From Argopecten irradians (Eukaryota > Mollusca > Bivalvia > Pectinida > Pectinidae): a stretch of 64,000 nucleotides of DNA. Location: contig NC_091142.1 in assembly GCF_041381155.1 (NCBI RefSeq), positions 26,239,963-26,303,962 on the forward strand, in the 5' to 3' direction. A model generated the notes under the pieces. The model ran no database searches. It had not been told where the DNA came from and saw nothing but the letters and a program-made list of their open reading frames with translations. A program made the position numbers and the translations under genes. Positions 1-64,000 of this stretch are shown here, piece after piece; within the stretch, counting starts at the first letter, position 1; every line of letters begins with the position of its first letter.

Positions 1-600
1 CATGTACATGCAACCTGCTGTGCTGCTGAATAAAAGAAGTTTTTACATTATATTTGATGCAATGAAGAAAAAAGGGAATGTTGACAAATGTTTCCAAGAA
101 ACAGGAAAAGTGCCTTTGACCTTGATCTGGTAACCATGAAACTCCAAACTTGTCTAAAATATTTCGATAGTTCATGTATATTCACAGATTTGTTACGATC
201 TATGAAAAAATCTAATCTGTGAGAATGATGACAATGATTGTTTGTTTTTTTTTATTTCTAAGAATAGTCACGATGACTCTGACTCAAACCCAATAGCCCT
301 AAAATTCTAACTTGTTATATCAGTGACCTTAACTGAATACTTCTGTCGTTCATTCTATATATATTCTATATATAGCCAATAAACATAGCTCAAGTCATAT
401 ATAAAAAAACGACAGAATATATCGGATTATCGACATTGACCTTCAAAAGTTGAACTTTAAACCAGTGAAAACCCATAAAGAAATTTAACTAATTGCTTTT
501 CTATTAAAATAATTCAATGTCCTCTGGCTATAGCCGTCTAGTTCCTTGGGATAGCCATGACTTGATGAACTTCCAATTAAATAAAGTGTAATATGCGCAA
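1..600. other. AT-rich stretch with no gene seen
   Basis: No open reading frame of note and no recognisable domain on either strand. There is a short TATA-rich patch near 355-375. Confidence 0.5.
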
Positions 601-604
601 GAGT

Positions 605-685
605 AGTGTGCAGCCAGACGGAATCGAAGCTGCGACCCTGGTATTACTACTCCGCCGCTCTACCGAATGATCTAAAGGGAAATTC
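605..685 (-). repeat. tRNA-like SINE head (degenerate)
   Basis: Read on the minus strand, this has a pol III A-box-like block (TCATTCGGTAGAGCGG, about 655-672) and a B-box-like block (GCAGCTTCGATTCCG, about 619-634) at tRNA spacing. The acceptor stem does not pair well, so it is more likely a tRNA-derived SINE head or tRNA relic than a working tRNA. Confidence 0.5.
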
Positions 686-1379
686 CCCGTAGCGTATAAT
701 ATTGTTGCAAAGTTTAAATTGAGTCTGTACAGTGGTCGAAAATGTTTTCGACGGATAATACCGGACATAAGGTATGGTCCATAGTTCATCTTAGACTTTG
801 ACTTAGTGATCTTAAAAACATATTGCAAGAGCCCTGTTACTTTGCAAAAATTAGGCTAAAGTAAAAGCTGACTTTTCATTTGATGTTTGACGTCATTCCA
901 ATGACGTCACAAAATTTATTAACCCGATGGAGTTAAAAAATAGTTACATCAATGCTTACAATTATTTTTTCAGACAACTTGCTAATATGAAATACGCTTA
1001 AACGTGCGAGTCCATTGATTTTCTAATGGGTTATTTTTTAAATCCATACGCAACGTCGACGTCTCTGTTGTGACGTCGTAATAGCGTCGGGTGTTTGCGC
1101 CATTCTCTGAATTTTTCTTCATAGTATATGAAGAAAAAGAGTCTGCCAATCAGAAAGACGGATTTAGTATGAAAAGAAATGAAAAAATATTATTTTTGTC
1201 AAAAACAAACATAACGCCTATTCTAACTTATTATTTTAACTGTACCACTCACAACACACCAAATTCACTATCAATTTGTAGACTTGCTGTATAAATTTCC
1301 TTCGGAAAGACCTTCATATATATTTGAAAAATTGTCTTGCTCTGAATTTGATATTTTATACAGTTATATTGCAGTATAG

Positions 1380-1526
1380 GTAAGCGATATAAAACAATAT
1401 ACCGCAGTCTCCCAAAACATGCACCTCGCACAACCTACCCACAACACACCGCATACATGAGAGGCCGTCCTAACATGACCATAGCTGTTAATAGGACGTT
1501 AATTAATCAAACAAACAAACAAAAAA
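1380..1526 (+). repeat. SINE 3' part with tail
   Basis: The segment ends in TGTTAATAGGACGTTAATTA followed by CAAA repeats. The same tail is seen reversed at 24,420-24,459, and a related tail ends the SINE at 41.4 kb. No tRNA-like head is visible directly upstream, so the copy looks 5'-truncated. Confidence 0.55.
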
Positions 1527-1689
1527 TAAGATCAAATGTATGGAAACGCCTTGATATGCTTCAGTTTTAACAGCTTGAATTCTAAATTGTCTGCACCACA
1601 ACATGTATCAGACGAGGGCCTATTTATATGCTGTGGCCCTTGTTTTAGAGTCCTAGAAATCAAAGATGTTTCACCACTACCGAATGGTA

Positions 1690-2560
1690 CATGTAATTTT
1701 TCTCTATCAAAAATCAAAAACAGGAGCAGACGAATAAGTACCTTTCTTTAGCTACAAAAGTTACTTACTTTACACCATTAACCGCCATTGAAAAGTTTGA
1801 GCTTGTCCGGAAGCCTGTTAAGGTCACATTGAAAAAAAATAATATGTCGTTATAACGACTTAGTATGTCGTAATAACGACTTAGCTATGTCGTAATAACG
1901 ACTTAGTAATGTCGAAATAACGACTTAGTATCCCGTAATAACGACTTAGTTATGTCTTAATAACGATTTAGTATGTCGTAATAACGACCTAGCTATGTCG
2001 TAATAATGACAAAGTATCTCGTTATAACGACTTAGTATGTCGTAATTACGGCTTAGTATCTCGTAATAACGACTTACCTATGTCGTTATATCAACTTAGT
2101 ATGTCGTAATAATGACCTAGTTATGTCTTAATAACGACTTAGTTATGTCGTAATAACTACTTAGTATGTCGTAATAACGTCGTTATTACGGCATACTATG
2201 TCGTTATTACGACATACTAAGTCGTTATAACAACATAGGTAAGTCGTTATTACGAGATACTTAGTCGTTATAAGGGATACTATGTCGTTATTACGACATA
2301 GCTAAGTCGTTATAACGACATATGTACATTTGTAAGTCGTTATTACGATATACTAAGTCATCATAACGACATACTTAGTCGTTATAATGACTTTTTTTCA
2401 ATGTGACCCTAACAGGCTTCCGTAAGTTTGTGATCTTACTTGAAAAAATATATTAGAAATAATTAATTGCGTCCCGAAAAAAATCCATGACACTATGCCC
2501 TATATGGAATAAAGTACTGATTGAACCATATTACCAAATAGTAATTTGATTTTTTATATG
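1690..2560 (+). repeat. Dispersed repeat R1, copy 1 (interrupted)
   Basis: From the words CAAAAACAGGAGCAGACGA to GCCCTATATGGAATAAAGTA this copy matches 13,097-13,310 and, reversed, 19,230-19,475. It is split by the foldback element at 1808-2422. No protein is recognisable. Confidence 0.65.
1808..2422. mobile_element. Foldback-type non-autonomous DNA element
   Basis: Terminal inverted repeats of about 32 bp (1808-1839 and 2391-2422, core AAGCCTGTTARGGTCACATT) bound an interior made of imperfect units of about 20 bp built on GTCGTAATAACGAC. The units run one way to about 2178 and the opposite way after it. The copy sits inside repeat R1 and is flanked by AAGTTTGAG (1793-1801) and AAGTTTGTG (2424-2432), a near-perfect 9-bp duplication. 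Both other R1 copies have this site once. A 9-bp duplication would suit a Mutator-like element, but no transposase is present and the family is not certain. Confidence 0.75.
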
Positions 2561-4735
2561 TATTTTTGTATTTATTAGACACACATATACACGATTCAAT
2601 ATCAGTTATGAGTATGGTTTATGCACTGTCGGTGGTGGAGCATCTTTAATGACGTTATAGGGCCATGCACAAAAACTGGTCTCTTTTGGCCCAGTAATTA
2701 TAATCGGTTGAATGGTGATATGATCTTTGCATAAAATGGTATAACATCCTACAAATATCAATACTAGTATGAAAGCAACAACAGGGAGAGAATGATGCCC
2801 CTTCATGTGCTTTAATGAAAAGATTGATGGCAACTTGGTGGCGGAAATGAAGTGCGGCAGACAGAGTTGAGGATACTTCCTTCCCTTCCCCTCTCCTAAT
2901 TCCTGTCAATGTTACAACCTCTAATATGTTCAGTCAAGTTCGTGATATTCGTTGCAGAAAGAATTAGATTTAAACATATTGATGTATTTCCTTTATACAT
3001 GATAACTATAACAAGGCATAAACATAAATTAAATATAATTACTATTACTTAAAAAAATATGTTGCTTGATTTGATAAAAGCTTGTATATGTCTAAAGACT
3101 TAATTCTGCATTTATGTGTATTGGCAGATTTTCATTTTCAAATAAAAATAAATGTAGATTAACAATACCAATATTAAGATTATCTATGTTTTAAAAAAAT
3201 AATAGTTAATGCTGCTTCATAAAGGTTGCTTTCCAAGAAATAATGTGAAGCATTCTCGAAAGGGTGTACATTGCTACATGTACTAACTGGATTTTCAACA
3301 ATAATAAAACGAAGTAAATAAGATATTTATTAAATTTTATTAAATTAAAAATGATATCACCGTATATGTCACTATATTAGAAAGGTGGCGACTAACAAGA
3401 ATAATTTGTAATAGCATTTTCAGAAGTTTGCAAAGAAGGTAATTTTTTTTCCTCTTTTTCTAAAGAATTCCACAGACGTAAGCTTAAGGTTGTTGGTAAA
3501 AAGGACGCGGTACTAGTAGAGAGTCAAAAAGAATGAATAGCATACTTACTACGTAAATTGTACTGACTATTGTCACCAACCTTATTTGGTAAAAGAGTTG
3601 TTACAAAAATATATATAGGAGAGTTTGTTTGTTTGTTTTCATTTTGTACACTAGACTTGATTTTCTTCTTTTTCGCCATTTTTCCTTTCCGAAAGATTTC
3701 CTAGACCTGTTTCGAAAAATAATGAAACTTTACTTGCATATGAAGATAATACGGAAACATATATGGACCTCTACTTGTTATTTTAAATGTCACTTTATCG
3801 ACATGAATTATGTCGACTTGACAACATTTAACTAAACATATCGTCATGTAAATGTCGACTTGTGTAGATAATATCACAACTTGTCGTAATTATTAAGTCG
3901 TTAACAAGAGATGTCAAGATACAGATAGTCGATTTCGATGTGATGTCGATTAATTTAAGTCGATATGGTATATTAATAGAGCAATTTATTGTTATATTTA
4001 ATCGTCGAAATGTTATATCGATAAGGATATATCGACATGTTGTAGCTCTGTTGACACTGAAATTTTAATTGTAATGAAACATTACATATATCAAACCTGC
4101 TGTCTTAATCACTCTTTGAATATTAATACTCTTATTAATGTAATTAAGGATAATTTTTTGTACAAAACTACATTACATTGTATAATAGTCAAAGTAACAA
4201 TTTCAAAAAGCAATTTAAATTAAGCTCAAGGTAACGGAAACCTTTATTAGATCTATTTAAGCCTTTATCCTTGACTTTCACTTAATCTATTACAGTTTAT
4301 TACAGGTAACTTACTTAGATTTTCTGTTATCTTTTGTTTTTTCTTTATAATATACTGATTGTTGTTTCACAGGAGTTTGTATCGCTGAATAGCCAAATGA
4401 TTTCTCATTAGCCCAGTTTTTATCATAAAATAATTATTCTAAACTACAGAATCCCTACGTGTGTAATAAAGAAACTTAACCACCCTCCCCCCTTTCCCTC
4501 TCTCTCTCTTTTCTCTTCCTTCTTATTTGTTACTAGTTACACTCCGGTCATACTACTGACCAATCCGACGACGAGGAAACATTTGTAGTATAGTGACACG
4601 CGCAGAGAGACACATGAAAATGTCCTAAAGACTCTACATTCAAAATTTCAAGTATTAATCTAAAAATTTAAATGTCCTGAATTTTTAGAATACATTTTGC
4701 AATAAGTTGTGATATGAATTACATATAGTTCAAGA
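2560..4735. other. AT-rich stretch with no gene seen
   Basis: Short open frames here have no recognisable domain. Between 2600 and 2660 there is a patch similar to 13,960-14,000, part of the R1/R2 repeat neighbourhood. Confidence 0.4.
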
Positions 4736-5150
4736 CCAATGACGCAGATTCATTAGACATCGAGGGATATACCACTTTTTGTAAACATAGAAAGTCACTG
4801 TCGGTTACTAAATCTGTTGGAATTGTCGTATACATTAAAAAGGAATATGTAAAATATGTATCCCACATAAAAACAGATTCCAGTCATGTGCCATGGGTCA
4901 AAGTGAATAGTTCTGTTCTCAATTCGAAATAATGAACACTACATTATTTTGAAAGGATCGAAAATGATTTATTTACCCTCAGTAATGATGTTAATTGTGT
5001 CTGTCTTGTGGGATATTTTAATTGTAGAACTGTAAATCTTCCTAAATTTATAGATATACATATAGTTGATAATGTTTCTGAAAATGTCAGATATTAATAG
5101 AATCCAAGAATTACATGCACCTAAGACAATGTGTTCCCAAAAAAGTCCAT
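4736..5150 (+). mobile_element. LINE endonuclease-domain fragment
   Basis: Translation gives an apurinic-type endonuclease fragment in two frames. The first has SLDIEGYTTFCKHRKSL and KSVGIVVYIKKEY; after a stop at about 4930 and a frame change comes FERIENDLFTLSND, then LVGYFNCRT, where LLGDFNART is usual in LINE endonucleases. The GDFN aspartate is therefore replaced by Y. Only the endonuclease part is visible; the reverse transcriptase is not downstream on this strand. This is an old, inactive fragment, recognised from motif spacing and not from a search. Confidence 0.65.
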
Positions 5151-5289
5151 AATAATTATAGAAAGCATAAATGTGTGATCACTGTAATATTTTTTTTAAT
5201 TTTAGATACTCGTTTTAAAAAAAATCTTATGCGTGCATAATTCAGCAATTTGTTTTGACATATTTTATTTTCAAACATTTTAAAATTAA

Positions 5290-5600
5290 ACATAAATGGA
5301 CACTACATACACACTTGCATGCGTTTACGCACTCGCACATCACACTCCGACATCAATGGGAACGTTACGTCAAGTCACACTTTCATAATGTACATACACC
5401 TACATGACATGACATAACATGATATTACCTTGCATAACATATGTATGAATGAATTAAGAAACTGCATACATGCATGCATACATACACTCATACATGCATA
5501 AAAGCACACATGCATACATATTATAGCAAAACATACATAACACAACATTATATATATATATTATGTATACAAAAATCATGGCAGTGGTATACTATAGCAT
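5290..5600. repeat. Microsatellite-like CATA/CATG-rich tract
   Basis: Runs of CATACATGCATG-type words and a short TA run near 5550. Low complexity, no coding signal. Confidence 0.5.
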
Positions 5601-5639
5601 AACACACACACATAGAATAACAAACAAAGATATCATTAC

Positions 5640-5790
5640 GGGTAAAATGAATTCCAAGATACTTGTTTTATCAATATTAACTTTAAGGTGCCAAAATTTT
5701 TAATGTGTAATGAATTCATTAAGTTGTGTTTGTAAATATTCGGCAGAATCTGCTAGTAGGATTGTATCGTCGCATATAGCATTACATCGA
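5640..5790 (-). mobile_element. LINE reverse-transcriptase fragment (YADD region)
   Basis: On the minus strand a degraded catalytic box is followed by DDTILLADSAEYLQTQLNEF and then LKVNIDKTSILEF, the usual order of LINE reverse-transcriptase block C and the following segment. A one-base frame change sits just before the DD, and a stop lies after the alpha-helical segment. It points opposite to the endonuclease fragment at 4.74 kb, so the two are either separate insertions or parts of a rearranged copy. Confidence 0.65.
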
Positions 5791-6499
5791 CGAATATTTC
5801 ACACAAGTTATAATTAACAGTTTCATTAACTCAGATTATTTTTCACATATACTATCTAGAATGTTTTCTACATAAAGATATTTTGAAGATACAAGATCTA
5901 CAAACTTATTCCTTGCAATATTATTCCATCTTTTAGGTTTGGAAATAATAGAATCATCTTCATTACCTATACAGTAGTCCACAACACTGGTGTTTTGCAA
6001 GTTAATTTACCGACAATACGATCTTCGCCCATTCTTCTATTATCGCTGCATATTTTTAAGACTACCATCTTCTTCTTTAGTTGTAGATTCCTCCTGCATA
6101 GGAACACCTCCTAGGATGGAGTCAAAACAGTTGATGCGAGAATCCTCCACCACTCAAGCGAATTTCTTGGATTTCAACATAGGAGCTGTCCTAGGAGTCT
6201 CATTCAAATGGCACGTTAACAAAAGTGATCAAGTCCTGAACCACTCTTATACAGAGCGTCATAATTCTATCAAAACTCATACCAGCACTTCTCGTATACA
6301 AACTGACATAATTCTATTCAATTTATGTAGTATCCGTCTAACTACAGTATATCCCCCTTCGTCTATTTCTGTTTGACAACCAAGTAATCAAAATTGGCAC
6401 ATGAAACAACAAAGTTCTGGAAATTTTCTTGGCATGTTTTTTTTCAACGGTACCGTATTCACTACAACAAGTATGTATACATTAATTCTTGAATGTAAT

Positions 6500-6720
6500 T
6501 ATTTTTTGAAAATAAGGCACTCGCCTTTCACCTAGCCAGCCGGGGTTCGATCCCAGGCACGGACGTGAAAAAGTCAGGGGTCACCTACCCGATCACATGG
6601 GTTTCCTCGGGCACTCCGGTTTTCTACCACACTAAGATTCCTCTCGCGCTTACATCCGGGCCATCGAAAGCGATTTGCATAAGTTTTATAACTTGTTTCG
6701 CAATCGATGTAAGATATATA
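6500..6720 (+). repeat. tRNA-derived SINE
   Basis: A tRNA-like 3' half with B box GGGGTTCGATCCC (about 6541-6553) is followed by a conserved central block with GGTTTCCTCGGGCACTCCGG and CATCCGGGCCATCGA, a combination common in mollusc SINEs. A TGTAAGATATATAAAGTTTA tail ends it. The A-box half is eroded. The central block resembles the shorter one in the SINE at 41.4 kb. Confidence 0.65.
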
Positions 6721-6899
6721 AAGTTTATATTTATTTTTAAACATGTTTCTAGAAAACGACGTAAATACGCCACAATCCATCCTTATTGTAATTCATTCTT
6801 TAGGTTATCTATCAGAGAACAAAGTTATGTATACCATTGTTGGGTTGATTGCCTTTTGAAGGTGACAAGTGCCGTACCTCTTTAAATGGATGAAGCCCA

Positions 6900-8400
6900 G
6901 AGGAAAAGACAAAAGTGCAAACGACTTCACGACTTATTAACTCTCAAATATACTTTTCACCCAGTAAATGAGGATTGTTTTATTGGTATAACGACGAGAT
7001 AAACAAAGGAAGTTTTTGTCTAACGTATAATTTCTAATTTGTAGCGAACTGTATATCTCCAAGCTTTAAATATGTATTCCTCTGCAGACAAGGCGTTCAC
7101 ATTTGTACTTGTTATTCCCATTACATTATCGTTAATGTAAAGTACGTCCTTTTTTATCAATTCTTCCTTAATGACCGACTGGGTTTGCGTTTATCCATTC
7201 GTTAAGCGTTTTCCCTGTGGGAAGGCTTTTAGTTATGACCTGACAGAAATGCGCAAGAGTCTCTTTAAAAAGAGGTAGTATAGTTTCTTTTTTCTGCTAG
7301 CCAATCACCATAAATGGATGAGATGACTCGTTTGCAGTATCCGTATAACTTAACCACGTATTTTGTTTTATTATATAAATGTACAAATGTATGAATTACT
7401 CACTTATTCAAATAGGAAACAAATCACTATTAATCAAAAGTGGAACTTCATTGATAGACATTTTATTAATAATGTTATGAAACTGGAATTTGTTTATGAC
7501 GTCATTATGAATAAGGTAATGCCATTAAATTAAGTTGTTCTTCATAGTTTTTCTTTTAAACTTCAGTAATACAGCATAATATGGCTGGTTATCCATGGAT
7601 GAAAAGACATTTTATTTTAGGACCATATAAAGTGTTTGGTCTCTTTTTGTTACCTTTTGAAAGGTTACCTTTTTTGAAAGTCCTTTGAATGTTGTTTCTT
7701 TAAATTATATGTATTGCCATTATAGTAAATAGCGCATTCCCGTAAATAATTGTTAACTAGGCCATGATTTATTTTTAACTTGAATCATGTAAATTGCTAC
7801 ATTATCTTGCATGCAAATAATGTAGACAGTTTTTGTACAAATAAGCTCTATATATATACATGTATATAAAGTTCTTTCTTTTTATTGTGATTACCATTGT
7901 GTCTGACATATGAATGTGACATCAAACATTAATAGTATGTTTAGTGTCATTAAAAGTATGTTTTGAAGAGGCAACGATAAAAAATGATTTTAAGAAGATA
8001 CAACTGGCTCAGAAAACGCTCTCACAACCCGTAATATATTGCATTTTAGATGATGTCCTATCCTTTAACATAAAGCTAAACATTATCAACCAAATAGCCA
8101 ACTACAATGTCTAGTTACCATGGTTACCAAAGTCACGATACTATAAAACAAAAAATCATTGGCTATAACTGTATCTTAGTTAAAATACCTGTATCTAAAA
8201 GTCATAGGATAATAATTTAGATTTAGTTTTCAGACGAAAACTCTTAAAGAGGGACAATTCAGTGAAACAAATTTTCATACATAACCACGAAGCAAATTAT
8301 TGCATAAAACTGTTGCTCTACTCTCGTTATGAAAAATAAAACAGAAAATGACACCTTAGCTTGTTGAGAGCAATTTTGAGCAATTTTGATTGAGGTTTTC
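6900..8400. other. Non-coding stretch, nothing specific seen
   Basis: No domain or repeat boundary is recognised. Around 8240-8330 there is a patch (GGGACAATTCAGTGAAAC, ATAACCACGAAGCAAA) that matches the left part of the element at 13.37 kb. Confidence 0.4.
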
Positions 8401-8401
8401 G

Positions 8402-8632
8402 TTGCTTTGTGGCTTACGTTTTCATGGGTTAAGGAGACTTAATTTTTTTGTGTCATACATTAGCGTGGGTTCAGGAGACTTAAATTTGGTTGTTGTGTGT
8501 CATACATTTGCATTGATTCAGGAGACTTAAATTTTGCTGCTTAGTGCCAAACATTTGTGTTGGTTTAGGAGAATTAAATTTTGTTGTTTTGTGCCATACA
8601 TTAGCTTTGGTTAAGGAGACTTCAAGACGCGA
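8402..8632 (+). repeat. Degenerate tandem repeat, unit about 55 bp
   Basis: Four to five diverged units share the core GGAGACTTAAATTT and CATACATTAGCGT-like words. No coding meaning is seen. Confidence 0.65.
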
Positions 8633-8869
8633 TGCCTTTTTGTAATTATGTAGTTATGTAAATTAGCACCATTATCAGCTGTAATGGCTTCTGGAGGCGT
8701 ATCCTTGTATACAGTCGATGTTCAATCAAGTTACATTAAAAGCGTGTAGGAGTAAATGTAGAGGGCTCATTGTGCCAGTGCTTGTTTAGGCTTGAAGAAA
8801 TGAGGTCCGTGTCATTTCAGATACCATATTTTCAGGTACATTGTAGGCTGCTCCATGTATCAACAATTC

Positions 8870-9065
8870 TACTGTATTTTTTGTGACATTCAATTTAGCT
8901 CCGTGCTTCAGAATCTTTTAAGTTCCTCTGGTGACAGTAACAGGAGACAGTGTAGAGAGTTTGTCCTTATCCATAAGATCGATATCATTGATTATTTTGT
9001 AGACTTGAACAGTATCTGTCCGTTTCCGTAGAAAACGGATGTTCAACAGGCTTTTCCATCCTTGA
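8870..9065 (-). mobile_element. CR1-like LINE 3'-end fragment
   Basis: The minus strand reads RKRTDTVQVYKIINDIDLMD and then TVTRGT, a stop, and KILKHGAKLNVTKNT. This follows the conserved C-terminal stretch of CR1-like LINE proteins (R-x-D-x-x-x-V-Y-K-I-I-N, then TRGH and the RLNVRKxxFxQR block). The same stretch appears, better kept, in the LINE at 60-61 kb. It is an old fragment with at least one stop. Confidence 0.55.
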
Positions 9066-9103
9066 CGATAGCGAATAAATTCACTATATATGCAAAATCA
9101 TTT

Positions 9104-9220
9104 GCTATTTCAACATAAAATTGTAGCCAAATGTAAATATAAGCATTTAACGCATTTCTGTTGGTATTCATACTGTAGCTAGTATGAATGCCAACTGAAA
9201 GACGTTTAATGCTTACATAG
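9104..9220. repeat. Dispersed hairpin repeat R3, copy 1
   Basis: The words TTTCAACATAAAATTGTA and CCAAATGTAAATATAAGCAT and an internal inverted repeat (GTATTCATAC / GTATGAATGC) recur at 18,018-18,122. Probably a small non-autonomous element. Confidence 0.5.
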
Positions 9221-9652
9221 TATCACCAATCCTCACAAGTATTAGCTTTCCAAAAAGCTAAGAAGTCTGCCATGCAGCATTTTTATTAGTGTAGCAAAGT
9301 TTGACTGGCACAATTCTCATCATTAATTTATGAAGAAAAATAATTAAAGTGTTCACTATTATGCTTTAAGAGTCAAAGTCAAAGGTAAGCTCTGTTATGT
9401 TAACATTGAATATTCTTTTCGTTGTGTTTTGTCGTCTGGTGAGTGAAAGTAAATTTACGAGTTTATCTTCGCCATATAGTACATTATTCAGAATTCAATA
9501 TTTCTATTGCGCTAAAACACAGAATCTATGAAAGAGATAAATGTATTTCTCCTTATCAAGATTAAGAGATAAGCATTAAAGTTGTCAAGAGAGACATTAA
9601 GGTCAACAAGACCGCGAAACAATGGTAATTGTAGAGAAACAAAAAGACGAAC

Positions 9653-9960
9653 GGCCTTTTAATAGTGTCCCCTAGTCTGCCATCCCTCATCATTAGGGGA
9701 CATTGGTACAAGGCAAAGCTCCTTAGCGACTTCAGTAAATGAGATAAGACTATCACTTTCAGTCGCAGAAACTAGGTCATGGATACTTCCATTAACAACA
9801 AATATGCAAAGCCATTATCGGTTATCGGAAATGTGTGTTCATCATAGAGATGGAAGTCTATTAATCCTACTATGACCCGTAGAAATGGACCGAAATGACA
9901 AAACCAGAACAAAACGAGACACAACTTGCATCCATCTGTTGCATTATCACATGGTGTCCT
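9653..9960. repeat. Dispersed repeat R2, copy 1
   Basis: Collinear with 14,005-14,335: shared words include GTCGCAGAAA, GGTCATGGA, GGAAATGTG and GACCCGTAGAAAT. No protein is recognised in any frame of either copy. Confidence 0.55.
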
Positions 9961-10589
9961 TGGCGTAAGTTATTATAAAATTTAATTTTGATTTACTCTC
10001 ATGGTCATTTAAAAGCGTATAAAGTTAAGACGGTGGAGACAAAGCAAATCGAAAGCCGAAAAGCACAGACCTACAATCAGTTTTGGACAACTGCTTTCTG
10101 TGAGTTCAAATCCGCTTCATAGAAATAGAGGGCTAATGTTTTGTTTCGGAATGCATTAACCATTAGTCCAACTATGCATGGCTACAAACCATGAAATATT
10201 GTAAGTTCATGGCTTTAGATATCCTAAATTGAGTATCAAATAATTTGGATTTATTTTTCATATATTGTATAACATGAAATATTCATGGACGCTTTATTTC
10301 GTAATTTGGAGCTTTAAAACCACTTCGTTTGGTTGAAATATTGATAAATGGTAATATACTTCTCCAGAACGAGAATTTCATGTTATAAAGTATAAGGTTT
10401 CCTTTCTTTTTGTCATACATTAGAGTGACGTTTGGAAGTTATGTCTCTTATTGCGATAGCGGAACTCATGGTCTCTTTATACCTCTGCCTCACTGAAGTC
10501 TGATACCAGTATTATTACACAAAGAAACAAAAGGTGAGAACATAATAAAGAAGTCACTATCCACTGTAGTCTAAACAAACACCAACAAC

Positions 10590-11060
10590 TAGAAATTGTC
10601 ATTGGACAATTTGACGGACTTTTCACTGATCAGAAATTCAGGTCAAGGTAATCCATATTAACAAACTTGGAAGCCCTTTATCTCAACATGATACGGGTCC
10701 CAATTCAGGTCTCGAGTCTTTCGGAATTTGACAGGAAGCAGTTTTAAAGATATTCGTATTTTTGGCCCATGTGACCCTGAATATATAGTCCAAGATCAAT
10801 CATATAACAAACTTGATGGTCATTTATGTCAACATGCTACAGGTTTGATATACTAGGTGCCCTCTAGAACTTCACAAGAAGTCATTTTATGATATAGAAT
10901 TTGGCCCATGTTACCTTGATTGAAAGTTATGACCATTATTATGTCAACATACTACCGACCAAGAAATAGTGTTACATAGGTATGACCTCCAACTTAGATT
11001 CTACATAACATATCCTAAATAGAAAGAAATTCATCTAGCCGTTATCGTGATATCCAGATA
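10590..11060. repeat. Degenerate repeat with recurring CCATGTGACC-type words
   Basis: Loosely periodic units (roughly 140 bp) contain TTGGCCCATGT, ACAAACTTG and TCAACATGCTACAGGT variants. Non-coding. Confidence 0.4.
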
Positions 11061-11788
11061 AGTTTAAAACCAGAAGTCAGGTCACAGCGGGCTGCGGCCA
11101 TTTTGGATTTTTGATCAACATTATATTAAAGCGCATAACACAAAACACCTTCTTCTTGTTCTCCGTTTTCTTTATAAGTCTCCTTTACAAAAGAGTTCCA
11201 AACATATCATAATAAATGCGGCATAGGAATATTCAGAAGGTCAATTAGTGACAAGAAGCAAACAATCACTTTTTTTCTGAACTTTGTAGTACACTTTACT
11301 TTGAGTGTGTTTGTACCAAAAGACTATTTACCAAAATCTAACACAACATAAGTTGACAGGAATCTTGAACCAATAATCAAGGGTCAAGAAGTATTAGATA
11401 AAATATGTACATGTAAATTACATTCTCCATAAGGAATTCTCATCTTTATATTTGCAGTTCCGTGTACATTTACAAAACTGGAATTTGCAACCTTGACTTG
11501 CACTTTTGATTTCTGAACATGAGACTTACATTTTCTTGACATTGAATTAAAAAATGACTCGGATATAACATAAATATCACAATGCTTGAACTTTTAAAGG
11601 ATGAATCTTAACACATATACACATAAATTTACTATCAACATTTTATTTAGAATCATCACTATCTATACATGTCGAAGGCTCAATATCAGAAACATTCTCA
11701 ATGTTATCGTTATGTACTGCTGCGCGCTCTAACCATAGGCTACGGTGCCTATATCGACATACTATGGTGGTTGATATGTGCCATTTCG

Positions 11789-12287
11789 TTATTTCGTTAT
11801 TTGCTGAGAGATCAATGGTAGCTTGGTATCGTAGACACCGCAGGGCAATTTACTGTGTCCACAGATTTGACAGCTGGTCTTGGCTGCATGTTCTCCTTTG
11901 CCGTCCCAATTACACTGTGCCTTGAAATGACCATCCCCATGACACTTGTGACAAGCACCTGCATACATTTTGTGATCTCGAGATTGCATATGAGGTCGTC
12001 GTGATCCAGTCATATCATTTGAGGGTTGTGAATGCTCCACTTGGCGGCTGATTTCCTTAATGGTGTTATGGCTGTCAACCTCGAGCTCCTTCTTCTGGAC
12101 TGCTGCCAAAACATGTACAGGCATCTGCACTCATACACAAGCGTAGCTTATCTGGTAATCCGTTGATAAATTTCTCCAAAATTTCGTAGTCTAGTTTGCC
12201 AAGAAGGTTTGAAAAGTTCTCCATTTCAAGAAAGAGTGATGGGTTTTCTCCACTATTGAGAGAAAATCTTGTTCTGAAAGCTGTCAA
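11789..12287 (-). mobile_element. LTR-retrotransposon gag fossil (broken)
   Basis: Two minus-strand frames give a gag-like stretch and a CCHC zinc knuckle (CHKCHGDGHFKAQC) followed by a second Cys-rich motif. This is the nucleocapsid region of a Gypsy-like or related LTR element. LTRs, protease and polymerase are not recognised nearby. It is clearly broken and looks old. A cellular CCHC gene is the less likely alternative. Confidence 0.5.
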
Positions 12288-12299
12288 TACACATTCCCA

Positions 12300-13096
12300 A
12301 AACTTGCCTGTTAAAGTGTTAAACCACGATTACAGCTGGTCGACGTAAGTGTAAATGAAAGGCAGCTACTTTTCGAGAATCTTGACTAAAGTAATTCAAG
12401 TTCAGGAATTGAGCATATGACTCAAGCTGGGATAAAACTACGATGATTTTCGTGGGGATACCCAGAAAATGTGTCGCACACCACTTTACTAGCCATAGTA
12501 TTTACATAAATGTCGTTTGATAAGGTTATACATTTAACACGGCTGTCACTATCCAATAGGGACGATGATGTTAAATGCGTTAAATTGTCTATAGGTTACC
12601 GTTTAAATGAGTTTTCAAACTGTTCAACTGGAGTTCATGGACTGTTAACTATGGGTCCAGGTGTTGACGTGGTGATAAAAGGTAACAGTTTTACAAAATT
12701 TGGTGACAATATATCAGATCACCTGTCCGTTGTATGTGCAGGACAATCCTAATCCTGCTCAGTACCAGAGGAACCGCAGGTTTAGACATTTGGTTTATGT
12801 GTTTGCCTCAGAACAACGAGATTCAGAACTGTTACACTGTTGTGGAATGCATTTTCAAGTCGAAAATGTCTTCCAAAATACGCTGTATTAGTCGAAGAGT
12901 AGTATGATTCTGTATATATTTAATTAAACGTAACTTCTGTCATAGCATGGAAAGGAAAACCTTCCTCCGTGGAGTCAAGGGCGTTGCTTAATGGCAGTGA
13001 TAAGGCATTGGTCTACGAGAACGCGAATCAAAGGAGTGGACATGTTTATAGAATGAAGAATTATCTTTAGTAAAAAATGCTCAACCGCTGACGAAT
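12300..13096. other. Stretch without a recognised gene
   Basis: An 80-codon frame at 12,510-12,752 has plausible composition but no motif I can name and no splice context, so it is left unassigned. Confidence 0.35.
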
Positions 13097-13310
13097 AGTA
13101 TGTTTTCGCTATCAAAAAACAGGAGCAGACGAATTCATATTTTTCTTTGTTACAAAAATTATTTACTTTTCACCATTACCATCATTGGAAAGTTTGAGCT
13201 TCTTATTTCACTTCAAGATAAGATATTAAATCTAACAATTAATTGCGTACCGAAAAAAATCCGTTGCATTATGCCCTATATAGAATGAAGTACTCATTGC
13301 ACCCGTACCA
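13097..13310 (+). repeat. Dispersed repeat R1, copy 2 (unoccupied site)
   Basis: Matches 1690-2560 without the foldback insertion: the site reads through AAAGTTTGAGCTTC. It therefore acts as an internal empty-site control for the element at 1808-2422. Confidence 0.65.
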
Positions 13311-13371
13311 AAAGCCAAACAAATTATGCTATATGTATTTTGTGCTAATTGAGACACATATATACACCATT

Positions 13372-13930
13372 AAAAAGACAATTCAGAGAGGCTAAATCTG
13401 TTACATAACCACGAAGCAAAATATGACATGAATTATTTTTCAACATTCCTTATGAAGTACGTAACAAGAAATATTGACAAATTTCACGACATTGTTAAGT
13501 ACTTTGATTGATACCGTTGGAATTCCAAAACGTCGATCAATTCGATTAAGCAGGTACAACATGTACGCTGTACCCATACCCCGAGCCAAAGTCACGCATG
13601 TTAAACAAATGCAATACATAACCTATGAGGAGTTAATGAATAAATTATTTTCAGAAAAGAACATGCATACACTACTGTAAGATGTATTTGAGTAGTTCAA
13701 GAGAAAAATCAACACTGGCAAGGATCAGGGTTCGGCATACAGGACATCCGACCCCTATAAGTAAAGACGGAGAGTTTGATCACTATACATACATTTCACT
13801 ACAGTGGGTTTTTCTGGCATATCACATTAAAACTAATTTCTAAAAAAGTAATTTAATTTCTATTAGAACTGATTTGTTTCCGAAATATGTGCAAATTTTA
13901 ATGTACTCTTAGACTGAATTGTCCCTTTAA
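13372..13930. mobile_element. Short inverted-repeat element (MITE-like)
   Basis: The left end has AGACAATTCAG near 13,377; the right end reads CTGAATTGTCCCTTTAA at 13,914-13,930, which is its complement. The interior includes a 68-codon frame at 13,474-13,680 with no recognised domain. Confidence 0.45.
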
Positions 13931-14004
13931 ACATCAGTTATTGTTCAAATGATGAACATATTTTTTATGCTCTGTCGGCGATGGAGCATCTTTAACACCT
14001 TTCC

Positions 14005-14335
14005 TCGTCTGGCATACCTGCATCCTTTATTGAAAATGGAACAATGACAATAGGCGAAGCTCTTTAGCAACTATCTCTGATATTTATTATTTTTTAGTCG
14101 CAGAAAATCGGTCATGGACATCTCAGTAAGGGGTCTCATTAACGACAAACATACAGAGACATTATCGATGATAGGAAATGTGCCTTTATTAGTGAGACGA
14201 TCGATGGGAGAATGGGAAAAGATAAATAAGTACGGGATATTCCACATTGACCCGTAGAAATTGACTGATATGACAAGACCATAACAATGCGAGATACAAT
14301 GGTGCGATCCATCATCTTTGGCAGCACAGAATTCC
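14005..14335. repeat. Dispersed repeat R2, copy 2
   Basis: Collinear with 9,653-9,960. A 140-codon minus frame crosses it (14,071-14,493), but the other copy does not keep that frame, so it is not treated as a gene. Confidence 0.5.
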
Positions 14336-14339
14336 TTTG

Positions 14340-15300
14340 TCCTAACTGTCTCGATTTGAATATCTTTATTCTTGTTTTCTATTCCTTTAAAGCAATGGTC
14401 ATGTATAGGACTTGTAATATTTAGGAGGTGACAAAAGTTTGAGTACAGGTAGAAAAACATCGATCCACGATCAGTACCTGGCCACAGCTTCATATCGTAG
14501 CTCTAGCACGCAACCCGGAAATAGAAGGGTATTGGCGGTATGTCACGATGTATACATAATTTAGCCGACCGGTCCCATCACCCGTAACGACAACTTTATA
14601 TTCTGGCAAACTCAATTAACTCGTACAAAATTTTAAATAAATATACAGAAAAATGAGGATACACATTAGGCAAATAAAACCGAGATCCTTTGATATGATT
14701 TTACGGAATATAAAACAAAAACAAACATCCTAGACTCGAAAATGGAGTTGCATGCTGCAGTTATATTGTTTCCAGTCCACAATATGTACTTGCAGTAGCA
14801 AAGGTCACTGAGAAAACCTACATAAATCAATTTACAAATGAAGTGACGTAAATCCTGGAGCAGGTGTGTTCGCTCAGTTTCCTCAATATTTGACAACTTA
14901 ACATAAACATGTCATGTCGGTGTGAAATACTGTTAAGATTCTCAGAGCACAAACATTACAATTATCACTGACACCGTTAGAGACAGCACAAAATCAGAAC
15001 AATAATCTTATTTCGTCTTTGCGTTTTTCTGAGTTACCTCCCCTGTGCGATTATAAATTGGTTATGTCATTATTTTGTGAGCGAATTTCTTGTCTTTTTC
15101 TTTGGAAAGTATTATGTATTTGCATATTACAGCAAGAGTTATCTACTCCTGATAGTGAATTCATGTATTTGGGAACGTAACGTCAGTCGGAGAAAAACCA
15201 CGTAAATTGCTCTCACATAATAATGACGTCACAATGGATACCAGCCCGTAAGGGAGGTAAACCTATAATATGCAAAGAAGGAATGACTTTACGCCCGCCA
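14340..15300. other. Non-coding stretch, no gene seen
   Basis: Contains TTACCTCCC (about 15,035) and GGGAGGTAA (about 15,252) in inverted arrangement, perhaps an older relative of the element just downstream. Confidence 0.35.
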
Positions 15301-15308
15301 ACACATAG

Positions 15309-15615
15309 TGTCACAATCAGTATCTACCCGTAAGGGCAGATAACTCTGGTATACGCTAATAAAGAATAGATATGAGAAAACTCCAAATAAAAAGAACAAA
15401 TCGTGGCTAAAACCAGTGGCCAACTAATGAAAAGGTTTGGTGGCAGTGGAGATATGACCTATCTGGTTCACCTCTTGATACAGAAACAGGACTGCAGCTA
15501 CCTTAACACAGTCGAAAACAGAGAGAAATCAAGCATCCAAATATACATGTACTTACATTGATCCAACTTTGGTATTTAAATAGTTATCTGCCCTTACGGG
15601 TAGGTCCTGATTGTT
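15309..15615. mobile_element. Inverted-repeat element (MITE-like)
   Basis: Ends pair over about 40 bp around the core ACCCGTAAGGGCAGATAACT (15,325-15,344) and its complement (15,582-15,601). The interior of about 230 bp has no coding signal. A partial word CCCGTAAGGGAGGTAA at 15,246 is related. Confidence 0.55.
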
Positions 15616-15974
15616 TCGTCATGTTATTACGTCTTACTTATCAGAGAGTCAAAAACGACGTTCTTTTTTCTCACAAAGGCCTAATGATGTCATATTTGAT
15701 ACTTCCATACGTATAAGACGAGATATTAGTTTGGATCATTTTGATGATTGAATCATGAAGCCATTTCGTGTCACATCTTCGATATCTTTGTGTTTACTAT
15801 CCATCCCATGGACTATGGCATAGCAAAACTGAAGACTCTGTGTGCGACAACAGATCAAATACATATATGTAGCTAGTTTGATCCTTTGATATACAAAAAA
15901 ATGTACATCAAAAGAATCGATAACGGTAGACTAGATATCGATATATGGCTTTGAAGTTGGGCGTCACCTGTAGG

Positions 15975-16095
15975 CCTGTGATTGGTTAGGGATATTTTCT
16001 CTACTGAAAAGCCATCATTTTTGTTATGATATAGTTAAGGGTTGGGTACAATGACAGTGATAGTAACCCCTGGAAAATCGAGGATGTTCGTGTCA
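15975..16095. repeat. Dispersed repeat R4, copy 1
   Basis: GACAGTGATAGTAACCCCTGG followed by AAATCGAG matches GACAGTGATTGTAATCCCTGG with AATATCGAG at 25,828-25,857. Short and non-coding. Confidence 0.45.
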
Positions 16096-16807
16096 TGGTC
16101 CGTCAAGAAGTATTAAACAACGCAAGCAAACTTTTACCATGTGGATTTTTAACGATCTAGTAATGTTCTACTATAAAGAAACCAAGCAACGGTAGATAAT
16201 AAAATTTCCATGAAGGAGCTATGAAAACTACAAGAGATAGCCGTGACCATAAACATGTACTTACATTCTACTTTCAGTTTCCCGTTTGATCTATGTTTCC
16301 GCCGCGTCACTGACAATGCATACAATGTATACTTACGCTTATACATAACGATCAAATAAAAAAGTTGTGCGGTCTATGTGTGTTTTTTTTTTTTTTTAAG
16401 CTGTGCGGTCTATGATTTTTTTATAATTTCACTGCAGTCCTTCTTTGTACAGACTATGAACTTCAATCGCTTATTATGCATCAATATTTTCATTTTACCA
16501 CTGCAACTCCCATTACTCTAATGATAATCATTATCTGCATTATGAGCCAATAAATGCAGCCTAGACTTGGTGTAGTAATATCTGCATAAATGAATGTGAG
16601 TCTTGTTTACTGACACCATGTTAGTCCGCGCGGGAAAATTGACATTATAGTTGAATGAACCATTTTGGTTATGAAACTTATGATTTTTTTAAATGTCAGG
16701 ATAATTGAAAGTAAACGGAAAAGCTATTGAAAAACATTGAAATTTTGTTATTTTTCCAATTTTTATAGGGACTACTTTTTATCCAATTTTAACTTAGCTG
16801 TTGGTGT

Positions 16808-17755
16808 TAAAGGTTGTATTCTTCTAAGATAAAATCTATCAATATCTTTAGCAAGTTGCCAGTTGCAAATTCTGTCAAAAAATTACATTTCTATTTTTAG
16901 TAGATTTTTTTATACGGGGACTTTAAGAAATGGTCCATTTGGCGGCCATTTTGAAATTGTGTCTTTTTTCGCTTTGAATAGCGCCACAGTTTTACCATTT
17001 TTTACTGAAATTGTTTTTACGTAAATCATCACTGCGCCAGTATTTTTAGCTGTATCGAACTAATTTTTGCTGTAAATCGTTACTGGGTTCGTGGTAATTA
17101 AAATATTGAGCATTAATGTGTGAAATGATACACTTTTGTCACTTTATTTTGACATTTAATGGTAATTTGGGCACTTTTATTTTTTACCCCAAAATACTGA
17201 AAAATAACAAATATTCAAATGGGGCAAAAAAGTAAGCACACGGACCCCTTATTTTTCTGCCTGATTTAGAAAGAACAACCCTTTCCCTGTTGATATGCAA
17301 AATATGAACAAAAGTTTAATACCAGAACTTTTTCTATAAAGGGTTAAATTTGGCAAAAATGGCTGAAAATGGTGCATTTTTTAGCTCAAAATTAAGGGGT
17401 AGGGGTAGCATATGTTGTTATTCTGAGAAAAAATATTAGTCTTATTAATCAAAACTGGTATGTTTTTAAAGAAGACTACTGGAAAATAAATTCTACAAAC
17501 ATCCATACATATCAAACACCTCGATAGGAAATTATGACTTTAATCTCATGTGTATATGGTCAAAACCGCAAAATTCCCATAAAATCCAATATTTTGTCAA
17601 CTAGGTATCTTTGAGTGACAATATCTCAAAAACGAGCACACGGACATATGTTTTTTCTTCCATTTTCGTTTATAACATGAACTCATATTTCCAAAAATCT
17701 ATATGAGAAAAAAAGTTTAAGAAAATTTTGACTTCTCAGAGGAGTACATCCTTAA
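16808..17755. mobile_element. Non-autonomous element with about 25-bp inverted ends
   Basis: The left end AGGTTGTATTCTTCTAAGA (from 16,811) pairs with the right end, whose complement is AGGATGTACTCCTCTGAGA (ending about 17,752). TTAA words flank both ends. About 940 bp of AT-rich interior has no transposase. Confidence 0.55.
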
Positions 17756-17835
17756 ATGGCTGGAGCGGGAAATTCAAATGTTTACTCGCATCTAAATTAT
17801 GTATTACTTTGGACTAGAAATTAAAATGTAAATAT

Positions 17836-17961
17836 AACAATTAAAGGATTGTTAGATTGCATTTATTGGAAATATAATTTCCAATAAAAGGATTGTTAGA
17901 TTGCATTTATTGGAAATATAATTTCCAATAAATACAATCTAACAATCCTTTAATTGTTAAT
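17836..17961. repeat. Palindrome with internal half-duplication
   Basis: A hairpin of the type AAAGGATTGTTAGATTG ... CAATCTAACAATCCTTT with central GGAAATATAATTTCC. The left arm and loop are present twice in tandem (about 17,842-17,886 and 17,887-17,931) before the single right arm. Confidence 0.7.
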
Positions 17962-18017
17962 TATTATTGTGACGTCACAATTGTCGTGCTAGCTATCGCG
18001 GAAAACGGCTGTTCAAA

Positions 18018-18122
18018 TGTTTCAACATAAAATTGTACCCAAATGTAAATATAAGCATTGAACGTCATTCAGTTGACAATATGAATGCCAACTGGAGAGA
18101 GGCATATCCAACATGAATGGCG
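18018..18122. repeat. Dispersed hairpin repeat R3, copy 2
   Basis: Matches 9,104-9,220, including the GTAAATATAAGCATT word and the ATGAATGCCAACTG arm. Confidence 0.5.
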
Positions 18123-18689
18123 TTCAATACCTAAATATTCCATCTTAAAAACACAGCCATCCAAAAGCTGGAGATACACGTTTGGTTCTAATGGTAGTGT
18201 TAATACTACCAATATAGCAATGAAACAGCAATAAATCTGCGTTGTTATGTTCCCTTTCGTACGACAAATCAGAGTTTGGTTTTTGGTTATGTAATTGTCG
18301 ACATTTCAAAACCATCGTGCCAAAGCCGTTTACGAGAAATTTCAATCAACATACATCATGCCACAGCCTTTTTACGAGAGTGAGTTCGTTCTATACACTG
18401 TATATGTTCTAATGTAATGGTGGGCATTTCAAATTCGTGGCAATCCAACTTTACGAGAGACAGCTATATGTAGTATCTACTGTCGCCCCCGCAGTAACGA
18501 ACATGCTCTTTATGTTCGGCACATATATGGCAAACCCAAGTCGTCATCAAACACAACCATCTGACGTAAAAATATTTGATAAAAAGTCTTAAATAAAAAT
18601 CATAAATGCCATCTTTGTTCGATATTTCGGCACGTGGTTAGGTGTACACAAGGTATGAGTTAAATACTTAACTCACGATAACAGATCTA

Positions 18690-18740
18690 GAGCGGAGTTC
18701 GAACTCGTGAAATTCAACCGAACACTATGAGCTACAATAT
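18690..18740 (-). repeat. tRNA-like relic
   Basis: On the minus strand GTAGCTCATAGTGTTCGG resembles an A box and GAGTTCGAACTCC a B box, spaced more closely than in a real tRNA. Probably a worn SINE head. Confidence 0.35.
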
Positions 18741-19229
18741 AATATTAATGTACCTGATAGCGAGACGATCCAGCATTGCTGACAGATGCACAGACTATCA
18801 TCGGTACAACGGAAAAAGCTACAATCGAAGCGACAGCTCAAAAATACAGCATGACAGGGGGTGATTCAGTAATTGATTTTAATGATAAATACCGTATAAT
18901 TTTGCAGACTGTATCCTGGACATTCGAATTAAATTAAATGTAAAACTTGTGGAATTCAAATACGTCTTTATTGAATTATCTGTGAAGATATATGGTGTGT
19001 AACTGCTAAAAAGTTACATTACTCACATATTTTTGTTTATTTTGAAATCATGATATCGTTATGACCAAAATCATCTTTCTTATACAAAGGGAAATATAAA
19101 TTCATAATCATTAAAGAGGCTCCACAGCCGCCAGAGTATAAATGATTCCCATCAGTTGAGCAATAATTGGTGTTCAAACGTGTATATATATATATGTATA
19201 ATTAACACAAAAAGTAATTTCAAATATTT

Positions 19230-19475
19230 TCTTTTGTTTTGGTGCATGCACAATCAGTACTGCATTCCATATAGGACATACATTGTAGTGCCAGGGAATT
19301 TTTTCGGGATACAATGAATTATTTTCAATATTTTTATCTTTAAGTAAAATTAGAAGCACAAACTTTTCAGAGACGGTAGTTGTGTAAAGTAAGTAACTTT
19401 TGTGACTGAAGAAAAAATACGAAATCGTCTGCTCCTGTTTTTGATAGAGAAAAAACCCATTTGTCAGCGGTGGTA
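19230..19475 (-). repeat. Dispersed repeat R1, copy 3 (unoccupied site)
   Basis: Reverse-complement match to 1690-2560 and 13,097-13,310. At the foldback insertion point it reads AAGTTTGTGCTTC, which supports AAGTTTGTG as the duplicated target. Confidence 0.6.
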
Positions 19476-19499
19476 ACCTGGGTTTCTTCAATAATATGT

Positions 19500-21400
19500 A
19501 GACATTCGTTTTTATAAGGAGACATCAGTGTATAGCTGACGAGATGTACGGATACTAGCTAAAAGTGTTATTGTGGTGTACGGAGTATAGCGTAATAGCA
19601 TCAATGATTTAATGCATATTTACCTCATCTAATCGATTATTTCGGCTTGTGTGCTGTATATGAACGATCCTGTTACACATGTATCCGGTAAAACGACAAA
19701 ACCAGTCAGTAGCTATAGAAATGCAGTCAAAACTGCTAACACGGCACCCATAATAGAAAATGAATTTAAGACAGTGTTTGTGTTCTAGATTATCATTTAA
19801 ATATAGAACATCTTTTCTGATTAGTTAATAAAATTGGTTTCAAATTGTGTTTGAACTATGGTATGCAGAGGTGAAACGATTTAATTTGTTATATAACGTA
19901 CATTATTGGCTCTCGGTGATAGCCGTACTGGGCATCGAAAGTCGTGTTTTGTGGCAGATTTTCCGGTAAAAGAGTATAACGCGTAAAATGTTGTATAATT
20001 TATAGTAATACGTGCGACTTAGTGCACATCAACTTTTGGAGAATGCCCTTATATTCATAGCCTTAATTAACTGATTGAACATGATGCTAGTTATTTTCAG
20101 CTGACCCTCTTAACAAGGCGGGGGTATAGTGCAGGTCGCTACAGCTCGTATCAGTTTAAATATTTCATTTTGCATCGGGTGTATATATGCGTACCGTTGA
20201 ATTCAGATATATGTTACCCGAATACCGTCTGTTTATTTTATCACCATAATGCAATCATGCAATCATGCAATCATGATAAGCGTACGAGTATATGTAAGTA
20301 AATTAAATCGCAGTAAGGAAATTAAAGTCGAAACGGACTATAAATGCCGCCAGGAGGAACCTGTCCCGCCGTGTCTCCGTTACAGCCCGTATCATTTAAG
20401 TACGTATTATTCGTTTGGAAGTCACAAATAAATATATCAAAAATTAAACCACCGATGAATTTCAGTATTTAAAAATACAGCAGACCTTTCTATTAATACC
20501 TAATACATTAATAGCTCCTAACAAATATACGGATGTATGTGCAATATTTTACACCTGGATTATAATTATATCATAACAAGGAATTATAAAACGGACTATA
20601 CATTACCAATTCGGTGGAGATTGAATGTTTGGAATGAAGGATATCCTGTTATTTCAACGAACTTTTTACATCAATATGTAAGTGTAGCAATAATATCTGA
20701 TCTATGGATTATGAGTGTGTTAGGCCTGTAGGCATCTTACATCTATAAGTACATTTCCAATTCTTAGTTTGTATGGCAAATAGATAAATCAGTCATAAAA
20801 TATATAAATTATGTGTTATGCCAGCCGAGAGCCTCGTGGCCTTTGACCTCTTGTTATTTATACTTACGCGATCTTGTAATTCCTCAGTACATGTATGTGT
20901 AACAGTGGAAATATTGTCTGACAATGATAGTACAGTGTAATCATAATTTTCTTATTAAAAGAGGTGTGAAGGAACCAGTCATGTGATGCTGTACATGTTG
21001 TTCTGACGATAGTATTGCGTTTCTACTGCATTACTTTTAATGTTATCATGAACGTATGTCGTTTTAACACAAGACGAACAAGCAAACTTCATTATTTTTG
21101 CTGATGGCAGAGTGACCATCGAGTTATAGGCTAATTCATTTTCCCTTAGCTAACTACTTTCAAGTGTATTTGTACATAAATATAAAGTTGAAACATTATA
21201 CCATGGTCTGGTATGACTAGTTTTTCCAAATCAATATGTTTTAAGATATCATTTAAAGCATGATGAAAATAAGTTATTTCACCAGGTTTGTCCAACACCT
21301 GACATTCAAAACCGACAGTTCATTTTCTTTTATTGGTGTATAAGTTCACATATTCTCCTACTGTATCCGTCCTCAGTCCCAGGTTTTTGTCACACTATCG
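19500..21400. other. Non-coding stretch, no gene seen
   Basis: A small triplication of CAATCATG at about 20,250-20,275. Otherwise no repeat or domain is recognised. Confidence 0.4.
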
Positions 21401-21417
21401 TTTACTAACCCCTGGGA

Positions 21418-22263
21418 TCATGGGCCGCATTTGCCGTTCTATCGTGGTATTGGACTTTTTCAGTTTCCTTTATAGTTTTGCACCGCAGCGCATCAGATTT
21501 TTTTTCCTGGTCCGCACTAGGCCGTTTGTATGTTGTTATGGCGTTGATAAGGTGACCAGTTTGTGCCATAATGAGATGTTCTGGTAAATTTTCATTAAAT
21601 AACCTTGCTGCTGTGGTTACACATAGTGAGTGCTTAGTGAACTAACCTTCATCGACAAGTTTATTATGACCAACAACAGAAAGCGTGAACCAAGACCCGT
21701 CAATACTTTTTTTCGTTGTAGGTTTAAAATAGAAGTTGTCAATACTTGACGACGGATGGAGCTTAGATATGCATTTCTCATATATGAGAACCAGACATCG
21801 TGCGGCCTGTGTTTTAAGCCGCCACGGTTAGTCTTGGAAACCGTTTCGGTATATTTCAGAAGACGTCGTCTCAATTTTAAATTTTGTTTCTACTAAGGTT
21901 GCGATGTTCCTCTCCCCCCACGAAGTCGGAAGTAAATTCCTATTACCCAGAACATCGTATTAAATAGCTTTTCAGGTGATTCGACACCACGGACATTATT
22001 TTCCCAAAGGTACTCCTCCTTTTCCTTAGAAATTGGATGAGCTGGCTTTTTTCATACCAATACTGCTTTGGTTTGATCTTTTAGGGAGTTATCAATACAG
22101 TTTTTAGGCATCGAAATACTTTATCATGAAAAAGCAACGCCAACCCCTGCATTTCAAGATGTCTTTGCAAAGCAGTGGCAAAACTGAAAATAGTGCCTGG
22201 AGGGTATTCTTGACAATTCTCTTTCTTAAAAGCTAGGAAAAATAACGACAATGCAAAGATCAA
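21418..22263 (-). pseudogene. Decayed Crypton-type tyrosine recombinase (DUF3504-like)
   Basis: Read on the minus strand from 22,263, the pieces follow the order of the DUF3504/Crypton-like tyrosine recombinases. First comes an N-terminal helical part (ENCQEYPPGTIFSF, HLEMQGLALLFHDKVF); then SPEKLFNTMFWVIGIYFRLR, GGEEHRNLS, KYTETVSKTNRGGLKHR, the VGHNKL box, KHSLCVTTAARLF, LPEHLIMAQTGH and TTYKRPS. The expected catalytic elements are Arg in RLRGG, the HSLR box (here HSLC), Arg/His near TGH and Tyr in TTY. Several frame changes and stops interrupt it, so it is dead. It could be a Crypton remnant or a copy derived from a host DUF3504 gene. No zinc-finger part is seen. Confidence 0.7.
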
Positions 22264-22380
22264 CTCAGAATTGTACGATGGCCGAAAACGGACTGACGAA
22301 ATTGTGTTACTAGTAACACGTTTTCGTCAGCAAAATTTGTACGTACATATTTTGTGCCAAAAAAAACCCTTTTTATAAGT

Positions 22381-23089
22381 ACGTTTTGTCAACAAAATTT
22401 GTACGTACATATTTTGTTGACGAAAACCTGTTGTTATGATAGTAGTAGATTTGTCTGTACATGAAATGTGTACATAACAAAAACGTGTTGTTTCTGAAAA
22501 TCTACAGAGTCCGTATGTGATTGATCGTTACACGATCATATGATGACTTTACCTGATAAAGGCTTTGAAAAACTAAAGAAAGCTTAAGTTTCCTTTCATC
22601 GTATTGTTGTTGTTGGTTTCAAATGCATGTGGTTTGATATATATTTAAACTTAATTCTGAAGGAAATCCGGATGGCTATAGTTATCATATTATCAAATAC
22701 ATATTCAAAGTTAATTACCTTCCTGCAACTGCGAAAACGCCATATTCATATGGTAAAAAATAGACACACTTTTCGTAATAGTAACCTGCCTATATTATAA
22801 TGCTTTTTTGCCTATAAATCAGCGAGAAATAGGTAGGGGACTCGAATTCATCTTGACCCCTAGAGTTTTGCTTTTGATGCCATGCCCTTATCAGTTAAAG
22901 TCACCATATGACCGGGTAAGAATCTATCACAGAAACAAAGGAATGCTGATTGGTATATAAATACACCAGCTTTCAAAACTACACGGTTTCGTCATGTACA
23001 CATTTCATGCACAGACAAATCTACTACTATCACAACAACATGTTTTCGTCAACAAAATATGTACGTACAAATGTTCTTGACGAAAACGT
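22381..23089. mobile_element. Non-autonomous element with about 100-bp inverted ends
   Basis: Left end 22,381-22,481 and right end 22,990-23,089 are inverted copies sharing TTTGTACGTACATATTTTGT and TAGTAGTAGATTTGTCTGT. The interior of about 500 bp is non-coding. A further partial copy of the end lies just outside at about 22,315-22,362, suggesting a nested or tandem end. Confidence 0.7.
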
Positions 23090-23239
23090 TCTACTATAGC
23101 ATGCATATAACAATAGGATCGTAGAATTGTCCGTTTGTGAAAAATCTTCTTTAGGCTGTAGAATGTTGACTAATTGAAGCATGTCACACGACCTTTTTTT
23201 AGCACACCATCCCTCCATTTTTGGTAAGTATTTATTGTC

Positions 23240-23520
23240 CATTTGTTTTTCCTTGGAGTGTTTTTGGGGACAGCTGGCTGGACTTTTTCTTGGTATATGT
23301 AAGTAGCTAGGCTCACATAACTGAAACGTTCCGGAGGTGACCCAGTTGATTAATTAGATAAATGTTTATATTTAATAGAAATAAACTAAATGTTTTCTAA
23401 TTTAGATTTTGATTTATTGTACAATTTGCCTGGTAATTTGTAAGATGTGATAATTATTTAAATAAATGTATGCTGGCGTTACCATAAGATGAATCTAGAA
23501 TAGTATCGAAGAGAAAAGGT
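23240..23520. other. No feature seen
   Basis: AT-rich, with no coding signal or repeat recognised. Confidence 0.3.
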
Positions 23521-23530
23521 GTTCACCTAC

Positions 23531-23615
23531 CTTCGGGAGTCTGGTGTATTTTTCCATTGTCTTGGCATGGGTATGGTTCTGTTTCAACATCCACAGAATC
23601 ATCAGTGATAGGTGT
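23531..23615 (-). other. Weak candidate host exon
   Basis: One minus frame reads TPITDDSVDVETEPYPC and then QDNGKIHQTPE, an acidic Pro/Thr-rich composition unlike the surrounding AT-rich noise, and ends at a donor-like GAAG/GTAGGT. No good acceptor is visible and a stop lies just upstream. It could be a piece of an intracellular tail exon with the frame at 24.1-24.4 kb, but no family is recognised. Confidence 0.22.
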
Positions 23616-24133
23616 TTAAGGAAAATAACATGTCTTTTACAAAAGACAGTCCCTATTTTCCTATATATATATATCAACAACACGGCAATATAACATTCAG
23701 GTGATAGCAGGTTGGGCACATGTTTATTTATTGCTATTATAGTGAAAACAATCAGACCTACTAGTATACAAAACTGACGGAAAACAACATTTCTGGAGAT
23801 AAAATCCTTTTGATCAAACCGACTACTGGAACATGCAGTGGTTGTTTATAACGATCATTTAAACATATTGAAATCGGTGTGATCAGGTTGGATTAAGCTA
23901 ATTAATTTGATTATTGCTCTATTGTTTCGAATGAAAAGTGGTTGCATAGTGTTCAAATGTTTCAGTGGTCGCTTTTGCCAGCAAGCATTTAAATCTCCAG
24001 AAATGTTGTTTTTCGCCAGTATTGTATAAATAAACATGTACCCAACCTGGATATTGGGTTTATATATATTGCTTTTATAAGTCATTACTAAAGAGAATAA
24101 ACGACTTTTATTGATTAATATAATGTCATTGTA

Positions 24134-24367
24134 TTATAGATGAATTAGCAGGTAATCACCGTAAGGTGTAGCCATACCTTTATCATTGCGAACAGCGCCA
24201 ATCTCCGTGGGGCCTGCATTGTCAAGCATATCCGACACATCAACAGCAGTCGTTAAAGTGTATAAAACATTGCCTTTTTCTGAATCCGGTATTTCGGAAA
24301 ATGTATTTTGTGTTATGAAAATATCATCATTCTCTCTTTCTTGCATATAATCCTCATACATATCCAA
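24134..24367 (-). other. Candidate terminal exon, unknown protein
   Basis: A 77-codon frame, strongly hydrophilic and acidic (YMQERENDDIFITQ, SEIPDSEKGN, DVSDMLDNAGPTE, MATPYGDYLLIHL), ends in TAA. Composition and codon use look coding. The upstream part may be non-coding up to an acceptor near 24,345. Immediately upstream is another coding-looking run (MDADFAADIVLS, about 24,370-24,406) in a different frame. An intracellular tail of a receptor is possible, but that is a guess from composition. Confidence 0.33.
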
Positions 24368-24405
24368 ACATTAGCTAAGCACGATGTCCGCGGCGAAGTC
24401 GGCGT

Positions 24406-24473
24406 CCATATCTATCTTGTTTGTTTGTTTGTTTGATTAATTAACGTCCTATTAACAGCCCATATCTATCTTG
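24406..24473 (-). mobile_element. Tail-only SINE insertion with 14-bp target duplication
   Basis: About 40 bp (24,420-24,459) is just the SINE tail seen at 1484-1526, reversed (TTTGTTTG repeats, then AATTAACGTCCTATTAACAG). CCATATCTATCTTG flanks it on both sides (24,406-24,419 and 24,460-24,473). It is therefore a single, extremely 5'-truncated retrotransposition. Confidence 0.75.
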
Positions 24474-24574
24474 AACATGTCATGCAAATACACCAAAATA
24501 ATTTCCGCTCGTGCAACTGTTACTTTATTAAGAAAAAATAGCCAATTAAATTTCATGTTTCAAATTCTTTAATT

Positions 24575-25046
24575 AAGGATTAACTTGAATAGATTTTTTA
24601 TGTTATGGAGATATAACACAAAAATCTGAGTGTACTCTAAATAAACCGCGAAGCGGTTTATGATGAGAGTACACTCAGATTTTTGTGTTATTTAAGGATT
24701 AACTTGAATAGATTTTTTATGTTATGGAGATATAACACAAAAATCTGAGTGTACTCTAAATAAACCGCGAAGCGGTTTATGATGAGAGTACACTCAGATT
24801 TTTGTGTTATATCTCCATAACATAAAAAATCTATTCAAATTAATCCTTATAATTCATTTTACTAAAGATAATCTCTTCCATATTTAAAATTCATTTTGGA
24901 ACTCTTTTGTCTATAAAATCAGTACGCCGTCATCTCAGCCAATCAGAAGCAACGTTATAAACGGCGACGCCATTTTTTCCTTTATGGGCTGATAAAGTAA
25001 ATTTTTAAGCCAATGAAAATGCTCGTAACAAGCAAAATTGAATTAT
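24575..25046. mobile_element. Hairpin element, copy 1, with a partial tandem first hairpin
   Basis: A near-perfect 155-bp palindrome (24,694-24,848) is centred on AAACCGCGAAGCGGTTT with arms of about 76 bp. It is preceded by a truncated duplicate (24,575-24,691) holding the left arm, loop and part of the right arm. A shared non-palindromic part follows to about 25,046, including CTCAGCCAATCAGAAGC. The same unit, without the duplication, lies at 40,265-40,617, so this is a dispersed element and not a local structure. Confidence 0.8.
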
Positions 25047-25080
25047 TTTACTATATTCAAAACAAAATTATTCAAGTACT

Positions 25081-25150
25081 TGTGAGGATTCGAACCCAAA
25101 CAGTTCGAAACTCTCCATTTAATCGTCTTGCACACCATTCACCACTTTTT
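25081..25150 (-). repeat. tRNA-like SINE head
   Basis: The minus strand carries GGGTTCGAATCCTCACA (B-box like) preceded at tRNA-like distance by ATGGTGTGCAAGACG. Acceptor-stem pairing is poor. Confidence 0.35.
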
Positions 25151-25190
25151 CTTTATTGTCATTGAAAAGCAATCGGTTCTGCGGTAAGTC

Positions 25191-25312
25191 GGATATTAAC
25201 CTCAGAATCGGTATGCATCGGTATACCAACCTGGGCACGTACAGTGTGAACACAAGCTGCACGCGCCCAGGTTGGTATACCGATGCATACCGACTCTGAG
25301 AGGTTAGTATCC
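25191..25312. repeat. Long hairpin (about 46-bp arms)
   Basis: Arms 25,191-25,236 and 25,265-25,312 pair almost fully (CGGTATGCATCGGTATACC core; GCCCAGGTTGG at the inner end) around a 28-base loop. Likely a tiny non-autonomous element. Confidence 0.7.
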
Positions 25313-25794
25313 ATTACATATCTTATTTATTGGTTAAAATACATAAATTTCCAATTAAGTTATATATACTATTCGACCAGGAAATGACAAGAAATATTAA
25401 TTTTATATAGTTAAAAGCATTGATTTAATTATCGATACTTTGTGTTGTCGCTTCGAGTGTAGCTATTTCCGGTGTACCGATGATAGACGTTGAGAAAGAA
25501 TGTTTGACCATAACTTCATGATGTACAATGTCATGTTTCAGGCATCCTGAATTCTCTAGGACTTACTTTCACTTTTGTTATATCCACCCTCGGACTATCT
25601 CATAGTAAAAATTAAGGCAGTTCAGATAACAAAACTGAACAATCACATCCTCCAGAGATTCCATTTGAAGATTCTATACTGAGAGCGACGCCCACCTTCA
25701 AAGCCTTGTCAACCACAGTGAACCGTTATTCAATTAGCTGATGTATATCAAAGAACCAAACCGCCTGCTCAATTACACACAAGAGCATTGCGTT

Positions 25795-25870
25795 TTGCTA
25801 CGACATATTCCAGGGGTAGATATAACGACAGTGATTGTAATCCCTGGAATATCGAGAATGTGTTTACTTT
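25795..25870. repeat. Dispersed repeat R4, copy 2
   Basis: See 15,975-16,095. Here ATTCCAGGGGT and ATCCCTGGAAT form an additional short inverted pair. Confidence 0.45.
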
Positions 25871-25899
25871 ATGAACAACAGTTTAACATATTAATTAGC

Positions 25900-27100
25900 A
25901 TATTTTTGAACACCGTACCGACAACGCGTTTCGCTTTCTATAAGACAAAGTCTTCGTGGGAGAAAGCCAATAAAATTAAAAATCATTAGTACCCCATAGT
26001 TCTTGAGAAGCGTTGTAAATCGTGAGCCTCCCGTCAAAAACGTTAGAGTTTGTGTCCACCAAATGAGTTGTGTAGCTACTGTCAAGGCTAAAACTAAGGC
26101 GTATTGCTGTTCCACGTGGAAAAGTGAATAAATATTAGGTTGGTGACACGATACTGGCACAGTATTTACTGATAATGATACCCAAATGGACAAAAGAACA
26201 TTATATATAACCATTAACTCGACATTGATTGTCCTGGTAAAAGGACATACGTATGGCAGTGATAATTGTAACAAAAGGATGAAACAAAGGCAACACAAAC
26301 GTCCTGGAGTAAATAGTTTTATAGGCAATATTTACATGAGCCAGTATAACAAAGACCCTTATATGAGTATACACAAGTAAAAGGGAATATAATAATAATT
26401 ATCGTCTATATAGGGCCTTCTCAACATAAGGGTGCTATAAATAGCTTTCAGTAGTATCATCATATCTTATGACAATTTATGAATATGGAAATATCAGTGC
26501 AAAGTCCAATAATTATAGTTATTTTGTCTGTGAGTATAGGTGTTCTGTCTGTAATGTGTTAATCAACTTTGATCGTGGTCACCTTTCGGGTTGACCATGC
26601 ACTTGTTCTTCATATCTGACCTTCGTCCATTCTGGCAATGATTTGGTATTAATTAGCATTGTACTCATTGAGAAAAATACCATTATAGTCCAAATAATAA
26701 ATATTTGTTTATCACAGTAGAGTTATATTGTAACACCAGTTTCTGTCAATGGAAAACTCTTTTGGAATTGCTTGGTTGGTTGTTGGTGACATCTTCAATA
26801 TTCTTTTAATTCACACTGGTGTTTTAAATCTCTATGTAGTAGCTCGTGTATATATACTGTACAAAACTCATTTCTTTAAAGTTACTCAATCATTAGATTT
26901 ACATAGATTTCTTAGGGTTTTTGACTTCCTACAAACGTTCTTATACCTGAAATTAGAAAGTTTTCAAAATTACGACATTTTATTTGAAATATTGGCAATG
27001 TTTATCAACGTTTAGATATCGCCAAACACAACAAGAAACTGTATCTGTCGGCATTGGCTGTTTATAACGGAAAGAGCCGGGGGGGGGTATAATCCTTGTA
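25900..27100. other. Non-coding stretch, no gene seen
   Basis: Open frames at 25,891-26,328 (minus) and 26,749-27,015 (plus) are hydrophobic from AT-rich composition and show no family motif. Confidence 0.4.
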
Positions 27101-27112
27101 CACATTTATAGA

Positions 27113-27719
27113 CAATGGCGTCGCTAAAAGGAAATAAAGGGCGAGATTTTGGTGTTGGGGGGTCCGTGGGTCTCCTACGAGAGATGAGTTTTACGATGCA
27201 TTTTGATTAATGTGGGAGCGCCCAAAGAAGTGAGACTTTGGTGTTTGAGGGGGTCCGAGAGTCTCCCCCGGGTAAAAATATTACGATTTAGAATGGGTTT
27301 GATGAGTTTTACGATGTATTTTAGTGATTTTATAGCGTTCTTAACACGATACTTTTTTTATTTAAAGTTACCTACATTTAGGAATGATAATTGTGAATGT
27401 CGTCATATCATTATGCAACTCTGCTCAATCTGAACATACCGGATTCACACCTTCGGCACATTGTTGTGTAACACAAAATAATAATAAATTAATTGTCTTG
27501 CTAAGTCATATAAACAATTGAATCTTTTAAGAAGCATTTTTTGAAGTAATATAATTCCTTGATGGACATTTTTAGTCTAGTTCGTGTGTATTGAATTTTC
27601 ATTATTAAAGGTTTGAACATTACGTGCTTGAACGTTTTACCCAACGCGCCGCGCAGACCCCTTTCGGCGCTCGCATGCCAATTTGCGCATTTATTAATTT
27701 CCTTTTAGCGACGCCACTG
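27113..27719. mobile_element. MITE with ends CARTGGCGTCGCTAAAAGG
   Basis: Inverted ends of about 28 bp (27,113-27,140 and 27,692-27,719). The interior has two similar G-rich blocks with GGGGTCCG and GAGTTTTACGATG words. The CAGTGGCG start recalls hAT-like ends. The flanking 8-mers are only partly alike, so the superfamily is tentative. Confidence 0.65.
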
Positions 27720-28510
27720 TCTAAAAATAGAAGGACATCAACAATAATGCGTATCTGTTAATAGAACACAAAGATAATGTGTCTCCTCCCCTGGGGGTGA
27801 TTAAAATAACAAAAATAACAAACAAACAAAAAAATATCATGAGTAAACATTACGCATGAGTATGGAAGGATAAAAGTGTCTAGAATTGATTTGTATTTAA
27901 AATGCTTAATAATTAATTGTTGCATACTTGTTATAGGGTGTTTTGGTTTTTTTCCGAATATATACTTTGATATGACGAAGCTACATAATGTATATATATT
28001 ACAGCTATCAAACACAGGATCACACATTTAATTATTTTTTTTTATTTTAAAAATATGGATCAGTTCTGTAAAAACATTGAGTGTAAGCAAATATTTTGGA
28101 TAAAAATTATTTTTTCAGTACAAAATTAACAAGCAAGCATAATGTACATAGTTGTAAAAACACATTACCAAAGAGGTTTTTTTAATTACCGGGCAGGCAT
28201 ATCATTTTTGTCACATTATTGAAAATATATTGAAGTGATGTCTTTAGACCTCACTCAAACCACAGTTGCTATGCATACACACACATTACAAGAGCACTCA
28301 CCAACTCTCACACAAACAATTAAAGCAGTCACATTCATATATGTCAATTCTTTGTCCTTTGTGGCAAGTTGTCCGACTCTTAAATTTGAGACATATTCGT
28401 GACACTGAACTTTTACAGAAGTGAATTATCTCCCCTTCAAAGCAGCAAAGTATTGCATTCACACAGTTATAACCAGCTAAAACCACTCTCTGGAAGAAAG
28501 CAGATGTCGC
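27720..28510. other. Non-coding stretch
   Basis: AT-rich to about 28,250, then more mixed sequence leading into the LINE fragment. No gene is recognised. Confidence 0.35.
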
Positions 28511-28513
28511 ATA

Positions 28514-29426
28514 GAGGCGAACACTGGTAAAGAAGGAGATAAGAAGTGGTGAAGAAGAAAGAAGACAGACTAAAGCAGTGAAACTAGGCGTCCAGGGGGC
28601 CTGGACAAGGTGGGACACAGAACCACGTGTACTATCATGGACAGAGACCAGGAAGTATCTGCAATTCCAACTGCAATTTCTCCTCTGTTCTGTGTATGAT
28701 GTACTACCAACACCAGCAAATCTCCATAGATGGGACCTTGCAGAAACACCAGACTACCCTCTGTGTGGGCAGAGAGGAACTCTCCAACATATACACACCT
28801 CCTGCAATGTGGCCTTAGCACAGGGAAGATATACATGGCGCCACAACAAAGTCCTAAGGGAGCTTGCAGATATTTTAGAGAAAGAACGCAAGAACACCAG
28901 GTCTAATCAACCAAGGCCCACTCATACACAGATTAGATTTGTGAGGGAAAGGGAAAGAAGAACGTCAAGATCTGAGAAATCAACCGGAATCATCAGCCAG
29001 GCAGGGGACTGGAGACTGGCTGTAGATCTCAACCAGAGATTAAAGTTTCCAGATATTGTTCCTACCAACCTCAGACCGGATATGGTTCTTTGGTCACCAG
29101 GATCGAAGAAAATCATCATCATTGAGCTTACAGTTCCATGGGAAGAAAGGTGCAGTGAAGCCAACGAAAGGAAGAGAATAAAGTATGAGGCACTGCTGCT
29201 GGAATGTAGGGAACAGGGCTGGCAGACATGGAACTACCCTGTTAAGGTCGGTTGCAGAGGCTTCCCTGCACAGTCTGTGTGGAGAATGCTATCTGCACTA
29301 GGGTTAGCGGGCAGGACTAGAAGGGCAGCAGTGCCGAGGATGGCAAAGGCAGCAGAGCGAGCTTCATGCTGGGTGTGGATGAGGAAAGACCCCAGTAGCT
29401 GGACACCCACCACCGACGCGCAGTGA
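28514..29426 (+). mobile_element. LINE ORF2 C-terminus with restriction-like endonuclease
   Basis: An open frame begins after a stop at about 28,511 and ends with TGA at 29,426. It carries the post-RT thumb-like part (AWTRWD, LSWTETRKYLQFQ, LLCSVYDVLPTPANL), a zinc knuckle (CGQRGTLQHIHTSC, with LCG giving C-x2-C less clearly), and then a PD-(D/E)xK endonuclease of the R2/R4/NeSL type: RPDMVLWSPGSKK, IIIIELTVPWEERC and KYEALLLECREQGW. The RT fingers and palm are absent, so the copy is 5'-truncated, as LINE insertions often are. The remaining frame of about 300 codons is uninterrupted, suggesting a fairly young copy. Confidence 0.75.
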
Positions 29427-30300
29427 TTGATCACCACTGTAGACCCCCCATCCTGAGAGTGTACCGAGTAAGGGGTCGAAACACACGATGAGGGGTGGCC
29501 TCGACTGTGGACGTCGGCGGTGTTGCAGTATAACACCACAGCTGTATATAGGTAATATCCAGCCTCACACAGAAAATTGTTTCTGTCGTGTATGGCAACA
29601 TTTTGCAGCTGTTAATACCGGTTTCCATAGTAACTGATGATACAGGAAGACCATGTTCACACTTATTTGGTCTTCAATGTCTTTTGTTAGAAGTACATTT
29701 GAGCGTAGTACATCAATCTATGAAATAGAAAATAAAAATATTTAATACTCAAGATTCATTGCAAGAAAACAGATCTGGAAAAGCTATAATGTTGCAGTTA
29801 TCAACTTACCACGAAGCCAACGTCAAACTCGTCTTAATTCAAAATATTCTATCTTGTGTAATTAAAGAATTTCACATCGACTATAAATCTTAAAATTCCT
29901 TTTAATATTTTACAAATCGTATCAGATTTCCTTCAAAACATTCTTTTGTATTTGTATTAATATAATTCACATTATTATACTTTCATTTCTTTTATAAATG
30001 CAATTTACATTGTATATTAACATTATCTATGATATATTTGATATTTTTAAAAAATTAAGAATATAATCATGAACTACTCATTGAAATTGAATACTTCTTA
30101 ATGCCATTAACTTACAACGTTACAGGTTGTGGTTTTGTAAAGCCCATATTTGAACTGTGTTTAGATTCAATGGGTTGGAACATATCACCTTCATACCACT
30201 GGTTGGAATATACTGTGGAATAAACATCTACACCTGTAGGTAAAAAATAGTATATATATATATATCAGGTTTATTTTCAGAATACTATGGTTAATCATAT
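29427..30300. other. LINE 3' flank, then AT-rich DNA
   Basis: To about 29,640 the GC content and AACACCACAGC-type words suggest LINE 3' untranslated sequence. After that, to 30,300, the DNA is AT-rich with a TA run at about 30,250. Confidence 0.35.
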
Positions 30301-30302
30301 GT

Positions 30303-30384
30303 GGATATGATGGATAGGGATATTCTACCCGAGGGTCACACATTTTGTGATCCCGAGGGTAGAATATCCCTATCCTTCATATCC
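30303..30384. repeat. Hairpin repeat (GGATAGGGATATTCTACC family)
   Basis: GGATAGGGATATTCTACCC and its complement pair across a short centre. A single-armed relative with the same words lies at about 62,168-62,260. Sequence to about 30,720 may belong to the same repeat; no protein is recognised in the frame that crosses it. Confidence 0.65.
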
Positions 30385-30719
30385 ATTTATGAAAGAGTAT
30401 TTTTCTTTCATACCTCGACGTTTTATTGCAATGTTACAACTATAATATCCCGCCATTTTGATATAAATTCGAAGAAATCCACGGCTGAAAGTCAATTTTC
30501 CATACATGAAAAATTACGTGATATTTTCAACAAAAATTCCGTTGTTTGCATCTTTTATAGTAAAACCAGTCAAGTTTGTGAAAAAAATGCTAAACTTTTA
30601 CCGATGAAATAGAAATTTTGTTGACGCCGTGACGTCACGAGGCTTTATTGCATGGGTAACCCATGCGTGTATTGCCCTAGACCAGCCAGTATTACACCCA
30701 TAGGTATGAAAGAAAACAT

Positions 30720-31060
30720 CATACACAGTATTTCCCTGAGGCACATAACCCTATGGTGACCTACCATTTTTCACACGGAGTTATCTCCCCTTCTGTGACA
30801 GACGAAGCATAAAATAGCAATACGTGTTTTTATCCTTTTCATTTAATCCAACTTATGTCACCATGCAGTAGCAATGTGATATGAAGTTTTGGAGCTTGTG
30901 GTAATGTCGGGACATCTTAACTATTTGGCCACAACAGCCCCCTATACACTTTTACCTGCATGATGTGACTAAAGACAAAAAGAATACATAATGGAATAAC
31001 TATAGTGTACGTCTACTCCTGGGAATATAACACACAAAAAAATACTGTATAGAGCTTTTT
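30720..31060. other. No feature seen
   Basis: Non-coding DNA up to the left CAG (31,063-31,065) next to Harbinger copy C. Confidence 0.35.
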
Positions 31061-31065
31061 GCCAG

Positions 31066-31225
31066 GACTCGTATGCATAAAAAATCAAAGAATTTTCTTA
31101 AGTTTGTACTTAAGTAAATTTTCAATACACTTAGTTAAGCAAGATGCTTAATATCTGTTGCATAAATATTCTAAGCATTATGCTTAGCTGTTTTTTGTTA
31201 AGCATATTGCAAAAATCTTAGATGG
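31066..31225 (+). promoter_or_regulatory. SANT-side terminus with subterminal TTAAG repeats (copy C)
   Basis: Starts GACTCGTATGCATAAAAAAT and holds about ten CTTAAG, TTAAGC or GCTTAA words in 150 bp. The same end is seen at 37,205-37,355, 38,405-38,555, 42,352-42,505 and 51,325-51,477. Clustered subterminal motifs are the expected binding sites for a Harbinger transposase/SANT pair; the binding itself is inferred. Confidence 0.55.
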
Positions 31226-31340
31226 CTCGTTGTCAATGGCGAGACATCATGTTTCCCGTACTTTTTGTTTACAAACAATACCACGCGGACAAAACACGTG
31301 AGCGATCGTCGTCTGCTTGTGTAGCTTCTCTGAAAAAAAA

Positions 31341-31636
31341 ATGGCAACGAATATTGTTGAGACACCAAGCAAAAAGCGGAAACCAAACTGGACGGCAGAC
31401 GAATGCTTGCAACTAACAAAACTTGTTGAAGAGAAGAAGGATGTTATCAGGGCCAAGTTTGGTGCGGGGGCTACGACCCAGAGGAAAAGGGAAGCATGGC
31501 AGCGCATAACAGATGCCATCAACGCCAGTTCTACTGTCAGACGAAGCGTAGAGGAGGTAGAAAAAAAAATGGCACAACCTCCATATGAAGGGGAAGGCAG
31601 AGTTGTCTGACCACCGCAGACAGGCAGTGATGACAG
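31341..31636 (+). pseudogene. SANT gene exon 1, copy C
   Basis: Matches copy A exon 1 (MATNIVETPSKKRKPNWTA) up to a run of A, which has nine A where copies A and B have eight. The shift ends the frame at 31,610. Donor GTAATT follows at 31,637. Exons 2 and 3 lie about 20 kb away, beyond the insertion. Confidence 0.75.
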
Positions 31637-31639
31637 GTA

Positions 31640-32028
31640 ATTACTCGTAGTTCGATCATTAACGTTGTAGGCCTAACCCTAAGCATCTAGCAGACGACTC
31701 GCCTTGATCTGTGATCTGTTGTGCGACAGTCATGACTGGTTAATACAGTTCAATAACAACTTCATTTCTACTTACTTTACTTTGAGTGTAAAATCACAAC
31801 AGATCGTCAAAATCTCTGTTAGCCAAGTTCTCAACATCTCGATGGCCGGTGCAATGTTTACTCTGTCGGGTTGTCGTTCTTTGAATTGGAATGCTCGATT
31901 TACACTGTCATCTCTATTACTGTACTGTTGCAACATACAGTGTATAAGTTTCCAACAACTGAATCGAAGTTCCATATGAATACTACATAACCTGATCATG
32001 ATTTATAGTAATATTTGAACTATAGACA
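31640..32028 (+). other. SANT intron 1 start, copy C
   Basis: Homologous to the first part of intron 1 in the other copies. It stops at TATAGACA, where the outer element is interrupted. Confidence 0.7.
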
Positions 32029-32030
32029 GA

Positions 32031-32230
32031 GACTCGTATACATAAAAAATCTTAAATGGTTAAGAATATGCTTAAGTTAAAAATTCTGCTAAGCAGATTA
32101 ATTTTTGTGCTAAGTATATTGCTTATCTTGTTAAGTGGCTTGCAAGATTTTTCTTAACACTTAAGAATATTCTTAACATTAAACAACCACCTTACCTGTC
32201 TTAAATCGTTAAGTAAGATGCTTATCTTTC
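32031..32230 (+). promoter_or_regulatory. Transposase-side terminus with TTAAG repeats and likely promoter
   Basis: About 200 bp between the tip and the start codon are crowded with CTTAA, TTAAG and GCTTA words. The same end is at 42,127-42,330 (copy D) and, reversed, 56,870-57,069 (copy C). It is only loosely like the SANT-side end beyond the first 22 bases, which may let the two ends be told apart. Confidence 0.5.
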
Positions 32231-32234
32231 CAAA

Positions 32235-34360
32235 ATGGCCGCTGCTAATGGACAGAATAATGCACCTCAACAGTTTGTAAGGGCATTGAGAAGAGAAAGA
32301 ATTTTCCGGGACAGGTTTGATCCACTTCAAAACTATGACGGGTTTGAACTTTATCAAAGATTCAGGTTTGACAGGGAGGGGATCCTTTTTATTAATGATA
32401 TTGTGAAAGATTATATTGCCCCCGCCACAGGACGGAATCACAGCCTACCCTCATTTTTGCAGGTGTTATTAGCACTGAGATTCTATGCTACAGGGAAAAT
32501 GCAACTCTGCAGTGGTGATAATTTTAATGTTGACCAGTCAACCGTATCCCGAGTTATCCAGAGAGTGACAAATGCTTTAAACCGCCATGAAGTCGTTACC
32601 AAGTTCATTTCATTCCCTATTTCTGCTGAGGCTGTCAGGAAACATCAAGCAGATTTTTATGCAGTTGCTAGGTTTCCGGGGGTTATCGGAGCAATTGACG
32701 GCACACATATACGTATTTTACGCCCCAGTATCAACGAGCCAGAATTTGTTAACAGAAAAAACTTCCATTCCATCAATGTACAGATTGTGGTGGATGCAAA
32801 TTCACGTATTTTAGACCTAGTTGCGAGATGGCCAGGGTCAGCACACGACGCGAGAATCCTTCGTGAAAGTGGTCTGGCAAGGATATTTGAGGCGAGAATG
32901 GTGCCGGTAAAATGCCACTTACTTGGCGATAGCGGGTATCCTTGTAAAAACTGGCTCTTGACACCCTACCTCAACCCACTACCCGGACAACAGACTCGGT
33001 ACAACAGGTAAATGTTCCTAAAATTGTGTCTACCTTTATTGACAATCTTCTCCGGTCACTCGCGCTACTGTTATTATTGCATTGGAGAGTTTTCGAAAAG
33101 GGAACTAACTCTAGTTGTATAATATGAGGGGTTCAGAATGGGATAATCTAATATTTGAACATCATAGTTGAAAAAAACCCAATAGAAAATAGAGAACTTC
33201 ATCATGTCTAAATATTTCAAGTTTTTATAAAAATAACAGACACCATATGCATGTATAGGGTGTGTTTCACCACATCACAATACATGTTTAATTTAGATTA
33301 CCATATTTTTAATATTGCATATATATACATTTTGTATATAATTATTGCACATTTTGTTAATTAATTTGATCATGAAATTTAATGTTGTGCTTGATCATTT
33401 CAAAAAGAATATCTGTTAGTACATGTACATTTATCTAATATGTTTCATAATAAATTTAATTGATTTATGAGTGGGCAGATTAAAATTAACAGTCCTTTTC
33501 CAGTAAAAAAAAATCAAGTCACATTATTAATAAACATTATCATTTTGTAAGTGTCTTTAGCCTACCTCATACCATGTTATCTAAGAAATCAAGCAAAGGT
33601 TTAAAATAGTTTCAGATTAATTTTGATATAAATATGCACATATAGTTGTATACATGTACATTGTGAATGTGTATACATGTACACTGTACATGTACATGTA
33701 GCTGACAATTTTTTTTATTTGTTTTTTATGCTTTTAAGATATATTATACACAACATGTATCCTTAAATGATCAGATGTCAACTGACTTATAATCATAATT
33801 CAATAATTTGGTAAAATAGAAATTTCAACCTTATATTTAAATGATATGAAATGAAATGAGAATTGGTGGTTCTGATGCACATTTTAGCAGAATTGAACTA
33901 ATATTGAATTTTATTGATATATTTACCTATATTGCTACATATATATGAAGTGCACACTGTATACAGTGTATACATTAAACTGATATGACTTTGCAAATCA
34001 ATTCAAGCTTTAATTCAGGATTTATTTTATAATAAAAACATTTAATCAAATCAAATGGTTCACTTTTGTAGTGCACACAAAACTACCAGGTGTATTGTGG
34101 AAAGAGCTATTGGGCAATGGAAGAGAAGGTTCCATGTGCTGCATGGAGAGATAAGATTGAGACCAGAGAGAGTCTGCAAATTAATCACAGCTTGTGGCAT
34201 TCTACATAACATTGCTAAATTGTTAAACATGCCACAGCTTGATAATGATGATGATGAAGATGGAGATGATGGTAACTGTGATGGTGATGCTAATAGTATC
34301 CAAGAGGACCCTGTTGATGGCAGAGCCTACAGAACCCATATTGTCTGTAACCACTTCTGA
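32235..34360 (+). CDS. HARBI1-like DDE transposase (copy A)
   Basis: PIF/Harbinger transposase, which cuts and rejoins the element's ends with an RNase H-like DDE centre. Exon 1 is 32,235-33,007; the intron runs 33,008-34,071 (GTAAAT ... TTTGTAG); exon 2 is 34,072-34,360. The protein is about 354 residues, normal for the family. An N-terminal helix-turn-helix part (FNVDQSTVSRVIQRV, residues 97-111) precedes the catalytic core: Asp155 in GAIDGTHI, Asp232 in LGDSGYP, and Glu in CIVERAIGQWKRRF at the start of exon 2, then LITACGILHNI. An acidic tail (DNDDDEDGDDG) follows. The start ATG has CCAAA before it, and MAAANGQ is shared by copies C and D. No break is seen, so it may be functional. Confidence 0.85.
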
Positions 34361-34546
34361 TGTAAGCTCAATATTATTTGATTTTTACTTAATTATTTTT
34401 TTCATCTGACCAGGTTTTTTTTATCTACTTCATCATTTTTTTTAAAATCAGCTGATGATATTTGTAAGTTATGTACATAATGTACAAACATAAATCAAAA
34501 TAACACTCATTCAATAGATTTCATTGATTTATTATTTGAGTTTTAA

Positions 34547-37083
34547 TTAACATTCATTATCATTTATCCTTTTGATTTTCAAAGTGAGAAGTTTGTTTTG
34601 TAATTTCAAATTTTCTATTTCCAGCTGCAGCTTCTGCTTCCTGAGTTGCTGGATCCCTGCAGTGCTGTCATCTGATTCTAGGGGTGAAGCTACTGTGCAT
34701 GATGGCAAGATGGTAGCTGCACATGAAGACATGATCTCTGTTGTTATGGTGCTGCATGGGGGTCTGTTATAAAGACAATTCAAAGGATTAAAACTAACTG
34801 ACAATCCATGTAGTACATCATTTCATAATAAATATATGCCATCAATTCATAGATGATAACAAAAATTAATGATAAAAATAATGAAAAACATGAAATTTGA
34901 AATGTCATACATACATGTTCATTGAAACATGTACATAGACATATACATGTGTATTGATTTTTTTTTTTTTTAGTTTTGAAGTTACAATAAATGCACCAAA
35001 ACTTAGATTTTGGCTATATTTGAAGCTTCCTTTTGCAGAATGATTACCATAATTCCTTTACAAATATGTGCGTTGGAAAGATAGATCCAAATATTTTGTA
35101 CTTGATATGAACTAGTAATTTGCATGTACATTTTCAACTAGCCCTATAATCTGTCATAAAATACCTTGAGATTGATGGAAACACTGGGTCAGTGTTTAGA
35201 AGCATCATCATGGATGTGTCCACTGCCCCATCAATGCCACAAATGGACACATTATCCAGGCCAATTACATTGCCCACAGCCTCAGCAATTGGACTGATCT
35301 GGGGCATAGAAGATGGACCACCACCTGAAATTGAGTACATGTATGCATTTAAGGTTGTTTATTTACCATTTATAATTCCATTTATCAATATTAATTTTGA
35401 CTGAAATCAGAATATAAGTACAGAAAATGTAATTGTATAATATATTTACATGAAAAAGAATCTGTGGCCTTTTTATTTTACTATACAGCTGTATTTCATT
35501 TTTAATCAAGAAAGTACACAATTGTGTATATGTGCAAGGCATTTTATTAGTGTGACATAATCAGGCAATAATCCATTTGGAAAAAAACAGGTTTACTGCA
35601 AGAAGAAAATAAATAGATTTACAGAAAATAAGACATATTATGAAAAGCCAGTTGGAGTTTTTATATTCAGTTTCTGTATTTACATGTCTGTATCTCACAT
35701 ATATCTGTACATCTCATATGTATCTGTATCTCATATGTATATGTATCTCATTTACATATGTCTGCATTTTAAAATAAAAAGTAAATACCTGAATCAAATT
35801 ATAGCTATTAAAATTAAATTACAGATACATGTATAGATCTGCAATTTAATTAATGAAATTAATTTATCAACATTTTTAAAATACAAATATCTTAATTCCT
35901 TAAACAATACAAATATTTATCTTAAAACTACAGATACATGTATTTGTAATTATAAGACAATGCATGTAAGCTTGTTTATCTCAATCTGTATTAACAATAG
36001 TAAATAGATTTAAGCTAAGCCTTAATGAAAATAATGTTATGTACAGATGATTTTGAAAACAGCTTATCATAATCTGTATTGTTCATGCATAGACCTAAAT
36101 ATCTACAATGACAATAAATGAAGATGTCTGTAATCAAAATATGGGTAAACTCTGTTTTTGATTCCAAATAAGAGTGGTCGTTGTGTTTATTTATAAATGA
36201 CTGTTGAAGATACTATTGGACAGTATTGGTAGGAGGGTTGGTCTTAACCTATCAATATTCATAATTGGGCGGTACTAATACTATTTATGGATGTTAGGCG
36301 TATTCGATTTACTGTTTCCGACCTGTTTGCAGTATGTAAATACGTCTGTATTTCATCGTTTCTCGCCAAAACATAATACAAAACAAGTGCAAACTATGTC
36401 TATAGTTGAAATATTACTATAAATCATGATCAGGTTATGTAGTATTCATATGGAACTTCGATTCAGTTGTCGGAAACTTATACACTGTATATTGCAACAG
36501 TACAGTAATAGAGATGACAATGTAAATCGAGCATTCCTATTCAAAGAACGACAACCCGACAGAGTAAACATTGCACCGGCCATCGAGATGTTGAGAACTT
36601 GGCTAACAGAGATTTTGACGATCTGTTGTGATTTTACACTCAAAGTAAAGTAAGTAGAAATGAAATTGTTATTAAACTGCATTAACCAGTCATGACTGTC
36701 GCACAACAGTTCACAGATCAAGGCGAGTCGTCTGCTAGATGCTTAGGGTTATGCCTACAACGTTAATGATCGAACTACGAGTAATTACCTGTCATCACTG
36801 CCTGTCTGCGGTGGTCAGACAACTCTGCCTTCCCCTTCATATGGAGGTTGTGCCATTTTTTTTCTACCTCCTCTACGCTTCGTCTGACAGTAGAACTGGC
36901 GTTGATGGCATCTGTTATGCGCTGCCATGCTTCCCTTTTCCTCTGGGTCGTAACCCCCGCACCAAACTTGGCCCTGATAACATCCTTCTTCTCTTCAACA
37001 AATTTTGTTAGCTGCAAGCATTCGTCTGCCGTCCAGTTTGGTTTCCGCTTTTTGCTTGGTGTCTCAACAATATTCGTTGCCAT
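34547..37083 (-). CDS. NAIF1-like Myb/SANT DNA-binding protein (copy A)
   Basis: The second Harbinger gene, which in known families binds DNA and helps the transposase enter the nucleus. Exons: 37,083-36,789, 35,324-35,165 and 34,763-34,547, with GT/AG borders and matching phases, giving 223 residues. Residues 1-98 form the Myb/SANT-like domain: KKRKPNWTADECLQLTKFV, REAWQRITDAINAS and VEEVEKKWHNLHMKGKAE, close in layout to NAIF1. The middle exon is Gly/Ser/acidic without a motif. The last exon ends in a coiled coil (QQLRKQKLQLEIENLKLQN), likely for pairing. An in-frame upstream ATG (37,191) would add 36 residues, but MATN fits the domain better and has a purine at -3. Convergent with the transposase. 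Confidence 0.8.
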
Positions 37084-37204
37084 TTTTTCAGAGAAGCTAG
37101 ACAAGCAGACGACGATCGCGCACGTGTTTTGTCCGCGTGGTATTGTTTGTAAACAAAAAGTACGGGAAACATGATGTCTCGCCATTGACAACGAGCCATC
37201 TAAG

Positions 37205-37355
37205 ATTTTTGCAATATGCTTAGCAAAAAACAGCTAAGCATAATGCTTAGAATATTTATGCAACAGATATTAAGCATCTTGCTTAACTAAGTGTATTGAA
37301 AATTTACTTAAGTACAAACTTAAGAAAATTCTTAGATTTTTTATGCATACGAGTC
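37205..37355 (-). promoter_or_regulatory. SANT-side terminus (copy A)
   Basis: Ends in ATGCATACGAGTC followed by CAG. TTAAG, GCTTAA and CTTAAG words are clustered as in 31,066-31,225. Confidence 0.55.
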
Positions 37356-37358
37356 CAG

Positions 37359-38058
37359 GCATTCCGCGTCGCGTCGGCCACCTGCGACGAACTGCAACAT
37401 CCTTCTCCCGGGAACAAATCGCATTGGATGGGGTTTCTTCTTTTGATATTTTACCATAAAGTCATTTTATATAAGCTCTTAAATGTCCATTTGCCGTATA
37501 TCAAACTTCATTCTTATAAATAAAACATGTTGATTCAGTACTCACTTATTGATACTACTGCAACTTTCCAGGCTACCAACTTTTTTAATTGGCGCCTAGA
37601 TTTTTTGGCCTGGGAGCCACACTGGCAACCAGATAAAAAAATTCACTTGGAGCCTTTACAAAACCGCTCGTGACATATTCATCCAAAACTTTGAGTGACA
37701 AATCCTTTTCGCTTAAAAATCCTTGCAGTAGAGGAGAACGTGAAGCAACTATATAGGCCTGGGGGCAGGAGGGGCGGGGCCCAATAGGGGAAATAAAAGT
37801 AAATCCTATAAATCGCTACTAGTCATAGAGTTCTGCATGGATCATAACCAAATTTGGCCACAAACATCCTTGGAGGAAGGGGAACAGAGCTTGTATAAAT
37901 TTTGGCTCTGACCCCCAGGGGGCAGGAATGGTGGGGCCCAATAGGGGAATTAGAGGTAAATATTCAAATTTCTTCAGAAAATAAACAATGAACCTGTATC
38001 CAGAATATTACTTGGCATTACAAACCAGGTGAGCGATACAGGCCCTCTGGGCCTCTTG
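37359..38058 (+). repeat. Unclassified dispersed repeat ending in a short hairpin
   Basis: Two similar G-rich blocks (GGGGCCCAATAGGGGAA at about 37,777 and 37,938) lie in a longer repeat that ends with the hairpin AGGCCCTCTGGGCCT (38,041-38,053) and then CTTG. A terminal hairpin recalls Helitron-like 3' ends, but the last bases do not fit CTRR, so the class is left open. Confidence 0.4.
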
Positions 38059-38555
38059 TTTTTCTACCTCTTCTACGCTTCGTCTGACAGTAGAACTGGC
38101 GTTGATGGCATCTGTTATGCGCTGCCATGCTTCCCTTTTCCTCTGGGTCGTAACCCCCGCACCAAACTTGGCCCTGATAACATCCTTTTTCTCTTCAGCA
38201 GGTTTTGTTAGCTGCAAGCATTCGTCTGCCGTCCAGTTTGGTTTCCGCTTTTTGCTTGGTGTCTCAACAATATTCGTTGCCATTTTTTCAGAGAAGCTAG
38301 ACAAGCAGACGACGATCGCGCACGTGTTTTGTCCGCGTTGTATTGTTTGTAAACAAAAAGTACGGGAAACATGATGTCTCGCCATTGACAACGAGCCATC
38401 TAAGATTTTTGCAATATGCTTAGCAAAAAACAGCTAAGCATAATGCTTAGAATATTTATGCAACAGATATTAAGCATCTTGCTTAACTAAGTGTATTGAA
38501 AATTTACTTAAGTACAAACTTAAGAAAATTCTTAGATTTTTTATGCATACGAGTC
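38059..38555 (-). mobile_element. Harbinger scrap E (SANT-side end)
   Basis: Carries the SANT-side terminus (ends 38,555, then CAG) and SANT exon 1 from the start codon (38,283) to the A-run in VEEVEKK, where it is cut off against the preceding repeat. The rest of the element is missing. Confidence 0.8.
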
Positions 38556-38576
38556 CAGAACTACACCAGTGAATGA

Positions 38577-39715
38577 TCTCTTGATAATACGATAATAGTT
38601 CCTGATGGCGATTATCCTGCGGTGTTTGACCTAACAAGTGAGCTTGATGAATCATTGCCTACTGGAATAGTGACATCCAGTGAAAGCAATACAGATAAAA
38701 GAAATCCAAAAAGGAAACATCCCATGGCCAGCAACAATGAATCTCCTGAGATATATCGCCTGGATAGAGTGGGCAATAGACCATCTAAAAGGCAACGTGT
38801 TCAGGACAAGGTTCAGGACGAGTTTCATCAAGGTTTGGTGTGTGATTATTGTGGTTATGTTGTGGTCAGCAAAGTACAACAAGAGGAAGAAAAATTCATG
38901 ATGTGTCATTTCTCTGATTGTAAACATAACTCAGCAAGTTTTGCTAAAATAAAAATGTCAGATGAAAAAACTGGCATAGCTGTAGCTGTTATCAAAGAGA
39001 GTGTTCTAATGGTTTCCAGAAGTAAACATGCTGCGTTGGTCAATCAGGTTGTGCCAATGTGTCCAGAGAAGGATTGTAACCAGATACACGAATCCATATG
39101 GACATGTGCAAAACACTATGAGATGTGTCACTCCCCACAAAACTCAACCTGCTATGGCTTAGCAAATGTGGTTTCTTTTAGAACCATAGTGTTTCTCAAC
39201 TACAAACATTTGCTCGAAATGTCATTTCTCATTTGATAGTTCATCAGCTATTCATAAACACTGGGAGCGTACTGGCTGTCTGAGTGGATTTAGGACAAAG
39301 ACAAATGACAAAGATATAGTGACACTGTTTTTCTGTTCCTACTGTAACTCACTTCATCCAAATTTTGCTTCCTGCAGAACGCATATCATAAAGCAACACA
39401 ATATCAAAAAGGATGCTTCTATGAATGTGGTAGTCGTTGAAGCAACAAACTGCTAAACTTGAATTATTGCCTATAGAACCTAGATCAGTTGAGGACCAAG
39501 CACAATATGAGAAGGGTCTCTTATCATCCATGAAAAGGACTGCCAGAAGATATGGTTTTGGTGTTAAAGCAACAAAAAAACATCTTAAAGCTGAACACAA
39601 AATATATAGATTAAAGTATCCACATATAAAAGATTCAAAGGCATCTGCACAAGATTCAAAGGCATCTAAAGCCAAAAAAGCCCGTAAAAAATATAAGAAC
39701 TTAAAAGACATGTAA
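38577..39715 (+). pseudogene. Atypical multi-zinc-finger gene fragment
   Basis: An open frame from 38,577 (after a stop) to 39,236 has no ATG at its head (VPDGDYPAVFDLTSELDE), so a 5' exon is missing; an AG just before TTCCTGATGG could be its acceptor. Later pieces in other frames run on to 39,715. Zinc-binding clusters: VCDYCGY with a later CHFSDCKH; CPEKDCNQIHESIWTCAKH (C2H2); ICSKCHFSFDSSSAIHKHW; and FFCSYCNSLHPNFASCRTH with IIKQH. A Lys-rich tail ends it (KAKKARKKYKNLKDM). Two frame changes make it a likely pseudogene or retrocopy. It lies in the cargo between Harbinger copies. Family not recognised. Confidence 0.5.
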
Positions 39716-39719
39716 ATAG

Positions 39720-40260
39720 AAACAGGTATGCAGTTAACTAGCGAAAGTTGTGTTAATTAAGCACTGGTAACTGTTATAAATTTTCAAAGTGCCTCTATCA
39801 TTTATGCAGTGTCTGACAAACTTGCTTGCAAAAGTGCTGAAAAAGTGGAGATAAAGAGCTTGAGGTGGTGGTACGTCAACTATCAGGATACATAGCTACA
39901 TCAGCCATTTTAGATCAACTAAGGACAAGCACCGACATAGTTGTTAAAAAGATGTTAACAAAAAATTATTTTTCAATTTCAGATGTTTTATGTACAATGG
40001 CTATAAAAGTTATTATTTTAAAAGCAGAATCAAACATTCCATCTACCTTTTATAATTAATTTTACACACACAAACTATCATTTTGAAGGAAAATTAGAGA
40101 AGACAAATACAATGTATTATATTTAGGCCATAGATTACAAAATGTATGCTACACCAATGAACATCTTCAAGGAATACATTCTACTCAATCTTTTTTTGTT
40201 TTTTTTGTTGTTAAAAAATTGGTTTATGAATTAAAAAAATGTATTTTTTTAATTCATGTT
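39720..40260. other. Likely 3' flank of the zinc-finger fragment
   Basis: AT-rich with no domain. Ends in a T-rich stretch before the hairpin element. Confidence 0.3.
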
Positions 40261-40264
40261 ATTT

Positions 40265-40617
40265 AAGGATTAACTTGAATAGATTTTTTATGTTATGGAG
40301 ATATAACACAAAAATCTGAGTGTACTCTAAATAAACCGCGAAGCGGTTTATGATGAGAGTACACTCAGATTTTTGTGTTATATCTCCATAACATAAAAAA
40401 TCTATTCAAATTAATCCTTATAATTCAATTTACTAAAGATAATCTCTTCAACATTTAAAATTCATTTTGGGACTCTTTTGTCTTTGAAATTATTACGCCG
40501 TCATCTCAGCCAATCAGAAGCGACGTTACAAACGGCGACGCCATTTTTTCCTTTATGGGCTGATAAAGTAAATTTTTAAACCAATGGAAATGCTCGTAAC
40601 AAGCAAAATTGAATTAT
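40265..40617. mobile_element. Hairpin element, copy 2
   Basis: The same 155-bp palindrome (40,265-40,419) and following 200 bp as at 24,694-25,046, without the extra half-hairpin. Confidence 0.8.
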
Positions 40618-40619
40618 AT

Positions 40620-41395
40620 TAAATCAACCCATATCATTTCACTATCAAGGATGGCGTGATTTCATACAGATGTTGTATTCCCTGCATTTTTACATATGGT
40701 AAACTCCAGTATTCAAAAGGTCAGCCAGACAGATCATTGAACTTGGTAGAATATATGAACTTGGTGATATCCAACAAAAGGTTTGTGTCTCAATACATCA
40801 TAAGCGTGTAACAGAAAACATTTCTTTTCATTATTATGAAACTAACGGTACACATCTCTTGATTTTATCAACTCTTGAAATTATCAAAATCCAGCGTTTT
40901 CTTTGGTAAAATGATTGTCCACAACCAGCACAATACTTATATCAGCTGTTACTTATAACAGTATATTTCAACACTAGCACCAAAATTGGGTCTCTTAAAA
41001 TGATCACAATCCTACATTTTCTTCCTTGAAAGGATTGTCTATACCCATCACAACATTTATAATCCTAAATTAATATAGAAACCAATATCAGTTATTACAG
41101 AAAACAGTATCAAAATCCATAATTTTCTTTATTAAAATGATTACCCATACCCAAAACGACACTTATAATCCAATATTCATGTAGAAATCAATGTCAGTTG
41201 CTAATGGTAACAGTTTTTTAACACTGGCACCAAAACCTCAACTTGGGATTCCAACACAAAACATACATACATGATCAGTAAAATAATAGGAAATGGGTAA
41301 ATGCTATTGAATCGTATGGTCATATAGGATATTTTCTCAATATTTAAATATACAGGAATTGCTTGATATAACAATATAACAATACACTACAAACT
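40620..41395. other. No gene seen
   Basis: Several diverged repeats of CAAAATCC..TTTTCTT-type words and of ACAGTATTTCAACAC suggest an old tandem structure. Non-coding. Confidence 0.35.
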
Positions 41396-41399
41396 TCTC

Positions 41400-41622
41400 C
41401 GGGGCCGCGTTAACTGAGTGGTTAAGATGTCCTGACATATTACCACAAGCTCTCCATCTCTGGGATGCGAGTTCAAATCCCTTGTGGAGCAGTTGCCAGG
41501 TACTGACCGCTGGTCGGTGGTTTTTCTCCGGATACTCCAGCTTTCCACAACTGACAAACCTGGCACGTCCTTACACGACCCTGGCTGTCTATAGGACATT
41601 AAACTAATAAAACCAAATCAAA
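41400..41622 (+). repeat. tRNA-derived SINE, near full length
   Basis: The head has A box TTAACTGAGTGGTTAAG (41,409-41,425) and B box GAGTTCAAATCCC (41,469-41,481). A central block reads GGTTTTTCTCCGGATACTCC; the tail reads TGTCTATAGGACATTAAACT followed by an AAACCAAATCAAA end. Possible short target duplication around CAAACT..CC. The head most resembles a Ser/Leu-type tRNA, but that is a rough call. Confidence 0.75.
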
Positions 41623-41629
41623 CTCCATA

Positions 41630-42123
41630 AAAGTATATTCGTGCCTTTGAACGGCAAACATACATGTATAGTTATCCTGACATTAGTTACCATCTTTCAT
41701 CGAGATAAAAGTATTTTAAAGTTAAATTGACTACCAATATAACTTGGATATGAACAGACATTTCTTTTGGGTACAGTTAAACAATTAACATATTAATTTA
41801 ACAAGATGAAAGTAAAGGATCTATAATTGTTCGTGGTTTGAACTACTGTCAGCAAAAATAAATAAAAAAACAAGAACAAACTTATTAATATCTTTAATAT
41901 TCATCTTTTTAGTAATATCAAATCCGTAATTGCCTATTCATACAGAAAATATCTTGTATTGCAAGTAGTCTAAAGTTGAAGAAAAAAAACCCGTTCATTT
42001 ATATATATAACACCAAGTTCATGTACAGGACTAGAAAACTATCAAGCACCAGGGACAGTATAATGGCCATTTCATTATAAAATTCCAGTTGCCATCCAAA
42101 AGCATTTGCACATACACTAAAAA
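41630..42123. other. No feature seen
   Basis: AT-rich DNA up to the CAG (42,124-42,126) bordering Harbinger copy D. Confidence 0.35.
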
Positions 42124-42623
42124 CAGGACTCGTATGCATAAAAAATCTTAAATGGTTAAGAATATGCTTAAGTTAAAAATTCCGCTAAGCATGTTGATTT
42201 TTGTGCTAAGTATATTGCTTATCTTGTTAAGTGGCTTGCATGATTTTTCTTAACACTTAAGAATATTCTTAACATTAAACAACCACCTTACCTGTCTCAA
42301 ATCGTTAAGCAAGATGCTTATCTTTCCAAAATGGCCGCTGCTAATGGACAGGACTCGTATGCATAAAAAATCTAAGAATTTTCTTAAGTTTGTACTTAAG
42401 TAAATTTTCAATACACTTAGTTAAGCAAGATGCTTAATATCTGTTGCATAAATATTCTAAGCATTATGCTTAGCTGTTTTTTGCTAAGCATATTGCAAAA
42501 ATCTTAGATGGCTCGTTGTCAATGGCGAGACATCATGTTTCCCGTACTTTTTGTTTACAAACAATACCACGCGGACAAAACACGTGCGCGATCGTCGTCT
42601 GCTTGTCTAGCTTCTCTGAAAAA

Positions 42624-45157
42624 ATGGCAACGAATATTGTTGAGACACCAAGCAAAAAGCGGAAACCAAACTGGACGGCAGACGAATGCTTGCAGCTAAC
42701 AAAATTTGTTGAAGAGAAGAAGGATGTTATCAGGGCCAAGTTTGGTGCGGGGGTTACGACCCAGAGGAAAAGGGAAGCATGGCAGCGCATAACAGATGCC
42801 ATCAACGCCAGTTCTACTGTCAGACGAAGCGTAGAGGAGGTAGAAAAAAAATGGCACAACCTCCATATGAAGGGGAAGGCAGAGTTGTCTGACCACCGCA
42901 GACAGGCAGTGATGACAGGTAATTACTCGTAGTTCGATTATGAACGTTGTAGGCATAACCCTAAGCATCTAGCAGACGACTCGCCTTGATCTGTGAACTG
43001 TTGTGCGACAGTCATGACTGGTTAATGCAGTTTAATAACAATTTCATTTCTACTTACTTTACTTTGAGTGTAAAATCACAACAGATCGTCAAAATCTCTG
43101 TTAGCCAAGTTCTGAACATCTCGATGGCCGGTGCAATGTTTACTCTGTCGGGTTGTCGTTCTTTGAATAGGAATGCTCGATTTACATTGTCATCTCTATT
43201 ACTGTACTGTTGCAATATACAGTGTATAAGTTTCCGACAACTGAATCGAAGTTCCATATGAATACTACATAACCTGATCATGATTTATAGTAATATTTCA
43301 ACTATAGACATAGTTTGCACTTGTTTTGTATTATGTTTTGGCGAGAAACGATGAAATACAGACGTATTTACATACTGCAAACAGGTCGGAAACAGTAAAT
43401 CGAATACGCCTAACATCCATTAATAGTATTAGTACCGCCCAATTATGAATATTGATAGGTTAAGACCAACCCTCCTACCAATACTGTCCAATAGTATCTT
43501 CAACAGTCATTTATAAATAAACACAACGACCACTCTTATTTGGAATCAAAAACAGAGTTTACCCATATTTTGATTACAGACATCTTCATTTATTGTCATT
43601 GTAGATATTTAGGTCTATGCATGAACAATACAGATTATGATAAGCTGTTTTCAAAATCATCTGTACATAACATTATTTTCATTAAGGCTTAGCTTAAATC
43701 TATTTACTATTGTTAATACAGATTGAGATAAACAAGCTTACATGCATTGTCTTATAATTACAAATACATGTATCTGTAGTTTTAAGATAAATATTTGTAT
43801 TGTTTAAGGAATTAAGATATTTGTATTTTAAAAATGTTGATAAATTAATTTCATTAATTAAATTGCAGATCTATACATGTATCTGTAATTTAATTTTAAT
43901 AGCTATAATTTGATTCAGGTATTTACTTTTTTTTTTAAAATGCAGACATATGTAAATGAGATACATATACATATGAGATACAGATACATATGAGATGTAC
44001 AGATATATGTGAGATACAGACATGTAAATACAGAAACTGAATATAAAAACTCCAACTGGCTTTTCATAATATGTCTTATTTTCTGTAAATCTATTTATTT
44101 TCTTCTTGCAGTAAACCTGTTTTTTTCCAAATGGATTATTGCCTGATTATGTCACACTAATAAAATGCCTTGCACATATACACAATTGTGTACTTTCTTG
44201 ATTAAAAATGAAATACAGCTGTATAGTAAAATAAAAAGGCCACAGATTCTTTTTCATGTAAATATATTATACAATTACATTTTCTGTACTTATATTCTGA
44301 TTTCAGTCAAAATTAATATTGATAAATGGAATTATAAATGGTAAATAAACAACCTTAAATGCATACATGTACTCAATTTCAGGTGGTGGTCAATCTTCTA
44401 TGCCCCAGATCAGTCCAATTGCTGAGGCTGTGGGCAATGTAATTGGCCTGGATAATGTGTCCATTTGTGGCATTGATGGGGCAGTGGACACATCCATGAT
44501 GATGCTTCTAAACACTGACCCAGTGTTTCCATCAATCTCAAGGTATTTTATGACAGATTATAGGGCTAGTTGAAAATGTACATGCAAATTACTAGTTCAT
44601 ATCAAGTACAAAATATTTGGATCTATCTTTCCAACGCACATATTTGTAAAGGAATTATGGTAATCATTCTGCAAAAGGAAGCTTCAAATATAGCCAAAAT
44701 CTAAGTTTTGGTGCATTTATTGTAACTTCAAAACTAAAAAAAAATATCAATACACATGTATATGTCTATGTACATGTTTCAATGAACATGTATGTATGAC
44801 ATTTCAAATTTCATGTTTTTCATTATTTTTATCATTAATTTTTGTTATCATCTATGAATTGATGGCATATATTTATTATGAAATGATGTACTACATGTAT
44901 TGTCAGTTAGTTTTAATCCTTTGAATTGTCTTTATAACAGACCCCCATGCAGCACCATAACAACAGAGATCATGTCTTCATGTGCAGCTACCATCTTGCC
45001 ATCATGCACAGTAGCTTCACCCCTATAATCAGATGACAGCACTGCAGGGATCCAGCAACTCAGGAAGCAGAAGCTGCAGCTGGAAATAGAAAATTTGAAA
45101 TTACAAAACAAACTTCTCACTTTGAAAATCAAAAGGATAAATGATAATGAATGTTAA
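42624..45157 (+). pseudogene. SANT gene, copy B
   Basis: Exons 42,624-42,918, 44,383-44,542 and 44,941-45,157, borders as in copy A. Exons 1 and 2 are intact. In exon 3 a GAA codon has become TAA (45,026-45,028), cutting off the coiled coil but leaving the whole DNA-binding domain. The product would be a protein of about 180 residues that could bind DNA without pairing, if expressed. Confidence 0.75.
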
Positions 45158-45342
45158 TTAAAACTCAAATAATAAATCAATGAAATCTATTGAATGAGTG
45201 TTACTTTGATTTATGTTTGTACATTATGTACATAACTTACAAATATCATCAGCTGATTTAAAAAAAATGATGAAGTAGATAAAAAAAACCTGGTCAGATG
45301 AAAAAAATAATTAAGTAAAAATCAAATAATATTGAGCTTACA

Positions 45343-47258
45343 TCAGAAGTGGTTACAGACAATATGGGTTCTGTAGGCTCTGCCATCAACAGGGTCCTCT
45401 TGGATACTATTAGCATCACCATCACAGTTACCATCATCTCCATCTTCATCATCATCATTATCAAGCTGTGGCATGTTTAACAATTTAGCAATGTTATGTA
45501 GAATGCCACAAGCTGTGATTAATTTGCAGACTCTCTCTGGTCTCAATCTTATCTCTCCATGCAGCACATGGAACCTTCTCTTCCATTGCCCAATAGCTCT
45601 TTCCACAATACACCTGGTAGTTTTGTGTGCACTACAAAAGTGAACCATTTGATTTGATTAAATGTTTTTATTATAAAATAAATCCTGAATTAAAGCTTGA
45701 ATTGATTTGCAAAGTCATATCAGTTTAATGTATACACTGTATACAGTGTGCACTTCATATAAATGTAGCAATATAGGTAAATATATCAATAAAATTCAAT
45801 ATTAGTTCAATTCTGCTAAAATGTGCATCAGAACCACCAATTCTCATTTCATTTCATATCATTTAAATATAAGGTTGAAATTTCTATTTTACCAAATTAT
45901 TGAATTATGATTATAAGTCAGTTGACATCTGATCATTTAAGGATACATGTTGTGTATAATATATCTTAAAAGCATAAAAACAAATAAAAAAAATTGTCAG
46001 CTACATGTACATGTACGGTGTGTACACATTCACAATGTACATGTATACAACTATATGTGCATATTTATATCAAAATTAATCTGAAACTATTTTAAACCTT
46101 TGCTTGATTTCTTAGATAACATGGTATGAGGTAGGCCAAAGACACTTACAAAATGATAATGTTTTTTAATAATGTGACTTGATTTTTTTTTACTGGAAAA
46201 GGACTGTTAATTTTAATCTGCCCACTCATAAATCAATTAAATTTATTATGAAACATATTAGATAAATGTACATGTACTAACAGATATTCTTTTTGAAATG
46301 ATCAAGCACAACATTAAATTTCATGATCAAATTAATTAACAAAATGTGCAATAATTATATACAAAATGTATATATATGCAATATTAAAAATATGGTAATC
46401 TAAATTAAACATGTATTGTGATGTGGTGAAACACACCCTATACATGCATATGGTGTCTGTTATTTTTATAAAAACTTGAAATATTTAGACATGATGAAGT
46501 TCTCTATTTTCTATTGGTTTTTTTTCAACTATGATGTTCAAATATTAGATTATCCCATTCTGAACCCCTCATATTATACAACTAGAGTTAGTTCCCTTTT
46601 CGAAAACTCTCCAATGCAATAATAACAGTAGCGCGAGTGACCGGAGAAGATTGTCAATAAAGGTAGACACAATTTTAGGAACATTTACCTGTTGTACCGA
46701 GTCTGTTGTCCGGGTAGTGGGTTGAGGTAGGGTGTCAAGAGCCAGTTTTTACAAGGATACCCGCTATCGCCAAGTAAGTGGCATTTTACCGGCACCATTC
46801 TCGCCTCAAATATCCTTGCCAGACCACTTTCACGAAGGATTCTCGCGTCGTGTGCTGACCCTGGCCATCTCGCAACTAGGTCTAAAATACGTGAATTTGC
46901 ATCCACCACAATCTGTACATTGATGGAATGGAAGTTTTTTCTGTTAACAAATTCTGGCTCGTTGATACTGGGGCGTAAAATACGTATATGTGTGCCGTCA
47001 ATTGCTCCGATAACCCCCGGAAACCTAGCAACTGCATAAAAATCTGCTTGATGTTTCCTGACAGCCTCAGCAGAAATAGGGAATGAAATGAACTTGGTAA
47101 CGACTTCCTGGCGGTTTAAAGCATTTGTCACTCTCTGGATAACTCGGGATACGGTTGACTGGTCAACATTAAAATTATCACCACTGCAGAGTTGCATTTT
47201 CCCTGTAGCATAGAATCTCAGTGCTAATAACACCTGCAAAAATGAGGGTAGGCTGTGA
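45343..47258 (-). pseudogene. Transposase, copy B, N-terminus missing
   Basis: Exon 2 (45,631-45,343) is intact, and exon 1 (from about 47,258 to 46,689) keeps all from about LPSFLQV to the donor, including GAIDGTHI and LGDSGYP. The first 70 or so residues and the promoter are gone. Confidence 0.8.
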
Positions 47259-48432
47259 CACCCTACCTCAACCCACTACCCGGACAACAGACTCGGTACA
47301 ACAGGTAAATGTTACTAAAATTGTGTCTACCTTTATTGACAATTTTCTCCGGTCACTCGCGTTACTGTTATTATTGCACTGGAGAGTTTTCGAAAAGGGA
47401 ACTAACTCTAGTTGTATAATATGAGGGGCTCAGAATGGGATAATCCAATATTTGCACATCATAGTTGAAAAAAACAATAGAAAATAGAGAACTTCATCCT
47501 GTCTAAATATTTCAAGTTTTTATAAAAATAACAGACACCATATGCATGTATAGGGTGTGTTTCACCACATCACAATACATGTTTAATTTAGATTACCATA
47601 TTTTTAATATTGCATATATATATACATGTACATTTTGTAGGTGTCTTTAGCCTACCTTATACCATGTTATCTAAAAAATCAAGCAAAGGTTTAAAATAGT
47701 TTCAGATTAATTTTGATATAAATATGCACATATAGTTGTATACATGTACATTGTGAATGTGTATACACTGTACATGTACATGTAGCTGACATTTTTATTT
47801 GTTTTTATGATTTTAAGATATATTATACACAACATGTATCCTTAAATGATGTCAACTGACTTATAATCATAATTCAATAATTTGGTAAAATAGAAATTTC
47901 AACCTTATATTTAAATGATATGAAATGAATTGAGAATTGGTGGTTCTGATGCACATTTTAGCAGAATTGAACTATAATATTGAATTTTATTGATATATTT
48001 ACCTATATTTCTATATATCTATGAAGTGCACACTGTATACAGTGTATTAAACTGACATGACTTTGCAAATCAATTCAAGCTTTAATTGAGGATTTATTTT
48101 ACAATAAAAACATTTAATCAAAACAAATGGTTCACTTTTGTAGTGCACACAAAACTACCAGGTGTATTGTGGAAAGAGCTATTGGGCAATGGAAGAGAAG
48201 GTTCCACGTGCTGCATGGAGAGATAAGATTGAGACCAGAGAGAGTCTGCAAATTAATCACAGCTTGTGGCATTCTACATAACATTGCTAAATTGTTGAAC
48301 ATGCCACAGCTTGATAATGGTGATGATGAAGATGGAGATGATGGTAACTGTGAGGGTGATGCTAATAGTATCCAAGAGGACCCTGTTGATGGCAGAGCCT
48401 ACAGAACCCATATTGTCTGTAATCACTTTTGA
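47259..48432 (+). pseudogene. Transposase, copy D, mostly deleted exon 1
   Basis: Keeps only the end of exon 1 (about 47,259-47,304, TPYLNPLPGQQTRYN), the intron in a shortened form (47,305-48,143) and an intact exon 2 (48,144-48,432). The first codons are at 42,331-42,351. The two catalytic Asp residues are lost. Confidence 0.8.
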
Positions 48433-48618
48433 TGTAAGCTCAATATTATTTGATTTTTAGTTATTTATTTTTTTCAACTGACCTGGGTTTTTTTTATCTA
48501 CTTTATCATTTTTTTAAATCAGCTGATGATATTTGTAGAGTTATGTACATAATGTACAAGCATTAAATCAAATAACACTCAATCAATAGATTTCATTAAT
48601 TTATTATTTGAGTTTTAA

Positions 48619-51205
48619 TTAACATTCATTATCATTTATCCTTTTGATTTTCAAATTGAGAAGTTTGTTTTGTAATTTCAAATTTTCTATTTCCAGCTGC
48701 AGCTTCTGCTTCCTGAGTTGCTGGATCCCTGCAGTGCTGTCATCTGATTCTAGGGGTGAAGCTACTCTGCATGATGGCAAGATGGTCGTTGCACATGAAG
48801 GCATGATCTCTGTTGTTATGGTGCTGCATGGGGGTCTGTTATAAAGACAATTTAAAGGATTAAAGCTAACTGACAATACATGTAGTACATCATTTCATAA
48901 TAAATATATGCCATCAATAGATGATAACAAATATTACTAGTAATGATAAAAATAATAAAAAACATGAAATTTCATACATACATGTTCATTGAAACATGTA
49001 CATAGACATATACATGTACATTGATATTTTTTTTACTTTTGAAGTTACAATAAATGCACCAAAACTTAATTTTTGGCTATATTTGAAGCTTCCTTTTGCA
49101 GAATGAATACCATAATTCCTTTACAAATATGTGAGTTGGAAAGATAGATCCAAATATTTTGTACTTGATATGAACTAGTAATTTGCATGTACATTTTCAA
49201 CTAGCCCTATAATCTGTCATAAAATACCTTGAGATTGATGGAAACACTGGGTCAGTGTTTAGAAGCATCATCATTGATGTGTCCACTGCCCCACCAATGC
49301 CACAAATGGACACATTATCCAGGCCAATTACATTGCCCACAGCCTCAGCAATTGGACTGATCTGGGGCATAGAAGATTGACCACCACCTAAAATTGAGTA
49401 CATGTATGCATTTAATTAAGGTTGTTTATTTACCATTTATAATTCCATTTATCAATATTAATTTTGACTGACATCAGAATATAAGTACAGAAAATGTAAT
49501 TGTATAATATATTTACATGAAAAAGAATCTGTGGCCTTTTTGTTTTACTATATAGCTGTATTTCATTTTCTATCAAGAAAGTACACAATTGTGTATATGT
49601 GCAAGGCATTTTATTAGTGTGACATAATCAGGCAATAATCCATTGGGAAAAAAACAGGTTTACTGCAAGAAGAAAATAAATAGATTTATAGAAAATAAGA
49701 CATATTATAAAAAGCCAGTTGGAATTTTTATATCCAGTTTCTGTATTAACATATGTCTGTATCTCACATATATCTGTATCTCTTGTGTATCTGTATCTCA
49801 TATGTATATGTATCACTGTGTATCTCATATGTATAGGTATCTCATTTACATATGTCTGCATTTAAAAAAAAAGTATATACCTGAATGAAATTATAGATAT
49901 TAAAATTAAATTACAGATACATGTATAGATCTGCAATTTAATTAATGAAATTAATTTATCAACATTTTCAAAATACAAATATCTTAATTCCTTAAACAAC
50001 AAAAATATTTATCTTAAAACTACAGATACATGTATTTGTAATTATAAGACAATGCATGTAAGCTTGTATATCTCAATCTGTATTAACAATAGTAAATAGA
50101 TGTAAGATTAGCCTTAATGAAAATAATGTTATGTACAGATGATTTTGAAAACAGCTTATCATAATCTGTATTGTTCATGTATAGATCTAAATATCTACAT
50201 GTATAATGACAATAAATGAAGATGTCAGTAATCAAATATGGGAAACTCTGTTTTTGATTACAAATAAGAGTGGTCGTTGTGTTTATATATAATTGACTGT
50301 TGAAGATACTATTGGACAGTATTGGTAGGAGGGTTGGTCTTAACTTATCAATATTCATAATTGGGCGGTACTAATACTATTTATGGATGTTAGGCGTATT
50401 CGATTTACTGTTTCCGATCTGTTTGCAATATATAAATTACGTCTGTATGTCATCGTTTCTCGCCAAAACATAATACAAAACAAGTGCAAACTACTGTCTA
50501 TAGTTGAAATATTACTATAAATCATGATCAGGTTATGTAGTATTCATTTGGAACTTCGATTCAGTTGTCGGAAACTTATATATTGCAATAGTACCGTAAT
50601 AGAGATGATAAAGTAAATCGAGCATTCCTATTCAAATAACGACAACCCGACACAGCAAACATTGCACCGGCCATCGAGATGTTGAGAACTAGGCTAACAG
50701 AGATTTTGACGATCTGTTGTGATTTTACACTCAATGTAAAGTAAGTAGAAATGAAATTGTTATTAAACTGCATTAACCAGTCATGACTGTCGCACAACAG
50801 ATCACAGATCAAGGCTAGTCGTCTGCTATAGGGGCCTAATTCAACGTAATTCAACGTAATGATGCTTAAGCCTACAACTGTAATGATCATGATCGAACTA
50901 CTAGTAATTACCTGTCATCACTGCCTGTCTGCGGTGGTCAGACAACTCTGCCTTCCCCTTCATATGGAGGTTGTGCCATTTTTTTCTACCTCCTCTACGC
51001 TTCGTCTGACAGTAGAACTGGCGTTGATGGCATCTGTTATGCGCTGCCATGCTTCCCTTTTCCTCTGGGTCGTAACCCCCGCACCAAACTTGGCCCTGAT
51101 AACATTCTTCTTCTCTTCAACAAGTTTTGTTAGCTGCAAGCATTCGTCTGCCGTCCAGTTTGGTTTCCGCTTTTTGCTTGGTGTCTCAACACTATTCGTT
51201 GCCAT
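48619..51205 (-). pseudogene. SANT gene, copy D
   Basis: Exons 51,205-50,912, 49,387-49,228 and 48,835-48,619. In exon 1 the A-run has seven A where copies A and B have eight, shifting the frame after VEEVEK. Exons 2 and 3 remain open. Confidence 0.75.
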
Positions 51206-52577
51206 TTTTTCAGAGAAGCTAGACAAGCAGACGACGATCGCGCACGTGTTTTGTCCGCGTGGTATTGTTTGTAAACAAAAAGTACGGAAAACATGATGTC
51301 TCGCCATTGACAACGAGCCATCTAAGATTTTTGCAATATGCTTAGCAAAAAACAGCTAAGCATAATGCTTAGAATATTTATGCAACAGAAATTAAGCATC
51401 TTGCTTAACTAAGTGTATTGAAAATTTACTTAAGTACAAACTTGAGAAAATTCTTAGATTTTTTATGCATACGAGTCATAGTTTGCACTTGTTTTGTATT
51501 ATGTTTTGGCGAAAAACGATGAAATACAGACGTATTTACATACTGCAAACAGGTCGGAAACAGTAAATCGAATACGCCTAACATCCATTAATAGTATTAG
51601 TACCGCCCAATTATGAATAATGATAAGTTAAGACCAACCCTCCTACCAATACTGTCCAATAGTATCTTCAACAGTCATTTATAAATAAACACAACGACCA
51701 CTCTTATTTGGAATCAAAAACAGAGTTTACCCATATTTTGATTACAGACATCTTCATTTATTGTCATTGTAGATATTTAGGTCTATGCATGAACAATACA
51801 GATTATGATAAGCTGTTTTCAAAATCATCTGTACATAACATTATTTTCATTAAGGCTTAGCTTACATCTATTTACTATTGTTAATACAGATTGAGATATA
51901 CAAGCTTACATACATTGTCTTATAATTACAATGTATCTGTAGTTTTAAGATAAATATTTGTATTGTTTAAGGAATTAAGATATTTGTATTTTAAAAATGT
52001 TGATAAATTAATTTCATTAATCAAATTGCAGATCTATACATGTATCTGTAATTTAATTTAAATAGCAATAATTTGATTCAGGTATCTACTTTTTTTTTTA
52101 AATGCAGACATATGTAAATGAGATACATATACATATGAGATACAGATACATATGAGATACAGATACATATGAGATACAGATACATATGAGATGAACAGAT
52201 ATATGTGAGATACAGACATGTAAATACAGAAACTGAATATAAAAACTCCAACTGGCTTTTTATAATATGTCTTATTTTCTGTAAATCTATTTATTTTCTT
52301 CTTGCAGTAAACCTGTTTTTTCCTAATGGATTATTGCCTGATTATGTCACACTAATAAAATGCCTTGCACATATACACAATTGTGTACTTTCTTGATTAA
52401 AAATGAAATACAGTTGTATAGTAAAACAAAAAGGCCACAGATTCTTTTTCATGTAAATATATTATACAATTACATTTTCTGTACTTATATTCTGATTTCA
52501 GTCAAAATCGATATTGATAAATGGAATTATAAATGGTAAATAAACAACCTTAAATGCATACATGTACTCAATTCCAG

Positions 52578-53349
52578 GTGGTGGTCCATCTTCTATGCCC
52601 CAGATCAGTCCAATTGCTGAGGCTGTGGGCAATGTAATTGGCCTGGATAATGTGTCCTTTTGTGGCATTGATGGGCAGTGGACACATCCATGATGATGCT
52701 TCTAAACACTGACCCAGTGTTTCCATCAATCTCAAGGTATTTTATGACAGATTATAGGGCTAGTTGAAAATGTACATGCAAATTACTAGTTCATATCAAG
52801 TACAAAATATTTGGATCTATCTTTCCAACGCACATATTTGTAAAGGAATTATGGTAATCATTCTGCAAAAGGAAGCTTCAAATATAGCCAAAATCTAAGT
52901 TTTGGTGCATTTATTGTAACTTCAAAAGTAAAAAAAATATCAATGTACATGTATATGTCTATGTACATGTTTCAATAAACATGTATGTATGACATTTCAA
53001 ATTTCATGTTTTTTATTATTTTTATCATTAATATTTGTTATCATCTATGAATTGATGGCATATATTTATTATGAAATGATGTACTACATGTATTGTCAGT
53101 TAGCTTTAATCCTTTAAATTGTCTTTATAACAGACCCCCATGCAGTTCATAACAACAGAGATCATATCTTCTTGTGCAGCTACCATGATGCCATCATGCA
53201 CAGTAGCTTCACCCCTAGAATCAGATGACAGCACTGCAGGGATCCAGCAACTCAGGAAGCAGAAGCTGCAGCTGGAAATAGAAAATTTGAAATTACAAAA
53301 CAAACTTCTCACTTTGAAAATCAAAAGGATAAATGATAATGAATGTTAA
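52578..53349 (+). pseudogene. SANT exons 2 and 3, copy C
   Basis: Exon 2 (52,578-52,736) has lost one G in GATGGGGCAG. Exon 3 (53,134-53,349) has lost one base in its CAGCACCAT region. Together with the exon 1 shift at 31 kb, this gene is dead. The coiled-coil part still reads well. Confidence 0.75.
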
Positions 53350-54645
53350 TTAAAACTCAAATAATAAATTCATGAAATCTATTGAATGAGTGTTATTTTG
53401 ATTTATGTTTGTACATTATGTACGTAACTTACAAATATCATCAGCTGATTTAAAAAAAATGATGAAGTAGATGAAAAAAAACCTGGTCAGATGAAAAAAA
53501 TAATTAAGTAAAAATCAAATAATATTGAGCTTACATCAGAAGTGGTTACAGACAATATGGGTTCTGTAGGCTCTGCCATCAACAGGGTCCTCTTGGATAC
53601 TATTAGCATCACCATCACAGTTACCATCATCTCCATCTTCATCATCATCATTATCAAGCTGTGGCATGTTTAACAATTTAGCAATGTTATGTAGAATGCC
53701 ACAAGCTGTGATTAATTTGTAGACTCTCTCTGGTCTCAATCTTATCTCTCCATGCAGCACATGGAACCTTCTCTTCCATTGCCCAATAGCTCTTTCCACA
53801 ATACACCTGGTAGTTTTGTGTGCACTACAAAAGTGAACCATTTGATTTGATTAAATGTTTTTATTGTAAAATAAATCCTGAATTAAAGCTTGAATTGATT
53901 TGCAAAGTCATATCAGTTTAATGTATACACTGTATACAGTGTGCACTTCATATATATGTAGCAATATAGGTAAGTATATCAATAAAATTCAATATTAGTT
54001 CAATTCTGCTAAAATGTGTATCAGAACCACCAATTCTCATTTCATTTCATATCACTTAAATATAAGGTTGAAATTTCTATTTTACCAAATTATTTAATTA
54101 TGATTATAAGTCAGTTGACATCTGATCATTTAAGGATACATGTTGTGTATAATATATCTTAAAAGCATAAAAACAAATAAAAAAAAATTGTCAGCTACAT
54201 GTACATGTACGGTGTGTACACATTCACAATGTACATGTATACAACTATATGTGCATATTCATATCAAAATTAATCTGAAACTATTTTAAACCTTTGCTTG
54301 ATTTCTTAGATAACATGGTATGAGGTAGGCTAAAGACACTTACAAAATGATAATGTTTATTAATAATGAGACTTGATTTTTTTTTACTGGAAAAGGACTG
54401 TTAATTTTAATATGCCCACTCATAAAACAATTAAATTTATTATGAAACATATTAGATAAATGTACATGTACTAACATATATTCTTTTTGAAATGATCAAG
54501 CACAACATTAAATTTCATGATCAAATTAATTAACAAAATGTGCAATAATTATATACAAAATGTATATATATGCATTATTAAAAATATGGTAATCTAAATT
54601 ATACATGTATTGTGATGTGGTGAAACACACCCTATACATGCATAT

Positions 54646-55740
54646 ATTTACACTTGCTAGGCTTGGTCACTATACGCTAATACTAGCCTTTTTTGTTTAC
54701 CATAACTGCATGGTAACATTGAACTTTGAACTTGCGTAAGGAAATGTTCTGTGCAACGTAAAAGGACTACTTTTTAAAAAAAAAGAAACACATGGCTTTG
54801 TTTACATTTTGACGCAACATTACGTGTATATTGTTGTTTTTCATAGAATTTTGGAAAAATGTAAACAATATATACATGTTTTATATTTATATATGATTCA
54901 AACAATTTTTAAATTAACAATTGTATAAAGAAACGGAAAAATATCCCGACCGGGGCGACGTGCTTTCATTTTTGTTAAAAATGATGGGTGTCAAATGTAA
55001 ACATTACCTCTGTGCCTATGTTCGTCCTACGATCGAGTCTTTGGGGTAGACGGGTGTGAGACCCTCTGATAGAGGTCAGTTATAAACATATCCTCTTGTC
55101 TTTGTTCTTTGAGTATTTAATCATGTGTATTATAAAACATGAACCGCTAATAATCCACGTGTTGACAGTTCCGCGTTACCACAAATACATTGTACCCATC
55201 GAACACAAGTGAATTTGTTTCATCTATCGACGGCGATATGGATCTAAGCGTAGATTATATAATCACATGGCTCCCAAGGATGTAAAACCGTCAAGTCAGA
55301 CGACAATTCAAACACATTGAGCTACTTGAAAATCGGTGTTCGACAACTTCGGCAAACTCCAGTGTGTAAGCGTGCGTCAGCTTCGCCTCGCTGCACAATA
55401 ACGGTCACCGAGTTCACACATGTGGCCGTGTACAAATTCTTTATGTTATTACGCTATATATTAACTTTTAGCAAAATTGAATATATATTTAAAGTTCTGA
55501 TCTGATTAAATAAAATTATCTCTGAAATTTACTTTGTTTGTCATGTTTATTTTACACTAAAATATTGAACTTTTTTGTCGTCGCGGATGAATAATTCTAC
55601 CTTACGTGAAGCGTCATCATTCGCTGTTCAATTGAGTAAGCTCCTCCCACTTTTGACCGACTTTTATTGAATAATTACGTCACTTTCAAATGACGATTTC
55701 ATTGCATAAAATATAAATAAAAAGTCGTGTGAGTGTAAAT
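54646..55740. mobile_element. Non-autonomous DNA element nested in copy C intron
   Basis: Compared with the matching intron in copy B, extra DNA begins after GCATAT. Its tips are ATTTACACT and AGTGTAAAT (9-bp inverted repeat) and ATAT flanks both sides (54,642-54,645; 55,741-55,744). The interior of 1.09 kb is non-coding. Confidence 0.65.
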
Positions 55741-55744
55741 ATAT

Positions 55745-55898
55745 GGATTGGATTTCGTTTTTATGTTAACCATGCTTGTATGGAGCAATTCCACTAAGAA
55801 TATATTCAATATGGGGCGCTAACGCGCCCCATAGAATATATTCTTAGAGGAATTGCTCCATACAAGCATGGTTAACATAAAAACGAAATCCAATCCCT
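55745..55898. mobile_element. Palindromic hairpin element nested next to the previous one
   Basis: Arms of about 70 bp (GGATTGGATTTCGTTTTTAT ... complement) around a GGGGCGCTAACGCGCCCC centre. ATAT flanks again (55,741-55,744; 55,899-55,902), so it seems to have used the same ATAT left by the neighbouring insertion. Confidence 0.7.
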
Positions 55899-56869
55899 AT
55901 ATGGTGTCTGTTATTTTTATAAAAACTTGAAACATTTAGACATGATGAAGTTCTCTATTTTCTATTGGGTTTTTTTTTCAACTATGATGTTCAAATATTA
56001 GATTATCCCATTCTGAACGCCTCATATTATACAACTAGAGTTAGTTCCCTTTTCGAAAACTCTCCAATGCAATAATAACAGTAGCGCGAGTGACCGGAGA
56101 AGATTGTCAATAAAGGTAGACACATTTTTAGTAACATTTACCTGTTGTACCGAGTCTGTTGTCCGGGTAGTGGGTTGAGGTAGGGTGTCAAGAGCAAGTT
56201 TTTACAAGGATACCCGCTATCGCCAAGTAAGTGGCATTTTACCGGCACCATTCTCGCCTCAAATATCCTTGCCAGACCACTTTCACGAAGGATTCTCGCG
56301 TCGTGTGCTGACCCTGGCCATCTCGCAACTAGGTCTAAAATACGTGAATTTGCATCTACCACAATCTGTACATTGATGGAATGGAAGTTTTTTCTGTTAA
56401 CAAATTCCGGCTCGTTGATACTGGGGCGTAAAATACGTATATGTGTGCCGTCAATTGCTCCGATAACCCCCGGAAACCTAGCAACTGCATAAAAATCTGC
56501 TTGATGTTTCCTCACAGCCTCAGCAGAAATAGGGAATGAAATGAACTTGGTAACGACTTCCTGGCGGTTTAAAGCATTTTATCACCACTGCAGAGTTGCA
56601 TTTTCCCTGTAGCATAGAATCTCAGTACTAATAACACCTGCAAAAATGATGGTAGGCTGTGATTCCGTCCTGTGGCGGGGGCAATATAATGTTTCACAAT
56701 ATCATTAATAAAATGGATCCCCTCCCTGTCAAACCTGAATCTTTGATAAAGTTCAATCCCGTTATAGTTTTGAAGTGGATCAAACCTGTCCCGGAAAATT
56801 CTTTCTCTTCTCAATGCCCTTACAAACTGTTGAGGTGCATTATTCTGTCCATTAGCAGCGGCCATTTTG

Positions 56870-57069
56870 GAAAGATAAGCATCTTACTTAACGATTTAAG
56901 ACAGGTAAGGTGGTTGTTTAATGTTAAGAGTATGCTTAAGTGTTAAGAAAAATCATGCAAGCCACTTAACAAGATAAGCAATATGCTTAGCACAAAAATT
57001 AATCTGCTTAGCAGAATTTTTAACTTAAGCATATTCTTAACCATTTAAGATTCTTTATGCATACGAGTC
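56870..57069 (-). promoter_or_regulatory. Transposase-side terminus (copy C)
   Basis: Mirror image of 32,031-32,230: TTAAG and GCTTA words up to ATGCATACGAGTC, then CAG at 57,070. Confidence 0.55.
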
Positions 57070-57072
57070 CAG

Positions 57073-57694
57073 GTCAATATTTCGAGGCTTTCTATATGGG
57101 GCATATTCATGGAGGTTGAATTGTTGTTCATTGTTTTATGGAATTTTTTGACCTTTTGTTCTTAGGTATGTCAACAAAGGAGAAGGTACGTTAAGGCTCG
57201 AACATGGCCGCAAAATTAATTCTCCAGTAAAGAACAGCATATCTTGCCATATAACAGTTGAATACATTTGCTAACACATTACATCCCGAAATATCCCGCA
57301 TGTGCCAATTATGTTCACTATGACGTCATCAACATGCAGTTTCCCGCCATTTTTCACAAAAATCCTTGAAAAATCATACTTTTTGAGTGGTTTTCTCTAA
57401 ACATGAATGTGGCCGCCTTCGTGGAGCAAAAAGAGATTTTCACATGTTGTGTATCGTGTATTTACGCATATCCATGCAAAATATAAGGTTGCTCCAAAGT
57501 GGCGGCCAAATTCATTTCAAGCCTTTTCTAACTTAAAGATGATGAATTTCTAGCAAAATTTGGCGAGAATAGGAAAATAATCAAATTGATGACGTCATAG
57601 GTGGAGCACATCGTGTACATGGTTATAAAAGTTATGTTTTGATGAATGCCAAGTATGAGAGTATTTCTTGACGTGAAGTTGATGTGGATCAGAG
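57073..57694. other. No gene seen
   Basis: Contains ATGGCCGC and GGCGGCCAAAT-like words but no domain. It would be intron or 3' flank of the GPCR fragment above. Confidence 0.3.
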
Positions 57695-58681
57695 TTAATA
57701 TTTTTCGGCCTGAAAAAGACCTGTTTGCCCCCCGTCCTGGGGAACGGGTGGGCAGTCTCGGTATGGTGGCCCGGCGTTGGTGGACACAATCATCCACACA
57801 AGGAAACACCCAGCCGTACTTACACTGGACACAAAGATCCAGCGTGACTCGTAATAGTTACTGTCACTGTTCCAGGCAAGAGACGCCACGATCCCCGTTA
57901 CAATCACCAGGAACATGACGAAGATCATGGACATGACCAGGGCACGATCGTAGAGGTCATGTGGATCGCACCACGCCCAATCATCCATTACCATGCCCTC
58001 GGTGTACAAACTAAATTATGTAGCTGTAGGCCGTACCAGAATGAGCCACATGATTGGAATGATATCCTCGATGGCGACTATCCCGAGAGCCACCAGGAAT
58101 AGAGAGCATGCGCTGGTGAGGCCTTTGTACTTCCTGTGGCTATATTGCATGTCGCTATAGCGCCAGTTGTCTAGGGCTTTTACAAGTAAAGCGGCAAACA
58201 CTATGGCATACACCACACCCATCATAAACCGCCTTGCTCCACAAGTAGCTTCAGACGCAGGCAGGAAGAAAGCAAAATTGATGGCATAAATTCCGATGAC
58301 GCCCAACAGGACCATGAAGCCAAGAATAGTGGTTCCACCTCGGAAAGAATAGGCCACATGGAAAGAACATGAACAGTTAGACAGCAACCAACAGTCCTGT
58401 GCTGGTAAGAACACGTGGCCCATATTGGCCATGTATAAACCTGTGAACACAGTCTGGTCGAACTCGTTGATTCGCTCGTTGTAGAAGAAGTAATTCCTTG
58501 GTTCTGTAAAGCGGTCTGTTTCATTAGCAATGGCCAGGGCTTGTGGTGCATAAGCAATGACATCACCATTGCAGATAGCACCTGGAGTCTCTCTTCTCAG
58601 GACGTTGTGCATCCATATATAAATTTCGCCGTTACTATTCAAACATGTATACAACTGTGGAGATTGCAGCGAAGGCCTCAC
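57695..58681 (-). pseudogene. Class C GPCR-like membrane protein fragment with in-frame stop
   Basis: One minus frame runs from 58,681 to about 57,697, broken only by a TAA at 58,018-58,016. Hydrophobic spans: residues 118-140, 152-170 (CGARRFMMG then YAIVFAALLVK, the class C TM3 signature) and 189-216; after the stop come MSMIFVMFLVIVTGIVASLA and WIFVSSVSTAGCFLVWMIV. These fit TM2-TM6 of boss/GPRC5-like class C receptors. TM7 and the C-terminus are not found downstream before Harbinger copy C. The N-terminal 110 residues look extracellular (NETD and NCS sites, several Cys). The true start is upstream; an acceptor at about CTCCACAG is plausible. Either a pseudogene, a null allele, or an error at one base (CAA to TAA would do it). 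Confidence 0.6.
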
Positions 58682-59340
58682 TCATGCATATTATATCGGC
58701 CACACAAACAGAATTAATTTTATTAGGTGATTTTCTAAAATCTAGGGTTGTATTTGATTGTTTGTGCAAATGGGGCTTTTAAAATCGTCTTAGTGCCGAC
58801 ACTTTTTATAGATGTGTATGTTGATTTTGAAAGGAAAATTATTATCGCTCTTTCCAACGGTAGTAACCGTTTTTGTGAAGATGTGTTAGAATTGTGTTTT
58901 TATAGTCGCTAAAGGTAGGCGGGTTTGAAATTTTGAGTCTGTGAGCTTCTACCCTTCTCGTATATAGTACACCTGTACCATGTATAGTATGATGTTTATC
59001 GTTTTTTATCTAGACCTCTAAAACGTCTAAATATGGTCTTAGGGCACTCTGTGGGGTCCATGATTATATAATCTGTAACTAATTCTCAGATCCTTGTCCA
59101 CTGGGTGTGTCTTGATAAAGGGGCAGATCGCCTTGAAAATTTGACATTTTTTGTCCACGTGGTTTGAATTACTTCTTTGTTCCATGAATAACAACAAAGA
59201 AACAGACATTATCACATGTCCCATCGGACATGTGTTTTAAAGTTTTCACTTGTCCGTCAGCAATTTAGTCTGATACTGGGCAAGCTGACAAGCCTGAACT
59301 ATACCGGACAAGACCCCTTCCTCGGCTTCCTGCTAACTTA
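58682..59340. other. No gene seen
   Basis: Mixed composition; ACATGTCCGATGGGACATGTG (59,213-59,233 on plus, reversed) is a short near-palindrome. No domain. Confidence 0.3.
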
Positions 59341-59345
59341 CTTAC

Positions 59346-59537
59346 ACCATCTCATTGTCAACAACTTCAGCTGTGCCTTCCTGCAGTTCCTGTCGCCTTG
59401 ATTTCCCTATTTCTTTTACAGATTTATTAAATCTCCCGATACCTGAAAGAACTCCACGATAACCTGTAATAATGTCTAATCTGAACGCAAGCTCTTCCTC
59501 CATTTCAACGCAGAGTGTCAACAACTTAAGAAGCCCT
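59346..59537 (-). other. Candidate internal exon, unknown protein
   Basis: The minus frame GLLKLLTLCVEMEEELAFRL, DIITGYRGVLSGIGRF, NKSVKEIGKSRRQELQEG, TAEVVDNEMV has helical, charged, coding-like composition. It ends at a strong donor (GGT/GTAAGTAAG) and has an acceptor-like CATCAG at its head. It could be an upstream exon of the GPCR-like gene or a separate gene. Family not recognised. Confidence 0.4.
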
Positions 59538-59580
59538 CTGATGTAATTTACGAAATCGGTGGAAGATTTAGCATTACGTA

Positions 59581-59655
59581 CAGGCAGGATCGGGCAGAAA
59601 CGGGCGGAATCGGGCAGGATCGGGCAGAATAAGACAGAGTCGGGCAGGATCAGAA
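59581..59655 (+). repeat. Short tandem repeat, unit about 10 bp (GGGCAGGATC)
   Basis: Seven or so units with variants GGGCAGAAAC and GGGCGGAATC. Similar GCAGGATCGG words recur at 62,300-62,320. Confidence 0.7.
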
Positions 59656-59959
59656 TACAAAATAGTCGTTAAAATTATAAATATATGTATTAAATTAAAG
59701 TGCAGATATCAAAGGTATTACTTTGTTTACCTATTTTGACCAAAAAAGTGTAAAATAATATTTTTCTTGCATAGTTGGAAAGAGGATCGGTCAATTTTAA
59801 AACTGATAGTTAGAATCTACATGTAATCTAAATAAGTGAAAAAATCTTCAAAACAGTTAATATGACTATGATCTTGATAAACAAATGTGAAATATATAGG
59901 TATTTTCACACAATCCACTTAATACTAATGGCGCAAAGATCAATTACAATTTGCAGTTC

Positions 59960-61083
59960 GGATAATTTGGAAGATAATTATAGGTCAAGAATTATGTTAC
60001 ATATATAAGATAACCACTTATTGAGTCCACAGCAATACGGTTTTGTTAAAGGGAAATCGACTGTTCTTCAAATCTTGAAAGTTGTTGATCAATTGACAGA
60101 AATAATGGATGAAGGGAGTAGTGTTGATGTGGTCTACATGGATTCCATGAAGGCATTCGATACGGTGATACTATTAGGGAAATTGACACGGACTACAGAA
60201 TGGATACGGGCATTTTTAACAGAAAGTAAACAGCAGGTGTCTGTAAATGGACAAACATCCAAATGGAAATCCGTGACAAGTGGCATACCACAGGGTAGCG
60301 TACTCGGTCCAACATTATTTGTTTTGTACATAAATGATCTTCCAGATCGTGCACTCAATTGCTTCATTAAATCTTCATTTGTATAAGGAATCAGATGGAA
60401 ATAGAAGAGGAAGAAAAGGATTTGGGAGTCCTTGTGGACAATAAGTTGAATTTTAGACAATATAGCCAGACTGCTGTGAACATGACAAATAGAGTCCTAG
60501 GGACAATAAGAAGAACATACACATATTTAAATGACAGGCCGTTTTGTTTATTATAAAAGGCATTGGTTCGTCCTCACCTAGAGTATGGCGCGAGTATATG
60601 GAATCCTCATAAAATACAGGATATAAACTTGATAGAGAATGTGCAGAGACGAGCAACGAAGTTGTTACCAGGGATGAAAGATACATGTACTGCATACGAT
60701 GTAAGAATGAAGAAGCTGAAGTTGCCATCATTGAAATATAGACAGGAACGGGGTGACATGATCGATGTCTTTAGGATTGTACGAGGGTTCTATAACAAAC
60801 AAGGTTCTGCTGGTCTGGTTAAAGTACATTGTAACAAAAGAACAAGAGGGAATTCATACTGTTTGGAAAGGCAAGACCACGAGTGGACATTAGAAAATAC
60901 ACTTTTTCACAAAGGGTTGTAAATGATTGGAACTCGTTACCAGAAGAAGTACAGTCACAAACGCTCAACACCTGTGAAAACAGGCTGGATAAACACTGGC
61001 AACAAAAGGCAGGAGCTACATCACCAACAAAAACAATAATCACAGCATACCATCTGGAAGTGACAACAGAATTACACTTGTAA
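59960..61083 (+). mobile_element. CR1-like LINE fragment (RT and C-terminus)
   Basis: Frame pieces give LLSPQQYGFVKGKST, VYMDSMKAFDT (RT block A), SGIPQGSVLGPTLFVLYIND (block B), then a jump of roughly 60-70 residues that loses the YADD block, and then EEEEKDLGVLVDNKLNF, VRPHLEYGASIWNPH, RRATKLLPGMKD, MIDVFRIVRGFY and FSQRVVNDWNSLPEEV. The last part ends at 61,083. Breaks: a stop near 60,006, the internal deletion near 60,390, a stop at about 60,556 and a frame change near 60,900. 5'-truncated, as LINE copies often are. Confidence 0.8.
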
Positions 61084-61239
61084 ACATACATTAGGGATTT
61101 GGATCTGAATACAGAGGCCTAAAGGCATGCGTTCAGTATCAACTCAGTAAGATTAAGTACATGTTAGTAAGATAAAATTGACTTTATATATACGGCAGCA
61201 TCGGTCTTCCGTATTATAAACATTCATATGATTTTTGAT

Positions 61240-61865
61240 TTAAACATATTTTTATTGTTCAACATAACAACAGGGATAAGGCACAAGTTATCTCAACTTA
61301 GAAACGCCTATTGTATATATACAGATTTACAATAATATGCACTATAACCAATAAGATTTTCTAGAGTTGGATATTGGATATTGGTTTAGAAGAGGAGAGT
61401 TGAAAAGCCTGGAAGAAAAACAGAATAACAAAAAACAAAAAAAAAAAAAAACAAATTAGGGTGGGGGGTGTTGGGGGGGGGGGGAGGGGGGGGGGGGGTT
61501 AAGTCTGTTGAAGTGAAATATTCTTAAGCGACCTTAGAACCGATTATTATTTTTATATAGGACTGCACGGATTTAAAAATATATCCGTTTTGCTCGTCTG
61601 ACAGGTTTGGAGAACCACAAAGAATAACATTAATTGTGACATTACAATATTGAGAAGATGTTGTTTAATAAAATTTCACGTTGTTTTCTATATAATGTAC
61701 ATTCTAAAAATAATGCACAACATGTTCACATTCATTTCCGCATTCACATGATGGGTCATTGATTATATCAACTCGAAACAAATCATATTTTAAACCGCTA
61801 CAAGCATGTCGCAACCTTGTATGTAAAACATTTAACTTTCTGTTTTTCCTACTATATAAAATAAA
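61240..61865 (-). mobile_element. LINE 3' end (jockey/CR1-like zinc-knuckle region)
   Basis: The minus strand reads RKLNVLHTRLRHACSGLKYD, LFRVDIINDPSCECGNECEH and VVHYF, the C-terminal zinc-knuckle of jockey/I-like LINE proteins (C-x-C-x8-H-x4, then a lost Cys). A stop follows, and NLSDEQNGYIFKSVQSYI in another frame matches the usual final helix. The lower part to about 61,240 is likely 3' untranslated sequence. Confidence 0.65.
61432..61500 (+). repeat. Poly-A then poly-G tract
   Basis: About 15 A followed by G runs broken by single T or A. It lies in the untranslated part of the LINE end above. Length is probably unreliable in any assembly. Confidence 0.8.
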
Positions 61866-61869
61866 GGTA

Positions 61870-62160
61870 AAGCATATAAATCATGCTCTACTTTTAATCA
61901 ATTTAATAAGAATAGATATATCATTAAAAGTTAAACTTATTGATATATGTATGAAATGAAAAGGAAAAAAAATTATCAATGCACATGTACATTGCGCTAG
62001 CTTAGATAAGAGTTAAATGATCCAAAACGACGATTTACAGGATCGGACAGAAACAGACCTAAAATGGTTATACCGAAATGTAAAATATTGTATGAAAACC
62101 TTAATTATTACCTCTATTATACGTTATTTTATACTACCATATAAGTCTCTTTCATATGTG
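61870..62160. other. No gene seen
   Basis: AT-rich; possibly more of the LINE on the minus strand, but no motif is recognised. Confidence 0.3.
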
Positions 62161-62164
62161 CATA

Positions 62165-62260
62165 AGAAGGATAGGGATATTCTACCTGAGGATCACAAAA
62201 TGTTGTAAAACACGAGGCTTGCCGAGAGTTTTACAACAGTTTGTGATCCCAAGGATCTGA
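62165..62260. repeat. Relative of the 30.3-kb hairpin repeat
   Basis: Shares AGGATAGGGATATTCTACC and GTTTGTGATCCC with 30,311-30,384. Here TGTTGTAAAAC and GTTTTACAAC form the inner inverted pair. Confidence 0.55.
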
Positions 62261-62264
62261 CTCT

Positions 62265-62990
62265 AAAAAAGGCATGATCGGACTCTAAAAAGGCAGGATA
62301 GGCTATTAAGGCAGGATCGGATGGATTTTTCTATTAGAGTTATTCCGCTTGTCACTACGTATACGTATACGTTAGGTAAACGTGTTGTATAGGTGTTCGG
62401 CTTCGATCTACATGTGTATAAGTCAGAATCGCTTATAACACTCAATGACAAGTTCATGATTTTACAGAATAATTTGACAAAGTAGTTTAACTGGAGATAA
62501 ACCAGAGTGCAATTATTATTTCATATCTTTTAATTGTGATATGCAAATCAGCGAACATCACCAATAATATCACCTACTGTTTCACCAATAAAGACCATCT
62601 CACTAAGACAATAAGTGCACCATACCCCGAACATGTCCATGTAGCTGTAGCAAGTGTTATTTACATCTCCGTTTAACACTTTAACACAATTTCAAAATAG
62701 TTCCTGTTATCGTTAAGACCATCAAGGGTGGTTTTGTAAACAATCCAAATTAAAATTTGAATAAATTATGTTTTAAATACGTTTTAATTTCTATCGAGAT
62801 TTTAACAATCAGAAATCATTTTTTTCCCAAATCCCACAACTGAAAGGGAAAATGTATATAAAACAAAACGGATATAGTCCATCAGCAATCCGTTGCGATA
62901 CAGTGTCAGTCACATTTTAAAACAACACTCTAAACAATAGTTCAGTAAAATATATTTATTTCCAGATAAACAATTCTGCCTTTAACATAC
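62265..62990. other. No gene seen
   Basis: Contains a small ACGTATACGTATACGT palindrome at about 62,355. Otherwise AT-rich. Confidence 0.35.
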
Positions 62991-63350
62991 CGTAAATATA
63001 CTTATATCTCGGAAAATGTATATAATATTTATCTCCGTAAATATACGTATATCTGCGTTCATATATGTATATCTCCGTAAATATATGTATATCTCCTTAA
63101 ATATACGTATATCTCCGTTCATATATGTATATCTCCGTAAATATATGTATATCTCCGTAAATATACGTATATCTCCGTTCATATATGTATATCTCCGTAA
63201 ATATATGTGTATCTCCGTAAATATATGTATATCTCCGTAAATATACGTATATCTCCGTAAATATACGTATATCTCCGTAAAATATACGTATATCTCCGTA
63301 AATATATGTATATCTCCGTAAATATACAAATATCTCCGTAAATAAACATG
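62991..63350 (+). repeat. Tandem array, 20-bp unit
   Basis: About 17-18 units of the type GTATATCTCCGTAAATATAY. Some carry GTTCAT for GTAAAT in a partly regular order, hinting at a higher-order unit of 60-100 bp. Open frames across it on both strands are by-products of the 20-bp period. Confidence 0.85.
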
Positions 63351-64000
63351 CATTTCCCAGGTAGAAAAGAGGAAGAGAGGGCGTATATCAGGCATGCTGC
63401 CCGTTGCCCTATTCCCATTGTGTTTAACATCTGAAAATAAAATATTCTGAAATGAAATAGAAAACATGAAGAGTTACGTTGTTAGCTTTAATCGTAAAAA
63501 ATATATATTTATCCTCTTTTAGAGTAACTTCACACAAACTTTGGGACAAAAGTAATTGATGTACAATGCATACACTATTTACTTATTTAATGTAACTTTC
63601 AAAAGCATCTTTTAAAGTGCTTTTTTCTCTCTTGTTAATGTACACTTATGACCAACGTTTATTACGTTATAAAAATATGAAATGCTATATATATATATTG
63701 TGCCCCAGAACTGATAACTTAACATACAAGCATATGTAAAATTAGCCATAGCTATGGTATTTTCCAGAACAAAAATATCATTTTTATTTTTAGCATACAG
63801 CTTATTTTGCAATTTTTTCAGACACAGGCAGATGTAGAATATCCAGATAAAACTGTTATACTCTCCTAGTTCGATAGAATGTAATGAAACTATTTTTTCG
63901 ACACAAAAGGTGGGTGTCATAATTCATTAATTTCTACATCGTTCACAAGTTATTAAAATCATTGAATTATATTAAGATTATACCATATATGGTATAGATG
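63351..64000. other. No gene seen
   Basis: AT-rich with a TA run at about 63,690; the minus frame at 63,612-63,920 has no recognised domain. Confidence 0.35.

Follow-up and report, generated by a model that had tools for sequence, protein, structure and literature searches.

Two NuwaI elements and the DNA between them probably moved as one unit into a third in Argopecten irradians

How does a 19.4-kb block of DNA that begins in one transposon and ends in another come to lie inside a third? The question is raised by a 64,000-nucleotide stretch of the Argopecten irradians genome (C9:26239963-26303962 in an assembly of 845.8 Mb in 1508 contigs), referred to here as the window, in which five copies or parts of copies of one DNA transposon, A to E, all lie within positions 31066-57069 (Table 1). 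A preliminary description, based on the letters of the window, had proposed that a single macrotransposition carried A, its neighbour D and the cargo between them into C. We read all structures from the assembled sequence of one haplotype, and many of the element copies elsewhere in the genome were seen in part. Copy A, 5325 bp long, served as the yardstick for the coordinates of the other copies.

Table 1. Positions of the transposon copies and of the carried DNA in the window
Feature	Position	Strand	Remarks
C, SANT-side part (left half)	31066-32028	-	A 5325 to about 4364; CAG at 31063-31065
Extra GA, 2 bp	32029-32030		between the left half of C (CTATAGACA) and the tip of A
A	32031-37355	+	full length; subfamily 1
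C4-like stretch	37356-37762	+	nearest relative C4:11682295-11684669
Helentron/HINE-like repeat and tail ending CAGGCCCTCTGGGCCTCTTG	37763-38055	+	apparently lodged in the T-tract of E
E	38056-38555	+	only the SANT-side 500 bp of a NuwaI element; adjoins the C3-derived fragment at CAG 38556-38558
C3-derived fragment	38556-42126	+	codons 154-541 of a 541-codon gene and 3' flank; CAG at both ends
Hairpin repeat, about 360 bp	40260-40619		in the C9 fragment; not on C3
D, transposase-side tip	42127-42351	+	subfamily 2
B	42352-47258	-	subfamily 1; nested in D at CAG 42349-42351; transposase tip lost
D, remainder to SANT-side tip	about 47259-51477	+	subfamily 2
C, right half to transposase tip	51478-57069	-	insert 54646-55898; CAG at 57070-57072

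The plus strand of A carries two transposase exons that match the Pfam family DDE_Tnp_4 (E 2e-22 and 1e-10), as in DDE transposases of the PIF/Harbinger kind, and its minus strand carries a Myb/SANT domain in an open reading frame of its own (Myb_DNA-bind_5, E 6.8e-19). CAG or CTG (CWG) adjoins the element tip in 18 of 21 distinct tip contexts. A tip was counted if its first 22 bases differed by at most 3 substitutions, if 12 or more flanking bases were present and if its subterminal sequence was recognisable; the 21 are the subset of the tip matches with retrievable letters, a tip on C5 included, and two of them, at C9:20.83-20.86 Mb, lie beside copies of one duplicated flank and so do not count as independent. 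The three tips lacking CWG are the outer left end of A, the outer right end of D and the C5 tip, which adjoins ATG. Duplication of a 3-bp CWG target is seen as well in the two CAGs that flank C and in two empty sites on C3, described below, each with one CAG. The NuwaI group of the PHIS superfamily, found mainly in animals, is described as having 3-bp CWG duplications and a transposase with a separate Myb/SANT open reading frame (PMC4482050), and because the window elements share both the duplication and the two-frame layout, it is the group into which they fit, a placement made on these characters. Their earlier naming as Harbinger is thus accurate in the wide sense and is refined to NuwaI by the CWG duplications.

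Copy C, the host of the block, is interrupted at a single point. The last letters of its left half are CTATAGACA and the first of its right half ATAGTTTGC; compared with the unsplit site of subfamily-1 copies, CTATAGACATAGTTTGC, the two halves are contiguous to the base, with nothing lost and one A common to both. The right half consists of two pieces, 51478-54645 (A about 4371-1215) and 55899-57069 (A 1218-1), on either side of a 1253-bp stretch without a match to A. Both outer ends of C touch CAG. The block itself starts within 2 bp of the transposase-side tip of A and ends exactly at the SANT-side tip of D, which is collinear with A on the same strand. On each of these points, namely the loss-free split, the CAGs around C, the tips that bound the insert and the common orientation of A and D, the preliminary description proved accurate. 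A pair of like-oriented elements that enclose other DNA and bound the unit with their outer ends is the arrangement expected of a macrotransposon, and since those ends lie at or within 2 bp of tips of opposite kinds while the halves of C abut exactly, chance is not a serious explanation for it. A second haplotype of the C site was not found among the best 40 of 3433 and the best 40 of 785 candidates for the outer flanks of C: the full-length flanks matched only themselves, and the other matches in these sets were partial matches to repeats. Among element copies, the site at which C is split varies (CTATAGACATAG, CTATAGACAGTAG, CTATAGACAGTAGCTAAG), which may reflect an excision footprint at a reused target.

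The origin of the two outer ends was examined by subfamily typing at 77 diagnostic sites, which were defined without recourse to A and D (subfamily 1 from B and four further copies, subfamily 2 from five, with several of these copies partial). In A, 75 of the 77 sites show the subfamily-1 base, whereas D carries the subfamily-2 base at 67 of the 70 that it covers, the last of which lies 87 bp from its right tip. When six transposase-side tips were compared by eye from base 57 onward, A proved to be like C and the C5 tip, whereas D resembled the copies at C9:20.83 and 20.84. By the counts at the diagnostic sites, the outer ends of the block belong to two different elements, a result in line with macrotransposition and unfavourable to the alternative of gene conversion into one element in C. 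Under the latter explanation, C would have contained one NuwaI element, X, and a break in X would have been repaired by ectopic copying from an array of E, cargo and D elsewhere. Such copying would leave the donor in place and would call for no more than known homologous repair, and A and D are similar enough for it, at 94-100% identity per 300-bp window. However, since A is of subfamily 1 and D of subfamily 2 up to the outermost diagnostic sites, X could have supplied no more than about 56 bp at the outer tip of A or 87 bp at that of D unless it was itself recombinant, and we consider ectopic conversion unlikely.

We searched 37362-42126 against the scallop's own genome by BLAST, and the stretch 38556-42126 (3.57 kb) matched the minus strand of C3:27826282-27829591 with 98-98.5% identity in three main pieces, or 33 substitutions in 3206 aligned bases, with nine internal gaps. 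The match starts at the CAG beside the right tip of E and ends at the CAG beside the left tip of D; it extends three bases beyond a CAG where C3 happens to continue with GAC, like the element tip. Past each CAG, C3 continues without a transposon, so both are empty sites, indicating that E and D inserted into a C3-derived stretch. Macrotransposition predicts carried DNA with a native place elsewhere and empty sites at the inner ends, and this is what C3 provides for the right end of E and the left end of D. The source gene on C3 has an intact reading frame of 541 codons, in which the CAG targeted by E is codon 154, while the C9 fragment contains a premature stop and frameshifts; because the frame is intact there, the simplest reading is that the gene is native to C3 and that the C9 copy is its broken duplicate. 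The 20 kb examined around the donor contain nothing that matches the transposons of the window, and no C3 allele with E and D in place was seen in the one haplotype assembled, in which the empty C3 may be another allele than the donor. A second copy of the gene stretch lies beside the donor (C3:27832148-27834081, 70-85% similar), so that the source gene may belong to a local family. One of the gaps between C9 and C3 is accounted for by the hairpin repeat, 355 bp of which are absent from C3. At least 22 near-full copies of this repeat were present among the matches listed from the same genome, and their identity of 97-100% makes recent activity probable.

The left part of the cargo has a different history. 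Positions 37356-37548 and 37542-37762 match C4 at 99% and 96%, respectively, with about 2 kb intervening on C4. The match begins at the 3-bp flank of A, which reads CAG in the window and CAA on C4; for the right end of A, the C4 relative does not show the CAG that C3 shows for E and D. The adjoining repeat is built of units of about 157 bp, and its tail ends in CTTG; in all five distinct occurrences of this tail examined, the window's included (up to 3 mismatches), the following base is T. Non-autonomous Helentrons of the Pacific oyster are described as carrying tandem repeats and as preferring T-rich sites, without duplication (PMC7492417), and 37763-38055 looks like the end of such a Helentron-like (HINE) element. 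We infer that this element brought the C4-like DNA and that A then inserted into that DNA. About 900 bp and an apparent element head separate the C4-like stretch from the repeat on C4 and are absent from the window, so the scheme needs a deletion or a capture as a further step. As E would have been cut by the Helentron-like element, the left end of the block was perhaps E's originally; it may have been inherited from E through recombination with A, or may be A's own. Recombination between E and A, which share an orientation, would have removed the left part of E and left the body of A behind E's left junction. The missing left part of E and the join to C4-like DNA count against the scheme, as they would demand extra steps. 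The cargo components listed in the preliminary description (a zinc-finger fragment, a SINE, a hairpin element and the scrap E) are present, although the zinc finger consists of C2H2-like motifs recognised by eye only, the 541-residue product having no Pfam match at E <= 0.01. That description had proposed a search for the cargo at a donor locus flanked by A and D; the donor found on C3 holds the main part of the cargo and has empty CAG sites, perhaps on another allele. The cargo was, however, drawn from three origins (C3, C4-like and Helentron-like) and is not one captured block, and what was taken to be gene capture amounts to the carriage of a broken gene piece rather than a working gene.

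Within the right part of the block, D is interrupted by B, and about 1.1 kb is missing at the right junction between the two, comprising B's 407 bp at its transposase tip and the part of D that corresponds to A 226-928. An inversion of the stretch between A and B, which are inverted and near-identical, was considered and rejected, as the two parts of D are collinear across B and the present orientation fits that of D. This collinearity, broken only by the deletion, also bears on the possibility that the assembly has joined separate loci through repeated elements. The structure is read from the assembly, in which single-copy pieces are connected by multi-copy elements, a feature in favour of such an error; but the joins fall at element tips and not within shared repeats, and those of E and D with the cargo carry the same CAG as the empty sites on C3. 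We therefore regard an assembly error as very improbable.

The junctions of the block with C are the least regular part of the structure. No target duplication surrounds the unit: the left junction reads CTATAGACA-GA and the right ATAGTTTGC, so that AGA stands on the left and ATA on the right, and the tips have no 3-mer in common. A reading of the left junction as CAG with one additional A is possible and would hold if C had been of the subfamily-2 type, whose copies carry CTATAGACAGTAG, with CAG, at the split site; but the variant of C next to this site is common to two copies (on C13 and at C9:22.2 Mb), both of the type without CAG. The C5 tip likewise lacks CWG, so the oddity extends beyond the block. 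Without a clean CWG duplication, the last step must have been aberrant or altered afterwards, which weakens the case for ordinary transposase-mediated integration but leaves the claim of movement in one piece intact. It could also be taken to mean that a break inside C was patched by end joining of DNA fragments, with no transposase action on the block. The 2 extra bases at the C junction and the patchwork of C4-like and C3-derived DNA accord with such filler DNA, yet it would be surprising for a random fragment to end exactly at the tip of D on one side and within 2 bp of the tip of A, a tip of the opposite kind, on the other, and we judge this origin to be distinctly improbable.

Taken together, these observations make it probable that two NuwaI elements in direct orientation lent their outer ends to a composite, which moved into C on C9 as a unit. 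Of the single macrotransposition originally proposed, the en-bloc unit is what the C3 empty sites and the subfamily typing best support, while the several origins of the cargo and the lack of a clean CWG duplication depart from its simple form. In the scheme that we envisage, the first step would have been the insertion of E and D, both facing the same way, into an allele or a copy of the C3 gene. A Helentron-like element with C4-like DNA would then have entered the T-tract of E, followed by insertion of A at a CWG within the C4-like DNA. Whether earlier or later than the move itself, E would have lost its left part, for which recombination with A is the simplest route, and at some point the hairpin repeat would have entered the C3-derived fragment. 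Transposase would have brought together the right end of D and the outer left end, that of E or of A, and excised the block, which would have been joined into C without a clean 3-bp CWG duplication, either by end joining or with junctions that were altered later. Finally, B would have inserted into D, with the deletion of about 1.1 kb there.

An element map of the genome, with at least 52 matches (39 of 53 candidates scored), contained no second composite that we could recognise. A candidate at C61:64808-76640 was rejected because its pieces (A 1-303, 294-1911, 1906-3322 and 3319-5325) adjoin as one interrupted element, and so was a pair of SANT-side ends at C3:25348272 and C3:25352839, which lie 4567 bp apart with identical flanks and apparently reflect a tandem duplication of a stretch with a broken NuwaI element. 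A short NuwaI derivative of about 0.9 kb at C5:16126130-16127035 has an internal deletion that brings A 2-575 next to A 4961-5325. Transposase-side tips (24 matches, 3 of them in the window and 21 elsewhere) crowd on C9, which makes up 5.2% of the genome and holds 7 of the 21 outside the window (binomial 6e-5), or 5 of 19 (binomial 0.002) once three with a duplicated flank at 20.83-20.86 Mb are merged; local hopping is one explanation.

Ac macrotransposons of maize were reportedly the subject of work by Huang and Dooner in 2008. Their excision and reinsertion are on record (PMC9910405), and, as in the block described here, a large unit that includes host DNA lies between two element ends; Ac/Ds elements are, however, hAT elements with 8-bp duplications studied in genetic stocks of a plant, whereas ours is a natural animal locus with no clean duplication. 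For Pack-TYPE elements, including Pack-PIF of maize, a tandem-insertion model has been proposed in which neighbouring insertions with compatible ends, mostly in one orientation, are re-mobilised and capture the DNA between them (PMC8903248). Neighbouring compatible ends and a PIF example are thus common to both cases, but Pack-TYPE families consist of many small, non-autonomous copies (with a mean of 535 bp in the PIF example), in contrast to one 19.4-kb unit with near-full elements at its ends. An animal precedent for the idea is the P-derived MITE AgaP2-P12 of Anopheles gambiae, which has ends from two subfamilies and for which macrotransposition was proposed (PMC1562414); it belongs to the P superfamily, and the part of that report available to us mentions no donor locus with empty sites such as C3 provides here. 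Models of hybrid elements and ectopic recombination form the wider background (PMC2775673). Composite movement is not reported for the NuwaI group in the accessible portion of PMC4482050, and our literature search, with subscription journals mostly outside its scope, found no description of macrotransposition by Harbinger-type elements in an animal. The block is therefore a fresh instance of a process known mainly from maize, with an unusually complete donor side.

The locus offers a natural animal case of two DNA transposons moving jointly, in which the carried gene, its native locus and two empty sites for the inner ends are found in one genome, making the order of events, their age and their donor testable. 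Macrotransposition, for which maize supplies the documented cases and a P-derived MITE of a mosquito a proposed one, would thereby be extended to a PIF/Harbinger-type group in an animal. It is conceivable, though rather unlikely, that paired NuwaI elements recurrently carry pieces of host genes between animal chromosomes, and that nested Helentron-like elements add pieces from further chromosomes to give multi-chromosome units. The movement inferred at this locus would constitute a DNA-level route for partial gene duplication between chromosomes.
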